Origin: Hyphomicrobiales bacterium | GTDB lineage: Bacteria; Pseudomonadota; Alphaproteobacteria; Parvibaculales; Parvibaculaceae | Length of the DNA stretch: 64,000 nucleotides | Direction: 5' to 3' | Assembly (NCBI GenBank): GCA_016124805.1 | Contig: WGND01000006.1 | Location: 62,001-126,000, forward strand | Part shown: positions 1-64,000 of the stretch, piece after piece | Numbering within the stretch: the first letter of the stretch is position 1 | Layout: the number at the start of each line of letters is the position of its first letter | The notes under the pieces: generated by a model | What the model saw: only the letters and a program-made list of their open reading frames with translations | The model's database searches: none | What the model was told of the DNA's origin: nothing | Made by a program: the position numbers and the translations under genes

Positions 1-1
1 C

Positions 2-301
2 GAAGGGGCCGTTGAGGGCGAGAAGACAGATGCCCGGCCGCGCCGCGATGCCCGTCGCGACGGCAACAAGAGCGAACGCCCCAACAGAAACAATCAGGAC
101 CGCAATGCCAAAGGCGGCAAACCCCAGGGAAATCGCGACGACAATCGTGGTCCCAAGGGCCGCAACGCGGGCAAGGGTCGCAATGACAAGGACGGCGGCT
201 CGAAGGGCTATCGCGATCCCAAGCCCAACCGGCGCGAACCCGATCCGGATTCACCATTTGCAGCGCTCGCCATTTTGAAAGAGCGCGGTCTGGGCAAGTA
301 A
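2..301 (+). CDS. C-terminal end of a helicase-type protein (partial)
   Basis: This is the last 99 codons of a gene that begins before the window, read in the frame ending at the TAA at 299-301. The visible part is a low-complexity tail rich in Arg, Asn, Lys, Gly and Asp, which ends in a short ordered segment around DPDSPFAALAILKERGLGK. In alphaproteobacteria a superfamily II RNA/DNA helicase with this type of basic tail and this ending commonly precedes a small S4-domain gene, which is exactly what follows three bases later. The helicase motifs lie outside the window, so the call rests on the tail and on gene order. It could be another basic-tailed protein. Confidence 0.6.
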   Translation, partial: EGAVEGEKTDARPRRDARRDGNKSERPNRNNQDRNAKGGKPQGNRDDNRGPKGRNAGKGRNDKDGGSKGYRDPKPNRREPDPDSPFAALAILKERGLGK

Positions 302-304
302 TTC

Positions 305-688
305 ATGGCCGGAGAACCGATTCAGCGCCTTGACCGCTGGCTCTGGTTTGCCCGTTTCCTGAAAAGCCGTACCCTTGCCAGCACACTTGTTCAAAGCGGT
401 AAAATCCGCCTCAATGGGGAACGCGTCGCCAAGGCCGCAAGAACGGTCAAGCCCGGCGATGTGCTGACCTTCCCGCTGGGTGACCATGTCCGCATCATCC
501 GCATCATTGATCCGGGCACGCGGCGTGGACCTGCCAGCGAAGCCGCCTTACTTTACGAAGACCTAGCCCCGCCCCAGCCCCGCCAGACCCGGTCCGAACC
601 GCCCCCCGGCCACAGGGACAGCGGCAGCGGGCGCCCCACCAAGAAAGAACGTCGGGAGACCGACGCATTCAAGGGACAAGACACATGA
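305..688 (+). CDS. S4-domain RNA-binding protein (HslR-like)
   Basis: A 127-residue protein whose first 70 residues form an S4 domain: QRLDRWLWFARFLKSR, then a region ending in GDVLTF. This is the arrangement of HslR/Hsp15, which binds 50S subunits carrying stalled nascent chains. The tail after residue 85 is proline-, arginine- and lysine-rich and probably disordered. The gene starts three bases after the helicase-type gene and its stop overlaps the next start (ATGA at 685-688), so the three are probably one transcript. The S4 fold is clear. The exact RNA target in this organism is inferred from the family. Confidence 0.9.
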   Translation: MAGEPIQRLDRWLWFARFLKSRTLASTLVQSGKIRLNGERVAKAARTVKPGDVLTFPLGDHVRIIRIIDPGTRRGPASEAALLYEDLAPPQPRQTRSEPPPGHRDSGSGRPTKKERRETDAFKGQDT

Positions 689-1152
689 TGAATGCCATCA
701 AGGCCTTTTTGATGGGCCCCGAGAAAGAAGCCATTGATGAGACGCAGGCCACCCATATCGCCGTCGTCGCCCTGCTCGTGCGCGCGGCGACAAGCGATGC
801 CAATTTCGGCGATGACGAACGACAGGCCATCCGCGCCATCGTGGCTGAATATTTCAAGCTTTCCGACGCCGAAGTCACAAAACTGGTGGCCGCTGCCGAA
901 GATGAGGAGGCCGAGACCATGGACCTCCACCGCTGGACCCAGGCCATCAAGCGCCATTACAGCGAAGAAGAACGCATCGGGCTGATTGAGAAGCTCTGGG
1001 AAGTGGTATATGCCGACGGCAAATTGGATGATTATGAAGCCAATCTGTTGCGGCGCGTCGCTGGCCTGATATACGTTCCCGACCGTGAGTCAGGACAGGC
1101 GCGTCTCCGTGTCATGTCCCGGCTAGGAATTGGGTCCTCAGAGGAACATTGA
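685..1152 (+). CDS. TerB-like family protein
   Basis: A 155-residue helical, acidic protein. It has the feel of the TerB/DjlA-N fold: a helix with [20 protein letters not shown], a second repeat-like segment ending in [20 protein letters not shown], and acidic residues placed to bind metal (D-x-x-F/L-x-x-x-E in both halves). The start overlaps the stop of the S4 gene by four bases, and an in-frame ATG follows at 688. TerB-like proteins are cytoplasmic and often of unknown role; some are linked to tellurite or stress resistance. No ter genes lie nearby, so no resistance function is claimed. Confidence 0.75.
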
Positions 1153-1210
1153 GGCCCCGCTCAAGACCCGCGCAAAGGGCTGCCCGCAGCCGGCGCTATT
1201 GGAGAGTGCG

Positions 1211-1549
1211 ATGACTTACATTGTGACGGACGCCTGCATTCGCTGCAAATATATGGATTGCGTGGAGGTATGTCCCGTGGACTGCTTCTATGAAGGCGAA
1301 AACATGCTCGTCATCCACCCCGATGAATGCATCGACTGCGGCGTTTGCGAGCCTGAATGCCCTGCTGAAGCCATCAAGGCCGACACTGAGCCCGGCCTGG
1401 AGAAATGGCTGGAACTGAACACCGAATATGCCTCCAAATGGCCCAATATCACCATCAAGCGGGACGCCCCTGCCGATGCAGATGATTTCCAGGGCATGGA
1501 AGGCAAATTCGAGAAGTTTTTCAGTGAGGAACCCGGCGAGGGCGATTGA
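1211..1549 (+). CDS. fdxA: 7Fe ferredoxin (FdxA family)
   Basis: A 112-residue ferredoxin with the double cluster pattern of FdxA/Azotobacter FdI. Cys9, Cys17 and Cys21 lie in the first motif, and Cys40, Cys43, Cys46 and Cys50 in the second ([12 protein letters not shown]), which together fit one [3Fe-4S] and one [4Fe-4S] cluster. The 50-residue C-terminal extension, with its acidic end, is also typical of the family. A longer frame begins at 1130 but the family starts at MTYIVTDAC, and GGAGAG at 1201-1206 provides a ribosome site for 1211. It is a cytoplasmic one-electron carrier. The order ferredoxin then CarD is common in alphaproteobacteria. Confidence 0.95.
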
Positions 1550-2040
1550 TCCCCTGCGGGCAGCTTTCGGCTGATCCGCGCCAAAGTGTCACAGGGATGA
1601 CCGGTGTAAATGGCTGTGCCGGACGCACCCGTCCGGCAGGCCGTTGCCTTGGCGAACAGGGCAAGTCCTTCAGACTCCGGATGATTTTCCTCTATCCCCC
1701 TGTGTTCACATGGTTTTTACCCGCCAAGCTTCCAATGGCGGGCAAATTGTGTTATGTTATTTCCATATTGAACTCCGCGCCGCAGACGCGTGAGTGCTCC
1801 GGTTACGAAGCACCCTGATCGGTGTATTCGTCGATATTTGGCCGAATAGATGCCGTTCCGCCCAGAATTGTGCGGCTTGAAGTGGCAAAGGCGCTGTTTT
1901 GCGACGGTAGCCACCTTTGAGCTGTGACAGAACTGTGCCAGGCCTCCCTATCAGCCCGCGATACCGGACTTCGCCTTCTGCGGGATGCGGCCCCATCTTC
2001 GTAAGGCACCGCCTCACTTAATGGCGGGACAGGAAAGGCT
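1550..2040. other. Gene-free stretch upstream of the CarD-type gene
   Basis: About 490 bases without a convincing gene; the small frames in either direction show no family resemblance. It holds an inverted repeat, CCCGCCA (1720-1726) and TGGCGGG (1736-1742), lying just after a T-rich run and followed by AT-rich sequence. I see no T tract after the repeat on the plus strand, so it is not a convincing terminator for fdxA. The stretch probably carries the promoter and a long leader for the downstream gene. Confidence 0.5.
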
Positions 2041-3198
2041 ATGGCGACCAAAGTGAAGAAGGCTCCAAAGTCCACACCCGCGAAATCCGCGTCAAAACCC
2101 GCCGCGTCCAAGGCCAAAGCCAAGGCACCTGCAAAGCCGTCTGCGGCCAAGGCAGCGACCAAGCCGAAAGCCAAGGCGGCAAACGCCAAAACATCCGCCT
2201 CCAAGTCAAAGGCCGCCAAGCCTGCGGCTGCCAAGAAGGCGTCGGCCAAAAAGGCTGAGACCAAGCCTGCGGCTGCCAAAAAACCCGCCGCCAAGAAGGC
2301 GGAAGCGGCAAAGGCAGCCAAGCCGGCCGTCAAGAAGTCAGCAGCAAAGCCTGCCGCCCCGGCAAAAAAGCCAGCCGCCAAGAAGGCCGCTGCCAAACCA
2401 GCTGCCAAAACCACCAAGGCGGCCGCCAAGCCAGCCGCCAAAGCGGCCCCCAAAACTGTCAGCAATGCTGGCAAGCTGCTCGCCGCGGCCAAAAGCAAGG
2501 CGGCCGCCGACAAGGTCAAGGCCGCTGAAGCCAAAGCCGCAACGGAAAAGGCAGCCGCTGAGAAGGTCGCTGCCGAAAAGGCTGCAGAAGCTGCCCGCAA
2601 GGAAGCAGCCAAGCCGGTCGTGCCCAAGCCCAATTTCAAATCCAAGGAATTCGTCGTCTATCCGGCCCATGGCGTCGGCCAGATCCTTGATGTGGAAACG
2701 CAGGAAGTCGCAGGCCATCGCCTCGAGCTCTTTGTCATCAATTTCGACAAGGAGAAAATGACCCTGCGTGTGCCGACCCACAAAGCCCAGGCCGTTGGCA
2801 TGCGCAAGCTGTCCGACGCAACCGTCGTGGGCAATGCCATCGAAACATTGCGCGGCCGCGCGCGTATCAAGCGCACCATGTGGAGCCGCCGTGCCCAGGA
2901 ATATGAAGCCAAGATCAATTCGGGCGACCTGATCTCGATTGCCGAAGTCGTGCGCGATCTCTATCGCTCCGACAAGCAGCCCGAACAGTCCTATTCCGAA
3001 CGCCAGCTCTATGAAGCAGCGCTCGACCGCATGGCCCGCGAAGTGGCCGTGGTCGAGCGGATCGAGGAAGATGCCGCCATCACGCTCATTGAAACGGCGC
3101 TTCAGGCCGTCGCCCCGGCCCGTGAAAAGGCCAAGGCAGATGCAGAAGCCGCAGATAATGCCGATGAGGACACCGACGGCAAGGAAGAAGCCGCCTGA
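2041..3198 (+). CDS. CarD/CdnL-family transcription regulator with a histone-H1-like N-terminal tail
   Basis: A 385-residue protein in three parts. Residues 1-195 are almost entirely Ala, Lys and Pro, with repeated AAKKPAAKKA- and KPAA-type units like eukaryotic histone H1 tails. Residues about 200-360 are a CarD/CdnL module: the RNA-polymerase-interacting domain begins SKEFVVYPAHGVGQI and is followed by the helical DNA-binding part (RRAQEYEAKINSGD and onward). The last 20 residues are acidic. CarD-type proteins bind the RNAP beta subunit and stabilise open promoter complexes. Ordinary family members are about 160-170 residues, so the basic tail more than doubles the size. A hairpin terminator follows. 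Confidence 0.9.
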   Translation: MATKVKKAPKSTPAKSASKPAASKAKAKAPAKPSAAKAATKPKAKAANAKTSASKSKAAKPAAAKKASAKKAETKPAAAKKPAAKKAEAAKAAKPAVKKSAAKPAAPAKKPAAKKAAAKPAAKTTKAAAKPAAKAAPKTVSNAGKLLAAAKSKAAADKVKAAEAKAATEKAAAEKVAAEKAAEAARKEAAKPVVPKPNFKSKEFVVYPAHGVGQILDVETQEVAGHRLELFVINFDKEKMTLRVPTHKAQAVGMRKLSDATVVGNAIETLRGRARIKRTMWSRRAQEYEAKINSGDLISIAEVVRDLYRSDKQPEQSYSERQLYEAALDRMAREVAVVERIEEDAAITLIETALQAVAPAREKAKADAEAADNADEDTDGKEEAA

Positions 3199-3223
3199 GG
3201 CTCTCATCTGACGCAGCGACATC

Positions 3224-3253
3224 AAGGCCCGGCATCATTGCCGGGCCTTTTTT
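3224..3253 (+). terminator. Rho-independent terminator after the CarD-type gene
   Basis: The stem AAGGCCCGGC / GCCGGGCCTT with loop ATCATT is followed directly by a run of T, 26 bases after the stop codon. Confidence 0.9.
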
Positions 3254-3324
3254 ATGACGCATCCCGGACGATCAGGTCTTTAGAACTGATCCAATCTCTA
3301 AATCACCCCGTAACTAGCATGTGA

Positions 3325-3346
3325 CTGCGCGCTATCACGCGCGCAG
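3325..3346 (+). promoter_or_regulatory. Hairpin in the rpoH 5' leader
   Basis: A perfect 8-bp stem, CTGCGCGC and GCGCGCAG, with loop TATCAC lies 32 bases before the rpoH start codon. It has no T tract, and the ribosome site AGGGGG (3365-3370) lies outside the stem. It could be an RNA control element or a dyad bound by a protein. The structure is visible; the role is not. Confidence 0.5.
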
Positions 3347-3378
3347 CCCATGCAGGCCAACCGCCAGGGGGTTCTGAA

Positions 3379-4278
3379 ATGGCATACACAGAGACAGCCG
3401 AAACACAGCGCGCCAATCGTCGCTATATGAAAAAAGCCATGACCGTGGCGCTGCTCGAACCGGAAGTTGAGTTTGAGCTGGCTCGCCGCTGGCGCGAAGA
3501 TCGCGACGAACATGCACTGCATGACCTCACATCGGCTTATATGCGCCTTGTGATCTCGCTGGCGACCCGCTTCCGCAATTATGGCCTGCCCTATGGCGAT
3601 CTCATTCAGGAAGGCAATGTCGGCCTGATGCAGGCGGCCAGCCGCTTTGAGCCCGAGCGCGGCATCCGCTTCTCAACTTATGCGACATGGTGGATACGCG
3701 CCGCGATCCAGGATTACATCCTGCGCAACTGGTCGATTGTCCGCACCGGCACGACGGCTGCACATAAATCCCTGTTCTTCAATCTCCGCCGGTTGCGGAC
3801 CCTGATCGACAATGGCACACGCCAGAACCTCACCTCGCAGGATCGCATCTTCATCGCCGAGAAGCTCAATGTCGGCGTGCGCGATGTCGAGGTGATGGAT
3901 GCCCGCCTGATGTCGGGTGACCGTTCGCTCAACGCCATGATTGGCGACAGTTCCGGCGACGACAGTGCCACAGAATGGCAGGACCTCTTGCCTGACGAAC
4001 GTCCGCTGCCAGAAGACGCGGTAATGGAAAACCATGACGCCGAAACCCGCACGCAATGGATTGAGCAGGCAATGAAATCCCTCTCCGAGCGTGAACTGGT
4101 CATCATCCGTGAGCGCCGCCTGAAGGACGACAGCGTGACATTGGAAACGCTCGGCAAGCAGCTTGGCATTTCCAAAGAGCGCGTACGCCAAATCGAACAT
4201 CAGGCACTTGGCAAGTTGAAGCAGGCCCTGCTGCGCCAGATACCTGATCCTGAAGCAGCGGGTCTTCTCAATATCTGA
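3379..4278 (+). CDS. rpoH: RNA polymerase heat-shock sigma factor RpoH (sigma-32)
   Basis: A 299-residue sigma factor. Region 2 (about residues 74-118) includes DLIQEGNVGLMQAASRF and ATWWIRAAIQDY. The RpoH-specific box (about 129-138) reads KSLFFNLRRL. Region 4 (about 232-290) ends with the helix-turn-helix LGISKERVRQIEHQAL. RpoH directs RNA polymerase to heat-shock promoters; the RpoH box is the segment tied to FtsH/DnaK control and core binding. The start has a strong AGGGGG site eight bases upstream. Alphaproteobacteria often have two rpoH copies, and which copy this is cannot be told here. A leader hairpin at 3325-3346 may matter for control. Confidence 0.95.
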   Translation: MAYTETAETQRANRRYMKKAMTVALLEPEVEFELARRWREDRDEHALHDLTSAYMRLVISLATRFRNYGLPYGDLIQEGNVGLMQAASRFEPERGIRFSTYATWWIRAAIQDYILRNWSIVRTGTTAAHKSLFFNLRRLRTLIDNGTRQNLTSQDRIFIAEKLNVGVRDVEVMDARLMSGDRSLNAMIGDSSGDDSATEWQDLLPDERPLPEDAVMENHDAETRTQWIEQAMKSLSERELVIIRERRLKDDSVTLETLGKQLGISKERVRQIEHQALGKLKQALLRQIPDPEAAGLLNI

Positions 4279-4294
4279 CCAGATCTGACCGGCT

Positions 4295-5743
4295 CTATTC
4301 CGTGACCAGCTTGACCTGCGAACCAACACGCGGTTCGGCATTGAGCGCCAAACCGTTCAGGACACGGAAACGCAATGCCTGATGATCTGACCAGACCATC
4401 CGAAGGCCGAGCTTGGCGGCCGTATCGCCACTCCTTACCGTCACAATACGGACCCGAAGCGGTTTGATCGCCCGTGCCTGAGCAGCAGACAGCTTCTGGA
4501 AGCTGTTCACCATGGCGATCAGCTCGGCATCGCGACGCCCGCCAATCTGCGGCAGCGTGCCGATCAGAAATCGATAAACATTCGTATCATCATACTGGAT
4601 GGCAACAAGGCGGGCGTTGTAACCATTGATACGCGTCATCGCTGTTGCCGCCGCCATGCCATGAATGGTCAGGCGCTGTGGCGAGGTCAGCTGCACGCCT
4701 TTGGCCCACTCATTGACAAGATAATCGGCAATATCGCGACCGCCCTGCTTCCTGTCGGCATCAAATTTGATCTGCGTCTTGTCAGGCCCCTGAACAACAA
4801 CAGCCTTTGCCGAATTCACAATCTCATAGCCAGAAGGCGCGGTGAATTTGAACCGTGACACCGGATGCAGAAATGTCCGGTCGCGGATGACCCCCTGGCT
4901 CAGCGAATCGCCATAAAGCAATCCGTTGATCGCCTTGAAATAGGCTGTCTGATTTCGCACGCCGCTGCCAGCAGCAACACCGCTTGCCCGCGCATGGGCC
5001 CGCGCAGCCTGGACGCGATCAGGCGTCGCCGGATGGCTCGAAAGCCAGCTTATCTGTCCGCCCGCATCCTTCTGATTGCTAACCGCGGCATTGAGCGTGT
5101 CCTGCGCACCAAGGCTCGCCAGAAAATCAGCTTCCGCCAGCGGGTCATATCCCGCACCTGCGAGCGCACGCACGCCAAGCTCATCGGCTTCATATTCCTG
5201 ATCGCGGGAATAACTCGCCAGCAAGCCCTGACCACCCATGCCCACGATCTGGTTCACCGCATTATTGCCCACAACGGCTCCCAGAACCGCGCCGAGCAGC
5301 GAGGTGCCCAATGCAGCCGTTTGGCGCTGGGCCGAATGGCGCGCCAGCACATGGCCGACCTCATGTCCGATCACACCTGCAAGCTCGGCCTCATCATTGG
5401 CGAGCGCCAGCAGGCCGCGCGTCACATAGACATAGCCGCCGGGCAGCGCAAACGCATTGACGATGGGGCTGTCGAGCACGGTCACACGATACTGGCCCGC
5501 CCCCTGCGGCCCATAGCCCTTGACCACCCTGTCCGTGACGTCGGCGACATAACGCCCGACAGCCGGATCATCATAGACGCCGCCATAGGCCTGAATGATC
5601 TTGGGATGGTTTTCGGCGCCGACGCGTGCCTCTTCCGCGCGCGACATGAGCGGCACAAGCTGGGTCTTGCCGGTTGCCTGATTTGTTGCGCAGCCCGCAA
5701 GTGCCGCACCAACCAAAATCAGTGCCAGCAATCTGGAGATCAT
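4295..5743 (-). CDS. M48-family metalloprotease, lipoprotein, with LysM-like C-terminus
   Basis: The chosen start gives 482 residues opening with a lipoprotein signal (MISRLLALILVGAALAGC, Cys18 as lipobox cysteine). The frame extends 16 codons upstream, but that would bury the signal. The zinc site HEVGH lies at about 127-131, with the third ligand in EADELG at about 185, as in BepA/LoiP-type M48 proteases. A C-terminal segment beginning near VRSGDTAAKLGL looks LysM-like. It is probably an outer-membrane-anchored periplasmic protease in envelope quality control. It is convergent with rpoH, leaving only 16 bases between the stops. Confidence 0.88.
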   Translation of the reverse strand: MISRLLALILVGAALAGCATNQATGKTQLVPLMSRAEEARVGAENHPKIIQAYGGVYDDPAVGRYVADVTDRVVKGYGPQGAGQYRVTVLDSPIVNAFALPGGYVYVTRGLLALANDEAELAGVIGHEVGHVLARHSAQRQTAALGTSLLGAVLGAVVGNNAVNQIVGMGGQGLLASYSRDQEYEADELGVRALAGAGYDPLAEADFLASLGAQDTLNAAVSNQKDAGGQISWLSSHPATPDRVQAARAHARASGVAAGSGVRNQTAYFKAINGLLYGDSLSQGVIRDRTFLHPVSRFKFTAPSGYEIVNSAKAVVVQGPDKTQIKFDADRKQGGRDIADYLVNEWAKGVQLTSPQRLTIHGMAAATAMTRINGYNARLVAIQYDDTNVYRFLIGTLPQIGGRRDAELIAMVNSFQKLSAAQARAIKPLRVRIVTVRSGDTAAKLGLRMVWSDHQALRFRVLNGLALNAEPRVGSQVKLVTE

Positions 5744-5823
5744 CAAGCTGACATCAGGGCCTGCCCTGCCCGTTCCCTGCCATATCATCACCTGCTCCCT
5801 TGCCCTCTGCTGCAGTCGGACGC

Positions 5824-6669
5824 TTATTTGTTCAGCAATTCAATCTGCTCAGGATGATCCACCACGATCTGCGGCCCGTTATAACGTTCGATCCAGCCAC
5901 GCACCCGCAATGGCCGGCCAATAACGGGCATGGAAGATCCCAGAAGATCAGCCCATGGCTCCTGATCAAAAAGCCTAACGCCTGCTGGCGGCACTGTCAC
6001 CGTGAAGTCCTGACGCCAGTCATCCCCGAAATTCAGATAGAGGCGACCCTTGATGATCCGGGCATCGCGCACGCGCCCCTCGACAAGCTGAAAGGTGCCT
6101 TCCAGCGCATTCAGCTGATTGATGTCACGCGCATCGCGGATCGCATAATAGGGCAGCGCCCAGATGCCGCGCCGCGCTGAACGCGCCTCCCGCTCAGCCT
6201 CCATCAGTGTGTCGGCACATTGGCGATTGTCCGAGAATGTATAGACGCGCGCCATGCCCTCCTGAACCATTTGTCGCTGCAGCCATGTCCCGTCATCCAG
6301 AAACAGATGCGCAAGGACACGCCCATGGCGGTCCATGCGTGTTTCGCCATATTTCAGCGTGACCATCTCGCCCAAAGAAAGTTTTTCAAGGCGGGCCGAT
6401 GACTCCGGCGCCAGCGGCCATGCTGGAAAGCCCTTGCGGCCCAGCGGCAGCTTGGGCGCCTGCGTGCCCATGAGACGCACCTGCCGACCATCGGCAAGCA
6501 CCACCGTATCGCCATCGACAATTTCGCGCACACGAAGGCGCTCGCCGCTGTCCAGCGAACAGCTGGCCGCGCCTTGCGCCACACTGGGTTCAAACAGGGA
6601 AAAGCCTGCGCCAAGGGCTACCAACAACAAAGCGGCAATACCGCCATAAGCCCAAAAGCGCTCTGTCAT
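5824..6669 (-). CDS. Thermonuclease (SNase)-fold protein with an altered active site
   Basis: A 281-residue protein with an N-terminal membrane anchor or signal (about residues 8-32), then an SNase-like domain at about 45-170: EIVDGDTVVLADGRQVRL, then MDRHGRVLAHLFL, then ARRGIWA. The remaining 110 residues form a second, possibly OB-like region. In active SNases the segment after the first arginine reads GxDxPE, whose Glu is catalytic. Here it reads MGTQAPKL, so Lys stands where that Glu is expected. The later Arg of DRHGR is kept. It is probably an exported or membrane-bound SNase relative whose nuclease activity is doubtful. Confidence 0.8.
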   Translation of the reverse strand: MTERFWAYGGIAALLLVALGAGFSLFEPSVAQGAASCSLDSGERLRVREIVDGDTVVLADGRQVRLMGTQAPKLPLGRKGFPAWPLAPESSARLEKLSLGEMVTLKYGETRMDRHGRVLAHLFLDDGTWLQRQMVQEGMARVYTFSDNRQCADTLMEAEREARSARRGIWALPYYAIRDARDINQLNALEGTFQLVEGRVRDARIIKGRLYLNFGDDWRQDFTVTVPPAGVRLFDQEPWADLLGSSMPVIGRPLRVRGWIERYNGPQIVVDHPEQIELLNK

Positions 6670-6709
6670 CTATCAGCTCTCTGGCTTTTATTTTCTGGCG
6701 AAGAGGCCC

Positions 6710-7350
6710 TCAGGACTCAAAAGGGACCGGCGAACGAAGGGCAATGATAGCGGCCTCGGTCCTGTTGCGCACCCCGAGTGCCTGCAGAATCGCATTCACA
6801 TGCAATTTCACTGTGGCGATGGAGATGCCAAGAATGGTGGCGATCTCCTGATTGGAGCGGCCCCTGCCGATCTCGTTCAGCACTTCGCGCTGTCGCGGCG
6901 TGAGTTTGTCATAGCCTGCCGCCAGAAAACCTTCAGGCGCTTCAGCAAAGCCAACGGGCTTGTTGCTCAGCATGGTGTCGGGCACATAGCGCCCCCCATC
7001 ATGATGAGACGCAAGGCACTCAACACCAGATTGCTGTTCATTGATTTGGGGATGAAGCCAGCAATGCCGAGATCCATGACCTCGCGTACAAAGGCCGCGC
7101 CGTCGCGATCGGAGAACATGCACATGCGTGCACCTGCCTGGCTGGCGAGTTTCCGCAAACCCTCCATATCCGTCTGGCCCGGCAGCCCGGCGAGCTCTAC
7201 AAGATAGAGATCCGCTTCAGTGCTGACGGCCTGAGAAAGACCTGTGGGGGCGCTCAGCAGCGTCACCTCCACTTCCTCACCCAACTGCCGCGCTATCGCG
7301 GCCATGCCTTCGCAATAAATCGGCTGTTCGCCAATGATCACGACCTGCAT
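6710..7350 (-). pseudogene. LuxR/NarL-type response regulator, broken by a one-base frameshift
   Basis: Two overlapping frames read as one protein. The first (from ATG at 7350, with site AAGGA upstream) encodes a receiver-like domain starting MQVVIIGEQPIYCEGM and reaches [10 protein letters not shown]. It then runs into a stop. The second frame continues with [12 protein letters not shown] and a LuxR helix-turn-helix ([22 protein letters not shown]). The switch falls at a run of six G on the coding strand (6992-6997 as C on the plus strand); one more G would join the halves. Possible explanations are a sequencing or assembly slip, a phase-variable tract, or a true pseudogene. The receiver lacks an obvious phospho-acceptor Asp. 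Confidence 0.8.
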
Positions 7351-7791
7351 AAACACATCCTTTTCTTCGTCGTTTTCCGCTGGAAGGCGGAACGGACGGA
7401 CTCTTACGGTCCAAATCGAATGCAACCAAAATCAACCTTTGGGAGCATACCAAATATGTAGATCGTGAACAGGGACAACACAAAGCCGCAAATTCGAAAA
7501 ATCAATAATTTGCAGTCCCTTAAGTGTTTTTTGGTGAAGAAAAAGACACCTTCAACACCCCCATTCCGGCCAAAAATGGGACAGTTTCACATAGATCAAA
7601 GGATGTGTTGCAAGCGCGGGACCAGACGGAAATCAGGTGATTAAACTCTGGATCACACCAAAATGGACTATTTTTGTCCGCGTCGGGGAGGCCGACTGTC
7701 AAAAAGCCGCAAAATGGTCCTGAAAAACGAATCACCCCAAAGGCGTCGGCGTTGTTTCTCCGTCCCCCGGCTTTTGCTATAAGGCGCTCAA
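7351..7791. other. AT-richer gene-free stretch between the response regulator and tRNA-Arg
   Basis: About 440 bases with no gene I can support. It presumably contains the promoter of the leftward response-regulator gene and that of the rightward tRNA. A 99-residue minus-strand frame (7520-7819) runs through the tRNA and has no family resemblance, so I do not call it. Confidence 0.5.
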
Positions 7792-7868
7792 GGCCCCGTA
7801 GCTCAGCAGGATAGAGCACCGGATTCCTAATCCGGGGGTCGTGCGTTCGAATCGCGCCGGGGTCACCA
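7792..7868 (+). tRNA. tRNA-Arg (anticodon CCT)
   Basis: A full cloverleaf is visible. The acceptor stem GGCCCCG pairs with CGGGGTC, the anticodon stem is CCGGA/TCCGG with loop TTCCTAA and anticodon CCT at 7826-7828, and the T arm contains GTTCGAATC. The CCA end is encoded at 7866-7868. It reads AGG codons. Confidence 0.95.
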
Positions 7869-7887
7869 CCAAACTCAATTCGCCGCC

Positions 7888-9105
7888 TCAGCCTGCCGCA
7901 TTGGCCGGAATGGCAAAGAAGACCACGCCAAGGGCCACGAATATCCCGGCGGCATAGAGCACGGCATGGTCATGGCGCTTGTGCCGCCATGCGCCATAGG
8001 CCGCCTGCAGGCATTGCAGCGCGTAATAGGCCACGAAGAACTTCGAGGCATAGGTGATGATGGCGTAGATGTCGGCAGACCATGTGATGACAATCGCCAG
8101 CACCGCCGTGATCGCATTGCCCATATGCACCCGCACCCGGCGGCGTGTTGTTTCAGCGATGAGACCGGCCGCGCCATTCATGTCGGCAACGGCTGCCGAG
8201 AGCTGGGACGCCAACGCGGTGAGGATGATGAGCGGCGCCACCATGGTCCCCAGCGGGCGCAGCATATCAATGATGGCCGTTTCACCCCCCACCGCCCGCA
8301 GACCGCCCTGGAAATAGGCCGTGATCAGCAGAATGAAAACAATATAAATGCCCGTTGATATCCATTGCGCCAGACGCATGGTCCGCACGCGCATCTCCGC
8401 GCTGTATTTGCCGCCCAGATAACGCGATGTCTCAAAGCCCTGCACCAGAATGACGAGCCCGAGCAGGATCTGGAAATCCTTTGTATCGCCAAGGCCGGGC
8501 GAAACGGCCCATTGAAAATCACCCGCACCCACAGCGATCAGGCTTGCCACGATCAAGGCGACAAACAGCCCGCCAATCAGCGAGAGCTTGAGCCCGACCG
8601 CGCCGACTTCCAGCCGCTCCAACCCGCTCAAGCCCCCCAGTGCACCCAGCAGGCCGATGGAGCCGATGGCCACCGTTGCCGCCACGCGAATCCAGAAAGG
8701 GTCCGTGATGCCATCAATGCGCAGCCCGAAGGCGGCAAAGAGATTGAGGTAATAGGCAACGGAAACAAAATAGGCAAAGGAGAGGGCAAGCTCAGATAAA
8801 CGCTTAATGCCGGCCACCAGCGGCAAGGGACTATCCTTCAGCTCAGGCTCCAGATGCATGATGTTGTATCGGATCGCCATGCCGAAGAGATAGGCCACAG
8901 CACAGAGAATGATCATGGCAAGCCAGGCCAGACTGCCTGCCGCATGGTCCAGAATGGGCCCCACCACCAGAAAGCCGGAGCCGATGATCGAAGCAAGCGG
9001 GGTGACAGTCGCCCGCCACAAACGCAACTGAAGCAGCTTTGGTCGCAGAAGGACAACAAGCAAGGCCAATGAAACGACCACAAGAATGATATTTGTGAGG
9101 GTCAA
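7888..9105 (-). CDS. Multi-pass membrane protein, APC-superfamily-like
   Basis: A 405-residue hydrophobic protein with about 11-12 predicted membrane segments. The segment PLASIIGSGFLVVGPILDHAAGSLAW near residues 36-60 resembles the first broken helix of LeuT-fold amino acid/cation transporters (APC/NRAMP type). It stands alone, between tRNA-Arg and a divergently placed hydrolase gene. The substrate is unknown and I do not recognise a close named relative. The ATG at 9105 is the first in frame and leaves a sensible hydrophobic N-terminus. Confidence 0.7.
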   Translation of the reverse strand: MTLTNIILVVVSLALLVVLLRPKLLQLRLWRATVTPLASIIGSGFLVVGPILDHAAGSLAWLAMIILCAVAYLFGMAIRYNIMHLEPELKDSPLPLVAGIKRLSELALSFAYFVSVAYYLNLFAAFGLRIDGITDPFWIRVAATVAIGSIGLLGALGGLSGLERLEVGAVGLKLSLIGGLFVALIVASLIAVGAGDFQWAVSPGLGDTKDFQILLGLVILVQGFETSRYLGGKYSAEMRVRTMRLAQWISTGIYIVFILLITAYFQGGLRAVGGETAIIDMLRPLGTMVAPLIILTALASQLSAAVADMNGAAGLIAETTRRRVRVHMGNAITAVLAIVITWSADIYAIITYASKFFVAYYALQCLQAAYGAWRHKRHDHAVLYAAGIFVALGVVFFAIPANAAG

Positions 9106-9208
9106 ACTATTCTGGCCTGCCTGTTCAAAAAGGGACGTGCACCATCTGCCATGAAGACTATCCTTTACCCTTCATGGCAAGCCTGCAAAAGCGATATGAG
9201 GAGACAAG

Positions 9209-9982
9209 ATGCCCCACCTTCCCGTTGCTGATCACTGGTTTGATTCAAAAACCATAGGTGATGGCATTACCCTGCTATGGGAACCGCATGTCGTCCCCCT
9301 CATGCGCTGCAACATCTGGCATGTGCGCGGGCGCGACCGCGATCTGCTGATCGACACAGGCATGGGCATCGCAAGCCTCAGAGACGCGGCCAAAAACCTT
9401 CTTGGCGCAAAGGTGACCGCTGTGGCAACCCATACCCATAGCGACCATATTGGCGGCCATCACGAATTTGACGACACGATGGTGCACAAGGCAGAAGCCG
9501 CCGCCCTTGCCCATCCGGATGGTCACGCCACGCTGCGCCGTGCCGAAATGCCTACCAACTATGTCGCCGCCATTGAACGGTCGGGATATCACGTTGAGGA
9601 AACCCTCATCACTGCCCTGCCCTCAGCCGATTACGACATCGACGCCTATGGCATCAAGGAAGCGGTCGTCACGCAGGTCGTGATGGAAGGCGATGTCGTC
9701 GATCTTGGCAACCGGCATTTTGAAGTCCTTCATCTGCCGGGACATTCACCGGGCAGCATGGGTCTCTGGGAGGCTGCCACAGCCACGCTTTTTTCCGGCG
9801 ATGCCATCTATGACGGCCCGCTGCTTGATGAAATCGAAGGCGCCGACATTCCAGCCTATCTGCACACGATGAAGCGGCTGCGCGAATTGCCTGTTGAGGT
9901 CGTCCATGCCGGACATGATCCAAGCTTTGGCCGTGCCAGACTGATTGAACTGGCAGATGCCTATATCAGGCAACGCAGCTGA
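9209..9982 (+). CDS. Metallo-beta-lactamase-fold hydrolase
   Basis: A 257-residue protein of the MBL superfamily. The metal motif THTHSDHIGGHHEF lies at about residues 76-89, a conserved His follows in VLHLPGHSPGS, a bridging Asp in LFSGDAIYDG, and a final His near VVHAGHD. This is the glyoxalase-II-like arrangement for a two-metal site. The start ATG has the ribosome site GAGGAGA just upstream. It is probably a soluble hydrolase of thioesters or lactones; the substrate cannot be read from sequence. It is convergent with the ABC permease gene, with only two bases between the stops. Confidence 0.88.
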   Translation: MPHLPVADHWFDSKTIGDGITLLWEPHVVPLMRCNIWHVRGRDRDLLIDTGMGIASLRDAAKNLLGAKVTAVATHTHSDHIGGHHEFDDTMVHKAEAAALAHPDGHATLRRAEMPTNYVAAIERSGYHVEETLITALPSADYDIDAYGIKEAVVTQVVMEGDVVDLGNRHFEVLHLPGHSPGSMGLWEAATATLFSGDAIYDGPLLDEIEGADIPAYLHTMKRLRELPVEVVHAGHDPSFGRARLIELADAYIRQRS

Positions 9983-9984
9983 CA

Positions 9985-11196
9985 CTATTCGTAGCGCAGC
10001 GCCTCAATCGGATCGAGGCGGGCAGCACGCCGCGCCGGGAAAAAGCCGAAGACAAGACCCACCGCCCCTGAAAACAGGAAGGCGACCAGAATGATCGGCA
10101 CATTGAGCACGAAAGGAATGGTGAGGGCCGGCGAAGCAAGCGCCGAAATGCCGAGCCCGAGAAGAATGCCGAGAAAGCCCCCCAGAAAGGAAAGCGTGGC
10201 CGCCTCAACCAGAAACTGCGTCAACACCTCGCGCTCCAAAGCGCCGATGGCCAGACGGATACCGATCTCGCGGGTGCGCTCCGTCACCGAGACAAGCATG
10301 ATATTCATGATGCCGATGCCGCCAACAATGAGACTGATCGCGGCAATCGCGCCCAGCAGCGCCGTCAGAATGCCCGTCGTGGTTTCCACGATCTTGGCAA
10401 TTTCCTTCAAGTCATTCACCTCAAAATCATCCGGCTGATTGGCCGGGATATGACGACGCTGACGCATGAGCGCTTCCACAGCCTCTTTGACGCGCGTGGT
10501 ATCCACGCCATCACGCGCCGACACAAAGAGAATGGAGACATCGGTGTTGCCGGACACACGGCGCTGAAATGCCGCGAGCGGTACAAGAATGGCGTTGTCC
10601 TGATCCTGACCGAAACTTGACTGGCCCTTGGGCGCCAGTAACCCGATCACAGTGCAGGTGCCTTTGCTCAGTCGAATCTTGGCGCCCAGCGGGTCCTGCC
10701 CGCCAAAGAGCTCCTTGCGCACGGATTCACCAATCACGCAGACCATGCGGCCTGCCCGCTCCTCACCCTCGTCAAACATGCGCCCGGCGGCAAGCTGCCA
10801 GCTGCGCACGAAGAAATAGTCATTATTGACGCCGTTGATCTGCGTTTTCCAGTTCTCGTTCCCATAGACGGCGATGACCGACGATGAGCCAAACGGGGCC
10901 ACCGCTTCAACGCCGGTCACATTGCGCCGGATTGCTTCGGCATCCGACATCTTGAAAGGGGGCGCAGAACTGCGCGGACCATTCTGACCCGAGCCCGGCG
11001 CTACAACGAGAAGGTTCTTCCCCAGATTGGCAATATCACCAGTCACTTTTTCCTGGGCGCCGCCACCCAGCGTCACCATGGCGATCACGGCGGCCACGCC
11101 AATGACAATGCCAAGCGTCGTCAGACCCGAGCGCATGATGTTGCGACTGATCTCGCGAATGGCGAGGCGGAACGCTTCTACGATCATGGCAATCAT
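9985..11196 (-). CDS. MacB-type ABC transporter permease
   Basis: A 403-residue permease of the MacB/FtsX class. It has one N-terminal membrane helix ending in GIVIGVAAVIAMVTLGGG, a large periplasmic MacB_PCD-like domain (about 45-270), and three C-terminal helices including the signature ISLIVGGIGIMNIMLVSVTERTREIGIR. I chose the ATG at 11196 because it forms an ATGA overlap with the ATPase stop and has GGGAGG seven bases upstream; the frame could begin 15 bases earlier. With the next two genes it makes a tripartite exporter or mechanotransmission system. Unlike E. coli MacB, the ATPase is a separate protein. Confidence 0.92.
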   Translation of the reverse strand: MIAMIVEAFRLAIREISRNIMRSGLTTLGIVIGVAAVIAMVTLGGGAQEKVTGDIANLGKNLLVVAPGSGQNGPRSSAPPFKMSDAEAIRRNVTGVEAVAPFGSSSVIAVYGNENWKTQINGVNNDYFFVRSWQLAAGRMFDEGEERAGRMVCVIGESVRKELFGGQDPLGAKIRLSKGTCTVIGLLAPKGQSSFGQDQDNAILVPLAAFQRRVSGNTDVSILFVSARDGVDTTRVKEAVEALMRQRRHIPANQPDDFEVNDLKEIAKIVETTTGILTALLGAIAAISLIVGGIGIMNIMLVSVTERTREIGIRLAIGALEREVLTQFLVEAATLSFLGGFLGILLGLGISALASPALTIPFVLNVPIILVAFLFSGAVGLVFGFFPARRAARLDPIEALRYE

Positions 11197-11933
11197 GGCG
11201 CGGCCTCCCATTTCACACCGGGCTGGACCTGATCACTCTCCACATGGCCGTCCAGAAAATGAATGGCGCGCGTGGCATAAGCGGCCATGTCAGGCTCATG
11301 CGTAACCATGGCAATGGTGATGCCGCGCTCCTGATTGAGCTGATTCAGCAGATCCATGATCTCGCGCGAACGGACGGAATCAAGATTGCCGGTCGGTTCG
11401 TCGGCCAGAAGCAGCGCCGGATCGGCCACGATGGCCCGCGCAATGGCAACGCGTTGCTGCTGGCCGCCCGACAATTCCGATGCCGTATGTCCCTCGCGAT
11501 TGGAAAGGCCGACAGCATCAAGGGCACGGCGCACGCGGATGATACGCTCGCCACGCGACACGCCGCGATAGACCAGCGGCAGTTCGACATTTTCAAAAGC
11601 GGTGGTGCGCTTGAGCAGATTGAACCCCTGAAACACGAAGCCCAGATAATGGCGGCGCAACATCGCGCGTCCATCATGTGTGAGCGCGCCGACATCAACC
11701 CCGCGAAAGGCATAAGTGCCGCGACTGGGTGTATCAAGACACCCCATCACATTCATGCAGGTCGACTTGCCTGAGCCGCTCGGCCCCATGACGGCAACAA
11801 ACTCGCCGTCATCTATGCGCAGCGTAATTTGATCGAGGGCACGCACCTCCGCCTCGCCTGTGCCATAAATCTTGCTCACGGTATTCAGGAAGACGAGAGG
11901 TGGTAACCCCTGACCGGACTGAGAATCGCGCAT
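11193..11933 (-). CDS. ABC transporter ATP-binding protein (MacB/LolD type)
   Basis: A 246-residue ATPase with Walker A (GPSGSGKST), the signature [15 protein letters not shown], Walker [14 protein letters not shown] and the H-loop TH near [10 protein letters not shown]. The sequence [14 protein letters not shown] and the NLDS ending place it with the LolD/MacB/FtsE group that powers type VII ABC permeases. Its start (ATG 11933, or GTG 11936) overlaps the stop of the adaptor gene, and its stop overlaps the permease start, so the three genes are translationally coupled. Confidence 0.95.
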
Positions 11934-13156
11934 CACTTATCCGCTTCTGCGCTGGCAATATCCGTGAGCAATTCAACGCCATCTTTGACATCGCCGGAAA
12001 GCACTTCGGTATATTGTCCATCCGTCAAACCGGGCACGACTGAAATCGCTTTGGGCCGGGCCCCATCAAGAGTCCAGACGGTCTTGGTCGTACCGCCTGC
12101 CGACGTGACAATGGCAGCAGGTGCTGTCTCATCGGGCGGGGTAAACCGCAGCGCTCCGTTTGGCACCATGAGAATGTTTTTGCGTTCCGCCGTGACAATA
12201 TCGGCCGTCGCTGTCATGCCGGGCCGCAGCAAGAGGTCCTGGTTATCCACGCTCAGCACGGCGGTATAGCTCACCACACCATTGGTGGTCACAGGGGCAA
12301 AGCGCAGCGAGGTGATTTCCGCATTGAAGCGCTTGTTGGTATAGGCATCCACGGTGAAGGTCGCCTCCTGTCCCTTCACCACACCCCCCACATCGGCCTC
12401 GTCCACATCAACTTCCAGCTCCATGATCCGCAAATCTTCTGCGACAGTAAAAAGGGTCGGTGTCTGGAATGTTGCCGCAACCGTCTGGCCAGGATCAATG
12501 TCACGCGAAATCACAACGCCATCAATCGGCGACTTGATGTCAGCCTTGGCAAGCGTGGTGCGGTCTGAATCAAGCTGTGCCTGTGCCTGCACGACCTGCG
12601 CCTTGGCGCTCGCGACATTGGCAACCGCGCGCGCTGCAGATGCAACGCTCGTATCAAGCGTCTCTTTCGACACCCAGCCTTTTTCTACCAGAGCACGCGA
12701 ACGCTTCAGCTTGGCGGCGGCTTCCCGACGCGTCGCTTCGGCCTGTGCGACGGCGGCTTCGGCAGCGGCCAGATTGGCTTTTGACTTTTCAACATTGGAG
12801 AGAAGAACCGTCGTATCGATCCGCGCCAGAAGTTGCCCCTTCTTGACGACATCATTGTAATCGACAAGCACTTCATCAATGCGGCCGGAAATTTCACTGC
12901 CGACCGTCACCGTATTGACGGGCTCGACCGACCCCGTCGCGGTGACAATCACGATCAGGTCACCTGTCTTGGCCGGTTCCATCACATATTTGACGGGCTC
13001 GGCGCGCAGAAAGAAAAACCATGTCAGGAGCGTGATGATCACAAGACCGATACCGAGCCAGCTCCATATCCCGCCGGGCAGGCGAAAACCCGACTTCGCC
13101 ACGCCTGTCTCATCCAGACCAAGCTGTCTGGCCATTTCCGGATCAATCTGCGTCAT
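11933..13156 (-). CDS. Periplasmic adaptor (HlyD/MacA family)
   Basis: A 407-residue membrane-fusion protein. It has one N-terminal transmembrane helix (about residues 30-50), a biotinyl-lipoyl-like segment (VTVGSEISGRIDEVLVDYND), a long alpha-hairpin rich in Ala, Glu, Lys and Arg (about 120-200), the second lipoyl half (KSPIDGVVISRDIDPGQ), and beta-barrel and membrane-proximal regions. It would link the MacB-like permease and ATPase to an outer-membrane channel, which is not encoded nearby and is presumably TolC-like and elsewhere. It is the first gene of a three-gene operon. Confidence 0.92.
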   Translation of the reverse strand: MTQIDPEMARQLGLDETGVAKSGFRLPGGIWSWLGIGLVIITLLTWFFFLRAEPVKYVMEPAKTGDLIVIVTATGSVEPVNTVTVGSEISGRIDEVLVDYNDVVKKGQLLARIDTTVLLSNVEKSKANLAAAEAAVAQAEATRREAAAKLKRSRALVEKGWVSKETLDTSVASAARAVANVASAKAQVVQAQAQLDSDRTTLAKADIKSPIDGVVISRDIDPGQTVAATFQTPTLFTVAEDLRIMELEVDVDEADVGGVVKGQEATFTVDAYTNKRFNAEITSLRFAPVTTNGVVSYTAVLSVDNQDLLLRPGMTATADIVTAERKNILMVPNGALRFTPPDETAPAAIVTSAGGTTKTVWTLDGARPKAISVVPGLTDGQYTEVLSGDVKDGVELLTDIASAEADK

Positions 13157-13339
13157 GTGTCATTCCGATTTACTGGTCGCGTCACGGGCGGGCATCTGAA
13201 CCAGAGACATAAGCATTCGGGCGCGCTGCCGCCACCTTATTGAAGCGCAAAAAGGCGCGTCCGTCCTGCGCTCCGTCGTCACGGCCCTCAATCCAATAGG
13301 CGGTTTGTGCCAGCCGGCAGCTGTGGCATTCTCCGCCCC

Positions 13340-14269
13340 ATGACAAACATACTCATCATCAAGCTCGGTGCCTTCGGGGACATCATGCAGGCGGAAGGCG
13401 CCCTTCATGACATCCGCAACCATCACCCCGAGGCCCGCATCGCGATCATGACGATGCCGGCCTATAAGGGCATTCTCTCGCGCTGTCCCTGGATTGATGA
13501 GGTGATTGTCGATCCACGCGCGCCGCGCTGGCGGCTCGATGCCATGTGGCAGCTGGGCAGAACCCTGCGGGCACATCAGTTTGATATGGTTTACGACCTG
13601 CAAAACGCCTCCCGCACCGCCAGCTACTTCCGCTGGTTCTTTTCCCGGACGCCCTGGTCGGGCACGGCCACGGGCTGCAGTCACCCCCATCGCGCGCCAA
13701 ACCCCAAATCAATCCGCACACTCGACCGGCTTGCCGGTCAGCTGGAGGATGCAGGCCTCACGATCAAACATACACGCCAACCTGACATGTCGTGGCTCGC
13801 AGATGATGTAACGTCCCTGCTCACGGACTCCGGCGTTTCGGGAAAATATATTGTCCTCATCCCCGGTTGTTCGGCCCGCCATCCGCAGAAGCGCTGGCCA
13901 CATTATGACGAACTGGCGCGATTGCTGAGCGCCGAAGGCCTGAGCGTTGTCATGGCCCCCGGCCCGGACGAGCGCGACCTTGCCAAAACCATCCCCGCCA
14001 TTGATCTGACCCGAAATCGCGGATTGCTGAGCTGGAGCGAGCTCGCCGGCCTGCTGAAAGGGGCAGCCTGCGTCATTGGCAATGACACGGGGCCAACTCA
14101 TCTTGCAGCGCATATTGGCGCCCCGCTTGTGGCCCTTTTCGGGCCCTATATGGTCTCGGAACGCACCGGCATTCATCGCAGCAATGTGACAGCTCTTGAT
14201 GTGCTTGATCTGGCGAGCCTGCCAGCCCTGAAAGTGATTGAGGCGGTAAAGGATCGACTGAAGGCCTGA
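13340..14269 (+). CDS. Glycosyltransferase family 9 (heptosyltransferase-like)
   Basis: A 309-residue protein of the WaaC/WaaF type. The N-terminal Rossmann half begins NILIIKLGAFGDIMQAEGAL. The nucleotide-sugar half contains IPGCSARHPQKRWP and the donor-binding NDTGPTHLAAHIG. Such enzymes add heptose or related sugars to the lipopolysaccharide core at the inner membrane. The frame extends 33 bases upstream, but MTNILIIKLG is the family start. No other LPS genes are adjacent, so the acceptor is unknown. Confidence 0.9.
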   Translation: MTNILIIKLGAFGDIMQAEGALHDIRNHHPEARIAIMTMPAYKGILSRCPWIDEVIVDPRAPRWRLDAMWQLGRTLRAHQFDMVYDLQNASRTASYFRWFFSRTPWSGTATGCSHPHRAPNPKSIRTLDRLAGQLEDAGLTIKHTRQPDMSWLADDVTSLLTDSGVSGKYIVLIPGCSARHPQKRWPHYDELARLLSAEGLSVVMAPGPDERDLAKTIPAIDLTRNRGLLSWSELAGLLKGAACVIGNDTGPTHLAAHIGAPLVALFGPYMVSERTGIHRSNVTALDVLDLASLPALKVIEAVKDRLKA

Positions 14270-14385
14270 TTGATCGCCACAATCGTGATCTGGCTGTCAT
14301 CTCCGCACGGTTGCACTCCCCGATGCAGAGGAGGAGACTGTGCCTCACCGGGAGTATGACGACACAAGAAGATCAAAGGAAATCG

Positions 14386-14730
14386 ATGTCATTTCTGTCC
14401 AGGCTGCTGGATCGCATCCGCCCGAAATTTGAAGAAGGCGATCACCGTATTGCCACGCGCGTCAATGCGCCTGTGCTGATGGTCGAGATGGGCGGCCTGC
14501 AGCATCGCGCCCGCGACTGGTCCGTTGGTGGCGCCTGCGTCTCAGGCTTTGCAGGCGACATCGCGGTCGGTGACATTCTCTCCGGCGCCATGAACTGGGC
14601 CTCAAGCCCCGAGCGCAAACTGCCCTTTACCGCCGAAGTCATGCGCGTGGAGAATGGAGGCGTCATCGCCTTGCGCTGGCTCGACCTGCCGCTGGATATT
14701 CTCCATGAAATGGAAAACCGCTACGGATGA
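14386..14730 (+). CDS. PilZ-domain-like protein
   Basis: A 114-residue protein. After a short basic helix it has RIATRVNAPVLM, then RARDWSVGGACVSGF, matching the RxxxR and (D/N)xSxxG motifs by which PilZ domains bind cyclic-di-GMP (here R-x-x-x-R and DWSVGG). The ATG at 14386 follows AAAGGA; the upstream extension of the frame lacks similarity. It may be a c-di-GMP effector, and an EAL-domain gene lies in the same window (46892-47665), though not linked to it. Confidence 0.78.
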   Translation: MSFLSRLLDRIRPKFEEGDHRIATRVNAPVLMVEMGGLQHRARDWSVGGACVSGFAGDIAVGDILSGAMNWASSPERKLPFTAEVMRVENGGVIALRWLDLPLDILHEMENRYG

Positions 14731-14896
14731 GGCCCTGAGCCCTATAACCATTGCTGAACGGCCAAAAACCGGTGGCCTCAGGCCCGTCGCAGCACAAATT
14801 AGCCCGCAAAGCCGCGCCAAACACTCGACAAACGCTACGGCAGAAGGCAATATCCGCGCCGAAAGCTACTTACAAAATTGAAAGTGTGAGGACGAG

Positions 14897-16747
14897 ATGC
14901 CCAGCTATAAAGCCCCCGTCGATGACATGATGTTCCTTCTCCATGAATTTCTCGAAATCGAGAAACGGGAAGATTTGCCGGGTTTTGCCGATCTGACGCC
15001 AGACATGACGCGCGCCATTCTCGAAGGCGGCGCAAAATTCTGCGAAGAAGTCCTCCAGCCCCTCAATCAGATCGGCGATGAAGAGGGCTGCACCTTCGAA
15101 AACGGCGTGGTCCGCACGCCCACAGGCTTCAAGGAAGCCTTCAAGCAATATTGCGAGGGCGGCTGGAACAAACTCGGCGCGCCTGAAGAAGTTGGCGGCG
15201 CGGACCTGCCCTCCGTCATCACTTTCGCCTTTTCCGAAATGGGCTCTTCGTCCAATCAGGCCTTCTCCATGTATCCCGGGCTTTCAAGTGCCGCCTATTC
15301 CGCGCTCTGGGCGACCGGCGAAGACTGGATGAAAAAACATGTCGTGTCTAAAATGGTCGAAGGCGAATGGACAGGCACAATGTGCCTGACCGAACCCCAT
15401 TGCGGCACCGACCTCAAGCTGATGAAGACCCGCGCCGTGGAACAGGAAGACGGCACCTATCGCCTGTCGGGCACAAAGATATTCATCTCGGGCGGCGACC
15501 ACGACATGACCGACAACATCATCCACATGGTGATCGCCAAGATCCCGGGTGAGGATGGCAAGCTCGCCGACGATCTCTCCACCGTGAATTTCTTCATGGT
15601 GCCGAAAATGCTGATCGACCCCGAAACGGGCAAGATCACGCAGCGCAATGGCGTCTCCACCGGTTCCATCGAAAAGAAAATGGGCATCAAGGGCAACGCC
15701 ACCTGCGTGCTGAACTTCGACGAGGCTGTTGCCTATCGCCTTGGCGGTCGTCCTTCGACGAAAAAAACCGAAGACGGCAAGGTCGTGAAATCAAAATCCG
15801 CCGGCATGGCCGGCATGTTCGGCATGATGAACGGCGCCCGCATGGGCGTCGGCATTCAGGGCATTGCCGTGGGTGAAGTTGCCTATCAGAACGGCGTTGC
15901 CTATGCCAATGAGCGTCTGGCCGGCCGGTCGCTGACAGGCCCGAAGAACCCGGATGGCCCCGCCGACCCCATCATGGTCTTCCCGGATGTCCGCCGCCTG
16001 CTGCTTTCCTCGCGTGCTTTCGTGGAAGGTGCGCGCGCGCTGGCTTTCTGGGTTTCGATGCTCTTCACCGTTGCCCGCTCTGCCAAGGACGAAACCGAAC
16101 GCCAGGAAGCAGAAGATATCTCCCAGCTCATGACACCCATCATCAAAGCCTATTTCACGGATCGGGGCTTTGAAGCCGCCAACGCCTCCATGCAGGTTTT
16201 TGGTGGTCATGGCTATATCCGCGATCACGGCATGGAACAGTTTGTCCGCGATGCCCGCATCAATCAGGTCTATGAAGGGGCCAATGGCATTCAGGCACTC
16301 GACCTTGTCGGGCGCAAAATGACATCAAAAGGCGGACGCGCCACGCTGACCTTCTTCGGCAAGATCGATGCCTTCATCAAGGCAAACGAAAACGACGCCG
16401 AGATGAAGCCCTTCATTGAGCCGCTGCGTACGGGCTATAAGCGCATGGGTGAATGCGCTGGCTGGCTCATGAACAACGCCCCGAAGAATTTCGACAATGC
16501 CGGCGCTGCCAGCTACGACGTCATGAATGTGTTCGGCACGGTTGCACTCGCCTTCATGTGGGCGCAGATGGCCAAGCTGTCGCTCGCCAAGCTGAAGGAA
16601 GGCACCGGTAATGCGGAATTCTATAACCGCAAGCTGACGCTTGCCCGCTACTGGATGGAACGCGAAATCCCGATGACAGCCGCCTGGACCGAACGGGCGC
16701 AGGCAGGCTCTGAAGGGCTGATGGAACTGGCCGCCGCCAATTTCTGA
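14897..16747 (+). CDS. Acyl-CoA dehydrogenase, long form with extra C-terminal domain
   Basis: A 616-residue flavoenzyme of the long ACAD type (DmdC/FadE5-like). The FAD/substrate region contains GTMCLTEPHCGTDLKLMKT and SGTKIFISGGDHDMTDN. The catalytic Glu lies in VYEGANGIQALDL, preceded by GGHGYIRDHGMEQFVRDARI. About 130 further residues follow, as in the subgroup with an ACAD C-terminal domain. It catalyses alpha,beta-dehydrogenation of acyl-CoA thioesters in beta-oxidation or related degradation. The gene stands alone, with a terminator 24 bases after the stop. DmdC enzymes are the best-known relatives, but the substrate is not determined. Confidence 0.93.
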   Translation: MPSYKAPVDDMMFLLHEFLEIEKREDLPGFADLTPDMTRAILEGGAKFCEEVLQPLNQIGDEEGCTFENGVVRTPTGFKEAFKQYCEGGWNKLGAPEEVGGADLPSVITFAFSEMGSSSNQAFSMYPGLSSAAYSALWATGEDWMKKHVVSKMVEGEWTGTMCLTEPHCGTDLKLMKTRAVEQEDGTYRLSGTKIFISGGDHDMTDNIIHMVIAKIPGEDGKLADDLSTVNFFMVPKMLIDPETGKITQRNGVSTGSIEKKMGIKGNATCVLNFDEAVAYRLGGRPSTKKTEDGKVVKSKSAGMAGMFGMMNGARMGVGIQGIAVGEVAYQNGVAYANERLAGRSLTGPKNPDGPADPIMVFPDVRRLLLSSRAFVEGARALAFWVSMLFTVARSAKDETERQEAEDISQLMTPIIKAYFTDRGFEAANASMQVFGGHGYIRDHGMEQFVRDARINQVYEGANGIQALDLVGRKMTSKGGRATLTFFGKIDAFIKANENDAEMKPFIEPLRTGYKRMGECAGWLMNNAPKNFDNAGAASYDVMNVFGTVALAFMWAQMAKLSLAKLKEGTGNAEFYNRKLTLARYWMEREIPMTAAWTERAQAGSEGLMELAAANF

Positions 16748-16770
16748 TCCATCAGAAAAACTGAATATGA

Positions 16771-16799
16771 AAGGGCGTCCCTCGGGGCGCCCTTTTTTG
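16771..16799 (+). terminator. Rho-independent terminator after the acyl-CoA dehydrogenase gene
   Basis: The stem AAGGGCGTCC / GGGCGCCCTT with loop CTCG is followed by TTTT. Confidence 0.9.
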
Positions 16800-16873
16800 T
16801 GCGTCGCACCTTTCGGTTCGTCACCGCTTCGCGTTAGCATGAGGCGGTCACCGCGCAAATAAGGGTTTTCTTG

Positions 16874-18694
16874 ATGGAAGCAGAGGCAGTCGCCCAAATT
16901 CACCATGGTCCCGCCCTGCTGGAGCCCCTTATTTTTCTGGCTGCTGCCGTCATCGCCGTACCGATTTTCAGGCGCCTGAAACTGGGCTCGGTCATCGGCT
17001 ATCTCGCCGCCGGCCTCATCATCGGTCCGGCGGGTCTTGGCCTTTTCAGCGATCAGCAATCCGTTCTCGCGCTCGCCGAACTCGGCGTGGTCATGCTGCT
17101 CTTCATCATCGGGCTGGAACTCAAGCTCTCGCGTCTCTGGGCCATGCGCCGCGATATTTTCGGGCTTGGCCTCGCACAGGTCCTTGTCTGTGGTCTGGCA
17201 CTCGGGCTGATCGCCTGGCTGGCTGGCATGTCATGGCAGGCCTCCACCATTCTCGGCCTCGGCCTCGCGCTCTCCTCAACCGCCTTTGCCGCGCCCTTGA
17301 TGGAGGAACGCAGCGAACTCAACAGCGCCTATGGCCAGCAGGCTTTTGCCATTCTGCTCTTTCAGGATCTCGCCATCGTGCCGCTGCTGGCACTTGTTGC
17401 CTTTCTTGCCCCCCATGCAGGCGAAGCCGACGCCCCCGGCTTCGGCCAGACACTGGCAATCTTCGGGGCCATCGCCATCGTCATTCTTGTGGCCCGCTAC
17501 GCGCTCAATCCGTTATTCGGCATTCTTGCCAAATCAAACGCCCATGAAATCATGACGGCGGCAGCCCTTCTGGTGGTGCTGGGGGCAGCCCTTATCATGC
17601 AGCTTGCCGGCCTCTCCATGGCCATGGGGGCCTTCATGGCCGGTGTCCTGCTGGCGGAATCAAGTTTCCGTCATGAGCTCGAAGCCAATATCGAACCCTT
17701 TCGTGGCCTTCTGCTCGGCCTCTTTTTCATCGCCGTCGGCATGGGCATCGATCTCCATCTCGTCTTCGAAAATCTGCCCCTCGTCGTTGCCGGTGTCTTC
17801 ATTCTGATGGGGCTGAAAGCACTGATCATCTATGCGCTGTCACGTCTTGCCGGTGCCACCCATAACAACGGATTGCGCATTGGCGGCGTTCTTTCGCAAG
17901 GCGGCGAATTTGCCTTTGTGCTTTTTGCTGCCGCCACAACGGCGGGCATCATCACCGAATTCGATGCCAATCTGACGGTCGCGATTGTCACCATCTCGCT
18001 TGCACTCACGCCACCCGTCTTCGCGCTGGCCAACCGGATGGCGCGTCCCGCCCCCGATCAGGATGAACCCGAGATCGATTTCACCGATGCCCATGGCAAG
18101 GTCATCATCATCGGCTTTGGCCGGTTTGGGCAGGTCGTGGCGCAATTTCTGCTTGGACAGGGCATTGAGCTCACAGCCATTGAGCGCGATGTGGAATCGA
18201 TCCAGACGGCGACGCGCTTCGGCTTCAAGGTCTATTATGGTGACGGTACGCGGCTTGATGTGCTGCGCATCGCAGGCGCCAGCAATGCCTCGCTCATCGC
18301 CATCTGCATCAAGGACAAGACGGCCATCAAGAATATGGTCGAGATGGTGCAGAAGCATTTCCCCCTCGCCAAGGTCTATGTCCGCGCCTATGACCGCGTG
18401 CATGCACTCGAACTGCTCGCCCAGAATGTCGACTACCAGATTCGTGAAACGCTCGACTCGGCCATGAGCTTCGGTCGCGCCGCGCTCGAAGAGTTGGGTT
18501 TCTCGCCCGACGAGGCCGCCGAAGTCGAAAAGGATATGCGCCAGCGCGATGCCGAACGCCTTGCGGCCCAGCAGGTCGAAGGTGTGATGGGCGGCGCCAA
18601 CCTCATGCATACCCGCACGGTGCGCCCTGAACCGCTGAAGGTGCCCCTGAAACCGGGCGAAACCATAGATGCGGAGCCGGACGCGCATAGCTGA
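16874..18694 (+). CDS. Kef-type monovalent cation:proton antiporter with TrkA-N domain
   Basis: A 606-residue CPA2 antiporter. The first 380 residues carry about 12 membrane helices, including FRRLKLGSVIGYLAAGLIIGP and ALSSTAFAAPLMEER followed by FAILLFQDLAIVPLLAL, which is typical of KefB/KefC. Residues about 410-525 are an NAD(H)-binding TrkA-N (RCK) domain beginning KVIIIGFGRFGQVVAQFLL. The acidic tail is short. KefC-like systems export K+ in exchange for H+ under electrophile stress; no KefF/KefG subunit is adjacent. The frame opens with TTG at 16871, but ATG at 16874 is the likelier start, with AAGGG upstream. Confidence 0.93.
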   Translation: MEAEAVAQIHHGPALLEPLIFLAAAVIAVPIFRRLKLGSVIGYLAAGLIIGPAGLGLFSDQQSVLALAELGVVMLLFIIGLELKLSRLWAMRRDIFGLGLAQVLVCGLALGLIAWLAGMSWQASTILGLGLALSSTAFAAPLMEERSELNSAYGQQAFAILLFQDLAIVPLLALVAFLAPHAGEADAPGFGQTLAIFGAIAIVILVARYALNPLFGILAKSNAHEIMTAAALLVVLGAALIMQLAGLSMAMGAFMAGVLLAESSFRHELEANIEPFRGLLLGLFFIAVGMGIDLHLVFENLPLVVAGVFILMGLKALIIYALSRLAGATHNNGLRIGGVLSQGGEFAFVLFAAATTAGIITEFDANLTVAIVTISLALTPPVFALANRMARPAPDQDEPEIDFTDAHGKVIIIGFGRFGQVVAQFLLGQGIELTAIERDVESIQTATRFGFKVYYGDGTRLDVLRIAGASNASLIAICIKDKTAIKNMVEMVQKHFPLAKVYVRAYDRVHALELLAQNVDYQIRETLDSAMSFGRAALEELGFSPDEAAEVEKDMRQRDAERLAAQQVEGVMGGANLMHTRTVRPEPLKVPLKPGETIDAEPDAHS

Positions 18695-18763
18695 ACAAGG
18701 CTTCCCCTTGGGCACCCCGTAGGGCCGTGATAGCGTCCCTCCACCAAAAATGGAGGAACAAGA

Positions 18764-19531
18764 ATGAAAAATCTATTCAACGTCAGCGGCAAGGTGGCTC
18801 TGGTCACAGGCGGCTCGCGCGGGATTGGCGAAATGATTGCCACCGGCTTCGTGGAGAATGGCGTGAAAGTCTATATTTCAGCCCGCAAGGCCAAAGCCTG
18901 TGACGAGCTTGCCGAACGCCTCTCGGAGAAAGGGACCTGCATTTCGCTGCCTTTCGATCTCGGCAACATGGAAGGCGTGAAGGGCCTCGCGAGCGAACTC
19001 GCCAAGCGCGAAGAAAAGCTCGACATCCTCGTCAACAATGCCGGTGCGGCCTGGGGCGAACCGATTGATGATTATTCAGAAGCCGGCTGGGACAAGGTTT
19101 TCAACATCAATCTCAAGGGCCCCTTCTTCATGACCCAGCAGCTGCTGCCGCTGCTGCGCAAGGCGGGCAATTATGAAGACCCGGCCCGCATCATCAATAT
19201 CGCCTCGATCAACGGCATTGCACCGCCAATCCTCGAAACCTATGCCTATTCGTCCTCAAAGGCAGGCGTCATCATGCTGACCCGCCATCTGGCCGGCCAG
19301 TTGGTGAAGGACAATATCCTCGTCAATGCCATTGCCCCCGGCCCCTTCCCGAGCCAGATGATGGCGGCAACGCTGGATGCCATGGGCGAGCAGATCAAGG
19401 CTGCCAATCCACGCAAGCGCATCGGCACGCCGGAAGACATTGCCGGAGTGGCCATCTTTCTCTGCTCACGCGCCAGTGCCTACACAACAGGCGCCGTCAT
19501 TCCCTGCGACGGCGGCGAAGTCGAAGTCTGA
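18764..19531 (+). CDS. Short-chain dehydrogenase/reductase
   Basis: A 255-residue classical SDR. The cofactor motif TGGSRGIGE lies near residue 14, NNAG near 91, and the catalytic Ser of NIASINGI with Tyr/Lys of YSSSK near 160-164. The motif after the first beta strand (SARKAKACDEL) favours NADP(H). The protein resembles RhlG/FabG-type reductases of hydroxy- or ketoacyl substrates and enzymes of small alcohols; the substrate is unknown. Its ATG has AGGAACAAG just upstream, and a strong hairpin follows the stop. Confidence 0.9.
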   Translation: MKNLFNVSGKVALVTGGSRGIGEMIATGFVENGVKVYISARKAKACDELAERLSEKGTCISLPFDLGNMEGVKGLASELAKREEKLDILVNNAGAAWGEPIDDYSEAGWDKVFNINLKGPFFMTQQLLPLLRKAGNYEDPARIINIASINGIAPPILETYAYSSSKAGVIMLTRHLAGQLVKDNILVNAIAPGPFPSQMMAATLDAMGEQIKAANPRKRIGTPEDIAGVAIFLCSRASAYTTGAVIPCDGGEVEV

Positions 19532-19551
19532 TCTTCGATGGAGAGAAAATG

Positions 19552-19592
19552 CTGCCGCGACGCTCATCCCGTCGCGGCAGTTTTATTTTATT
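19552..19592 (+). terminator. Terminator between convergent SDR and hydrolase genes
   Basis: A perfect 11-bp stem, CTGCCGCGACG and CGTCGCGGCAG with loop CTCATCC, is followed by TTTTATTTTATT. The T-rich side serves the plus-strand gene, and the site overlaps the 3' end of the minus-strand hydrolase by a few bases. Confidence 0.9.
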
Positions 19593-20487
19593 CCGCTGCC
19601 GCTTTCCCGCGTGCAGCATCCGCATGGTCTGCAATCAGCTGCACCATCCGGGCACAAAGCTCATGGGGCAGATCATGGCCCATGCCTTCGATCAATTCGA
19701 GGCGCGCACCCGGCACAGCCTTGGCGGTATCAATACCGCCATCGACACGCACCAGCGGATCGGCTTTGCCGTGAATGACAAGCATGGGGACATTGACGCG
19801 CGTGAGCCGGTCAAAGCGATTGCTGTCGGCAATGATCGCCGCATATTGACGGATGCTGCCTTCGGGGTAGTACATGTGATCAAACTCGGTCGCGACGGCC
19901 TCATAAAGATCGTCATCCGACTTGGGATAGGCGGGACTTTCAAATGTACGCCGACCGGCCATGCGATGGCGGATCACAACTTCCCGGTCTTCAGAGGGCG
20001 GCATTGATGTCAGGGCAGCCATGGCTTCATCACTCGCCGGTGGCAACTCCGGATTGCCCGTGGTGGACATGACCGATGTCGCCGAGAGCAGACGGTCGCC
20101 ATGATTGATCGCCATGTTCTGCACAATCATGCCACCCATAGAGACGCCCATCACATGAGCCTTTTTCACGCCCAGTGCGTCCAGCAGCCCCATGCCATCC
20201 GCAGCCATATCGGCAAGCGTATAGGGAATGTCGGCTTTCTTGCCGGCTTTCATCGCATTGATCACATCACTCACACTTGGCAGACCTGAGAGCTTTTCGC
20301 TCTTGCCCACATCGCGATTGTCATAGCGGATGACGCGATAGCCACGCGCCTTCAACCCGTTCATGAACGCGTCGGGCCAGCTCATCATGGTCGAGCCGAA
20401 CCCGTTGACCAACAGCATGACCGGTGCATCCGCCGGGCCCCTGTCTTCATAATTGATGGAAATGCCATTGGCTTTGATCTGGCGCAT
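19588..20487 (-). CDS. Alpha/beta-fold hydrolase
   Basis: A 299-residue hydrolase of the DhaA/3-oxoadipate-lactonase-like group. The oxyanion region contains LLVNGFGSTMMSW, the nucleophile elbow is GVSMGGMI (Ser near residue 115), the acid lies in VIHGKADPLV, and the base His in EGMGHDLP near the C-terminus. It is soluble, with no signal. I chose the ATG at 20487 because GGGAGG then lies five bases upstream; an in-frame ATG three bases earlier is too close. Its substrate is unknown. Confidence 0.88.
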   Translation of the reverse strand: MRQIKANGISINYEDRGPADAPVMLLVNGFGSTMMSWPDAFMNGLKARGYRVIRYDNRDVGKSEKLSGLPSVSDVINAMKAGKKADIPYTLADMAADGMGLLDALGVKKAHVMGVSMGGMIVQNMAINHGDRLLSATSVMSTTGNPELPPASDEAMAALTSMPPSEDREVVIRHRMAGRRTFESPAYPKSDDDLYEAVATEFDHMYYPEGSIRQYAAIIADSNRFDRLTRVNVPMLVIHGKADPLVRVDGGIDTAKAVPGARLELIEGMGHDLPHELCARMVQLIADHADAARGKAAAE

Positions 20488-20595
20488 CATATCCTCCCTC
20501 ATTTTTTGCTTTGAGACAGTCTATCGCCCTCTTGCAATACAAAGCCAGAAGCCGGACCTTGAGGAATAACAAAAATAGCCAAATGGGAGCTGCTC

Positions 20596-21246
20596 TTGAC
20601 ACTCACTTATGATCTTTTCTGGTCGTTTCGTTCGCCTTATTCCTATCTTGTCACGCCACGGCTGATGGAAATGGAGGCCGAATATGATGTGCACTGCAAT
20701 GTAAGGCCGGTTTATCCCATCGCTGTGCGTATGGATGGCTTCTTCAAGCAGGTCAATCCCATGTGGCCGCCCTATCTTCTGAAGGACACGATGCGGATCG
20801 CCCAGATGCTGGGCATGCCCTATGCCTGGCCCAAGCCCGATCCTGTTGTCATGGATATCAAATCGGGCGAGGTCCCCAAGGCCCAGCCCTATATTCATCG
20901 CCTGACACGGCTGGGTGTGGCAGCCGCACAGAAAGGCAGGGGCCTGCCTTTCCTGCGCGAGGTGAGCGGCATCATTTTTGGCGGCGTACCAAACTGGAAT
21001 GAAGGGGACCATCTGGCGCAGGCCGCCACACGGGCCGGACTGGATCTGGCCGAACTCGATGCGGAAATTGCCGCCAATCCGGATAATTTCGAGAAGGTTA
21101 TTGTCGAGAATGAGGCCGCCCAGAAGACGGCGGGCCATTGGGGCGTGCCGCTGATGGTTTTTGAGGGCGAACCTTTCTTCGGCCAGGACCGCATTGAAGC
21201 GCTGATCTGGCGCATGGAACAAAAGGGCCTGAAGAAAAGGACCTGA
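20596..21246 (+). CDS. DsbA-family/2-hydroxychromene-2-carboxylate isomerase-like protein
   Basis: A 216-residue thioredoxin-fold protein beginning TLTYDLFWSFRSPYSYL. The Ser in SFRSPYSY sits where kappa-class GST and HCCA isomerases activate glutathione. The end has the family pattern GHWGVPLMVFEGEPFFGQDRIEAL with cis-Pro in GVPL. It is probably a glutathione-dependent isomerase or oxidoreductase in aromatic degradation. The start codon is TTG at 20596 with GGGAGC upstream; no ATG fits without cutting the first beta strand. Confidence 0.85.
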   Translation: MTLTYDLFWSFRSPYSYLVTPRLMEMEAEYDVHCNVRPVYPIAVRMDGFFKQVNPMWPPYLLKDTMRIAQMLGMPYAWPKPDPVVMDIKSGEVPKAQPYIHRLTRLGVAAAQKGRGLPFLREVSGIIFGGVPNWNEGDHLAQAATRAGLDLAELDAEIAANPDNFEKVIVENEAAQKTAGHWGVPLMVFEGEPFFGQDRIEALIWRMEQKGLKKRT

Positions 21247-21310
21247 TTGATTGCCGACGCGATCAATGGCAGATAGCCTCGCCCCCCAGCGAGACAAAGG
21301 ATAAAGACGA

Positions 21311-23020
21311 ATGCAGCGCGACTTAAAGGCAATGAGCACCACCGATTATGATCTGGTCGTGGTGGGCGGCGGGATCACGGGGGCAAGTGTTGCCTGGGAC
21401 GCCTCGCTGCGCGGCCTGAAAGTGGCGTTGCTGGAAAAGGATGACTTTGCCCATGCCACCACTGCCGGCTCATCCAAGCTCATCCATGGCGGCCTGCGCT
21501 ACCTGGTCAATGGCGAATTGAAGCTGGTGCGTGAATCGCTGCGCGAGCGGCGCATTTGGGAGGTGGTCGCCCCGCATATGGTCGATCCGCTGCCCTTTAT
21601 TCTGCCGACTTATGGCTATGGCAAGAAGGGTGGGCTTGTTCTCTCCATTGGTCTGACCTTTTACGACCTGCTCTCCTATGATCGGAACTGGCTCTCGGAC
21701 GATGACAAGAAGCTGCCGGGCTTCCGTTCCATCTCACGCAAGAAGGCACTGGAACTCGTCCCCACCCTGCCAAAGGAAGGCCTGACGGGCGCCAAGATTT
21801 ACTATGACTGCCAGATGTATGCCCCCGAACGCATGTGCCTTGAATGCATCCAGGGCGCCGTCGAATATGGCGCGGACGCCGCCAATTATGCCGAGGTGAC
21901 CGGCTTTGACGTTGAAGGCGACATGAGTGTTGGCGCCCGCGTCAAAGGCGTCACCGTCAAGGACCGCCTGACAGGTGACAGCCATCGCATCACCGGCAAG
22001 GTCGTCGTCAATGCCTCAGGCCCATGGGCTGACAAGATGATGGGGCTGGTGGAAGGCGATGCGCCTGCCCGCCGCCTCATTCGCTCCAAGGGTATCCACA
22101 TCATTACGCGCGAAATCTCGGGCAAGAACGCGCTCGCCATCCAGTCCGAGATTGGCGGCCATTTCTTTGTTATCCCATGGCGCGGACACACGATCATCGG
22201 CACAACGGATACCGTCTTTGAAGACGACCCCGATGACGCTTGCGTCAGCGAAGCCGATATCGAACATTTCCTCCGTGTCGTGAATAGCGGCCTGCCGGGC
22301 CTCGATCTGCAGCGCAGCGACGTCCTGCATTTTTATGTGGGCTTGCGCCCCCTCGTCGACACCACGCCACAGGTGGCAGGCGAAGACGGCGAGGAAAAAA
22401 AAGACAGCTACAATGCCAGCCGCGCCGCGGAGGTTTATGACCACGCACCGGGAGAAGCCGTGGAGGGGTTGATCTCCGCCATCGGCGGCAAATGGACGAC
22501 ATCGCGCCATCTTGCCGAACAGGTGGTGGACATGGCGCTGAAAAAACTCAAGCGCAGCATCAAGACAGAAACCCATTGCACGCCGCTCTTTGGCGGCGAA
22601 ATGGGCCGCTACAAGAGCTTTGTTGAGCGCGCCGTGATGCGCCATACCTCGATCTCGTCAGACATCATCGAAAATCTCTGCCGCAATTACGGCTCGCAAT
22701 ATGAGGCCGTGCTGCGCACCGCACAGGAGCGACCGGAAAATGGCGACGCGCTGCTCAAGCGCATCCTGCCGGACCGTCCCGAAATCGGTGCGCAGGTCAT
22801 TCATGCCGTGCGACATGAAATGGCAACACATCTTTCAGATGTGGTCTTCCGCCGCACCGGGCTCGGCACATTAGGCGATCCGGGCGTTGAAGCCATCAAC
22901 ACCATTGCCGGTTTGATGGGCCGCGAACTCAACTGGGATGAGACCACCATGGCCAAGGAAATTTCAACCACGCGACTGGTCTTCGAAACCGGCCATGCCG
23001 CCCGCGAGAGCCTTGCCTGA
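21311..23020 (+). CDS. glpD: Glycerol-3-phosphate dehydrogenase, FAD-dependent
   Basis: A 569-residue flavoprotein. The FAD dinucleotide motif VVGGGITGASVAWDASLRGLKVALLEK is followed by the GlpD-specific SKLIHGGLRYL. GTTDTVFEDDPDD and GGKWTTSRHLAEQVVD mark the central and C-terminal parts. It oxidises glycerol-3-phosphate to dihydroxyacetone phosphate at the inner membrane and passes electrons to quinone. The start at 21311 has AAGGA upstream; an ATG at 21332 is the alternative. It overlaps the next start (TGATG), so it is coupled to a lipid kinase gene and then to an alkyl-DHAP-synthase-like gene, which uses a DHAP ester. Confidence 0.92.
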   Translation: MQRDLKAMSTTDYDLVVVGGGITGASVAWDASLRGLKVALLEKDDFAHATTAGSSKLIHGGLRYLVNGELKLVRESLRERRIWEVVAPHMVDPLPFILPTYGYGKKGGLVLSIGLTFYDLLSYDRNWLSDDDKKLPGFRSISRKKALELVPTLPKEGLTGAKIYYDCQMYAPERMCLECIQGAVEYGADAANYAEVTGFDVEGDMSVGARVKGVTVKDRLTGDSHRITGKVVVNASGPWADKMMGLVEGDAPARRLIRSKGIHIITREISGKNALAIQSEIGGHFFVIPWRGHTIIGTTDTVFEDDPDDACVSEADIEHFLRVVNSGLPGLDLQRSDVLHFYVGLRPLVDTTPQVAGEDGEEKKDSYNASRAAEVYDHAPGEAVEGLISAIGGKWTTSRHLAEQVVDMALKKLKRSIKTETHCTPLFGGEMGRYKSFVERAVMRHTSISSDIIENLCRNYGSQYEAVLRTAQERPENGDALLKRILPDRPEIGAQVIHAVRHEMATHLSDVVFRRTGLGTLGDPGVEAINTIAGLMGRELNWDETTMAKEISTTRLVFETGHAARESLA

Positions 23021-23979
23021 TGCCAAACGCCGCGCCTCATGTTGCCGCCATCGTCAACCCCCGCTCTGGCGGCGGAAAAACGGGACGCGCATGGCGGTTG
23101 ATGGCCAAGGCGCTTGAAAATGAACTCGGCACGATCCGCGTGCATTTCACAGGCTCAGCCTCGACACCGCATTATCTTCCTGCGGCCGAACTCACCCGCA
23201 AGGCCCTGCACGAAGGCGCCCAGCTTGTGATCGCGGTCGGCGGCGACGGCACCATCAATGAAGTCGTGAACGGCTTTTATGAAAATGACCAGCCGATCAA
23301 TAGGGAAGCACATCTGGCCCTTATCCATGCCGGGACAGGAGGTGATTTCCGCAAGACCTTCGAGATGGGCGACGACATGGACGCCTGCATTAAAACCATC
23401 GCCAGCGGCCATACGCGCCAGATCGATATCGGTCAGCTCAGCTTCATCGCCGAGGATGGACGCGAGGCCACACGCTATTTTGCCAATATTGCAAGCTTCG
23501 GCCTCTCCGGTGCGGTGGACCGCGCCGTCAACACCATGACATGGCCAAAGCTCTTTGGCGGCAAATTCACCTTTCTCTGGGCCACACTCACCACAGCCCT
23601 TCGCTTCAAACCGCAGCCCGTCCGCCTGACAACAGATGGTGGCTATGACGAGGTTGTGAACGTTGGGACGGCGGCGATTGCCAATGGCCGCTATTTTGGC
23701 GGGGGCATGAAGATGGCGCCCCACGCCGAACCCGATGACGGGCTCTTCGATATCGTGATCCTGCGTGACACCACGCTGAGTGATCTGATGGGCGGCGGCG
23801 GTTCGCTCTATGAAGGCACGCATATTGATCACGAAAAAACCATCTCCCTGCGTGGCGCCACATTGACGGCAACCTCTGTTGATGGGCAGGACGTCCTTCT
23901 CGATATTGATGGCGAGGCACCGGGACGGTTGCCCGCGCAGTTCAGGATATTGCCCGGCGCCATCACTCTTCGCTGCTGA
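23020..23979 (+). CDS. Diacylglycerol kinase-family lipid kinase (YegS/DgkB-like)
   Basis: A 319-residue protein with the DAGK catalytic signature. AIVNPRSGGGKTGRAW opens the fold, VGGDGTINEVVNGF (about residues 71-84) is the nucleotide-binding GGDGT motif, and HAGTGGDFRKT follows. The C-terminal half is the beta-sandwich ending DIDGEAPGRLPAQFRILP. Such enzymes phosphorylate diacylglycerol, sphingoid bases or related lipids at the membrane. The start overlaps the glpD stop, and the next gene begins 36 bases later, which ties it to glycerolipid metabolism. Confidence 0.9.
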   Translation: MPNAAPHVAAIVNPRSGGGKTGRAWRLMAKALENELGTIRVHFTGSASTPHYLPAAELTRKALHEGAQLVIAVGGDGTINEVVNGFYENDQPINREAHLALIHAGTGGDFRKTFEMGDDMDACIKTIASGHTRQIDIGQLSFIAEDGREATRYFANIASFGLSGAVDRAVNTMTWPKLFGGKFTFLWATLTTALRFKPQPVRLTTDGGYDEVVNVGTAAIANGRYFGGGMKMAPHAEPDDGLFDIVILRDTTLSDLMGGGGSLYEGTHIDHEKTISLRGATLTATSVDGQDVLLDIDGEAPGRLPAQFRILPGAITLRC

Positions 23980-24015
23980 AAGACCGGATCATCCGGCAGA
24001 ATGTGAGCTGACATC

Positions 24016-25689
24016 ATGACGATCGACCGCAAGACGCTGCGCTGGAATGGCTGGGGCCCGACGCGTCAGGAAAACCCGCTGCCCAATGATGCCTCCCAAT
24101 GGGCCTGGATTCAGGAAACGCTGGGCATGTCGCGATTGCCGTCAACGCCTGCCAAGTCGCTGGAAAATATTTCACTGCCCGTCTGCAATCTCAGCAACGC
24201 CACCCTGAAGCGCCTGCGCGATATTGTTGGCGATGAACAGGTCTGCACCGATGATTATGAACGCGCCTTCCATGCGCGCGGCAAGTCCTATCACGACCTG
24301 ATCTATCTGCGGGCGGGTCATCTGGCAATGGCGCCGGACGCAGTGGTCTATCCGCGCAATGCCGATGAGGTTCTCGCCATCGTGACGCTTGCGTCGGAAG
24401 AAAACATCGCCCTCATTCCCTATGGTGGCGGCTCGTCTGTTGTGGGCGGCGTCAATGCCGTCGGCAAGGTGCTCGCCGGTGCAATCATCACACTCGACAC
24501 AACGTTGATGACACGCGTCATACAGATCGACAAGATGGCCATGACGGCGCGCATCGAAGCTGGCATTTATGGCCCCGCGCTGGAAGCAGCGCTTCAGGCC
24601 CATGGCGTCACGCTCGGCCATTATCCCCAGAGTTTTGAATATTCGACTTTGGGCGGGTGGATTGCCGCACGCGGCGCGGGCCAGCAGTCAAACCGCTATG
24701 GCAAAGCCGAAAAATGGCTGGTCTCGGCAATGCTGGCCACACCGAAAGGTTTCTGGACCACAGAAGATACGCCCGCTTCAGCGGCAGGTCCCAATCTCAA
24801 CCAGTTGGTGGCCGGGTCAGAAGGCACGCTTGGCGTCATCTGCGAAGCGACTGTGAAAATTCATGAGCTGCCGGAGCGCAAGGATTATCGCGGCTACCTC
24901 TTCAAGAATTTTGCCCAAGGTATCGAAGCCGCTCGCCGCATCAATCATGCCGACATTCCCGTTGCCATGGTGCGACTGTCGGATGCGCCTGAAACACATT
25001 TCTTTCAGGCCTTCTCTTCTTCAAGCTCAAGCAGCGGTCTGAAGGCTAAACTGCAGCGCGCCTATCTGAAATGGAAGGGCCTTGATGAAGCCCCCTGCCT
25101 CATGCTGATCGGCCATGAGGGCGACAAGAAAACCGTGATCTGGGCACAGGAACGCACAGCCATCATTTGCGAGGGCCTCGGCGCCCTGGCGCTCGGCACC
25201 GGTGCGGGACGCAAATGGTATCATGGGCGCTTTTCCTCACCCTATAGCCGCGACCCGCTGATGGATCGAGGTATCGGGATTGATACACTCGAGACCTCCA
25301 CCCGCTGGTCCAACATCGTCAAGCTGCGCGAAGCCGTGGTAACGGCGATTGAAAAGGCCATGGCCGCCAACATGCCGGAAGACACCGCGCGCGGCATCGT
25401 CATGGCCCATCTCAGCCATTCCTATCCGGACGGCGCGAGCCTTTATTTCACCTTTGTCTTTCCACGCCAGCTGGAACGCGAAGTGGAACAATGGGCCGCC
25501 ATCAAGCGGGCCGCGTCTGATGCGATCATCGCCAATCGCGGCACCATCAGCCATCACCACGGTGTCGGGCTTGATCATGCCGCATGGCTGCCGGAGGAAA
25601 AGGGCGAGATCGGATTCAATGTGCTGAAGGCGCTGAAAAACGAACTCGATCCCAAAGCCGTCATGAATCCCGGCAAGCTTTTGGGTTAA
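24016..25689 (+). CDS. FAD-binding oxidase, alkyl-dihydroxyacetonephosphate synthase (AGPS)-like
   Basis: A 557-residue PCMH-type flavoprotein. The FAD motif PYGGGSSVVGGV lies near residues 135-146, with ARGAGQQSNRYGKAEKWL near 220 and VAGSEGTLGVICEATVKI near 265. The C-terminus carries ISHHHGVGLDHAAWL. The HHHGVG segment is characteristic of alkyl-DHAP synthases, which replace the acyl of acyl-DHAP by a fatty alcohol to form the ether bond; D-lactate dehydrogenase-type relatives usually read GEHG. The two genes before it make DHAP (GlpD) and phosphorylate lipids. A role in ether-lipid synthesis is my inference; another 2-hydroxyacid oxidase role is possible. Confidence 0.85.
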   Translation: MTIDRKTLRWNGWGPTRQENPLPNDASQWAWIQETLGMSRLPSTPAKSLENISLPVCNLSNATLKRLRDIVGDEQVCTDDYERAFHARGKSYHDLIYLRAGHLAMAPDAVVYPRNADEVLAIVTLASEENIALIPYGGGSSVVGGVNAVGKVLAGAIITLDTTLMTRVIQIDKMAMTARIEAGIYGPALEAALQAHGVTLGHYPQSFEYSTLGGWIAARGAGQQSNRYGKAEKWLVSAMLATPKGFWTTEDTPASAAGPNLNQLVAGSEGTLGVICEATVKIHELPERKDYRGYLFKNFAQGIEAARRINHADIPVAMVRLSDAPETHFFQAFSSSSSSSGLKAKLQRAYLKWKGLDEAPCLMLIGHEGDKKTVIWAQERTAIICEGLGALALGTGAGRKWYHGRFSSPYSRDPLMDRGIGIDTLETSTRWSNIVKLREAVVTAIEKAMAANMPEDTARGIVMAHLSHSYPDGASLYFTFVFPRQLEREVEQWAAIKRAASDAIIANRGTISHHHGVGLDHAAWLPEEKGEIGFNVLKALKNELDPKAVMNPGKLLG

Positions 25690-27380
25690 ACCGCAACCAG
25701 TTTCGTCGCAAGCGTCAGGGCCATGTCGCGATCCGTTGCGGCATGGAGTCCCGGGCCCTTGAGGACGCCCATTTCGGCCAGCACCTGCTCGGGCTGTTTT
25801 TGGGCGCCACTGAGAATGACCTGCGTCTTGTGACCGGCGCAACGCTCAATCAGGGCTTCAATGGCAGAGACGCCCGTCACGTCAATGATCGGCACGGCGC
25901 TCATATCAAGAATGAAAACCTTGGGTGGCGCCCCGATGCGGTCCAGAACCTCGCCCAGCCGCATCGCCACACCGAAGAAAAACGGCCCGCTGATATGGCT
26001 CATCACGACACCGGCAGGCAGCGCCACCTCATCGAGATTTCGGACGCGCGGCGCCGCATCGCTTTGATCTTCTTCAATCAGAGGCATATGCGTGCGGACA
26101 TCAACAGCTTCAGACATGCGATGCATGAACAGAAAGGCAGCGAGCACGACACCCACCTCAATGGCAACGGTAAGGTCCACCATGACCGTCAGCCCGAAAG
26201 TGAGCAGCAGCACGGCGCGATCCCCAAGCGGGGCTTTCATGAGATGCCGGAACTTGTCGAGCTCGCTCATATTCCAAGCCACAACAAGCAACACAGCCGC
26301 CAGCGCCGCCAATGGAATATAGGTCGTCAGCGGCCAGGCAAAGAGCATGAAGCCCAGCAGCATCAGAGCATGCAACATGCCCGCGACGGGCGTGCGCGCA
26401 CCGGAACGGATATTGGTCGCCGTGCGGGCGAGGGCACCTGTCGCCGGTAAGCCACCCATGGCGGCAGAGGCCATATTGGCAAAACCCTGCGCCACCAGCT
26501 CGGCATTGGAGCGATGTCGACGCCCCGTCATGCTGTCGGCAACGAGGGCCGAGAGAAGTGATTCAACACCTGCCAGAAACGCCATGGTAAAGGCACTGGG
26601 CAAGAGACCCTGCAGACGCGCGAGCGTGACATCGGGAAAGGATGGCGGGCTGAAATGTGGCGTCAGGCCCACATAGCGCGTGCCAATGGTTTCAGTCGGC
26701 AGCGCCAGGAGCCAGACCGCTGCCCCGGCCAGAATGACCGCAATCAGAAAGCCCGGCGCGCTGGGCTGATAACGGCGCAAGAGCAGGATCACGAGAAGGG
26801 CGCCAACACCCACCGCCATTGTCACCAGTGAGGTCTGCGGCAACCCTTGCGCCAACACGGACAGCTTGCTGAAAAACGCCGCCGGCACCTGCGCGATCTC
26901 CAGCCCGAAGAAATCCTTGATCTGGCTCGACGCGATGATGACCGCAATGCCCGCTGTGAAGCCCGTGATCACAGGCTGGGGAACATATTTGATATAGGTC
27001 CCGACGCCGAGCCACCCGGCGACCACAAGCATCATGCCCGCCATCAGCGTGGCGAGCACAAGCCCGTCATAACCATGCATGGCAATCACATTGAAGACCA
27101 CCACCACAAAGGCACCCGTCGGACCCCCGATCTGGAAGCGCGATCCACCCAGAGCAGAAATCAGGAAACCGGCAACAACCGCTGTCAGAAGCCCCTTGTC
27201 AGGGGTTGCGCCGCTCGCAATCGCCAGCGCCATGGAAAGCGGCAGGGCAACAATGGCAACCGTCAGACCGGCAATGAAATCAGCACGGAAATGCGCAAAG
27301 CCATAGCCCTCCGCCAAAACGGTCAGAAGCTTGGGTTTCAGCAATGTGGCCGCCGAAGGCCTCTGAACGAGATTCGGCAT
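25686..27380 (-). CDS. SulP-family anion transporter with STAS domain
   Basis: A 564-residue membrane protein of the SulP/SLC26 family. It begins the membrane part with FIAGLTVAIVALPLSMALAIASG and has the conserved GGSRFQIGGPTGAFVVVVF and PATGALARTATNIRSGARTPVAG, with 10-14 helices in all. The last 120 residues form a STAS domain with FILDMSAVPIIDVTGV. Substrates in the family are sulfate, bicarbonate or dicarboxylates. I chose the ATG at 27380, preceded by GGGGGT, over the frame start at 27395. The stop overlaps that of the convergent AGPS-like gene by four bases. Confidence 0.92.
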   Translation of the reverse strand: MPNLVQRPSAATLLKPKLLTVLAEGYGFAHFRADFIAGLTVAIVALPLSMALAIASGATPDKGLLTAVVAGFLISALGGSRFQIGGPTGAFVVVVFNVIAMHGYDGLVLATLMAGMMLVVAGWLGVGTYIKYVPQPVITGFTAGIAVIIASSQIKDFFGLEIAQVPAAFFSKLSVLAQGLPQTSLVTMAVGVGALLVILLLRRYQPSAPGFLIAVILAGAAVWLLALPTETIGTRYVGLTPHFSPPSFPDVTLARLQGLLPSAFTMAFLAGVESLLSALVADSMTGRRHRSNAELVAQGFANMASAAMGGLPATGALARTATNIRSGARTPVAGMLHALMLLGFMLFAWPLTTYIPLAALAAVLLVVAWNMSELDKFRHLMKAPLGDRAVLLLTFGLTVMVDLTVAIEVGVVLAAFLFMHRMSEAVDVRTHMPLIEEDQSDAAPRVRNLDEVALPAGVVMSHISGPFFFGVAMRLGEVLDRIGAPPKVFILDMSAVPIIDVTGVSAIEALIERCAGHKTQVILSGAQKQPEQVLAEMGVLKGPGLHAATDRDMALTLATKLVAV

Positions 27381-27475
27381 CAAGACCCCCGCCATATGGC
27401 GTCGAAGAAAGACGCAATGTCGCCGCCCTGAAGGTGAACGGCAAGGCGGCTTATGCGCGCAGTGTCGATTCTGGC

Positions 27476-28414
27476 CTAGTCCAGCGCCTCACGCAGGGCA
27501 ATGGCCGCGCTCTTGACAGCCTCACGCGACACATCAAGAACAGCCTGCAGATTGAAGAAGCCGTGAATCATGCCGTCATAATTGACATATTCGGTTTCGA
27601 CACCGGCCGATTTCAATGCCTCGGCATAGGCTTTGCCTTCATCGCGCAGCACATCAAAACCCGCTGTCACCACATAGGCCTGTGGCAATCCGGCAAACGA
27701 GGGCGCGCGCAAAGGCGCCAGAAGGGGATCATTTTCATCCGCCCCATTGGCATAGGCATTGAAGAACCAGTCCATTGTGGCGCGCTCAAGGAAATAGCCT
27801 TCAGCAAAGGATTCATAGGAACCCGTGCCGCCGGGCACATCCGTGACCGGATAGATCAGCAGCTGGAAGGCAATATGCGGGCCCTTCTCCGACTTGGCGA
27901 CCATTGAGACAGCCGCGGCCAGATGACCACCCGCGCTGTCGCCGCCCACGGCAATCCGGTTGGCGTCAATATCAAGCTTGGAGGCATTGGCCTCGACCCA
28001 TTTCACGGCGGCCACACAATCTTCAAGGGCGGCGGGATAGGGATGTTCAGGCGCAAGGCGGTAATCAACAGCAATGACACGCACGCCGCTTTCATTGGCG
28101 AGCGTACGGCAAAGCGAGTCATGAGTATCGAGATCACCGATCACCCAGCCACCGCCGTGAAAAAACACCAGGGCGGGCGAGCCGCCGCCGGCGGCAACAG
28201 GGGTATAAATGCGGAGCGCAAGATCACCGCCGTCAGGGCCGGGGATCGACACATCTTCCACCTTGCCAATGGGCACACCCTGCAAATCAACCATGCTGCC
28301 CATGGCGCGATAGACCTCGCGCGCATCCTTGGGCGGTAACTCGTTGATCTTCGGGGCTTCAGTATCGGCGGCCAAACCTTCGAGCAAGGCCTTGGCTTGT
28401 GGGTCTAGTGTCAT
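27476..28414 (-). CDS. Alpha/beta hydrolase, acetyl-esterase/HSL family
   Basis: A 312-residue esterase. It shows the hormone-sensitive-lipase motif FFHGGGWVIG (oxyanion hole) and the nucleophile GDSAGGHLA, then an Asp near TAGFDVLRDEG and the His in YDGMIHGFFN. Cytoplasmic; hydrolyses short-chain esters in known relatives. The ATG at 28414 has GGGAGG five bases upstream; the frame opens eight codons earlier without a ribosome site. Confidence 0.93.
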   Translation of the reverse strand: MTLDPQAKALLEGLAADTEAPKINELPPKDAREVYRAMGSMVDLQGVPIGKVEDVSIPGPDGGDLALRIYTPVAAGGGSPALVFFHGGGWVIGDLDTHDSLCRTLANESGVRVIAVDYRLAPEHPYPAALEDCVAAVKWVEANASKLDIDANRIAVGGDSAGGHLAAAVSMVAKSEKGPHIAFQLLIYPVTDVPGGTGSYESFAEGYFLERATMDWFFNAYANGADENDPLLAPLRAPSFAGLPQAYVVTAGFDVLRDEGKAYAEALKSAGVETEYVNYDGMIHGFFNLQAVLDVSREAVKSAAIALREALD

Positions 28415-28492
28415 AGCGTCCTCCCTGACCGTCACCATTTGCTGGCATCCGGGAGAACCCTTTTAGCCGCCCGGGAGGGGCGACGCCAAGCC

Positions 28493-28699
28493 TCAATGCA
28501 GAATATTGCCGTCACGTGAGCGGCGACCGGCCACCATATCCTCGACAACGCAGCGTAAACTGCGCCAGGCTTCCGCCCGCAATTTCTCGCCAATTTCTTC
28601 CAGTTCGCTGACGGCCGTATCAGCATAGTCGATGGCTTTTTCGCCATGCGTATCAAACATGTAGCTCGCGAGAAGATTGATTTCGTGTTCGGTGACCAA
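28493..28699 (-). CDS. Small conserved-looking hypothetical protein
   Basis: A short acidic helical protein of about 68 residues. It contains TEHEINLLASYMFDTHG, then a helix DYADTAVSELEEIGEKL, and ends in VVEDMVAGRRSRDG. The composition and hydrophobic spacing look like a real protein and recall small alphaproteobacterial proteins of unknown function. No ATG exists near the conserved part. I propose the TTG at 28699, which has CGGAG eight bases upstream; the frame is open back to 28777, also TTG. Function unknown. It lies between an esterase and DUF924 genes on the same strand. Confidence 0.55.
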   Translation of the reverse strand: MVTEHEINLLASYMFDTHGEKAIDYADTAVSELEEIGEKLRAEAWRSLRCVVEDMVAGRRSRDGNILH

Positions 28700-28845
28700 G
28701 GCCTGTACTCCGGCAAAGAGGGATTTGCCAGATAGTTTGCAACCGGCGGGCCAATCGGCATTTCTGCAGATATTCAAATAAATTCAACAGCTTAGGAAAA
28801 TTGCATCTTCCTTTAGCAACCGCGCGCGGCAATCTTTACCCCGCA

Positions 28846-28870
28846 TGAAAGAGGCGCGTTTTGCCGCGCC
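28846..28870 (-). terminator. Probable terminator after the DUF924 gene
   Basis: On the minus strand the stem GGCGCG / CGCGCC with loop GCAAAA is followed by TCTTTC, 22 bases past the DUF924 stop. The T tract is imperfect, so this is moderate evidence. Confidence 0.5.
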
Positions 28871-28891
28871 CGGCACATGTTGCCGCGCCTG

Positions 28892-29434
28892 TCAGCCCGA
28901 AAAGCCGCCCTCAGCCAGAAATTGCTGCTCAGCCTCGCTACTGCGCCGCCCCAGAACCGCATTGCGATGCGGAAAACGGCCAAAGCGCTGAATAATGTCG
29001 GCATGAAGTTTGGCAAATTTGAGCGTCTCCGGCTCCTCCAGACGGGTCGCGAAATATTCAAGCCCCTGCTTCTGTGCCGTCATGTCCTCCGAATGCATGA
29101 AAGGCATATAGAGCCAGCGCCGCGCCGCCATGGGCAATTCGACATCGTGCCGGCGTTCAATCGCCTGCCGGGCAAGCAAGAGCGCCTTGGCATCCTGTTC
29201 AAAGGCGCGATGATCATCGCGATAGAGATTTCGGGAAAACTGATCAAGCAGAATGACAAGCGCCAACGACCCCTGCGCGGTGGTCGCCCAGGCATCATAG
29301 CGGCCCTCGGCAGCGTCGGCATGCGCCTGGGAAAACCGCTTTCTGATCTCGGCATCAAAACCCTGGTCCTTTTTGAACCAGCGGCCTTCACCTGCCAAAA
29401 ACCAGAAATCGAGTATCTCTTTGGGATCAATCAT
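28892..29434 (-). CDS. DUF924 family protein
   Basis: A 180-residue TPR-like helical protein of the DUF924 family. It opens ILDFWFLAGEGRWFKKDQGFD and has the hallmark LALVILLDQFSRNLYRDDHRAF and, near the end, FGRFPHRNAVLGRRSSEAEQQFL. It is cytoplasmic and of unknown function; the family is widespread in proteobacteria and fungi. It lies 31 bases downstream of the acyl-CoA synthetase gene, so it may share its transcript. Confidence 0.9.
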   Translation of the reverse strand: MIDPKEILDFWFLAGEGRWFKKDQGFDAEIRKRFSQAHADAAEGRYDAWATTAQGSLALVILLDQFSRNLYRDDHRAFEQDAKALLLARQAIERRHDVELPMAARRWLYMPFMHSEDMTAQKQGLEYFATRLEEPETLKFAKLHADIIQRFGRFPHRNAVLGRRSSEAEQQFLAEGGFSG

Positions 29435-29465
29435 CTGAAAGCCACGCGCCCGCGCAAAACAGGTC

Positions 29466-31328
29466 TCACAGCACCATCACATCCTCGGGCGCCGGATCTG
29501 CATAGAGCCGTTCGACAAGATGGGCCCGCCGCTCAAGCGTGGCGCGCTGATTGACATAACCCTTATCGGTCATTTCATGCCCGTCAATGCTTGGTGGTTC
29601 AAGCATCAGATGGAGGCGCGCCACACGACCCGATGAGCCGCCGCCACTCTTGTTATGGGCCGCAAGCGCCGCGCGCAGATGCACCTCCACTTTGGGATGT
29701 GATATCACCTCCTGAGGCGATGCCTCATCCGGCAGCCCGGCAAGCGATCTCATGCCCGCCAAATTGGGCCAGGCAAGCAAGGCTACATAGGGCTTGTCGA
29801 GACCGCAGATAACCGCGTCCTGAAGAGCGGGCGAGCAGGCCGCCACCACATCGGCCCGCAATGTGCCGGTGGAAACCCATGTGCCGGAGGAAAGTTTGAA
29901 ATCTTCCGTCACGCGGCCATCAAACACGAGGCCCACTTCAGGATGATCGGGATCAAGGAAGCGCGCGGCATCGCCGAGACAATAATAGCCTTCCTCGTCG
30001 AAAGCCTCTGCCGTCTTCTTGGGATCATTCAGATAGCCCGGCGTGACCGTCGGACCTTTCACCCGCACCTCATGCTTGGTGCCATTCGGCACAAGCTTCA
30101 GCGTGATGCCTGGCAGTGGCAAACCAATCAGACCGACGCGCTCCGTCACCCAGTGGACAACCGTGATGCCCTGCGTTTCCGTCGCGCCATACATCGTCGT
30201 TAGCGGAATGCGATGACCTGTCTCCATGACAGCGAGCTTCTGCATGCGGTCATAGAGATCGCTTGAAAGCGTGGCCCCGCCATAGGCCATATATTCAAGC
30301 TTGCGGAAGAAATTGGCGCGCAGCGCCGGATCACGCTCCATGGCATCGGCAAGCATGGCAAAGGCAACAGGGGCCGAGCCGAAAACACGCGGCGAAACAT
30401 CGGCCAGATTGCGGATGGTCTGGTCAAAAAGACCCGGAACCGGTTTGCCCGCATCCAGATAGACCGTGCCGCCTGCATCGAGATTGCGGTTGAACCCGAT
30501 ATTGCCCGCCGAAATGTGGTTCCATGGCATCCATTCCAGACTTTCGGGGATATCGTCCTCATCGGCCGACTCCGTGCTGAGCGCTTCCTGTGCGGCCAAC
30601 AGCGACATCATCATGCCATGGGTCTGAAGCGCGCCCTTGGGCATGCCGGTCGAGCCCGACGTAAAGAGATATTTGGCAACTGTCTCATGACCAATGGTCG
30701 CCATGGTTTTGGCCACATCAGGCGAGAGGGGCGTGGCGATAATCTCGTCATAGGAAAGCGTGGCAATGCCATCAGCCGGCCCAGTGCAGGTCACAACCTC
30801 AAGACCATCAATATCGAGCGCGGCAATGGCCTTGGCAAAAAGCGGTCCCTGATCGGCAAAAACCATGCGCGGCTTGCACAGCCCCGCCACATGGCGAAGC
30901 TTGGCATAGTCGCTGCTCATCAGGGAGTAAGGCACACTGACCGGCGCCACAGGTACGCCCGCTTTCATGGCGCCGAGCGCCATCACGGCATGGGCAATGG
31001 AATTACCCGAAAGGATCATCAAAGGCGTGGTGGGATCCATGCCGCGCGCAAGCAATGCAGAGGCCACGCTGCTTGCGGCCCGATCAGCTTCGCCATAGGT
31101 GATAAAGGTCCATTCGCCTGTCGCATCCCTCTCGGCGATGAAGCGACGTTCGGGATGTTTGGCCGCACGCGCCTCCAGCAGATGCACAACGCTTCGTTCC
31201 ATTTCGCCCAGCGGATAATCCGACGAAATATAGACGACTCCCTCCGCCCCATGCCGCAATGTGATTTTTGGCGGGTGCTGCTTGAGCGGTTTGAAAGCGG
31301 CGTCCTGATGGTCCTGTACGAGATCCAT
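29466..31328 (-). CDS. Feruloyl-CoA-synthase-like acyl-CoA ligase
   Basis: A 620-residue adenylate-forming enzyme. The ATP loop is LFTSGSTGMPKGALQTH, followed by MPWNHISAGN and TTMYGATETQG. The N-terminus has the feruloyl-CoA synthase pattern YPLGEMERSVVHLLEARAAKHPERRFIAERD. The usual C-terminal lysine segment is changed, as in that subgroup, to FKLSSGTWVSTGTLR. It activates hydroxycinnamate-type or related aromatic acids in the family; the substrate here is not proven. A second acyl-CoA ligase lies immediately upstream on the same strand, with 68 bases between. Confidence 0.85.
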   Translation of the reverse strand: MDLVQDHQDAAFKPLKQHPPKITLRHGAEGVVYISSDYPLGEMERSVVHLLEARAAKHPERRFIAERDATGEWTFITYGEADRAASSVASALLARGMDPTTPLMILSGNSIAHAVMALGAMKAGVPVAPVSVPYSLMSSDYAKLRHVAGLCKPRMVFADQGPLFAKAIAALDIDGLEVVTCTGPADGIATLSYDEIIATPLSPDVAKTMATIGHETVAKYLFTSGSTGMPKGALQTHGMMMSLLAAQEALSTESADEDDIPESLEWMPWNHISAGNIGFNRNLDAGGTVYLDAGKPVPGLFDQTIRNLADVSPRVFGSAPVAFAMLADAMERDPALRANFFRKLEYMAYGGATLSSDLYDRMQKLAVMETGHRIPLTTMYGATETQGITVVHWVTERVGLIGLPLPGITLKLVPNGTKHEVRVKGPTVTPGYLNDPKKTAEAFDEEGYYCLGDAARFLDPDHPEVGLVFDGRVTEDFKLSSGTWVSTGTLRADVVAACSPALQDAVICGLDKPYVALLAWPNLAGMRSLAGLPDEASPQEVISHPKVEVHLRAALAAHNKSGGGSSGRVARLHLMLEPPSIDGHEMTDKGYVNQRATLERRAHLVERLYADPAPEDVMVL

Positions 31329-31396
31329 GATCGATATTCCCTTATCTGGCAGTCTTTATTGCTGCCATTGATATGTCTTCGTTCTTGATAAGCCGA

Positions 31397-32968
31397 TCAG
31401 TTGATCATCCGTTCACGGCCTTGCCAATAGGGTGCCCGCAATTCGCGGCGCAGGATCTTGCCTGACGGGTTGCGCGGCAGGGCCGTAACAAATTCAACGG
31501 ATTTGGGGACTTTGTAGCGAGCGATGCGCTCCCGCGTGAAGGCGATGATGTCCTCCTCGCTGGCCTGCTGCTCCGGCTTGAGCACCACCATGGCCTTGAC
31601 CGCCTCACCCCATTTTTCATCGGGCACGCCGATCACGGCGACATCGGCAATTGCCGGATGACCAAACAACGCATTTTCGACTTCCGCCGGATAGATATTT
31701 TCACCCCCCGACACAATCATGTCTTTCACACGGTCATAGATAAAGAGATAGCCATCCTCGTCGAAATAGCCCGCATCGCCAGAGCGGAACCAGCCACCGC
31801 GCAGCGCTTCCTGCGTTGCGGCCTCGCGGTTCCAGTAGCCCTTCATGACAGAGCCCCCGCGGATGACGATCTCGCCCACTTTGCCTGCGGGCAATGGCTT
31901 GTCATCCTCATCGAAAACGGCGATTTCCATATCTGGATTGGGAATGCCACATGAGCGAAGCTTGTTCTTGCCGGGCATATGCGCATCCGGCGGCAGATGC
32001 GTGGCACCGCCCGTTGTTTCCGTCAGCCCGTAGAGCTGCACGAAATCAGCCTTGAACGTATCCTGCGCCTGCTTGAGCAGTTCTTCGGCAATAGGTGAGG
32101 CGCCATAAAGAAGCTGGCGCAGCGAGCTCACATTCGTGTTCTTGATCTCCGGGTCCATCAGTAGGAACAGAATGACGGCCGGCACGATGAAGGCGATGGT
32201 GATGCGCTCTTTTTCGATCAGCTTCAGCATCAGCTTGGGATCGATATCCTTGAGCACGATATTCCGCGCCCCGTAAAGATGGCCGATGATACCGATATTG
32301 ACGCCCGCGACATGAAAGAGCGGCATGCAGACGAGCACCGTGTCGTCGCGCTTCCAGTCTGACCAGCCCGACAGCGCACCCTGCTTGAAGACCGACACAT
32401 AATTGGCATTGGTCAGCTGCACGCCCTTGGGATGGCCCGTGGTGCCACTGGTATAGAGCTGGATCACATCATCATCGGGCTTGAGCTCGATCATCGGATC
32501 CTTGGCCGGGAAACTGTCGCGCCATTCATCAAAAGACGGCCAGCTCTTGTGTCCGCCATCCAGCGCAATCACGCGGCGGACGGATTTGCATTCAGGCAGA
32601 AGCTTTTCAATGGTGTCGTAATATTCCTCGCCAACGAAAAGAACTTCGACCCCGGCATCATTCAGAATGAAGGCGATTTCGGGCGGCGCCAGACGCCAGT
32701 TCACCGCAACCGGCACGGCCCCGGCCTTGGCCGCGCCATAGAGCATTTCGAAATAGCGGTCAGAGCCCTTGCCTATAAACCCAACACGGGTGCCCTTGAC
32801 GCATTTATCAGCGATCAGACCCTGCGCCACGCGGCTGGCCCGGTCATTCAACTCGCCATAGCTGGTCCGGCGATCTTCAAAAACCTGCGCAATTGCATCC
32901 GGCGTATGGCGGGCCTGCACGCGCATGATATCTGCGACCGTGCGGATCTGGTCCTCGGACTGAGTCAT
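31397..32968 (-). CDS. Fatty-acid/aryl-acid-type acyl-CoA ligase
   Basis: A 523-residue AMP-forming acyl-CoA synthetase. The ATP loop is LYTSGTTGHPKGVQLT (about residues 169-184), the adenylate motif YGLTETTGG, the hinge YDRVKDMIVSGGENIYPAEVE, and the catalytic Lys in RNPSGKILRREL near the end. It makes acyl-CoA thioesters at the expense of ATP. It sits between a divergent carboxymuconolactone-decarboxylase pair and the feruloyl-CoA-synthase-like gene, consistent with degradation of aliphatic or aromatic carboxylates. Confidence 0.92.
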   Translation of the reverse strand: MTQSEDQIRTVADIMRVQARHTPDAIAQVFEDRRTSYGELNDRASRVAQGLIADKCVKGTRVGFIGKGSDRYFEMLYGAAKAGAVPVAVNWRLAPPEIAFILNDAGVEVLFVGEEYYDTIEKLLPECKSVRRVIALDGGHKSWPSFDEWRDSFPAKDPMIELKPDDDVIQLYTSGTTGHPKGVQLTNANYVSVFKQGALSGWSDWKRDDTVLVCMPLFHVAGVNIGIIGHLYGARNIVLKDIDPKLMLKLIEKERITIAFIVPAVILFLLMDPEIKNTNVSSLRQLLYGASPIAEELLKQAQDTFKADFVQLYGLTETTGGATHLPPDAHMPGKNKLRSCGIPNPDMEIAVFDEDDKPLPAGKVGEIVIRGGSVMKGYWNREAATQEALRGGWFRSGDAGYFDEDGYLFIYDRVKDMIVSGGENIYPAEVENALFGHPAIADVAVIGVPDEKWGEAVKAMVVLKPEQQASEEDIIAFTRERIARYKVPKSVEFVTALPRNPSGKILRRELRAPYWQGRERMIN

Positions 32969-33181
32969 CTAAATTCCCTCCTGACCTTATGGGTATTTGA
33001 CCCATGGCCTTATTCTTCTGGCTGATCTTCTTGGCGAGGTCAGCGCTCCCTTGGGCGCAAGTGTAGCCGCGTCACGGACAAGGGCAACAGGAACAAGACG
33101 GCACGATTGGCGCTTTACCCACCGTCAACGCTCGGTAGACTGTCACCAAGAATAAAAACAACGCGAGAAAGCGAGGAATCC

Positions 33182-33733
33182 ATGGCGCGTATTCCCTATT
33201 TCGACCCGTCCAAAGCGACAGGTCGCGCCCAGACAGCCTATGAAAAGCTCCCGCCGCTCAACATCTTCCGCATGCTGGGCCATTCCGGCGACATGCTGGA
33301 GGCCTTCCGCATTTTCGGGAACCAGATCCTGGTTCATTCCAAGCTTGATCCGATCCTGCGCGAAATCGCCATTGTCCGTGTTGGCGTGCTCTCCCATGCC
33401 AATTACGAAGTCTATCAGCATGAGGCGATCTCGCGGCGTCTCGGCATGAGTGAGGAAAAAATCCGCGCCATCCATGAAGGCCCCTGGGCCAGCGCCTTCT
33501 CGGAGATGGAACGCCTTGTCATGCTGTTTACTGACGATGTGGTCGCCAATGTGCGCGCCAGCGACATGACCTATAATCCGCTGGCAGCCCATCTCGACCA
33601 TCAGGAAATGCAGGAGCTCGTCATCACCATCGGCTTCTACATGCTGGCGTCGCGCTTTCTCGAAACCTTCGATGTCGATATTGAAACAGGAGACCTGCCC
33701 GTCAATGTCGATCTTCCCGGCATGAAAGGGTAA
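33182..33733 (+). CDS. Carboxymuconolactone decarboxylase-family protein (copy 1)
   Basis: A 183-residue AhpD-like helical protein. The segment LPPLNIFRMLGHSGDMLEAF and the helix LDPILREIAIVRVGVLSHANYEVYQHEAISRR match the CMD family core, with Tyr/His where AhpD has a CxxC redox pair. It is thus not an obvious alkylhydroperoxidase and could be a lyase or a hydrolytic helper in aromatic degradation. The ATG at 33182 has GAGGAA upstream. A paralogue follows after three bases. Confidence 0.85.
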   Translation: MARIPYFDPSKATGRAQTAYEKLPPLNIFRMLGHSGDMLEAFRIFGNQILVHSKLDPILREIAIVRVGVLSHANYEVYQHEAISRRLGMSEEKIRAIHEGPWASAFSEMERLVMLFTDDVVANVRASDMTYNPLAAHLDHQEMQELVITIGFYMLASRFLETFDVDIETGDLPVNVDLPGMKG

Positions 33734-33736
33734 ATC

Positions 33737-34303
33737 ATGGCCATGCTTCCCTATCCCGATCCGGCTTCCCTGCCGGCAGACGATGCTGCCCTTCTGGCCA
33801 AGCTGCCGCCGCTCAATATCTTCCGCATGCTGGCGGGCAGTGGCCCATCCTTTCAGCCGCTCATGGCGCTTTTCAATGCCTATCTCAATAATGGCCTGCT
33901 GGACCATGAGATGCGCGAACTCATCATCCTGCGCGTCGGGCATGTTTGTGGCTCAGCCTATGAACAGCATCAGCACCGGCGCGTTTCACGCATGATCGGC
34001 ATGAGTGATGAGCGCATTGCCGCCGCATCAGGCGCCCTGCCCTCTGCCCATCTTTCAGAGGCGGAAAACAGCGTCCTTGTTTTTGTGGACAGTCTTGCCA
34101 TTCACACCAAAGGGGACCCTGCCCTTTTCGAGCGCGCCAAGCAGCATCTCGACGATGCCGCCATACAGGAAGTTGTGATTGTCACCGGCATCTATCTGCT
34201 GGTCTGCCGCTATCTGGAAACCATGGGCATTGAGATCGAAGAAACCGACATTGAGAGCAGCGGTCTCGAAGAAATAGCCAACAGCCTCTCTGCCGCCAAT
34301 TGA
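33737..34303 (+). CDS. Carboxymuconolactone decarboxylase-family protein (copy 2)
   Basis: A 188-residue protein of the same family as its neighbour, sharing LPPLNIFRML and the core LLDHEMRELIILRVGHVCGSAYEQHQHRRVSRM. One Cys is present in the HVCGSAYEQ helix, where AhpD-type enzymes have CxxC, so the redox pair is absent. The two copies probably arose by tandem duplication and may form a heteromer. They share an operon with a GST and a GH84-like gene. Confidence 0.85.
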   Translation: MAMLPYPDPASLPADDAALLAKLPPLNIFRMLAGSGPSFQPLMALFNAYLNNGLLDHEMRELIILRVGHVCGSAYEQHQHRRVSRMIGMSDERIAAASGALPSAHLSEAENSVLVFVDSLAIHTKGDPALFERAKQHLDDAAIQEVVIVTGIYLLVCRYLETMGIEIEETDIESSGLEEIANSLSAAN

Positions 34304-34320
34304 ACCCTGAAGGGGACGAC

Positions 34321-35253
34321 ATGACCGCCTCGGCCAATGACATTATTCTGCATCAATATGCGATATCGCCCTTCTCTGAAAAGGTGCGCGTCGCCCTCGG
34401 GATCAAGCAGCTTGAATGGTACAGCTGCGACCAGCCCGTGGTGATGCCCAAGCCTGAACTTGTGGCCTTGACCGGGGGCTATCGCAAAATTCCCGTCATG
34501 CAGATCGGGGCGGATATTTACTGCGACACGCAGATCATTCTGCGCGAACTCGAACGCCGCTACCCGAGCCCCTCATTGCATGAAGGCGACGCCAAGGGAT
34601 TGGGCTGGGGCATTACCATGTGGACGGACCGGGTAATGTTTCAGGCAGTCGTTGCCATCATCTTCGGTGGCGACACGCCGATTGCCGATGAAACCTTCAT
34701 CAAGGACCGCGAGAAACTGACGGGTCGTCCCTTCGATGTGGCCGCCATGAAGGCAGCCGCCCCGATGATGGCCGAACAGTTCCGCGCCCAGCTCGGTTGG
34801 CTGGACGATCAGCTGGGCAATGGCCGCGCCTTCCTGATGGGACCAAAAGCGGGGCTGAGCGACGCCAGCGCCTATTACAATCTGGCCTTCCTGCGCTGGG
34901 CCAGTCCGCAGGCAGAAAAGCTCATCGGCATCTGGCCACATGTGAGCAAATGGGAAGCCCGCGTCAAAGCCATCGGCCATGGCACGGTTCACGAGATCAG
35001 CCGGGAAACGGCCCTCGACATTGCCAAGGCCGCCACATCGACAACCACTCCGGGTGTTGCGGCCGGCGAACCCAATGAACTGAAAGAAGGGGAAAACGTC
35101 GTCGTCATGGCGGATGATTATGGCCGCGACCCCATCAGCGGCACGATTGTCTCTGCCTCTGCCCAGCACATTGCCATCAGGCGGAAAGACCCGCGCGTGG
35201 GTGACGTTGTGATCCATTTCCCGCGCGCCGGCTTCCTCGTCATGCGGGCGTGA
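34321..35253 (+). CDS. Glutathione S-transferase-family protein with C-terminal extension
   Basis: A 310-residue protein. The N-terminal thioredoxin-like domain begins ILHQYAISPFSEKVRVALGIK, with Ser in SPFSEKV as the candidate glutathione-activating residue and GGYRKIPVMQIG as the cis-Pro loop. The helical domain runs to about residue 230. A further 80 residues, ending in a small beta-rich module (VVMADDYGRDPISGTIVSASAQ), are unusual for a GST. The ATG at 34321 has AAGGGG upstream. It lies 17 bases after the second CMD gene and 14 before the GH84-like gene. Confidence 0.85.
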   Translation: MTASANDIILHQYAISPFSEKVRVALGIKQLEWYSCDQPVVMPKPELVALTGGYRKIPVMQIGADIYCDTQIILRELERRYPSPSLHEGDAKGLGWGITMWTDRVMFQAVVAIIFGGDTPIADETFIKDREKLTGRPFDVAAMKAAAPMMAEQFRAQLGWLDDQLGNGRAFLMGPKAGLSDASAYYNLAFLRWASPQAEKLIGIWPHVSKWEARVKAIGHGTVHEISRETALDIAKAATSTTTPGVAAGEPNELKEGENVVVMADDYGRDPISGTIVSASAQHIAIRRKDPRVGDVVIHFPRAGFLVMRA

Positions 35254-35266
35254 AGGACAAAACAGC

Positions 35267-36331
35267 ATGCTGCCTGAACTGGGCACGATAGAAGGTTTTT
35301 ATGGCCGTCCATGGAGCTGGACGGCCCGCGCAGCCCATGTCACCGCCATGGCACCCCATGGCTATGGCTTCTATCTCTATGCCCCGAAAGCCGATGCCTT
35401 TCTCAGGCGGCGCTGGAGCGAACCCCATCCCCCTGAAGAGCAGGCAGCACTCGCCAGCTTGGCTCGGCACTGCAAGGCGGCTGGCGTGCGTTTCGGTGTG
35501 GGGCTCAGCCCTTTCGAGCTCTATCTCAATTTCGATGAGACCGCGCGTGAGGCACTGGCACGCAAGCTCGACGCACTGGATGCCATCGGCATTGATGATC
35601 TTGCGATTCTCTTTGACGACATGCGCGGCGACCTGCCGGGTCTTGCCGAAAAACAGATGGAAATCATCAACTGGATCGCGGCGCGGACAAAGGCAGGCCG
35701 CCTGATCATCTGCCCGAGCTATTATTCGGATGACCCTGTGCTGGATCGCGTCTTTGGCGCCCGTCCCGATGACTATCTTGAAACATTGGGACGCGAACTT
35801 GACCCCTCCATCGATATATTCTGGACCGGCCCGAAAGTCTGTTCCGACGACATCACGCCAGATCATCTGACCCGCGTCAGCGAAACACTGAAGCGCAAGC
35901 CCTTCATCTGGGACAATTATCCCGTGAATGACGGGCAGCGCATGTCACGCTTCCTGCATCTGCGCGGCTTTTCAGATCGGCAGGGCATGGCTGGACATAT
36001 CACGGCCCATGCCGTGAACCCGGCCTCACAAGCCTGGCTCAGCCGCATCCCCATGCTGACGCTCGAGGCCTGCTATCAGTCACCGGAAAATTATGATGCC
36101 GAAAAGGCTTTTCTGGTCGCCGCAACAGATATTGCGGGCGCGCCGCTTGCGGCCATGATCAAGGTCGATCTCGGCGATTTTCAGGATCGCGGTCTTGAGG
36201 TGCTCACAGACGCCAAAAAGGCGGCGCTGCAATCACGCTACGCCGCCCTTGATCATCCCTGCGCGCAGGAAATTGTTGACTGGCTCAAAGGCCATTGGGC
36301 CATCACAAATGACGTCGTGCTGACCCAATAG
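35267..36331 (+). CDS. GH84-like beta-N-acetylglucosaminidase (O-GlcNAcase-type) protein
   Basis: A 354-residue TIM-barrel-like protein. It begins GTIEGFYGRPWSW, the signature of GH84 O-GlcNAcases and hyaluronidases (GxxEGFYGxPW). The catalytic Asp pair is probably in LAILFDDMRGD near residues 117-119. Further matches are ICPSYYSDDP and DIFWTGPKVCSDDIT, and the C-terminal part includes FIWDNYPVNDGQRM. There is no signal peptide, so it should be cytoplasmic. Known bacterial members hydrolyse N-acetylglucosamine from glycans. Here it is short, of catalytic-domain length only, and placed in a xenobiotic-type operon after a GST. Confidence 0.88.
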   Translation: MLPELGTIEGFYGRPWSWTARAAHVTAMAPHGYGFYLYAPKADAFLRRRWSEPHPPEEQAALASLARHCKAAGVRFGVGLSPFELYLNFDETAREALARKLDALDAIGIDDLAILFDDMRGDLPGLAEKQMEIINWIAARTKAGRLIICPSYYSDDPVLDRVFGARPDDYLETLGRELDPSIDIFWTGPKVCSDDITPDHLTRVSETLKRKPFIWDNYPVNDGQRMSRFLHLRGFSDRQGMAGHITAHAVNPASQAWLSRIPMLTLEACYQSPENYDAEKAFLVAATDIAGAPLAAMIKVDLGDFQDRGLEVLTDAKKAALQSRYAALDHPCAQEIVDWLKGHWAITNDVVLTQ

Positions 36332-36333
36332 GC

Positions 36334-37128
36334 TCAACGCGCCGTCACGCCACCATCAATGACGAGTTCTGAGCCCGTCATATAGGCGGAGGCATCCGAG
36401 GCGAGAAACAGAATGCCATCGGCAATATTCTGCACCGTCCCCGGATAGCCGACGGGCGTAAGTGCGGTGGCCACATCGGTTGCCTGCAGCGCTTCGGTAT
36501 TGGCGCCTTCAACCGGCATGACCCCTTCGGCCACCATCTTGGCCCAGATCTCGGTTTCGATGATGCCGGGATGGACGGAATTGACGCGGACCTTCATCTG
36601 TCCCTCAGCGCATTCCATGGCGACAGCTTTTGTCATCAGACGCACCGCACCCTTGCTGGCGCAATAGCCCGCCATCATCGGCGCGCCCATGAGACCGGCA
36701 ACGGAGGAGAGATTGATGATGGAGCCGCCCCCCGAGGCCGTGATCAGGGGAATGCCGTGTTTGCAGCCCATGAAGACGCCGTCGATATTGATCGCGTTCT
36801 GCCAGCGGAATTTATCAAGTGACATGGTGAGAACCGAATCCATCACCGCCACGCCGGCATTATTCACAAGCACATGAAGCGCGCCGAACTCGGCCTTTGC
36901 CTTGGCGATCACATTGATCCAGGTCGCTTCATCGGTCACGTCCTGCGCCATGGCTGTCGCCACACCGCCAGCAGCCCTGATGTCAGCCGCGACACGCTCG
37001 GCACCCGCGCCATCAATATCCGTGACGAGAAGCTTTGCGCCCTCCCGTGCCAGTGTCATCGCAGCCGCCTTGCCAATACCGGCTGCCGCACCTGTGACGA
37101 GTGCCACTTTTCCGTCTACCTGCCCCAT
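36334..37128 (-). CDS. Short-chain dehydrogenase/reductase, 3-oxoacyl-reductase-like
   Basis: A 264-residue SDR. TGAAAGIGKAAA lies near residue 12, NNAG near 88, and the catalytic Ser/Tyr/Lys in INLSSVAGL and YCASKGAVR near 142-162. Asp in VTDIDGAG after the second strand favours NAD+. A C-terminal GSELVIDGGVTAR is classical. The ATG at 37128 has AAGGAGAG upstream; the frame opens earlier without support. The substrate is unknown. Its stop is convergent with, and three bases from, the GH84-like gene. Confidence 0.92.
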   Translation of the reverse strand: MGQVDGKVALVTGAAAGIGKAAAMTLAREGAKLLVTDIDGAGAERVAADIRAAGGVATAMAQDVTDEATWINVIAKAKAEFGALHVLVNNAGVAVMDSVLTMSLDKFRWQNAINIDGVFMGCKHGIPLITASGGGSIINLSSVAGLMGAPMMAGYCASKGAVRLMTKAVAMECAEGQMKVRVNSVHPGIIETEIWAKMVAEGVMPVEGANTEALQATDVATALTPVGYPGTVQNIADGILFLASDASAYMTGSELVIDGGVTAR

Positions 37129-37306
37129 GGGTCTCTCCTTTTTCTTGCTATTGCACCCATTTGACCGCGCCTTGATTGTAAAATCATCCAGGAAATGACG
37201 CCAAACCACCCTGAATCGCGGCCTGTCATCTAGACAGCTATCGATTCAGGGCGTTTCATGGGCAAAGCAGAATTCAAATAATAAAAAAATCGGAGGAGAT
37301 ACCCCC

Positions 37307-38527
37307 ATGGCTGGAGCCAAACTGCGTTTTGGTGCGTTCATCGCACCCTTCCACCCCCTGAATGAAAACCCGACACTTGCCATCGAGCGCGATTTCGAAC
37401 TCGTCCAGTTCATGGACAAGCTCGGCTATGATGAGGCCTGGATCGGCGAACATCATTCAGCCGGCTATGAGCTGATTGCCAGCCCCGAGCTGTTCATCGC
37501 CACAGCTGCCGAACGCACCAGGCATATCCGTCTGGGCACAGGCGTTTCTTCGCTGCCCTATCATCACCCGCTGATGCTGGCTGACCGTATCAACCAGCTC
37601 GACCACATCACGCGTGGCCGCGTCATGTTCGGTGTCGGCCCCGGCGCCCTGCCCTCTGATGCCTATATGATGGGTATCGAAGTGGCCAAGCAGCGCGACA
37701 TGATGGACGAAGCCCTCGACGTGATCATCCCCTTGCTGCGCGGCGAAACCGTCACCGCCAAGACCGACTGGTTTGAACTGAACAATGCGCGGCTGCAGAT
37801 GACGCCCTATTCGCGCCCGAGCGTGGATATTGCCGTTGCCAGTCAGGTCTCACCCACCGGTGCGACAGCTGCCGGCCGTCACGGCGTGGGTCTGCTCTCC
37901 ATCGGCGCCACCTCGGCAGGCGGCTTCAACGCGCTTTCGACCAATTGGGCCATTGCCGAAGAACGCGCCAAGGAAGCAGGCAACACCATGGATCGCGCCG
38001 CCTGGCGTCTTGTCGGTCCGGTACATGTTGCCGAGACACGCGAAAAGGCCCGCGAGAATGTCCGCTTCGGTCTCGAAAAATGGCTCTATTATTTCCGTGA
38101 AGTCGCGGCCCTGCCGCTTGCCCCGACAGATGGCAGCGATCCGGTTGACGCCCTCATTGCTTCGGGCATGGCCGTTGTCGGCACGCCGGATGATTGCATC
38201 GCGCAGATCGACCGCCTGCAGGAGCAATCGGGTGGTTTTGGCGCCTTCCTGCAGATGGCACATAACTGGGCGGACTTTGAAGAAACGAAGCGCTCCTACG
38301 AACTGATCGCGCGCTATGTGATGCCGAAATTCCAGGATCTCAATATCAACCGCGACGCCTCGCTTGAATGGGCCCGCACCAATCGCGAAACCTTCATGGG
38401 ACAGGCCATGATGGCGGTTGGCTCGCGCGTTGCCCAGCATATCGAGAAAAAGGGGACTGAGAATATCCGCCCCGAAATTCTCGAAGCCATGGGCATCAAG
38501 AAAAGCGGATCAGACGCTGCCGAATAG
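37307..38527 (+). CDS. Luciferase-like flavin-dependent monooxygenase
   Basis: A 406-residue LLM-class protein: LRFGAFIAPFHPLNENPTLAIERDFELVQFMDKLGYDEAWIGEHH opens the TIM barrel, and IRLGTGVSSLPYHHPLMLADRINQLDHITRGRVMFGVGPG follows. The family uses reduced FMN with O2 to oxidise alkanes, sulfonates or cyclic ketones, and needs a flavin reductase that is not encoded next to it. The region's acyl-CoA ligases and SDRs suggest a hydrocarbon or terpenoid substrate, which is inference. A strong terminator follows. Confidence 0.92.
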   Translation: MAGAKLRFGAFIAPFHPLNENPTLAIERDFELVQFMDKLGYDEAWIGEHHSAGYELIASPELFIATAAERTRHIRLGTGVSSLPYHHPLMLADRINQLDHITRGRVMFGVGPGALPSDAYMMGIEVAKQRDMMDEALDVIIPLLRGETVTAKTDWFELNNARLQMTPYSRPSVDIAVASQVSPTGATAAGRHGVGLLSIGATSAGGFNALSTNWAIAEERAKEAGNTMDRAAWRLVGPVHVAETREKARENVRFGLEKWLYYFREVAALPLAPTDGSDPVDALIASGMAVVGTPDDCIAQIDRLQEQSGGFGAFLQMAHNWADFEETKRSYELIARYVMPKFQDLNINRDASLEWARTNRETFMGQAMMAVGSRVAQHIEKKGTENIRPEILEAMGIKKSGSDAAE

Positions 38528-38546
38528 GTGCCCCTGCCCCAAATGA

Positions 38547-38577
38547 AAAGGGCGGCTCGGAAGAGCCGCCCTTTTTG
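38547..38577 (+). terminator. Rho-independent terminator, convergent genes
   Basis: A perfect 12-bp stem, AAAGGGCGGCTC and GAGCCGCCCTTT with loop GGAA, is followed by TT and G. The A-rich and T-rich flanks make it usable for both the monooxygenase and the minus-strand acyl-CoA synthetase. Confidence 0.92.
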
Positions 38578-38586
38578 TCTGATGGT

Positions 38587-40380
38587 CTAAAGCTTGAGTT
38601 GCCCGCCGCAAATCTGGCTGTATAGCGCTTGATCCAGCGGCACGAATTTGCCCTCAGCCGCCGAGTTGAAATAGAGCGGTTCGGCAATCTCATCGGGATT
38701 GAAACCTTCTTTCACCAGCTCCACCTTGCGATGTTTGAAGGTGCCTGTGATTTCCATCTCCGGCTGCACGCGAACGAAGAGAGGCCGGGCATAATCCGGC
38801 AGGTTCTTTTCCAGATGGGCCCGGAACCTGGCGAAATCAAAATCCGGTCCCGTCACAAGCGACACCATGCCCGCGCGACCATCCGTGCCGGGAACCGCGA
38901 CACCATAGACATTGGCTTCGCTGGCACCGGGGAAAGTCGAAATCACCTCAGCCACTTCAGAGGTCGCCACATTTTCACCCTTCCAGCGGAAAGTGTCGCC
39001 GATGCGGTCGACAAAATAGAAATAGCCGAGCTTGTCCTTGCGCAGCAGATCGCCCGAGCGGAAATATTTGTCACCCTTGCGGAAGACATCATGGAGAATT
39101 TTCTTCTCTGTCTCTTCCTTCTTGGCATAGCCCTCAAAACGAAGGGTCTGCGTCTCATCATCCTGTATTTCGCCAAGCGCCTCACCGGGCTCACCAAAAT
39201 CACATTTGATGCAGAAGCCATCCGGCCCGCGCACAGGCACTTCATTCTCGACATCAAACTTCACAAGCACGACAGGCAGGCGTTTTTCAGCCCATGGCGG
39301 AATGCGGCCAATGGCGCCAACCGTACCGTCATAATTCATCATGGCGATATTGCCTTCCGTCGCGCCGTAAAATTCCATGATGCGGGGAATCTTGAAACGT
39401 TCCTGAAACGGCTTCCAGACTTCCGGGCGCAGACCATTGCCCGCAAAGATCCGGAAATTATGGTGCCGCTCCAGCGGATGAGGCGGGGTGTTGTTGAGAT
39501 AGCGCAGAAGCTCGCCGATATACTGAAAGAGCGTCGGCTTGTACTTATGTGCATCGTCCCAGAATTCCGAGGCCGAAAAACGGCGACGGATAACAAGGGA
39601 ACCGCCAACCGTCAGCACAGTGCCGACGGCACAGACACCGCCCGCCGAATGATAAAGCGGCAGTACGCTATACATGCAGTCCTTCTCGGTCGCATTCACA
39701 TTGGACGCCCAGGACACCATCATTGTCAGCATGCGGGCATGCGAAATGCGCGCGGCTTTCGGGTTGCCGGTCGTACCGCTGGTATAGATGTAAAGAGCAT
39801 TATCCGCCGATGTCAGACCCTTGCGGACATCCTTGGGCAGCACATCGGGCTGTGCCGCCAGCGCGGCATCCAGATCATTCAGCCCCTGCGCCTGTCCGCC
39901 CGTCACCCAGGTTGCCATCGGGCGTTCCAGCTGCTCGGTCACAGCGCCATAGCTGTCCGTCAGCTCCGCGCCAAGCACCAGATGATCGGCATTGGATATG
40001 TTGAGACTATGGGCAAGCGGCGCCCCGATCAGATTTGAATTGATGAGGGCCGCCGTCGCGCCCACTTTCACAATGCCGAGCCAGGCAATGATATATTCGG
40101 GGCGGTTCTCCATGAGAAGCGCGACCACATCGCCCTTCTTCACACCCTGCGACAACAGCCAGTTGGCATAGCGGTTGGCGGCGGCATTGAAATCGCGATA
40201 GTTGATTTTGCGGTCTTCATAGATCAGGGCAATATTGTCGCCCTTCTTGGCGGCCAGTTGCTCGATCGTATCGGCATAGGTATGTGTCTTGTCCTTGTTG
40301 ACGGCAGCCGCGCGCCGCAATGTGCGCAGCCCCGTTGTCAAAAACAGATAATCATTCCGGATACGTCGAAACAGGCCCAT
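38587..40380 (-). CDS. Long-chain acyl-CoA synthetase, FATP-like
   Basis: A 597-residue AMP-forming synthetase. The ATP loop is YIYTSGTTGNPKAARISH, the adenylate region has EFYGATEGNIAM, and the C-terminus has ENVATSEVAEVISTFPGASEANVYGVAVPG. The FATP/very-long-chain synthetase group shares the pattern YIGELLRYLNNTPPHPLERHH. It activates long-chain fatty acids, possibly coupled to uptake. The ATG at 40380 has GGGAGCG upstream; the frame extends 19 codons further without a site. Confidence 0.92.
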   Translation of the reverse strand: MGLFRRIRNDYLFLTTGLRTLRRAAAVNKDKTHTYADTIEQLAAKKGDNIALIYEDRKINYRDFNAAANRYANWLLSQGVKKGDVVALLMENRPEYIIAWLGIVKVGATAALINSNLIGAPLAHSLNISNADHLVLGAELTDSYGAVTEQLERPMATWVTGGQAQGLNDLDAALAAQPDVLPKDVRKGLTSADNALYIYTSGTTGNPKAARISHARMLTMMVSWASNVNATEKDCMYSVLPLYHSAGGVCAVGTVLTVGGSLVIRRRFSASEFWDDAHKYKPTLFQYIGELLRYLNNTPPHPLERHHNFRIFAGNGLRPEVWKPFQERFKIPRIMEFYGATEGNIAMMNYDGTVGAIGRIPPWAEKRLPVVLVKFDVENEVPVRGPDGFCIKCDFGEPGEALGEIQDDETQTLRFEGYAKKEETEKKILHDVFRKGDKYFRSGDLLRKDKLGYFYFVDRIGDTFRWKGENVATSEVAEVISTFPGASEANVYGVAVPGTDGRAGMVSLVTGPDFDFARFRAHLEKNLPDYARPLFVRVQPEMEITGTFKHRKVELVKEGFNPDEIAEPLYFNSAAEGKFVPLDQALYSQICGGQLKL

Positions 40381-40507
40381 TATTCGCTCCCAATGCACTG
40401 CATCATCGCAGCTTTTGTTTTGTACATAGATACTCAATCAAGGCCCGTTGACCGTCAAGTATATGGATCAGGCAGATAAGAGCTTATCAGCGCCCCAGCC
40501 CCAAGAA

Positions 40508-40777
40508 ATGAACTACGACATGTCGAATGCCGGTAAAAGAGAAATCACGCTTGATGTGTCGGGCCTGCTTTGCCCTCTGCCCGTGCTGCGCGCGCGAAAA
40601 ATACTGCTGGGCATGCGCGAAGGCAGTTGTTTGCGCGTGCGCGCGACCGATCCCGTGGCCCGCATCGACATGCCCCATTTCTGCGCCCAGGCAGGCCATG
40701 AAATACTGGAAACCAGCGAGGAAGGCGCAACTCTTGTCTTCCTCATACGCCGTGGCCCTGACCGGGAAGAAGATTGA
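40508..40777 (+). CDS. TusA-family sulfur carrier/sulfurtransferase
   Basis: An 89-residue protein with the chosen start. The TusA/SirA motif SGLLCPLPVLRARKILLGM carries the active-site Cys in the CPxP motif, followed by the ferredoxin-like fold with IDMPHFCAQAGHEIL. TusA proteins relay persulfide sulfur for tRNA thiolation or other sulfur metabolism. The start is uncertain: ATG at 40508 or 40520, or an upstream TTG at 40448. The stop is five bases from the convergent GNAT gene. Confidence 0.85.
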   Translation: MNYDMSNAGKREITLDVSGLLCPLPVLRARKILLGMREGSCLRVRATDPVARIDMPHFCAQAGHEILETSEEGATLVFLIRRGPDREED

Positions 40778-40782
40778 CCAGT

Positions 40783-41361
40783 TCAGGCATTGAAATCACT
40801 CGCCAGCAGGGCATAGAGATATTCATCCCCCCATTCGCCCTGAATGACCTTGCTTTGACGGAACACGCCCTCGCGGCGCATCCCCAGCCGCTCCATGACA
40901 CGGGCAGATGCCTTGTTGCGCTGATCACAAATGGCGGTGATGCGATGCAACCCGAGTTCATGAAATCCGGCGGCCAGCATGGCGCGAGCGGCTTCTTCAG
41001 CAAAACCATGGCCCCAGGAGTCAGGATGCAGCACATAGCCGATATCACCTGTGCGGTTGTACCAGTCCGTGACTTTAAGACCCACCCCGCCAATGATCTT
41101 TTTGCCGTGCTTGGGAACGATACCCAATTCATAGACACGCCGGGGTTTGCGCTTCTGATCGTCCTGAAAATCCCGTATGGCTTCGCGCGTCTGCGCCAGC
41201 GTATTGGGCCCCCATATCAGGAAGCGGGATACCTCCGGTCGCGAAGAATAGGCATGCACGGCATCAAGATCGGCCGATATGAAATCACGCAGCACGAGGC
41301 GTGGCGTTTCAATGGGAAGTGAAATGATCGGCAGCTTGCTGTTGCGACGACCGATTGCCAT
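40783..41361 (-). CDS. GNAT acetyltransferase, RimJ/RimL-like
   Basis: A 192-residue GNAT protein. It begins ETPRLVLRDFISADLDAVHAY, has the acetyl-CoA loop region WGHGFAEEAARAMLAAGF, and ends with NKASARVMERLGMRREGVFRQ. RimJ/RimL relatives acetylate protein N-termini or small amines. Its start overlaps the stop of the ArsC-like gene (TAATG), so the two are coupled. Confidence 0.9.
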   Translation of the reverse strand: MAIGRRNSKLPIISLPIETPRLVLRDFISADLDAVHAYSSRPEVSRFLIWGPNTLAQTREAIRDFQDDQKRKPRRVYELGIVPKHGKKIIGGVGLKVTDWYNRTGDIGYVLHPDSWGHGFAEEAARAMLAAGFHELGLHRITAICDQRNKASARVMERLGMRREGVFRQSKVIQGEWGDEYLYALLASDFNA

Positions 41362-41729
41362 TACGCACAGGCCTGCAGCGCAGTCTTCTGAGGCTCTTTA
41401 AAGCCGACAAGAATGGTCTTGCCCGTTTCGAACACGGGGCGCTTCATCAATGTAGGATGGACTTCCAGCAGCTTCAGCACGGCCGCTTTTGAGAGATCGC
41501 TCTTCTGGGCATCGCTCAAACCGCGCCATGTGGTGCTGGATTTGTTGAGGAGCGCCTCATGCCCCACTGCCTCTGCAAAGCGCTTGAGGTCCTTGGCGCT
41601 CACACCATCCTTGCGCACATCGATATAGCGATAGGCAATGCCCTCTGCCTCAAGCCAGGCCAGCGCCTTGCGGCAGGTATCACATGTCTTCAGGCCGTAA
41701 ACGGTAATCAAAACACAGCGCCCCATCAT
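41361..41729 (-). CDS. ArsC/Spx-family protein
   Basis: A 122-residue thioredoxin-fold protein starting ITVYGLKTCDTCRKALAWLEAEGI, with the CxxC motif CDTC. LMKRPVFETGKTILVGFKE matches the conserved R-P of the family. Members include arsenate reductases and transcriptional regulators such as Spx, and some are of unknown role in alphaproteobacteria. No ars genes are near, so arsenate reduction is not claimed. The start could be the ATG at 41729 or 41726, or a TTG at 41711 that fits the usual family start and has GGGG before it. Confidence 0.85.
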   Translation of the reverse strand: MMGRCVLITVYGLKTCDTCRKALAWLEAEGIAYRYIDVRKDGVSAKDLKRFAEAVGHEALLNKSSTTWRGLSDAQKSDLSKAAVLKLLEVHPTLMKRPVFETGKTILVGFKEPQKTALQACA

Positions 41730-41798
41730 TCGGAAAGGACGACAGGATAGAGCGCAGGGCCCCGCAAGGCAAAGCGATGATTGGGGCGATAAGCGTCC

Positions 41799-42611
41799 TC
41801 AGGCGGCCAATTTCATGGCTTCTGCTTCAGCCAGCTTGGCTTTATGGGCTTCGAGTGCCTGAACGGAGGCCAGAGCCCCCTTGTAATGGACCAGAGGCCC
41901 GAGATTGAGTTCGGCGCGCACTTCGTCAAGCGGGCGCGACAGGAGCGCTTCCCAATCGGTGCCCGGCAGCCATTTGGCCACCTTGCCCAGACGATAGCCT
42001 TCGCGCACAGCCTTCCAGAGCCCAAGGCCCGGATAGCTTCGGGATGTCGCGCGCAGGCCGAAAAGAACAATGGCGCCAATGCCGCGATTGCCGGTCTGTG
42101 CATAGATGAAAGCCAGCAGGCACAATTCACCCAGTCCATCACGGCCATAGCCCGTGGAGACGTGCCAGAGATCATGCGTATCGCGCTGACGGTTGCGATA
42201 AATCTTTGCCGCCTCGGGAATTTTCTCACGATCAGGGATCACTTCGCTGGCCTCAACCAGACCATCCGCCGTGAGGTTTTCGCTGCTCATGAATTTGTAA
42301 TAGAGATGACCGAGCGAGCCTTCAGGCAGCCTCGACAGCGTCTCGCGATCATTCAGCGTCTGCAGAATATTGCGTTTCTCGGCAATGATCCGCTTGCCCG
42401 TCTCCATGCCCATGAAACGGAAAAACTGCCGCTCGTCCGATCCGCCGGACAGCGCATCAATAACCTTGAAAACCTGCGCGGTGTCTTCCTTGTCGGCCAG
42501 CAATGCCTTCACCGCGCGCCAAGCCTTCAGGGGCTGGATGCGCTTGCGCGGACGACCTTTAAAAGGCGAGGTCTGCGTCATTGAACCGGCATCGGAGCTG
42601 AGATCAGCCAT
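41799..42611 (-). CDS. Coq4-family protein (ubiquinone biosynthesis)
   Basis: A 270-residue protein carrying the Coq4 zinc motif HDLWHVSTGYGRDGLGE. It is preceded by an N-terminal region with RQFFRFMGMETGKRI and the helix LPEGSLGHLYYKFM. Coq4 acts in ubiquinone ring modification, and bacterial Coq4 homologues are found in alphaproteobacteria. The divergent TetR gene and the operator between the two suggest local control of this gene. The first ATG at 42611 is used. Confidence 0.88.
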   Translation of the reverse strand: MADLSSDAGSMTQTSPFKGRPRKRIQPLKAWRAVKALLADKEDTAQVFKVIDALSGGSDERQFFRFMGMETGKRIIAEKRNILQTLNDRETLSRLPEGSLGHLYYKFMSSENLTADGLVEASEVIPDREKIPEAAKIYRNRQRDTHDLWHVSTGYGRDGLGELCLLAFIYAQTGNRGIGAIVLFGLRATSRSYPGLGLWKAVREGYRLGKVAKWLPGTDWEALLSRPLDEVRAELNLGPLVHYKGALASVQALEAHKAKLAEAEAMKLAA

Positions 42612-42713
42612 TGCGTTTCCTTTTCATCCAGCCATCGGCGCATGGCCGACGCTGTGCGTGTTATTTTTGGCAAGATACGCTTTTTAGACATTAGACTTGA
42701 TCATAAGTAGATA

Positions 42714-42735
42714 ATACTGACATAGTTGTCAATAT
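42714..42735. promoter_or_regulatory. Likely TetR operator between coq4-like and tetR genes
   Basis: The inverted repeat TGACA (42718-42722) and TGTCA (42727-42731), spaced by TAGT, is extended outward by ATA and TAT, giving a 22-bp near-palindrome in the 147-base divergent gap. Its position next to a TetR gene, and the TTGACA overlapping it on the minus strand, suggest that the regulator blocks a promoter of one or both genes. The symmetry is visible; binding is inferred. Confidence 0.6.
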
Positions 42736-42758
42736 GTGGAATGTGGGATTTTTGGCCA

Positions 42759-43451
42759 ATGACAAGCGCGAAACCGCAATTGAAAGACGAGATCGACGAG
42801 AGCCAGCCAAAAAGCCGCGCGCCAGCCCAGAAGCGCGTCCGCCGTACCGCTGACGAGGCCCGCCGCCTCATTCTGGATGCCGCCGAGGAGCGCCTCGCCG
42901 CGCAGGGGCCAGAGGGTATCCGCCTGCAGGATATCGCCCGCGATGTCGGCATTTCGCATCCCGCCATCCTGCATCATTTTGAAAGTCGCGAAGGGCTCGT
43001 TGCCGCCCTTATCGAGCGCACGACCAGCCAGTTTCGCGAAAAGATGTTTACACTGATCAACGACACCATGACCGGCGGCGCGGGCTCTGAGGGCCTCATC
43101 GAAAACGCCTTTCAGGTACTTAGTGATCGCGGCACCGCCCGCCTGCTTGCCTGGCTCCTGCTCACCGGACGGAGCGCTGAAGGCACAGGTTCGCACAAGC
43201 TGATGCGCGAAGTTGCAGACATGCTGCATCAGAACCGGATGGAGATCGCACGCAAGGGCAATCGCTCAGCCCCGGCTCGCGAAGACACCGTGTTCATGGC
43301 CATGCTCACCGCCACAGCTGCTTTCGGCGATGCCATTATCGGCAAACAGATTGCCCGCGGCTCAGGCCTCGATCCTGAAGCACTTGCCCGCTATCGCAAA
43401 TGGCTCGCCAATCTTCTTGATGAACATGTCGCGGCATCCACACGGGAATGA
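42759..43451 (+). CDS. TetR-family transcriptional regulator
   Basis: A 230-residue protein. The N-terminal DNA-binding domain is ADEARRLILDAAEERLAAQGPEGIRLQDIARDVGISHPAILHHFESREGL, with the turn and recognition helix as in TetR repressors. The C-terminal helical part binds an unknown ligand. I used ATG 42759; an upstream ATG at 42741 is possible. It is divergent from the Coq4-like gene and overlaps the next GNAT gene by four bases (ATGA), so the two are co-transcribed. Confidence 0.9.
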   Translation: MTSAKPQLKDEIDESQPKSRAPAQKRVRRTADEARRLILDAAEERLAAQGPEGIRLQDIARDVGISHPAILHHFESREGLVAALIERTTSQFREKMFTLINDTMTGGAGSEGLIENAFQVLSDRGTARLLAWLLLTGRSAEGTGSHKLMREVADMLHQNRMEIARKGNRSAPAREDTVFMAMLTATAAFGDAIIGKQIARGSGLDPEALARYRKWLANLLDEHVAASTRE

Positions 43452-43951
43452 GCACACGCAATCACGTCATACGGGAGGCGGTTGCAGAAGACCTGCCCGC
43501 CATTCTTGCGATCTATAACGACGCCGTGCGCAATACCACCGCCATCTGGAACGATCAGGAAGCTGATCTCGCTGACAGACAGAGCTGGCTTGAAGCGCGT
43601 AAGGCGCGCGGCTTTCCCGTGCTTGTGCTGTTGGTGGCTGACGAGCCCGTCGCCTATGCAAGCTATAGCGATTTCCGTTCCTTCGAGGGCTATCGCCAAA
43701 CGGTGGAAAACTCGATCTATGTAAGAAGCGATCAGCGCGGCAAAGGCATCGGCCATACCTTGCTCTCAGCGCTCCTCCAGCATGCCCGCAGCAAAGGCCT
43801 GCATGTGATGGTGGCGGGGATCGAGGCGGAAAACATTGGCTCCATCGCCCTTCACCGCGCACATGGCTTTGAGGTCACTGGCCGGTTGCCGGAAGTGGGC
43901 TTCAAATTCGGTCGTTATCTTGATCTTGTCTTCATGACCTGTCGCCTCTGA
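43448..43951 (+). CDS. GNAT acetyltransferase, PAT/Bar-like
   Basis: A 167-residue GNAT enzyme. It starts HVIREAVAEDLPAILAIYNDAVRNTTAIW, has the acetyl-CoA loop VRSDQRGKGIGHTLLSALL, and ends with EVGFKFGRYLDLVFMTCRL, which is the pattern of phosphinothricin acetyltransferase-like proteins. In the family this acetylates small amino-acid-like toxins or methionine derivatives. It is coupled to the TetR gene by an ATGA overlap. Confidence 0.9.
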   Translation: MSTRNHVIREAVAEDLPAILAIYNDAVRNTTAIWNDQEADLADRQSWLEARKARGFPVLVLLVADEPVAYASYSDFRSFEGYRQTVENSIYVRSDQRGKGIGHTLLSALLQHARSKGLHVMVAGIEAENIGSIALHRAHGFEVTGRLPEVGFKFGRYLDLVFMTCRL

Positions 43952-44159
43952 TAAAATTTTTCATCAACTGCACATTCTGCGGGCATCTTGCCAGAGAGGT
44001 GGTCATGATGCCGGACATATCCATCATCCACTTTCTCCATACCGGATAAGTAAGTGAGAAAAATGGAGCTGCGATGCAATCGTTTTGGAAATGTCACTTG
44101 AGAAGAAATAGGCATTTTGGCTAGGCTTTCGGGGTCTGTGTATATGGGGGCCCCACAAT

Positions 44160-46028
44160 ATGCATAAGAAATTTTTCATCACATTTCTCGCACTTCTGTT
44201 CACTCATCCGGCCTTCGCAGCCGATGTGCCCGCTGAATATAATCGCGTCGCCAAATGGTGGCACCAAGAGACAGGTGTAGCGCCGCGTTACGATATCGTC
44301 GCGCTGACCAGCCAAACTTATGCCAGCGCTGTCGAGATTGATCGCGCCCAAATCATGAAAACGATGATGGACCGGATGCGCGCGGATGTAGATAGTCTGG
44401 ACGTGAGCGATGATGTTTATGTCATTCGCATTCGAACGCAGCTTTCAGAATATGACCCGCGTGAAGGTGGCTTCTTTGCCAGCCTGTTCTCAGGGGCGTC
44501 CTTTATCCCGATACAGAGCCCCAATCTGAGCGCGGAACCCGACAAGGGTTTTGCAGGGGGCGCGCTGGGTGACGGCTATGAACTTCATTTCCTGAATGCA
44601 CCTGACTTCTATTTTTATCCGGCCTCCGAAGACCAGGGCCGCTCACTGATGCAACAAGGCGGCCGCAATCCGAACGTCATCATTGAATTTCGCCTGCAAC
44701 CCATTGCCGCTGAAATGGCGCCACCGGGCGCGGAAAGCCGACGTATTTATGGTCGCGTCATTGAAGCGAAAATCGAATTGAACAAGGCCATTGTTTTTAC
44801 ACGCAGCGTTGCACCCGTAGCACCGGCAGACATGGCGGCCGCGCGAAAGGAGACGCTCGCCGTCATTCGCAATCCGGACGACCTGACCATGGCCATGATG
44901 TGGCACAAAATTGTTGATGGACCGGAACCTGACTGGGCACAGCTCGTCGCAGGCGACCGCTATTTGCAGCGGGCTGACGTTTTTGCCCGCGACGAAGTGG
45001 AGCAAAGCCTTATTGCGCAGTCGAAAGCTTATTATGATCGCCTTGACCCTGAAACGCCTTTCCGTTTCACGGTCAATGCCAATGTCGGACCCTATGATGT
45101 GGCCGCGCAGAAATTTCCAATCGAATTGGGAGGCACCGTGGTTTACCGCCACATGTTCCCTTTCAAATATTATGCGGATGATGCCGAACGGGCTGCCATT
45201 ATTTCCCAAACAGGACCCGGATTTGCCCTGCCCGTCTCGGCCTTCACGGAATTCCGTTTGGCTTTTGACAATGGTACAGAACTTGAAGGCTTTCACGCCG
45301 ATCAGGAAACCGCTCGCGCCATTGGCCTCAATCTGCAGGGACAGGCAGAGGTGGCAGTCCGATCCATGCGGGCCGAGACATGGGAAAGTCGCGACCGTCG
45401 CAAGGCGGATAAATATCTTGTCACCCGGATTGAGGGCTTGCGCGTAACAGATCCGACATCAGGCAAACTGCTCTATGAGACAACGCTTGAGCCTTATCGT
45501 GGCCCGATCGAGGTGACACAACACAAGCCGGAAGCGGAAGGCTTTGAAGGTGTTGAGCCTTATAGTGTCGAAATACGCGGATTGAAGCTCGGCATGTCGG
45601 AAGCCGAGTTTATGGCGGCTGCAAAATCAACTTTCGGCGCCGTCGGTCCTGACAAGGAGAGCCCCGCCAAACTGCGTTACCGGGGCGACAATAATGAGCG
45701 GGGCTATGTGATCCTGGATCAGGACCGCAATGTGAAAGCCATCTCCTATGTGCGCAGCTGGAAGGGTGAGCAGACCCAGCCCGTCTATGAGGCAACAATC
45801 AAGAAATATGGCGTCCCGGGCGCCGGGTTTCTTCCGCGCAACGACCCGCGCAAGATGCGCGATATGGAAGCCGAAATGAAATGGACCACCAATGCTGCCC
45901 GCGTGGGCGGCTTTACCGGCCGCGTTTGGTATTGGGATTACCAGAAAGAGACCACACTCTATCTTGACCTTGAAGATCGCAGGAAAGCCAATTTCGAGCC
46001 ACCCAAGCCAACCATTTCTCTGGAATAG
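44160..46028 (+). CDS. Secreted protein of unknown function, DUF4852-like
   Basis: A 622-residue exported protein with a clear Sec signal peptide (residues 1-20, cleavage after PAFA). The region YDIVALTSQTYASAVEIDRAQIMKTMMDRM follows. There is a long mixed region without motifs I can name, and a C-terminal part around LKLGMSEAEFMAAAKSTFG, an element often seen in small periplasmic repeat domains. I recall the N-terminal pattern in a family called DUF4852, but this is not certain. There are no transmembrane helices beyond the signal. It stands alone. The convergent gene begins five bases past its stop. Confidence 0.65.
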   Translation: MHKKFFITFLALLFTHPAFAADVPAEYNRVAKWWHQETGVAPRYDIVALTSQTYASAVEIDRAQIMKTMMDRMRADVDSLDVSDDVYVIRIRTQLSEYDPREGGFFASLFSGASFIPIQSPNLSAEPDKGFAGGALGDGYELHFLNAPDFYFYPASEDQGRSLMQQGGRNPNVIIEFRLQPIAAEMAPPGAESRRIYGRVIEAKIELNKAIVFTRSVAPVAPADMAAARKETLAVIRNPDDLTMAMMWHKIVDGPEPDWAQLVAGDRYLQRADVFARDEVEQSLIAQSKAYYDRLDPETPFRFTVNANVGPYDVAAQKFPIELGGTVVYRHMFPFKYYADDAERAAIISQTGPGFALPVSAFTEFRLAFDNGTELEGFHADQETARAIGLNLQGQAEVAVRSMRAETWESRDRRKADKYLVTRIEGLRVTDPTSGKLLYETTLEPYRGPIEVTQHKPEAEGFEGVEPYSVEIRGLKLGMSEAEFMAAAKSTFGAVGPDKESPAKLRYRGDNNERGYVILDQDRNVKAISYVRSWKGEQTQPVYEATIKKYGVPGAGFLPRNDPRKMRDMEAEMKWTTNAARVGGFTGRVWYWDYQKETTLYLDLEDRRKANFEPPKPTISLE

Positions 46029-46032
46029 GGGA

Positions 46033-46794
46033 TCAGACGGCTGTCTCGCCAGGATGGCGACCGGCGCGCTGCGGAAAGATCAGTATACAGAGAATAACAA
46101 GTACACCAATGACAAGTGATGCCATCGGACGACTGAGATCGAGCCCGCCGGCGTCAATCGGCTTGTCCAGCAGATCGCCGACTGTCGCGCCAAGAGGACG
46201 GGTCAGGATGAAGGCAATCCAGAAAAGGGCGACCACCGAAAAGCGCTTGGTGTAATAGGCCAGCGCAACCAAAGCCAGCATCGCGCCGAAAATCAGGGCA
46301 CCGCCCTCATAGCCCGGACCTGAATCGGCCACCCAGTCCCCCAGTGCCGTGCCAAGGGTTTGGGAGAAGGTGATGGTCAGCCAGTAAAAGGCTTCCACAC
46401 GTGGTGTCGATACGGTGTTGACCGAGATTGTGCCCTCCGAGCGGTGCCAGGCAAAAAGCGAGACCATCACGCAAGCCAGAAGCAGGGTCGATCCGCCTGC
46501 ATAGCCGATACCCATCGAGCGGGTGGCGAAGTCGGCCATGGTGGTGCCGGCCGTTGTCGAGGCGACGATGGTGGCCCAATAAAGTGCGGGATGAAATTTC
46601 TTCGCTGTTATCTGCGCAATCACCAGCGCAACAAGAATTGTCAGGAAAATGCCCGTCCCGACGAGATAGCCCAGATTCATCGACATGGAGACGGTGTCGC
46701 CCCCTGTCTCGCCCAATGTCGTCGCCAGAATCTTGATGATCCAGAAGCCCAGCGTGACGGCGGGGACTTTGCTCAAGGCATCTTGTCGGGTCAT
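46033..46794 (-). CDS. Polytopic membrane protein with four internal repeats (COG4705-like)
   Basis: A 253-residue protein with about eight membrane segments. Four repeated units share the pattern T-x-G-x-x-x-x-D: ATTLGETGGDTVS, TAGTTMADFATRS, SQTLGTALGDWVAD and RPLGATVGDLLDKP. The pattern recalls the uncharacterised COG4705 membrane family. The ATG at 46794 starts a protein with a plausible cytoplasmic N-terminus; the frame opens 13 codons earlier with TTG. Function unknown. The repeated acidic residues inside membranes suggest transport or metal binding, but this is inference. Confidence 0.8.
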   Translation of the reverse strand: MTRQDALSKVPAVTLGFWIIKILATTLGETGGDTVSMSMNLGYLVGTGIFLTILVALVIAQITAKKFHPALYWATIVASTTAGTTMADFATRSMGIGYAGGSTLLLACVMVSLFAWHRSEGTISVNTVSTPRVEAFYWLTITFSQTLGTALGDWVADSGPGYEGGALIFGAMLALVALAYYTKRFSVVALFWIAFILTRPLGATVGDLLDKPIDAGGLDLSRPMASLVIGVLVILCILIFPQRAGRHPGETAV

Positions 46795-46891
46795 GGGATA
46801 CTCGTCCAATCTGTTAACGCGAATAATTCGCAACAGTTAGGACAAAGCGCCCAGCCTCGTCAAAATACAGTTTTGTATTGTGCGGAAAGGT

Positions 46892-47665
46892 CTATGCCTT
46901 CAATCGGATGTCAGGCACAGAACTGAAATTCACCTTTGGCAGCATTTCGAATGCCGGACGGGCAAACCAGTAGCCCTGGAACAGGCGGATCCCGGCGGCC
47001 TTCAGAACTGCAAATTCGGCTTCTGTCTCAATGCCCTCTGCGAGAACAGTGATATCGAGCGCCCGGGCGATCCCGACAATACCGGAAACCACAGCCTGAC
47101 GCGCACGACTGGTATCGATGTCCCGAATGATCTTCATGTCGATCTTGATGAGATCGGGCTGGAAATCCACGAGAAGGCCAAGGCCGGCATGTCCCGCGCC
47201 GAAGTCATCAATGGCGGTGGTAAAGCCATGCTTGCGATATTCGGTAATGATGTTCGTCAGATGCATCGGATCAGAGATTTCTTCGTCTTCCGTAAACTCA
47301 AACATGATGGCGGATTTGGGAAAATCTGAGCGCTTGGCCGCCAATAGCGTCGCCTTGAGACAGGCCGCCGGCTCATAGACGGCATTCGGCATGAAATTGA
47401 TCGAGAGCTTCAGATTTTCATCTGCTGGAAACAGGCGAGCCGCCAATTCGATTGCCTTGACCCGGCAAGCCTGATCGAACCGGTATTTCTGTTCCGGCGC
47501 AACGCGTGCAAGCATCGTGGGCGCGCCTTCGCCAACCGTCCCGCGAATTAGAGCTTCGTAACCCCAGACTCGCGCATTCGCGGTGTCATAGATCGGCTGA
47601 AAGGCCATGGAGAAATCGAAATCGAGTTCGATACTGTTTTGGCAACCTTCACAAGATTTGGTCAT
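46892..47665 (-). CDS. EAL-domain protein (cyclic-di-GMP phosphodiesterase)
   Basis: A 257-residue single EAL domain with no GGDEF partner. The motifs are YEALIRG (EAL), NFMPNAV (metal Asn), FEFTEDE (metal Glu), AIDDFGAGHAGLGLL (metal Asp pair), IKIDMKIIRDI (Lys), LAEGIETEAEF (Glu) and FQGYWFARP. All catalytic residues known for active phosphodiesterases are present, so it probably hydrolyses c-di-GMP to pGpG. The N-terminus has a short CxxC pair (SCEGCQN) that could bind a metal or be redox-sensitive. It is the last chromosomal gene before the element. Confidence 0.92.
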   Translation of the reverse strand: MTKSCEGCQNSIELDFDFSMAFQPIYDTANARVWGYEALIRGTVGEGAPTMLARVAPEQKYRFDQACRVKAIELAARLFPADENLKLSINFMPNAVYEPAACLKATLLAAKRSDFPKSAIMFEFTEDEEISDPMHLTNIITEYRKHGFTTAIDDFGAGHAGLGLLVDFQPDLIKIDMKIIRDIDTSRARQAVVSGIVGIARALDITVLAEGIETEAEFAVLKAAGIRLFQGYWFARPAFEMLPKVNFSSVPDIRLKA

Positions 47666-47733
47666 ATTGCATTTCGCCTATGGGAGTTGAACCCAAGACT
47701 TTACGCTCAGACTATTTAAGGAAAGTTGAAAAT

Positions 47734-47788
47734 TGGTGCCCCTGGCCGGACTCGAACCAGCACTCCCTTGCGAGAAGCAGATTTTGAG
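47734..47788 (-). other. 3' fragment of tRNA-Leu(CAA): probable left attachment site
   Basis: On the minus strand the sequence runs from the anticodon loop (CTCAAAA) through a variable arm, the T arm (GCTGG TTCGAGT CCGGC) and the acceptor half CAGGGGC to the encoded CCA (47734-47736). The 5' half of the tRNA is missing: upstream of the loop the sequence no longer pairs with TCTGC. This is the standard mark of integration into a tRNA-Leu gene. The 3' half stayed on the chromosomal side, and the 5' half with a copied 3' end should lie at the other end of the element. Confidence 0.85.
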
Positions 47789-47974
47789 CCGGCCTGAAGC
47801 GTCTATGCTAAACCTCGCCGAACGCAAGTAAGAATGCGAAAACCTACTACGATCAAAGACTTATCTTGCATCGTGGGGCTTTCAATCTTCTCCATGGCTT
47901 TCGGCAATGACCGGGAGCCGTCTGCCTGAGTGCCCCTATTCGGCTCCTAGAATTCTAAGGTTTGGAGACGATAG

Positions 47975-49384
47975 ATGGCCAAAATCAAGCTCACCAAGAC
48001 TGCGGTGGATGCCGCAACCCCGAAGGACCGCGATTACGAACTCCGCGATACACTCGTACCGGGATTCATGCTGAAAGTCACGCCCGCAGGGCGGAAGACC
48101 TTCATGCTCCAATATCAGACCAACTCCGGTGTTCGCCGGAAGCCTGCCATCGGACGCTTCGGCGAACTGACCGTCGAGCAGGCGAGAAAGATCGCCCAGG
48201 ATTGGTTGGCCGAAGTCCGTCAGGGCAATGATCCGAGCGCCGAGAAGTCAGCGGCGCGCGCGGCCCCGACCATGAAGCAGCTCTGCGACAAGTTCATTGA
48301 GGACTATTCCAAGCTGCACAACAAGCCGAGCACGGTTGAGGGCAACGAACTCAATATCAAGAACCACATCGTTCCCCGGCTTGGCCGGATGAAGGTTCAT
48401 GAGGTAACGCGGGCCGACATCTCCGGCCTGATGACCGCGATGTCGGATCGACCGGTCATCGCGAACCGGACCCTCGCTTGCCTCCGCAAGATGTTCAATC
48501 TCTCCGAGATCTGGGGCTATCGCCCCGACGGGTCCAACCCCTGCCGCCATGTCCAGAAATATGCCGAGAAGGGATCGACGCGGTTCATTACCGACGACGA
48601 GCTGCGCAAGCTGTTCACCTACCTCGACGCAGCGGACCGGGAAGGACTTGAGCATCCTTTCCTGACGCTGGCGATCCGCCTGCAATTCGAGTTCGCTGCC
48701 CGCATGTCGGAGGTGCTGTCCCTTGAATGGGACTGGATCGATTTCGAGCAGCGCCGCGTCACCTGGCCGGACAGCAAGACCGGCGGCATCACGAAGCCGC
48801 TCAGCGATGAAGCCTATCGTCTCCTGACCGAAGCGCCGCGCTTCGAGGATTCGCCGTTCGTCTGCCCTTCCATCTTTGATCCCTCCAAGCCGATGACGGA
48901 GAACACCTATCATCATGGTTGGCGGCGGGTGCTGACGCGCGCCGGGGTCCCCCACGTCGGCACCCACGGTATCCGGCATCGCGCCGCCACGGACATCGCC
49001 AATTCCGGCGTGCCGTTGAAGGTCGGCATGGCGCTGACGGCCCATAAGACTGTCGCCATGTTCATGCGCTACATCCACAACGAGGATGACCCGGTTCGGT
49101 CCGCAGCCGATATGGTCGCTGCCCGTCGCCGATCGGTCGTGACGCCAAACGCACCCACAGTCGACGTGCAGGAGCCGGAGGGGATTGAAGGGACACCGAC
49201 CGTCGCCCCCGAGCCGGTTGGGGAAACCAGCCCGTCCGGCCCGCCGGCCGGTCTCGAAGATGGAAAGTACAAATCCCGCACCAAGGTCGGAAACTACCGA
49301 CCTTTCCGTCACCGGAAGGGCGACAACCGCACCGTTCCACCAGGAACGCGGCGCGACGCCGTCAGCGCGGAGGCCGCAGAATGA
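47975..49384 (+). CDS. int: Tyrosine-type integrase (P4/DUF4102-type)
   Basis: A 469-residue tyrosine recombinase. Residues about 3-85 are an Arm-binding DUF4102 domain (LTKTAVDAATPKDRDYELRDTLVPGF), and about 95-180 a core-binding domain. The catalytic residues are Arg243 (AARMSEVLSL), His331 and Arg334 (THGIRHRAA), His357 (TAHKT) and the nucleophile Tyr366 (MRYIH). An extra 90-residue Pro/Gly-rich C-terminus is unusual. It is read away from the tRNA-Leu fragment 186 bases upstream, which fits an enzyme acting on that site. Its stop overlaps the next gene by four bases. Confidence 0.95.
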   Translation: MAKIKLTKTAVDAATPKDRDYELRDTLVPGFMLKVTPAGRKTFMLQYQTNSGVRRKPAIGRFGELTVEQARKIAQDWLAEVRQGNDPSAEKSAARAAPTMKQLCDKFIEDYSKLHNKPSTVEGNELNIKNHIVPRLGRMKVHEVTRADISGLMTAMSDRPVIANRTLACLRKMFNLSEIWGYRPDGSNPCRHVQKYAEKGSTRFITDDELRKLFTYLDAADREGLEHPFLTLAIRLQFEFAARMSEVLSLEWDWIDFEQRRVTWPDSKTGGITKPLSDEAYRLLTEAPRFEDSPFVCPSIFDPSKPMTENTYHHGWRRVLTRAGVPHVGTHGIRHRAATDIANSGVPLKVGMALTAHKTVAMFMRYIHNEDDPVRSAADMVAARRRSVVTPNAPTVDVQEPEGIEGTPTVAPEPVGETSPSGPPAGLEDGKYKSRTKVGNYRPFRHRKGDNRTVPPGTRRDAVSAEAAE

Positions 49385-49671
49385 AAGCCTCCAAATCCCA
49401 ACCCACACACCGGGTATGGTCCGATATGATAGCCGAGCGCGCCATCGCGCTCGGCTCCGAATGGCTGCGCACGCGCCAAGCGGCGCTTTACCTCAACCTG
49501 TCCTATCGCACGCTGGAAGAGCTTCGCTCCTCCAGCGGTGGCCCAACCTACCGCAAGGTCGACGGGACAGAGCCCTTTCGGATGGATGAACTCGACGCCT
49601 GGATCGGTTCCCGTAGCTTCACCTCGACCTCAGAGGAAATCCAAGCGGGCAAGGAGAGCCGCAATGCGTAG
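49381..49671 (+). CDS. Excisionase-like helix-turn-helix protein (first of two)
   Basis: A 96-residue protein. Its central part, WLRTRQAALYLNLSYRTLEELRSSSGGPTYRKVDG, matches the winged-helix MerR/AlpA-type fold used by excisionases and by regulators of integrases (helix, turn at NLSYRTLEEL, wing). It overlaps the integrase stop (ATGA at 49381-49384), so it is translationally coupled. Its likely role is to promote excision or to regulate the integrase. Confidence 0.82.
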   Translation: MKASKSQPTHRVWSDMIAERAIALGSEWLRTRQAALYLNLSYRTLEELRSSSGGPTYRKVDGTEPFRMDELDAWIGSRSFTSTSEEIQAGKESRNA

Positions 49672-49963
49672 CAGTAATTCACAAAGCCGCTGGCCTTCGA
49701 CCGATCTTCTCAGACGCGCCGCCTTCGTGAAAGAAGCCGGCCCCGTCCGCTTTGTCGATACCGAAGCTGCCGCCCGGTATCTCGCCCTGGAGGCCCATAC
49801 GCTGGAGTGTTATCGCTCGCTCGGTGGTGGCCCGATCTTCCATAAGTTCGGTCGTTACGTTCGCTATGCGGTCGATGATTTGGATGCGTGGGCGGCTTCT
49901 TGCCGGCGCGTGACGACGGCAGTGCCAGTCGAGGCCACCATACCCCCAATTGGGCACACATAG
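49664..49963 (+). CDS. Excisionase-like helix-turn-helix protein (second)
   Basis: A 99-residue protein whose central segment, VRFVDTEAAARYLALEAHTLECYRSLGGGPIFHKFGRYVRYAVDDLDAWA, is the same fold as its neighbour. It starts at ATG 49664 with AAGGAGAG upstream, overlapping the end of the previous gene. Having two such proteins in a row is common in alphaproteobacterial elements, where one may act as Xis and one as a regulator. The integrase transcript ends here; the next gene is on the other strand. Confidence 0.82.
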   Translation: MRSSNSQSRWPSTDLLRRAAFVKEAGPVRFVDTEAAARYLALEAHTLECYRSLGGGPIFHKFGRYVRYAVDDLDAWAASCRRVTTAVPVEATIPPIGHT

Positions 49964-50027
49964 CCCAAAGGCTTCACCGCTCGCACGTTTCTTCGTCGGC
50001 TACGCTACCGTCGATAGTTACGGCGAC

Positions 50028-50558
50028 TTACCGGCGTCCTTTAGCCCAGGGCTCACTGTGTTTCATGCCGACCATGGCGTCGAAAGCTGCCAATTTTGCT
50101 TCATCCTGGGTGGCGTAGGGCAGCTTCGAGGTCCTCTGATAACCGCTGGGCCGGTGCTCTACGCGGCCGCCCCAGATGGTCCCCTTGGAATAGATGACGA
50201 CATTGAAGCCGTCATTCGTGTTCAGAAACTCGTTCCCGGCCGCGGACGTGCGCCATGCCCTCTGTAACCAGCGCGCGCGACGGCTGCGATCGTTCTTGTA
50301 GGCGGCTTCGCGCTTGCGAGCCCCAACCAGATCTTCCTCCATGTGGCCGGCGCAGACGCAGCCGACGCGCAGGATCTCGTCATAAGCGGGATGCTCCATC
50401 GCATGGACGAAGCGGACTTGCCGCGCTTCGCACATCTCACAGAGGTGGTCTTGCTCGTCACGTTCCTCGATGTCGACGCAACGCCAGCCCTTGTGCGGGA
50501 CACCCGGCTGATTCCATTTTCCGGTTCCGGTCGTTTCGTCCGAACCCGAGCCGACCAT
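50028..50558 (-). CDS. Cysteine/histidine-rich hypothetical protein (operon gene 4)
   Basis: A 176-residue protein. It has CEMCEARQVRFVHAMEHPAYDEILRVGCVCAGHMEED, a C-x2-C pair about 28 residues before a G-C-V-C-A-G-H unit, which is a likely zinc-binding module. The second half is basic and aromatic (KGTIWGGRVEH). I do not recognise a named function; similar Zn-type small proteins occur as accessory genes. It starts one base after the stop of the REase gene, and is the last of four tightly packed genes, so it belongs to the same operon. Confidence 0.75.
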   Translation of the reverse strand: MVGSGSDETTGTGKWNQPGVPHKGWRCVDIEERDEQDHLCEMCEARQVRFVHAMEHPAYDEILRVGCVCAGHMEEDLVGARKREAAYKNDRSRRARWLQRAWRTSAAGNEFLNTNDGFNVVIYSKGTIWGGRVEHRPSGYQRTSKLPYATQDEAKLAAFDAMVGMKHSEPWAKGRR

Positions 50559-50559
50559 G

Positions 50560-51471
50560 TCAGCGCGCCTGGAACGTCAAGTCGCGCACCGGAATGTATG
50601 CGCGATTCGTTTCCGCGGCGCGACGCGCCTTTTCTTCGAGAACCTCGATAAGCGAAACACGCCTGGACAGCACCTCGTAAAGGTCGAGCCCGTCGACACA
50701 GATGAGGTTCGTCTGCCGGCCGCGGCTGAATGCATCCAGGCCGTCCTGGGTGAAGCCTGAATTGCTGACAAAAAGGCCGCGCGCCCATGCAGCCTTGCCA
50801 GCAACCTTGCCGGAAAACGCCATGAGATCAGCAAAGCCGATTTGCGGCCCATGCCACTTGGCTTCGACCAGATATGTTTCGGTGTGGAGCCGAAAGCTCC
50901 CGTCGATCTGCTCGCCCACGATGCGGAAGGAGCCGCGCGGCGCGAGGTCGAACGCGGCGAACACGTCCGTCAGGAACCCCTCAAAGCGCAACCCGCGTTC
51001 CTGCGGACCCAATCCGCTCACTTCAATCAGCCGAGCAACGAGCGCCTGCGCCGATGCCTCCGACAAGATAACCCTGGAAGACGCGGGAGCCGCCTTCGCT
51101 GGCTCCCCAAAGCTCTTCAGGAAGGCCGGATCGAGCAGATCCGGAATCTTGAACGAAACACCCGGAAGGGCTGTGTTCAACCGATCGATCTCGCCGCGGG
51201 TTAGAGGATTGCCCTTGCCGCGCCGCCACGTCATCGACTGGTGGACGACCGCGATGATCAACGCCGTGAAACGGTCCCGGCGGCGATCAAGGGTCAATTT
51301 CAGAAGTTCAACGATCGCCGGCCGTTTGCTTCCGCCCGTCCAGAACTCCCCTACGCCGGCTTGGGTGGCGGCGAGGGGAAAGGCCGTCTTGTTGTTGCCG
51401 CTGCCGGGCAAAAACTCGTACAGTAGATCGGCTATATTCTCTACAGCTTGCGCCTCCGCCAGCGACAGCAT
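50560..51471 (-). CDS. PD-(D/E)XK restriction endonuclease, Mrr-like (operon gene 3)
   Basis: A 303-residue protein. Residues about 160-260 hold a Mrr-like endonuclease core: [16 protein letters not shown] as the first helix, GEQIDGSF with the catalytic Asp near 190, and YLVEAKWH with the E-x-K pair near 203-205. The N-terminal 150 residues are helical, with no motif I can name, and may recognise DNA or a partner. ATG 51471 has AAAGGA upstream; a GTG at 51474 is possible. No methyltransferase accompanies it, so it is not a classical R-M system. It may cut modified or foreign DNA, or act as a suicide nuclease. Confidence 0.82.
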
Positions 51472-51474
51472 CAC

Positions 51475-52587
51475 TTAGTCCTTTGACGAAACGAGAGTGA
51501 GCGACGGCCGTGACCGGCCCCCTTCGCTTCGGCGCGCAATGCCATCGAGACTTGTCAACGCGAGGCCGAACACCAGTTCGTCGATATCGGTGGAATGGAC
51601 CCGCAACGCCTCGGCGATCTCCTCCTTGCTGACCCCCTCCGCCCGCAGCGCCGAGAACACCTTTTGCAGCACTTGTGAGACTTCGCGCGGTCCGCCGTCA
51701 GGCTCCTTCTTGCGATATCCACGCGACGAGATCTCGATGTAGAGCTTTCGATAATGCCATTCCGAAAGAAGGTCGAGCTTGTGGAGACGATAGGTCATCG
51801 CGGCGAGTGAGACCCCCCACACCTTCTTCAATCGCATCAGATTGTCGATGGTGGCGAACCGCGGCGCGTGCGCACGCACGCTCGCCGGCGGCATCAGCAA
51901 GGCCGAGGCGAAGGCGTTCGCATCCTGCTCCGCCTCCTGACCGCTGGGAGCGGCATGCCGGTGTAGAACCAGGTGGCCCAACTCGTGCGCGGCATCGAAC
52001 CGTCCATGTTCGGCGGATTTGAGCGTGTTGAGAAAGACGAAGGGGCGGTCGCGCCGCCACATCGAAAAGGCGTCGACCTCGACCGCGTCGATGGCGAGCG
52101 AATAGACGCGCACGCCCTTCGACTCCAGCAAATGCACCATGTTCTTGATCGCGAGCTCGCCTAGTCCCCAAGCCTGACGCACGGCAGCAGCCGCGCTCTC
52201 GGGACTAGCGTCCCGACCGAGATCGGGAAGATCGGAGGGCGGCAGGTCAAAGCGTGCCTCGATCCATTCGTTGAGCAGCATGGCGACGGCGCCGCTACCG
52301 AGGGCTGTATCCCTCTGGCGTGCCGTCATCTTAGACAAGGACCGGAAGCTGGCCGTGTCGATCGCCGGCTCTTCGATATCGTCGCCGAAGAAGAACTCTT
52401 GCGGAAACTTCAGGGTGCGCGCGATGACCGTCAGACGATCAGGCTCCGGGTTGAACTCACCGGTCTCGTAAGCCGACACCGAGCGCAATTCGACGCCGAT
52501 GCTCGCCGCCAATCGCGTCTTGGTAAGTCCGCGCCGGCGGCGCGCCCAGGTCAGGCGAGTCGGGTTAAAGACGTCAACGGCACTCAT
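51475..52587 (-). CDS. XRE-HTH and ImmA/IrrE-type metallopeptidase fusion (operon gene 2)
   Basis: A 370-residue protein with an XRE-type helix-turn-helix at about residues 10-65 (RLAASIGVELRSVSAYETGEF). An ImmA/IrrE-type zinc metallopeptidase at about 160-240 carries HELGH at 201-205 and the following ANAFASALLMP. In known phage and ICE systems such proteases cleave an XRE repressor when DNA is damaged. Here both functions are on one chain, as in many regulators of stress and toxin genes. The start overlaps the upstream gene by four bases (ATGA), and its stop touches the REase start. Confidence 0.92.
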   Translation of the reverse strand: MSAVDVFNPTRLTWARRRRGLTKTRLAASIGVELRSVSAYETGEFNPEPDRLTVIARTLKFPQEFFFGDDIEEPAIDTASFRSLSKMTARQRDTALGSGAVAMLLNEWIEARFDLPPSDLPDLGRDASPESAAAAVRQAWGLGELAIKNMVHLLESKGVRVYSLAIDAVEVDAFSMWRRDRPFVFLNTLKSAEHGRFDAAHELGHLVLHRHAAPSGQEAEQDANAFASALLMPPASVRAHAPRFATIDNLMRLKKVWGVSLAAMTYRLHKLDLLSEWHYRKLYIEISSRGYRKKEPDGGPREVSQVLQKVFSALRAEGVSKEEIAEALRVHSTDIDELVFGLALTSLDGIARRSEGGRSRPSLTLVSSKD

Positions 52588-53228
52588 GCTTTCCGCTTCA
52601 CATCGATATCGAGATCCGGACCCACGGGCGCCACGATTTCGATCTCGGAACCGTCTAGCGGAATGGACGGCAACATGATCCGCTCCTGCCAGCGAGTGAT
52701 GCGACCGTCGGGCGAAATCTGGGACGGCAACGACAGCTCACAACGGACTTCGGTCCCGGCGCGGTGAAGCAGCAGGAACCAGGTCAACGGCCCCTCATCA
52801 CCGCGCACATGCGGCATATCCGGCACCGGCAAATCCAATTCGAGCTGCACCTGATTGACCGAGATCGCATCGGCAGTGCTGATCCCCTTCGGTGCCTTGT
52901 TGCTCACGTTCGCGGTCGGAAGCCCCGTCCCAGCGTCGCCAGTCGCGACATTGATCGCCATCGACCCGCGCGGATGGACGACGAGGGCATAGTTCTTTTC
53001 ATCGGAGCGAACCCAGCCGATCGGCAGCAGCCCTTCGCGCAAGGCCGCCACCGCCTCCATCCAGGCGGCGATGCCGATGCCGAAAGGCGGGTGATTGGCG
53101 GTGAAACTGATCCAGGACAGATACCAACGCCGTGCCGCATGCAGTAGAGGCTCCTCGGTCAGACCCATGGAGGCCAACCGGGCGCCCACGTCATCGGGCT
53201 CGGAATAAACGGATAAGGTCGCGGGCAT
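52584..53228 (-). CDS. Protein of unknown function (operon gene 1)
   Basis: A 214-residue soluble protein of mixed alpha/beta composition. It has no recognisable motif; visible marks are RRWYLSWISFTANHPPFGIGIAAW near the N-terminus and a repeated SNKAPKG stretch in the middle. It begins at ATG 53228 with GGGGG upstream; the frame opens four codons earlier with a TTG. It is the first gene after a 28-bp palindrome, and its stop overlaps the start of the XRE-ImmA gene. Being always upstream and tightly linked, it is probably a functional partner rather than a bystander. Confidence 0.72.
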   Translation of the reverse strand: MPATLSVYSEPDDVGARLASMGLTEEPLLHAARRWYLSWISFTANHPPFGIGIAAWMEAVAALREGLLPIGWVRSDEKNYALVVHPRGSMAINVATGDAGTGLPTANVSNKAPKGISTADAISVNQVQLELDLPVPDMPHVRGDEGPLTWFLLLHRAGTEVRCELSLPSQISPDGRITRWQERIMLPSIPLDGSEIEIVAPVGPDLDIDVKRKA

Positions 53229-53255
53229 CGAATCCCCCAAGAGAACAGGTTCCGC

Positions 53256-53283
53256 TTTTTCTGCCTCAAATGAGGGAGAAAAA
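53256..53283. promoter_or_regulatory. 28-bp near-perfect palindrome, likely operator of the four-gene operon
   Basis: The arms are TTTTTCTGCCTCA (53256-53268) and TGAGGGAGAAAAA (53271-53283), separated by AA, with one mismatch. It lies 27 bases before the operon's first start codon. There is no T tract after the stem on either strand, so it is not a terminator. An XRE-domain regulator is encoded in the operon, and such proteins bind short dyads; autoregulation is the natural reading. Confidence 0.65.
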
Positions 53284-53475
53284 CAAGAACCTTATCTGCG
53301 ATCTCCGCGGCCAATGCGGCTTCGCGGCCACGAACCGTCCCGCAAATCCTCTCACAACCGGCGCAGAATAGGCTCGCGAACCCTGGCGGCCCCAAGCCGT
53401 CAGAGATTGGCGATCACCTCTGTAAGCGCGGCCGGAGGGAGTATTGCCTGGTCCAGGGTTCCAAGCGATTGACGC

Positions 53476-54741
53476 TCATTGGAACGGCGCGGCTTGTAGA
53501 AGATCGGAATTCTGCACAACCACCGTACACCAGCGTTGCGCGCGCGTGAGCGCGTTGTAGAGCAGCCGCCGTTTATGCTCGGCGTCGCCGCCAATCTGAT
53601 AGGGCCATAGGATGAAGACGCCCTCGAACTCGCGGTTCTTTGCTTGTTGCACCGTCATGGCCGTGAAATCGTAGCTGTCCGTTCCGTAGCGCTGGCGTCG
53701 AACAGCCACCTGTCGTGCAATAACCGCCTCGATTTCTGCACGGCTTAACTCCGTCCGACCCCTGGCCCGCGCTTGATGCCGTACCCAAGCGCAGGTTTCG
53801 CGGACAGCCCCCGACCGCGGCAGGGCTTCAAGGGCTGTCAACGCCTCAGCCGTACATACAACGCCATTGAGTTGAAGCCCATCGGTCAAGGCGGCCGTCT
53901 CATCCTGCTCCGATCGTTCCCAACGAATCGCGTAGGGTCCATTTCGCTGCTTCCCACAGGAATTTTCGCAAACGCGACGCACAACGCTCTGCGCGAAGCC
54001 GCCTTGAAGCGATGGAGTGATCACCGCGACCCGCCCGCCCTGACGCCACCGGATCGCGCTGGCCAGCATCGCGGCGGCCACTGGCACGCCTTGCGCCGCC
54101 AAAATCCGGAACCCATTTCCCGCTATCGGCGCCTCACCCGCGCGGATCGCCGCGGCTGCGGTCAGCAGAGCCGGCACGTTGGTGCGCCGAACCTGATTTA
54201 GGATTTCGGGTTCACAAACGCCACGCATCCACCCGATCAGCGGGTTCGGGCGCAACGCAGCGTCGAGACACTGAAATTCGTCCGCGGCGATCAGCGTGCG
54301 TGCTGATTGGGCCAGCGCGGAGAGCATTCTGAGCCGCTGCGGCTTCAGGTCCTGAGCTTCATCCACGAGCACGATTGGGAAGCTCGTCGTGACCCACCCA
54401 CGCACTTCCGGCCGTTCGAGCAACATGCCTGCGGCGTCGCATTGCGCATCATACTGGTCATCCTGCGGGGGCTGGATACCAAGCGCGGCAGCGAGGCCGC
54501 GCCAACGACGCAGGAGCCGCCATGCGAAGCTGTCGATAGTGACGCATTCAAAGCGCCGCTTCAGCCCAGGAACGGTCCCTAGCTTGTCGTTCAAGCGTCG
54601 CCTTGCGCCATGCATGAAGGTCAGCGCCAAGACGCGCTGGCCCTCCTGAAGCGGCACCGCCGCAAGCGCTTCACCCAAAGCTTCCATCAATCGAAAGGTC
54701 TTGCCGCAGCCGGCGGGCCCCTCCACCGCAAAGAGCGTCAT
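53476..54741 (-). CDS. gajB: UvrD/PcrA-like helicase, Gabija GajB-type
   Basis: A 421-residue superfamily 1 helicase-type protein. Walker A is VEGPAGCGKT (residues 6-15), Walker B is VLVDEAQD (127-131), and the C-terminus has NALTRAQRWCTVVVQN (motif VI). The length is below a full UvrD helicase, as is known for GajB. The start at 54741 overlaps the stop of the preceding ATPase/TOPRIM gene by four bases (ATGA), and this pairing (OLD-like nuclease then UvrD-like helicase) defines Gabija-type systems. In those, GajB senses or extends nucleotide depletion and DNA damage to license GajA. Confidence 0.82.
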   Translation of the reverse strand: MTLFAVEGPAGCGKTFRLMEALGEALAAVPLQEGQRVLALTFMHGARRRLNDKLGTVPGLKRRFECVTIDSFAWRLLRRWRGLAAALGIQPPQDDQYDAQCDAAGMLLERPEVRGWVTTSFPIVLVDEAQDLKPQRLRMLSALAQSARTLIAADEFQCLDAALRPNPLIGWMRGVCEPEILNQVRRTNVPALLTAAAAIRAGEAPIAGNGFRILAAQGVPVAAAMLASAIRWRQGGRVAVITPSLQGGFAQSVVRRVCENSCGKQRNGPYAIRWERSEQDETAALTDGLQLNGVVCTAEALTALEALPRSGAVRETCAWVRHQARARGRTELSRAEIEAVIARQVAVRRQRYGTDSYDFTAMTVQQAKNREFEGVFILWPYQIGGDAEHKRRLLYNALTRAQRWCTVVVQNSDLLQAAPFQ

Positions 54742-56558
54742 GGCTGGAAGATCCGGATATGTGGATTTTCGCCAGCAGCGGCCGTGAACCGCCCGCTGTC
54801 GCCCCCAAGCAGAACGTCGGTCATGGCATTCAACAGCTCCCGAGCCCGTCGGCAACAGGCCTCCGTCGAGCCAATGACGTCAGCGACGACCTCGTATACA
54901 ATCTGGTCTTGCTTCAGCCCATGCGCCGTACGGTCCTCGGACTTCAGTCGTGCAACGAGGGCCGCAATTGTCGCAGGAGGCGGCGCTATCGATTGCGCCA
55001 ACGCGGCGGTTGCCGCTGCGCTATCCGCCTCCAGTATCCAACCTATGACGTCTTCAACTGTCCAGCCATCCGGCCACCGAAGAATTGACGCCGGTCTCGC
55101 CGCAGCAGCAGCAAGAGCCTGGGCATAACCAACACCCGTCCCATCGCCATCGACCAGAGCGGAAATGCGCGGGTGTAGGGGAATCAGAGCCGCCACCGTC
55201 GCTTCGACGGCGGCATCATGAGTAGGGACCACGCCGACATAGGAGCCAAAGCGACTTTCGTCCGCCGCCGCCCATTCCTGTCGGATATCCACCGCACGCA
55301 CGAGCAGCTTCAGCCAATCATGGTCCGTCCGTCCCTCCGGCACGAGCATTGCGTCGTGCATGACGGCGGCGATCGTGTCCACGCGGTTGAGCTGAAAGAG
55401 CTTTCGTACCCCGTTCGGCGTGGCGGCAGGCAGCGCCGCGGCGAGCAGCGGCGTGGACGATAACGCGCCACCCTCGTTGCGCAGCACCGCCACAGCTTGC
55501 GGATCGGAGATGGCCGCAACCAACGGCGAATGCGTGGAGACGAACGTCTGGGTCGACAATGCCTGAATGCGGTGCACGAGCCGTCGCTGCAGCGGCGGCG
55601 GAACGTGCAGCTCCGGTTCCTCCAGCGCCATCCAAAAGCCGTCGCCCGCATCTGCACGCTGTCGTCCGAACTGCAAAAGGAGAAGGAGGTGTTGCAATGA
55701 GATGAGACCACTGCCGTGGCGTTTTGCGGGCAAGCCCAACGCCGCGTCCGCCTGCGCATAATGCGGAACGACGGCTTCAAGCAAGCCATCGCTATCTGTA
55801 GCCGTCACCCGAAGATGAAGCCGCGGCTGGGTGCGGAAGAACCCGGCCAACTCAGTATTGAGCCGCGCGACAATCGGTTCCAGCCGAGGATCAGCTTCAA
55901 GGGGCTGTACGGGCGCGCGAAGGCGATCGCGCTCGCCAAGCACCGACTCCGCAGGCTGGCCGCCGCCCGATGCGACCACACGCCGAAACAGTTCCGAGCC
56001 GAAGGAAACCACTCGATCCCACGTGCGGCTGGCCGGAACCAGGAAAAACCCAACCTCGCGGATCAATCGGGCCGGTACGGCGGTCCACAGTTCGTCCACG
56101 AACACGTCTGCGACTGCGTCGTCATCGTGAAAGTACCGAATTGTTTCGACCTCCAGCGAAGGACGGTCGAAGCGGGCACAGAACCCGATTTGGCATGCAA
56201 GGCGCCAAGCTGGGTCGTCGCGGGTGGCTGAAACGTTGCCTGTCGCCGGGTTCCGCCATTTGATGACGCCACGGTCGTCTCTGAACCAATCGGCATGGTC
56301 GGCAGGCTCGTCACCATCGAACCCTGTGATTGTCGCCACGAGACGGATCCGGTCGGCTGGCTGGGGATCGCCCCCGAAAAAATCGTGCTCCGTCAGGGCG
56401 CGGACCATGCGATCTCGGCCGAAGAGCAGCGCCAACGCCTCAATGACCGTGGTCTTGCCGCAGTTGTTGGGGCCAACGAACACCGTATGCGGGCCGAACC
56501 GGATGTGCCCGTTCCTGATCCCGCGAAAGTTCTCAATGCGCAGATCGGCAATCTGCAT
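54738..56558 (-). CDS. gajA: OLD-family ATPase/TOPRIM nuclease, Gabija GajA-type
   Basis: A 606-residue protein. The N-terminal ABC-type ATPase has FRGIRNGHIRFGPHTVFVGPNNCGKTTVIEAL with Walker A. A Walker B-type ALEEPELHVPPP lies near residue 313, and the H-loop is TFVSTHSPLV. The C-terminal TOPRIM nuclease domain has its Glu in VPEGRTDHDW near 408 and the DxD pair in LVDGDGTGV near 467. It is the architecture of OLD/GajA nucleases. The ATG at 56558 fits the GGGGAG site; an ATG at 56567 sits too close to it. Named class-2 OLD, or Gabija, because the UvrD-like gene follows by overlap. Confidence 0.85.
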   Translation of the reverse strand: MQIADLRIENFRGIRNGHIRFGPHTVFVGPNNCGKTTVIEALALLFGRDRMVRALTEHDFFGGDPQPADRIRLVATITGFDGDEPADHADWFRDDRGVIKWRNPATGNVSATRDDPAWRLACQIGFCARFDRPSLEVETIRYFHDDDAVADVFVDELWTAVPARLIREVGFFLVPASRTWDRVVSFGSELFRRVVASGGGQPAESVLGERDRLRAPVQPLEADPRLEPIVARLNTELAGFFRTQPRLHLRVTATDSDGLLEAVVPHYAQADAALGLPAKRHGSGLISLQHLLLLLQFGRQRADAGDGFWMALEEPELHVPPPLQRRLVHRIQALSTQTFVSTHSPLVAAISDPQAVAVLRNEGGALSSTPLLAAALPAATPNGVRKLFQLNRVDTIAAVMHDAMLVPEGRTDHDWLKLLVRAVDIRQEWAAADESRFGSYVGVVPTHDAAVEATVAALIPLHPRISALVDGDGTGVGYAQALAAAAARPASILRWPDGWTVEDVIGWILEADSAAATAALAQSIAPPPATIAALVARLKSEDRTAHGLKQDQIVYEVVADVIGSTEACCRRARELLNAMTDVLLGGDSGRFTAAAGENPHIRIFQP

Positions 56559-56615
56559 GATGTTCATCTCCCCAGCTCACCGCTCTACGGGATTGGCGGT
56601 GGATTTATTGGTCCC

Positions 56616-57542
56616 TTATTCGGCGCCTCCGGTCGAAGATGCCGAAGGCAGCCACGGTCCGCCCGGCGGCCACACGTGTCCCTCTTCCCCCGCAGAGCCT
56701 AAAGGCATCAGGAAAGCACGGAGAGCAGCGATGACGACAGTGAAGGTGTCCGGCGCCGCCGCCATGCGCTCGCGTCCCAGGAAGGTTCGCCATTGGACGG
56801 CCCATGCCGAGGCGAATTCGTCGCTCAGCCCCACAGGCGTATCAGTCGGCAATGTGGTTTCGCGCCGTTCAAATGTGCGTCGCACTGCATCGACAAGAAC
56901 CGGCTGACGAAATTCGAAAGTCTGCGCGATCAGCCAAAGGTCATAGAAATCCTTGAGGCGGCTGTTGGCCATGCCGAGCGTGACCAATGCCTCGAATTTT
57001 TCGGCCACTACCGTTTCGACGGGATAAGCTCGAAGATGCGGCGCCGGGGCGTCCAGAAGAACGGGATAGTCGATCTCGACAGCCGCGGGCGTAATGGCGT
57101 CGCCAAAACCAATGTCGACCTGGATCGAAATACGCGCCCCGGCGATGGTTGCCGTTGTGCGCACCCGCACGCCACCATATTCCACCTCCTCGCGGATCGC
57201 CGCCGCCGTCAACGCTGCGACATCAAACGTCACACCGTCATCGGCGACCGGCTGCGCACAAATGGCCCGGAAGGTTTCGGCAATGGCCTCGGCGTCGTTG
57301 TCGCCATGGCCAAGCAAGTCCAGGTCGCGGGTCGGCCGGAATGGATCAGTTACCCACGTCACGAAGAGCATCGCGCCCTTCAGGATGAAACGGTCACGAT
57401 GACGCGATACACTCAGCCGGTAGAGCAGGCGTTCGAGCGCATACCGCGTCAGCAGAATTTGAAAGTCCGACCGCTCGGCGCGTGCGCGATCGAGGAGACG
57501 CGCCCGGACCGAGGCGCCGATGTTGCGGGGCTCACGCGGCAT
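56616..57542 (-). CDS. abiEii: AbiEii-type nucleotidyltransferase toxin
   Basis: A 308-residue protein of the AbiEii/AbiGii family. FILKGAMLF and TRDLDLLG (metal-binding DxD) near residues 53-78 are the nucleotidyltransferase motifs, and the central PVETVVAEKFEALVTLG and DFYDLWLIA are the family's later conserved blocks. AbiEii is the toxin of a type IV toxin-antitoxin pair that binds GTP and is bacteriostatic. It overlaps the antitoxin stop by a few bases and lies 57 bases before the GajA start on the same strand. Confidence 0.93.
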   Translation of the reverse strand: MPREPRNIGASVRARLLDRARAERSDFQILLTRYALERLLYRLSVSRHRDRFILKGAMLFVTWVTDPFRPTRDLDLLGHGDNDAEAIAETFRAICAQPVADDGVTFDVAALTAAAIREEVEYGGVRVRTTATIAGARISIQVDIGFGDAITPAAVEIDYPVLLDAPAPHLRAYPVETVVAEKFEALVTLGMANSRLKDFYDLWLIAQTFEFRQPVLVDAVRRTFERRETTLPTDTPVGLSDEFASAWAVQWRTFLGRERMAAAPDTFTVVIAALRAFLMPLGSAGEEGHVWPPGGPWLPSASSTGGAE

Positions 57543-58152
57543 CGGACACCATCGCTTCGACGTAGGGGCGCATCACCGACCAGACCCGTGCTTTTCGTGC
57601 ATGGCGCCAGAGTTCATCGGGTGTGCAGCGGCGACGGCGAAGGCCTTCGCGCAGCCCCTCCATCGCCACGTCGAGCCCGACTTTCGCGCGATAACGGAAG
57701 CAGTCGACGATCGTCCTTGCGGGCTCGGTGATAGGGACTTCGACGCCCTCAATGCGATGCCGCACAACCCCCTCCGTCAGCGCCAGCCCTGCAAAGCGCA
57801 CGAAACGGATGCGCGGATAGTCGATCTTTGGTCGCCAAGCGGTGCGATCGATGGCCATCCATATGGCGGACGGCATCTGCAGCGTCAGTTCGTGGAACTG
57901 AAGCGCCGAGGTCAGGCAAACAATGCCTTTGGGTACCAGGGCGGCAGCCTCGGCCAGCGCATGGGCGGCCTCGACTTGCGTGTCGGAAAGCTGGTAAAGG
58001 CCCCGTGCCGGGCGCACGACCACCCCCTCCCGCACGAGACGGGCCAGCGTTTCCGGCCCGATTCCTTCGGCGACGAAATCCTTAAGCCTGAGCATTCCCC
58101 GGGCTTTCAGAAGATCGAGCGCGCGGATTCGCTGGGCGCTTGTGGACGGCAT
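57532..58152 (-). CDS. abiEi: AbiEi-type antitoxin and autorepressor
   Basis: A 206-residue protein. An N-terminal winged helix-turn-helix (QRIRALDLLKARGMLRLKDFVAEG, about residues 6-60) is followed by the AbiEi antitoxin region (LVPKGIVCLTSALQFHEL). In the AbiE pair this protein neutralises the toxin and represses its own promoter by binding inverted repeats. Such repeats are visible upstream. I used ATG 58152, which is where the HTH region begins; the frame continues upstream but into sequence that carries the operator. Confidence 0.93.
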   Translation of the reverse strand: MPSTSAQRIRALDLLKARGMLRLKDFVAEGIGPETLARLVREGVVVRPARGLYQLSDTQVEAAHALAEAAALVPKGIVCLTSALQFHELTLQMPSAIWMAIDRTAWRPKIDYPRIRFVRFAGLALTEGVVRHRIEGVEVPITEPARTIVDCFRYRAKVGLDVAMEGLREGLRRRRCTPDELWRHARKARVWSVMRPYVEAMVSDAA

Positions 58153-58157
58153 GATCG

Positions 58158-58203
58158 GTGATAGTTCCTCTGCTCTTCCAAAGATTAGCAGAGGTTTTAT
58201 CAC
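58158..58203. promoter_or_regulatory. 46-bp dyad operator of the AbiE operon
   Basis: Two mirror arms are visible: GTGATA-n3-CCTCTGCT (58158-58174) and AGCAGAGG-n3-TATCAC (58187-58203), with 12 bases between. Both inner and outer parts pair perfectly. AbiEi antitoxins are known to bind inverted repeats in their promoter, cooperatively, so this is the expected autoregulatory site. The site starts six bases upstream of the abiEi start codon. Confidence 0.75.
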
Positions 58204-58484
58204 AAAACACCCCTCCTGGAAACCTGAAACAAATCGGCTGCTGGAGGCCGCCCATGGGGGGAAAGCCTTCCCCTGCCTGCAACCCGCCCTAGGCGGTTTT
58301 CCGGCACCCCTTCGAGCGGGGGAACCCCGCAACGCCCCTGCTCGACCCAAGGAAGTCGGCCCTATCAGTCTCGGGCGCCCCCGCAACGAGACGGAAGCGC
58401 CGCGTTGGAACCCAGTGCCGCCAACCGGATCCAGTTTGCGACCGTCTGGCCCCTGACAAAGAGTGAGAGTGCGGACCGGGTTTG

Positions 58485-58541
58485 CCGTGACGGGTTGGAA
58501 GCCGAGGGAGAGGCCCCCGGCGCCCGTCGCGGAGACCCGCG
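58485..58541 (+). ncRNA. Structured 5' leader of ardC (radC-like motif, copy A)
   Basis: The outer stem is GACGGG (58489-58494) and CCCGTC (58523-58528). An inner stem with CCGaGGG and CCCcCGG encloses AGAGG. The ribosome site GGAG follows and then ATG 58542. The same outer stem, CGAGAGAG-type loop and following GCGGAG occur before the ParB-like gene and before the strawberry-notch-like gene. The Rfam radC RNA motif is known for the 5' leader of DNA-binding, antirestriction, integrase and methyltransferase genes on mobile elements. The identity is my belief, not a search result. From the AbiE operator to this leader, about 280 bases show no gene. Confidence 0.65.
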
Positions 58542-59504
58542 ATGTCCAGACATGCTGCTCGCGCCCGTTCCGGCTCCGACCGGACGAGCCTCTATGACGA
58601 AATCACCGGAAATATCCTCGCCGAGCTGGAGGCCAGCCGGCTTCCCTGGATCCAGCCCTGGGGCACGGCGGCGGCGAAGGCGCCGCTGGCCATGCCGAAG
58701 AACGCCGCCACCGGGCGCGTCTATTCCGGCGTGAATGTGCTCATCCTTTGGGGCGCGGTCATCGACCATGGCTTTCCCACCCAGAGCTGGCTCACTTTCA
58801 GGCAGGCCCTCGGTCTTGGAGGTCATGTCCGCAAGGGCGAGCATGGAACCACCGTCGTCTATGCCGACCGCTTTGTCCCCGACGACGAGAAGCGGCGCGC
58901 CCGCGAGACCGGCGAGGAAGCCCAGGCGATCCCGTTCCTGAAGCGCTTCACGGTTTTCAACCTGGCGCAATGCGAGGGCCTGCCCGACGACCTCGCGATT
59001 GTCGCGCCGCCGCCCGAACCTGGCCTGATCGAGCCGAAGGTGGATGCCCTGATCAAGGCGAGCGGCATCGATTTCCGCATCGGCGGCAACCGTGCCTTCT
59101 ATGTGCCGGCGCGCGATTATGTCATGGTCCCGCCGCCCCAGGCCTTCTTCGAGCCCATCAACTGGCATCGGACGGCCTTGCATGAATGCTCCCATGCCAG
59201 CGGGGCACCGCATAGACTGAATCGCGACCTCTCCGGTTCCTTTGGCACGAAGAAGTACGCCTTCGAGGAGCTGATCGCCGAGATTTCAGCGGCATTCTGC
59301 TGTGCTGCGCTCGGCATCGTGCCGACCGTGCGGCACGCCGATTACATCGGCTCCTGGGCCGAGGTTCTGCGCGAGGACAATCGCGCCATCGTCCGCGCAG
59401 CGTCGCAGGCCAGCAAGGCCGCCGATTTCCTGCTCGGCTTCCTGCCCGAAGACGAACGACTTGCTCGGGTTTCCGCCGACGCCGGCGAGCGGGAGGCGGC
59501 CTGA
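58542..59504 (+). CDS. ardC: ArdC-like antirestriction protein
   Basis: A 320-residue protein of the ArdC/DUF1738 family. The N-terminus SLYDEITGNILAELEASRLPWIQPW is the ssDNA-binding domain pattern, and WGAVIDHGFPTQSWLTFRQALGLGGHVRKGEHG is its conserved core. The C-terminal zincin-like peptidase part has HECSH (214-218), ASGAPHRLNRD, and a Glu in FEELIAEI. ArdC-type proteins protect incoming DNA from restriction during conjugation. The start ATG 58542 has GGAG ten bases before. It overlaps the next gene (TGATG). Confidence 0.95.
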   Translation: MSRHAARARSGSDRTSLYDEITGNILAELEASRLPWIQPWGTAAAKAPLAMPKNAATGRVYSGVNVLILWGAVIDHGFPTQSWLTFRQALGLGGHVRKGEHGTTVVYADRFVPDDEKRRARETGEEAQAIPFLKRFTVFNLAQCEGLPDDLAIVAPPPEPGLIEPKVDALIKASGIDFRIGGNRAFYVPARDYVMVPPPQAFFEPINWHRTALHECSHASGAPHRLNRDLSGSFGTKKYAFEELIAEISAAFCCAALGIVPTVRHADYIGSWAEVLREDNRAIVRAASQASKAADFLLGFLPEDERLARVSADAGEREAA

Positions 59505-60031
59505 TGCGCGCGCCGTCTCCAGCAGGCCGGCGACGCTTCCGGCAGGAATCCCCGTCATCCCCCGTGGCCGGTCATGCGTCCGCACGGGCGCGCAGCTCAT
59601 CGACGCGCTGGCGGGGCAAATATCTCTTCGACAATTCGGTTGAGTTTCTCGCCGGGGCGCGCCACCTCGTGTCAGCGGGCGATCCCCATTCTCGCGAAAT
59701 CCTCTTTCATCTCATCGGATGCTCCGTCGAGCTGTCGCTAAAATCCTATCTGCATTTCCGGGGGTGGAACGACGACCAGTGTCGACGAGAGGTCCGGCAC
59801 GATCTGGTCAAGGCGCTCGCCGCCGCGGAACGGCTCGGATTGCATCGGCGTCATCCGGACGTGCGGATGCTGACGCGGATCTTGTCGCCCTATTATCGCT
59901 GCCATCGCATCCGCGAGCTGGCGAAGCGCGACCCGGCGCCGATATCGCCCGAATGGGCGTTGCAGGCGGCCGAAGGGCTGCTGGACGATGTTCTGGCCTC
60001 CGTGACGGGACCTCCCCGTTCCAGGGGCTAA
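59504..60031 (+). CDS. HEPN-like hypothetical protein
   Basis: A 175-residue protein. The N-terminal 40 residues are Arg/Ser/Pro-rich and probably not the true start. From about residue 43, SVEFLAGARHLVSAG and then CSVELSLKSYLHFRG, followed by RREVRHDLVKALAAAERLGL, match the HEPN helical pattern. The last segment has the R-x4-H spacing of HEPN RNases (R-R-E-V-R-H), which could be coincidental. It is co-transcribed with ardC by overlap of start and stop. A role as an RNase toxin, or as an accessory to ArdC, is inference only. Confidence 0.6.
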   Translation: MRAPSPAGRRRFRQESPSSPVAGHASARARSSSTRWRGKYLFDNSVEFLAGARHLVSAGDPHSREILFHLIGCSVELSLKSYLHFRGWNDDQCRREVRHDLVKALAAAERLGLHRRHPDVRMLTRILSPYYRCHRIRELAKRDPAPISPEWALQAAEGLLDDVLASVTGPPRSRG

Positions 60032-60133
60032 CCGGATGCCGGCGTCTGCTGCGCGCCGGCCGCCGACCCTCGCTTCTCCGCCCCCTCGGTCTTCGCTTTC
60101 GCCGCCACGAGAGGAAGAGGGCCGAGGGGATTT

Positions 60134-60192
60134 TCGTGACGGGTTTCCGGTCGAGAGAGAGGCTCTCGGCGCCCGTCGCGGAGATTATCCCC
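60134..60192 (+). ncRNA. Structured 5' leader of the ParB-like gene (radC-like motif, copy B)
   Basis: The outer stem is GACGGG (60138-60143) and CCCGTC (60172-60177). The inner stem, CGAGAG (60152-60157) and CTCTCG (60163-60168), has loop AGAGG. GGAG follows at 60180-60183, then ATG 60193. It is the best-formed of three copies in the window. Confidence 0.7.
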
Positions 60193-62331
60193 ATGGCTAC
60201 TGCCGTTCAGAAGATCACCCTGTCGTCCTCGCGCGACATCCCCTTCAACAAGCTGGTGCTCAGCCAGTCGAACGTCCGGCGCGTGAAGGCCGGCGTCTCG
60301 ATCGAGGAGCTGGCCGAGGACATCGCCCGGCGCGGCCTGCTTCAGGGCCTCAATGTCCGCCCCGTGCTCGATGCCGAAGACAAGGAAACCGGCATGTTCG
60401 AGATCCCGGCTGGCGGCCGCCGCTACCGGGCGCTCGAACGGCTGGTCAAGCAGAAGCGTCTGGCGAAGACCGCGCCCGTGCCCTGCGTTGTCCGCGATCC
60501 AGCGGCCGGCATCCTCGCCGAAGACGATTCGCTCGCCGAAAACTGCCAGCGCGCCCCGCTCCATCCGCTCGACCAGTTTCGCGCCTTCCAGACACTTCGC
60601 GAGAAGGGCCAGTCCGAGGAGGAGATCGCGGCCGCCTTCTTCGTGCCCGTCAACGTCGTCAAGCAGCGGCTGCGGCTCGCCTCGGTTTCACCATCGCTGC
60701 TCGAAACCTATGCCGAGGACGGCATGTCGCTCGAGCAGTTGATGGCCTTCACCGTCTCCTCCGACCATGCCCGCCAGGAACAGGTCTGGGAGGCGATCCG
60801 GAATAGCTGGTCGAAGGAGCCCTATCAGATCCGCCGCATGCTGACGGAATCGACGGTACGCGCCTCCGACAAGCGCGCCGTGTTCGTGGGGATCGACGCC
60901 TATGAGGCGGCCGGCGGCATCGTCCTGCGCGACCTGTTCCAGTCCGACGATGGCGGATGGCTGCAGGATGCAGCGCTGCTCGACCGGCTAGCCGCCGAGA
61001 AGCTGAAGGTCATGGCCGATGAGATCGCCAATGAAGGCTGGAAGTGGATCGAGATTGCCGTCAGCTTTCCCTACGACAACGCCCGCGGCCTGCGCGCGCT
61101 CGCCGGTACGCCGATCGACCTTACCGCCGATGAGCAGGCGACGATCGACGCCCTGAACGCCGAATATGCGAAGCTGGAGGCCGAGTATGACGGCGCGGAC
61201 GAGCTGCCTGACGAGGTCGATGAGCGGCTCGGCGAGATCGAGACGGCGCTCGCCAATTTCGAGAGCCGACCGGTCCATTACGATCCGGCCGACATCGTTC
61301 GCGCCGGCGTCTTCGTCAACATCGATGCGGACGGCTCGCTCCTCGTCGATCGCGGCTATGTCCGGCCCGAGGACGAGGCGCCGGCCGCCGTCGACGGCGA
61401 GGATGGCGAAGACGCTCCGGCCAACGCGGGCGATCCCGCGGCGCCCTCCATCCAGCGCGCCGTCATCACCATCGGCGGCCAGCCCGTCGAGCCGGAGGAA
61501 GACGAGGACGATGTCATCAAGCCGCTGCCCGATCGTCTGGTGATGGAGCTGACCGCGCACCGCACGCTGGCGCTGCGCGATGCCATGGCCAACAATCCCC
61601 ACGTCGCCATGACGGCGCTGCTGCACAAGCTCGTCACCGATGTCTTCCAGCGCATGTCGAGCGCTGGCGGGTGCCTGGAGGCCTCGGTCCACCATGTCTT
61701 CTTCCCCGCCCAGTCCGCCGACCTGAAGGACAGCCCGTCCGCGAAGTCGGTGAACGAGCGGCAGGAGGCGTGGAAGACCGACATCCCGCAGGACGATCAG
61801 GCCCTGTGGGACTGGCTCGACGCGCTCGATGACGCCAGCCGCACGGCGCTGCTCGCTCATTGCGTCAGCTATGGCGTCAACGCCCTCTACGAGAAGGTCG
61901 ACCGCTATGGCGGCTCCGGTCTCTCGCAGCATGGGCTCGGACGCCGCCTCGGCCAGGCTGACCGACTGGCTCGTGCCTGCGGGCTCGACATGGCGGAGGC
62001 TGGCTGGAAGCCGACCGTCGAGAACTATCTCGGCCGTGTCACCAAGGCTCGCATCCTGGAAGCCGTGCGCGAGGCCCGAGGGGAACAGGCCGCCCAGCTC
62101 ATCGATCATCTGAAGAAGGGCGATATGGCGAAGGAAGCCGAGCGCCTTCTTACCGACACAGGTTGGCTGCCCGAACCCCTGCGTCTTGCCGACGCCGAGT
62201 CGGTTGCCGACGTGGCGACGGCCGAGGGAGAAACCGAGGCGCTGCCCGACTTCCTCGCCGGCGATGACGACGCGCCTTCCGCCAGCGCCGATGGCGAGGA
62301 TGACCCGGCCCGTATGATCGCTGCGGAATAG
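60193..62331 (+). CDS. ParB/Srx-type DNA-binding partition-like protein, large
   Basis: A 712-residue protein. The ParB/Srx N-terminal domain covers about residues 17-115, with IPFNKLVLSQSNVRRVKAGVSIEELAEDI, and a ParB-type Arg motif follows in FEIPAGGRRYRALERL. A KorB/ParB helix-turn-helix comes next (SEEEIAAAFFVPVNVVKQRLRLASVSP), then a long acidic C-terminal region without a known fold. Usual ParB proteins are about 300 residues, so this is twice the size. No ParA is adjacent. The frame is open far upstream, but ATG 60193 fits the domain and the leader. Confidence 0.9.
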   Translation: MATAVQKITLSSSRDIPFNKLVLSQSNVRRVKAGVSIEELAEDIARRGLLQGLNVRPVLDAEDKETGMFEIPAGGRRYRALERLVKQKRLAKTAPVPCVVRDPAAGILAEDDSLAENCQRAPLHPLDQFRAFQTLREKGQSEEEIAAAFFVPVNVVKQRLRLASVSPSLLETYAEDGMSLEQLMAFTVSSDHARQEQVWEAIRNSWSKEPYQIRRMLTESTVRASDKRAVFVGIDAYEAAGGIVLRDLFQSDDGGWLQDAALLDRLAAEKLKVMADEIANEGWKWIEIAVSFPYDNARGLRALAGTPIDLTADEQATIDALNAEYAKLEAEYDGADELPDEVDERLGEIETALANFESRPVHYDPADIVRAGVFVNIDADGSLLVDRGYVRPEDEAPAAVDGEDGEDAPANAGDPAAPSIQRAVITIGGQPVEPEEDEDDVIKPLPDRLVMELTAHRTLALRDAMANNPHVAMTALLHKLVTDVFQRMSSAGGCLEASVHHVFFPAQSADLKDSPSAKSVNERQEAWKTDIPQDDQALWDWLDALDDASRTALLAHCVSYGVNALYEKVDRYGGSGLSQHGLGRRLGQADRLARACGLDMAEAGWKPTVENYLGRVTKARILEAVREARGEQAAQLIDHLKKGDMAKEAERLLTDTGWLPEPLRLADAESVADVATAEGETEALPDFLAGDDDAPSASADGEDDPARMIAAE

Positions 62332-62338
62332 CCGAGCC

Positions 62339-62366
62339 ATGCGGGGCGGCTAGAGCCGCCTCGCAT
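62339..62366 (+). repeat. Inverted repeat after the ParB-like gene
   Basis: The arms are ATGCG..GGCGGC and GCCGCC..CGCAT around TAGA. It begins eight bases after the stop and has no T tract. Possible transcript-end or mRNA-stability hairpin. Confidence 0.5.
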
Positions 62367-62389
62367 CCCTTCACCCCATCCGCTTATTC

Positions 62390-62425
62390 GAGCCCGGCCC
62401 CCCGCAATGGGGAACAGCCGGGCTC
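62390..62425 (+). promoter_or_regulatory. Nested hairpin in the leader of the following gene
   Basis: The outer arms are GAGCCCGGC and GCCGGGCTC (62390-62398, 62417-62425). Inside is a smaller CCCC-GCAA-(T)GGGG stem. The ATG of the next gene is 22 bases on, with CAGGAG upstream. It differs in sequence from the radC-like leaders. Confidence 0.5.
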
Positions 62426-62446
62426 CTCTCGTTTCAGGAGCCTCGC

Positions 62447-62875
62447 ATGGCCGACTATTTCACTCATTTCTCATGCCTGCTCGATGTCTACACGCCACGG
62501 AACGCCGCCCGCGCGCTCGACCTCTATAACAGGCTGTCCGAAGACGGCGCGGCGGAAGACCCGCCGTCCGACGGCTTCCTGCTTTCGATCCAGCCCGAGC
62601 ATGGCGGCACGAAGCTCTGGATCCGCGACGATGTCACGGGCGACCCGCAGCGCGTCATCGACTTCGTGCTGCACTGTGCACAGACCTTCGGTCTCACCGG
62701 CCGCTGGGGTTTCCAGTACGCCAACACCTGCTCGCGTCCGCGCATCGATACCTTCGGCGGCGGCGCGCATGTGCTCGATCTCGGCTCCGGCCAATCCGTC
62801 ACCTGGATCGGCACGCACGGATGGCTCGCCGACATGCTTACGACGGGAGGGTCGGACGATGCCGAGAATCGTTGA
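62447..62875 (+). CDS. Conserved mobile-element hypothetical protein
   Basis: A 142-residue protein. MADYFTHFSCLLDVYTPRNAARALDLYNRL opens it, and the end carries WGFQYANTCSRPRIDTFGGGAHVLDLGSGQ. I recognise it only as a protein type carried by alphaproteobacterial plasmids and ICEs, between ParB-like and strawberry-notch-like genes; function unknown. The start follows CAGGAG with six bases of spacing. It overlaps the next start. Confidence 0.75.
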   Translation: MADYFTHFSCLLDVYTPRNAARALDLYNRLSEDGAAEDPPSDGFLLSIQPEHGGTKLWIRDDVTGDPQRVIDFVLHCAQTFGLTGRWGFQYANTCSRPRIDTFGGGAHVLDLGSGQSVTWIGTHGWLADMLTTGGSDDAENR

Positions 62876-63503
62876 AACCACCGTCTATCAGCTCGGCGAG
62901 CTGCCCGTGGAGGCACGGGAGAAGGCGCGCGCCTGGTTCCGCGACAGCATGGACACCGATGATTGGTACGAATTCGTCTACGAGGACTTCGAGGCGATCT
63001 GCGCCATTCTCGGGGTGCGGCTCAAGACCCGCACGGTGCGCCTCTATGGCGGCGGCACGCGGCAGAAGCCGTGCGTCTATTTCCGCGGTTTCTGGTCGCA
63101 GGGCGATGGCGCCTGCTTCGAGGCCTTCTATTCCCATGCGAAAGGTGCTCCCCACAAGATCAGGGCGCATGCGCCACAAGACGGCGAGCTTCACCGGATC
63201 GCGGATGCCTTGCAGGCGGTCCAGAAGCGGAATTTCTATCAGCTTCGTGCCGATGCAAGCCATCGCGGCCATTACCATCACGAATACTGCATGGCGATCT
63301 CGGTCGAGCGCGACAGTCCGACCTATCAGGACATGACCGCCGATGCGGAGGAAGCCGTGACGGAGGCGCTGCGCGATCTCGCCCGCTGGCTCTACCGCCA
63401 GCTTGAGCGGGAATATGAGTATCAGACCTCGGACGCGGTGGTCGACGAGGCGATCGTCGTCAACGCATACACCTTCACCAATTCCGGGCGCCGCTTCGGC
63501 TGA
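62859..63503 (+). CDS. Conserved mobile-element hypothetical protein
   Basis: A 214-residue protein starting PRIVETTVYQLGELPVEAREKARAWFRD. It has a central YFRGFWSQGDGACFEAFYSHAKG and a C-terminal helix with ADAEEAVTEALRDLARWLYRQLEREYEYQTSDA. I recall similar proteins annotated as toxin-antitoxin stability proteins on plasmids, but the function is unknown to me. The start at 62859 has GGGAGG eight bases upstream and overlaps the previous gene by 17 bases. A radC-like leader follows. Confidence 0.75.
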   Translation: MPRIVETTVYQLGELPVEAREKARAWFRDSMDTDDWYEFVYEDFEAICAILGVRLKTRTVRLYGGGTRQKPCVYFRGFWSQGDGACFEAFYSHAKGAPHKIRAHAPQDGELHRIADALQAVQKRNFYQLRADASHRGHYHHEYCMAISVERDSPTYQDMTADAEEAVTEALRDLARWLYRQLEREYEYQTSDAVVDEAIVVNAYTFTNSGRRFG

Positions 63504-63553
63504 GTGTCTGGGCGCCATCGTCACGATGTCGGTCCGGTCAGAGGGAGAGGACG

Positions 63554-63634
63554 GCCGGGACGGGTTTGAGCCGGTGCGGTCGAGAGAGAGCGCCGACCGG
63601 TTCGTCCCGTCCCGCTCTCCTCGAGGTTCCCTCC
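63554..63634 (+). ncRNA. Structured 5' leader (radC-like motif, copy C)
   Basis: The outer stem is CGGGACGGG (63556-63564) and CCCGTCCCG (63606-63614). The inner part, CCGGT..CGG with CCG..ACCGG, encloses CGAGAGAGAG at 63581-63590. The next ATG is at 63635. It is more divergent in its 3' half than copies A and B but shares the GAGAGAG loop. Confidence 0.65.
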
Positions 63635-64000
63635 ATGACTACTGTCTCCGCAACCGCCCCTGCGGCCGTGTCCCTCCCGCTCGTTCCCGATCCGGCATCT
63701 CGCATCGCCGAGGCGGCGCGCCTTCTCCTCCCCCATCTCGAACGCGGCCAGCGCATCGACGCAGGCGTCCTGCGCGCCGCCATGGAAACGGCCTTCGGCG
63801 CCTCCGATGCGACCGGCGCCTGGGACTGGAAGACCGCCTATGACGCCTGCGAAGCGGCGACCGTGCTGTTCCTGCGCAAATACGGAAAGGCGCTTTCCCG
63901 CAAAGCCGGCTCTCCGGCGGCGATGCTGCCGATGCTGGCGAAGATCGCCGGCCTACTTCCCACCCACACGCGCCGTTCGGCCGAGAGCGAGACCTACCAG
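63635..64000 (+). CDS. Start of a strawberry-notch-type helicase/methyltransferase (partial)
   Basis: The first 122 residues of a gene that runs past the window. The N-terminal part, LLPHLERGQRIDAGVLRAAMETAFGASDATGAWDWKTAYDACEAATVLFLRKYGKAL, followed by MLPMLAKIAGLLPTHTRRSAES, is what I remember from the very large plasmid and ICE proteins annotated as strawberry notch-like or bifunctional SAM methyltransferase/DEAD-box helicases. The core domains are outside the window, so this is recognition of the N-terminus only. ATG 63635 has AGGTTCC upstream, and a radC-like leader is present. Confidence 0.7.
   Translation, partial: MTTVSATAPAAVSLPLVPDPASRIAEAARLLLPHLERGQRIDAGVLRAAMETAFGASDATGAWDWKTAYDACEAATVLFLRKYGKALSRKAGSPAAMLPMLAKIAGLLPTHTRRSAESETYQ

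Follow-up and report, generated by a model that had tools for sequence, protein, structure and literature searches.

Within the window, the stretch of 64,000 nucleotides that we analyzed (positions 62001-126000 of contig C17 in a 3.2-Mb genome of 20 contigs), a tyrosine integrase gene faces inward beside what reads as half of a leucine tRNA gene. This arrangement raised the question of what had been inserted here, and of where the rest of the tRNA gene had gone. Based on the junctions of the element, on congeners and on relatives of the integrase, we hold with high confidence that the window contains the attL of an ICE that has split the native tRNA-Leu(CAA) gene at its anticodon loop, and whose far end carries a foreign replacement.

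The two junctions and the native tRNA gene

The 55 bases at 47734-47788 (minus strand) read, from the sequence, as the part of tRNA-Leu(CAA) that extends from the anticodon loop to the CCA, in the order CTCAAAA-TCTGC, variable arm, T arm, acceptor 3' strand and ACCA, with the CCA pointing outward. ARAGORN called no tRNA at this position and an Rfam scan around the scar gave no match. We assigned these bases as the native host 3' half, that is, the host side of attL plus the core, based on their sequence, their join with C12:507257-507287 and the intact congener orthologue. The crossover core, CTCAAAA (47782-47788, minus strand), is the whole 7-nt anticodon loop and was present at seven of seven left and seven of seven right junctions. 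Beyond it lies the left end of the element (47789-47974), a presumed integrase arm-site region that is conserved up to the core in relatives, and then the integrase gene (47975-49384, plus strand), which starts inside the element 186 bases from the core. The encoded protein of 469 aa was identified by its relatives and by Pfam, with arm-binding (Arm-DNA-bind_3), SAM-like (Phage_int_SAM_3) and catalytic (Phage_integrase) domains. The gene at 49667-49963 (plus strand) encodes a small helix-turn-helix protein that is excisionase-like by position only; it has a homologue in the related element of genome G201 and its HTH_17 match (E 7.5e-6, 26.6 bits) just missed the Pfam cut-off of 27.

The far junction (attR) was found on a second contig, C12, where the native 5' half (GCCCCTG...GGCAGA) occupies 507257-507287 and is followed by CTCAAAA, to 507294. 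A search allowing up to 3 mismatches found this half nowhere else in the genome, and over 38-39 bases it agrees exactly with the native gene in the congeners G014, G001 and G018. The two halves, joined in silico, form an 86-nt tRNA-Leu(CAA) in which every stem is paired, the acceptor at 7/7 positions and the anticodon stem at 5/5. The sequence-only reading had taken the outward CCA and the inward integrase 186 bases away as an integration scar at the left end of an element, had called the anticodon CAA, and had placed the missing 5' half at the other end; all of this was borne out by the attL and attR sequences, the joined halves and the intact congener genes.

That reading had also expected a reconstituted tRNA at the far end and a direct repeat of the 55 bases, and here the data indicated otherwise. 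At attR the native 5' half runs into element DNA and the native 3' half is absent; the far end instead holds this broken half and a second, different tRNA-Leu(CAA). The 26-base T-arm/acceptor part of the scar occurs only once in the genome (up to 2 mismatches), hence there is no long direct repeat, and the 321 bases surrounding the scar matched one place in the genome only. The two ends share CTCAAAA, 7 bases, and nothing more. The lack of a repeat within 20 to 150 kb, which the same reading had named as grounds for its own rejection, is formally the case, yet this test presumes the classical mechanism and not the one proposed here.

Congeners provided a view of the empty site. An intact tRNA-Leu(CAA) gene was present at the orthologous locus in all four congener regions chosen by gene order (G018, G019, G001 and G014), and also in G015, whose locus was picked by its tRNA pattern. 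One flank of the congener tRNA corresponds to the host genes of the left side of the window, on C17, and the other to the DNA preceding C12:507257 (four of four congener regions compared). By tblastn, the protein of the host flank gene at 43448-43951 (plus strand) had an orthologue beside the intact tRNA-Leu(CAA) in four of the five congeners, G014 being without a match. As the congener genes are intact, the missing 5' half is present and the halves join, the scar at 47734-47788 is, by sequence, not a chance resemblance.

Other origins of the scar and its flank were tried and rejected. The scar is not part of the intact tRNA-Leu(CAA) of the genome on C12 (40 of 57 bases alike), nor is it a piece of tRNA-Leu(UAA), the genus gene of which differs in the T arm and acceptor. 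An EAL gene without a match at E ≤1e-40 in 24 congeners had raised the possibility of a wholly foreign left flank, which was ruled out by matches to the genus in the DNA up to ~43.9 kb; among the matches listed, all 27 of 27 genomes had matches. The variable host-side stretch beside the scar tRNA is about 3.8 kb only.

The carried tRNA and the relatives of the integrase

An intact tRNA-Leu(CAA) gene lies at C12:507451-507537, 156 bases inside the element. Its sequence, GCGGGTG...GATTCAAAATC...CACCCGCACCA, is of a different type from the native gene, and its anticodon loop reads TTCAAAA versus the native CTCAAAA (C32 to T). Of the 39 tRNAs found in the genome (E ≤0.001), no other is an intact tRNA-Leu(CAA), and the replacement tRNA of G061, a Rhizobiaceae bacterium, has the same sequence from end to end. 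When 27 genomes of the genus were searched by pattern, 22 had some match and the GATTCAAAA-type match came from this genome alone; the pattern is blind to native genes having a D loop one base shorter. By these comparisons the carried tRNA is foreign to the genus. Within the 321 bases around it no sigma-70-like promoter was found in a promoter scan, and a terminator scan around it gave no match.

A scan of genome contigs for related integrases identified 10 loci, six of them at ≥80%, with two of the six in M. kowhaii. The five distinct genomes concerned were searched for tRNA-Leu 5' halves, and all five had a native tRNA-Leu(CAA) 5' half ending in CTCAAAA and, further along the same strand, a foreign tRNA-Leu(CAA) gene that was intact. 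The contig of G062 stops within the last bases of the foreign tRNA. A further relative, G201, was found via its integrase alone (79% identity) among 385 genomes drawn from the class, a search in which G201 and this genome were the two matches at E ≤1e-100, and it then matched the predicted layout. The G201 element lies on one 4.9-Mb contig, with the attR core at 191788, the replacement tRNA at 191951 and the attL core at 284054, a distance of 92,266 bases core to core. The acceptor stem of its native tRNA is quite different (GCGAGAG); therefore the target is the anticodon loop of the host tRNA-Leu(CAA), whatever its other sequence.

The layout of split native tRNA and foreign replacement was thus found in all seven genomes examined with an integrase of ~79% identity or more. 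In each of these, the halves, once joined, paired at 7/7 positions of the acceptor (G-T allowed) and 5/5 of the anticodon stem, ARAGORN called the result tRNA-Leu(caa), and the loop of the replacement read TTCAAAA. The stretch shared by the two junctions was 7 bases in this genome, 9 in G064 and 14 in G065. The junctions of G061-G064 are on different contigs, and their pairing rests on stem complementarity. As a control, halves from different genomes were tried against one another and scored by their Watson-Crick pairs alone. The true pair came out as the single best in 4 of 7 rows and shared first place in 3, the ties being G062 with G064 mutually and G063 with the 3' half of this genome; complementarity therefore supports the pairings in draft genomes and does not by itself prove them. 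In the second M. kowhaii copy (L070), the left and right element ends are joined at CTCAAAA with the replacement tRNA adjoining, an attP-type joint that is suggestive, only, of circular excision.

Among plasmids, 135 records had an integrase match at E ≤1e-40, the 20 listed being 62-64% identical. No tRNA was found in the four of four stretches of about 7.2 kb checked around plasmid integrase loci, and the tRNA association is therefore established only for integrases of ~79% or more. A phage collection held one distant integrase (32%), and a scan of viral contigs found no relative of the element.

We considered whether the locus might be a decayed or rearranged ordinary island that had lost its rebuilt tRNA, with the second tRNA-Leu(CAA) an unrelated nearby paralogue. 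The assembly is a draft with the element ends on different contigs, as such a history might leave it, but the comparisons above make it very unlikely. The replacement lies 142-157 bases from the core in seven of seven genomes, G201 has everything on one contig, and the L070 joint is without a tRNA 3' half. In addition, the element side reads AG after CTCAAAA in five genomes (this one, G061, G062, G063 and G201), and the element therefore cannot rebuild the native gene.

Gene content and extent of the element

The element occupies C12 from 507295 to the contig end (60.3 kb) and C17 from window position 47789 to the contig end (33.8 kb). It would measure at least 94.1 kb (60.3 + 33.8), provided both contig ends are element throughout, with the C17-C12 joint unassembled. 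Close to the end of C17 lie an integrase-like gene and two long genes that had no Pfam match, and the contig may stop in a repeat. Together the two contigs encode the integrase, a relaxase with DUF3363, a coupling protein, a replication initiator, ParB, ArdC and a Toprim protein; the Pfam scores were 27.2 bits for the relaxase, 301 bits for DUF3363 and 339 bits for the coupling protein (T4SS-DNA_transf). Pfam also identified mating-pair formation genes, namely TrbI, CagX, T2SSE ATPase, TrbL, TrbC, VirB8 and CagE_TrbE_VirB (TrbE/VirB4). The element thus combines several defining features of an ICE: an integrase with att junctions, a relaxase with a coupling protein, and mating-pair formation genes. 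No phage structural domains were found among the 51 element ORFs in the Pfam scan, which covered part of the ORFs, a few of them probably antisense, and a T4SS is present; by its sequence, the element does not appear to be a temperate phage. Two plus-strand ORFs in the T4SS block without a Pfam match are probably antisense, the matched genes there being on the minus strand.

Much of the cargo within the window was assigned by Pfam and PADLOC and is on the minus strand. It comprises an Mrr-like restriction endonuclease (50560-51474), a protein with XRE and M78 peptidase domains (PADLOC RmrA; 51475-52587), a UvrD-like, GajB-like helicase (53476-54855) that forms a Gabija-like pair with an OLD-type, GajA-like ATPase (54738-56567), and an AbiEii nucleotidyltransferase toxin (56616-57542) with its AbiEi antitoxin (57532-58386). 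Further cargo includes a type III restriction system with a DrmD-like helicase, and copper-resistance-type genes. On the plus strand are two backbone genes identified by Pfam and collinear in G201, which encode an ArdC-type anti-restriction protein (58542-59504) and a ParB-domain protein (59719-62331; 27.7 bits, cut-off 26.3).

Comparison with the G201 element showed that 29 of the 79 ORFs of ≥100 aa on both contigs matched it at E ≤1e-8, leaving 50 of 79 without a match. The backbone is collinear, in that the C12 transfer and replication genes correspond to 224-244 kb and the C17 genes to 250-284 kb of G201, as consecutive blocks. The collinearity is not complete: the G201 matches of a LysR gene (39%) and of four cargo ORFs from C12 (27-42%), including P-type ATPase and copper-type genes, lie at 202-223 kb. 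The collinearity of the backbone with G201 therefore indicates that the C12 and C17 ends are very probably two parts of one ICE. An assembly or binning artefact, by which C12 and C17 had been joined to foreign contigs, might be suspected in a 20-contig assembly where the end of C17 is possibly in a repeat, but it is scarcely credible given that both host flanks fit congener gene order, on two sides of the same tRNA, and that the blocks of backbone genes agree with G201.

Proposed mechanism, known systems and a second split tRNA

For an ICE that splits tRNA-Leu(CAA) and carries a replacement, we propose that the integrase would recombine attP (GGCCGG-CTCAAAA-AGGGG) with an attB in the anticodon loop and thereby inactivate the host gene. 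The anticodon stem would supply two integrase binding sites and the loop the crossover region. The carried tRNA would take over UUG decoding, and may be spared as a target by its loop change (C32 to T, TTCAAAA) and its different stems. A cell that lost the right end would be left without the one tRNA-Leu(CAA) that was found in its genome, and precise excision would restore the native gene. The host cell probably comes to depend on the element via the carried tRNA. UUG can also be read by tRNA-Leu(UAA), and tRNA-Leu(CAA) may therefore not be essential.

Several features of tRNA-dependent integration were found here: a short core in a host tRNA gene, no rebuilding of that gene, and an element tRNA of the same isotype (7/7 genomes). 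In the lysogeny of this kind described for the actinobacteriophage Fionnbharth and others, dependence was shown by mutants, whereas we only infer it for this ICE (PMC10865867). Those phages likewise use a tyrosine integrase, an attB in a host tRNA gene and a carried tRNA of the same isotype, and their core of ~10 bases cannot rebuild the tRNA, which is also unrebuilt here; they differ in being phages of Actinobacteria that use mainly tRNA-Lys(TTT), whereas this is an ICE with a conjugation apparatus (PMC10865867).

ICEMh1 and ICEPmu1 of the Pasteurellaceae are, as there described, also ICEs in the anticodon loop of a UUG tRNA-Leu, with an 11-13-base direct repeat and the core GATTCAAAATC versus CTCAAAA here (PMC6861422). 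ICEMh1 is reported to have a disrupted tRNA copy at one end and, at the other, a full-length copy, upstream of which lies one more disrupted copy, the third in all (PMC6861422). This layout fits split-and-replace integration, a reading that is ours and not that of the ICEMh1 authors, who suggest, as a speculation, that one of the ends completes the tRNA and who name XerCD-like recombinases; the systems are likened here by description (PMC6861422). Closer in host, prophages of two Sinorhizobium meliloti strains are described as inactivating tRNA-Leu(UAG) and bringing their own tRNA (PMC11476347). They resemble this ICE in having an alphaproteobacterial host and a native tRNA-Leu disrupted mid-gene with a foreign isoacceptor instead, and differ in being phages and in affecting another isoacceptor (PMC11476347). 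The phiLM21-like prophages of S. meliloti, by the account given of them, rebuild their target tRNAs and would thus not be split-and-replace (PMC12429752).

Islander-type genomic islands, as their description states, share with this element a tyrosine integrase and a tRNA target, but rebuild the gene at one end, unlike here (PMC4383910). In this genome, neither a target tRNA rebuilt at one junction nor a long direct repeat was found. We give almost no credence to a classical tRNA-targeting island, which would bring its own 3' half of the target tRNA and so restore the gene at its far end. The usual mark of such islands is a 3' fragment next to an integrase (general knowledge, and the Islander description, PMC4383910), but the genome is without a second copy of the 3' half, the far end shares 7 bases only and its native 5' half runs into element DNA, and the gene is also unrebuilt in 6 further genomes; for this element such an island is already refuted by the attR sequence.

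Literature keyword searches found no report of an ICE with a replacement tRNA beyond the cited papers, which is weak evidence of absence. What seems new here is split-and-replace integration on an ICE, in seven genomes, the logic being already known from phages. It would extend tRNA-dependent integration from actinobacterial phages to a large conjugative element family, suggests a way in which losing such elements may become difficult for the cell, and offers one route by which foreign tRNA genes supplant native ones in bacterial chromosomes. Island finders that rely on long direct repeats at rebuilt tRNAs would overlook the split-and-replace class.

A second leucine tRNA gene of this genome is also split. 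On contig C16 the native tRNA-Leu(UAA) is divided in its anticodon loop, with halves ~27.7 kb apart that give an intact tRNA-Leu(taa) when joined. The insert, with an end coordinate of 39987, carries a foreign tRNA-Leu(UAA) whose anticodon loop is interrupted at GACTT|AAAAT by a group I intron of 212 nt (ARAGORN intron mode). The intron matched Rfam RF00028 at 54.7 bits, a family found in 1 of 27 genus genomes, namely this one. The foreign tRNA adjoins an integrase-like gene, with Phage_integrase just under and the SAM domain above the Pfam cut-off; a MobA/MobL relaxase and a TraG-type protein are encoded by the insert as well. A comparison of the insert with the ICE showed no DNA in common (E ≤1e-5) and only weak similarity between their integrases (22% over 89 residues).

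We speculate that the C16 intron may act as an integrase shield for its own tRNA, based on its lying exactly in the core GACTT|AAAAT. This would give tRNA group I introns a testable role, that of guarding a gene from anticodon-loop integrases; literature keyword searches found no group I intron reported with anticodon-loop integrase attachment beyond the cited papers, again weak evidence of absence. The broader proposal is that two elements without common DNA and with only weakly similar integrases, the ICE and a mobilizable element on C16, took over both UUR-leucine tRNAs by splitting them at the same place, the anticodon loop, that the C16 intron may shield its own tRNA, and that split-and-replace serves conjugative and mobilizable elements in general, and not phages alone, as an addictive strategy. 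It is a tentative proposal that we consider rather less probable than not. In the congener G018 the tRNA-Leu(UAA) is split across 40 kb with another, intronless foreign tRNA-Leu(UAA) at the junction, and the loop of that tRNA, CTTAAAA, is the seven-base loop of the native gene; elements of this kind therefore need not carry a changed loop. The intron-bearing gene of C16 has similar DNA in 1274 of 72,556 plasmid records, nearly all at 60-80% identity; being this common on plasmids, the gene is therefore probably old and not made for shielding. In plasmid stretches, ARAGORN identified a Bradyrhizobium tRNA-Leu(taa) with a 204-nt intron and, on pCTX-M3, an intron-bearing tRNA whose anticodon is uncertain.

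Cargo and flank of the element in tRNA-Leu(CAA)

The main ICE, which splits the native tRNA-Leu(CAA) and very probably has its other end on contig C12, carries defence cargo at window 50560-58386 and C12:507911-517611. This cargo comprises a Mrr-like nuclease, RmrA, a Gabija-like pair, AbiE, and a type III restriction-modification system that has a DrmD-like helicase. The stretch of ~3.8 kb from the conserved host gene to the 3' half of the split tRNA (window 43952-47733) encodes a 622-aa protein, a membrane protein and an EAL protein, and was not found at the corresponding locus in the congener regions compared. The EAL protein had no match in any of 24 congeners at E values up to 1e-40.

Tandem genes near the end of contig C17

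Outside the window, near the end of the same contig, are three tandem genes encoding proteins of 417, 628 and 630 aa (C17:136948-141909, or 74948-79909 in window numbering; L185 12448-17409). The first was identified by Pfam as a phage integrase. The 628- and 630-aa genes gave no match in the Pfam search, and by eye look like recombinases.

Interrupted tRNA-Leu(UAA) genes and plasmid relatives

The native tRNA-Leu(UAA) of the source genome was also observed to be interrupted, by an insert of 27.7 kb (C16:39987-67773; loci L113 and L114). This element has an integrase-like gene and a MobA/MobL relaxase, is probably mobilizable, and bears a tRNA-Leu(UAA) whose anticodon loop holds a group I intron. 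Among the 39 RF00005 genes of the whole genome, tRNAs for Trp, Ile, Ala(UGC) and Gln(UUG) were missing, probably reflecting assembly gaps or interrupted genes.

In the congener G018, ~40 kb separates the halves of tRNA-Leu(UAA) (C10:112156-152394; loci L059, L183 and L184), and an intact foreign tRNA-Leu(UAA) immediately adjoins the 3'-half junction.

In the plasmid search, 1274 of 72,556 records contained DNA resembling the intron-bearing tRNA-Leu gene (e.g., L187 4001-4298 and L188 6001-6289). Such DNA adjoins an AAA ATPase and aac(3)-IId in pCTX-M3, and is close to trb genes in a Bradyrhizobium plasmid.
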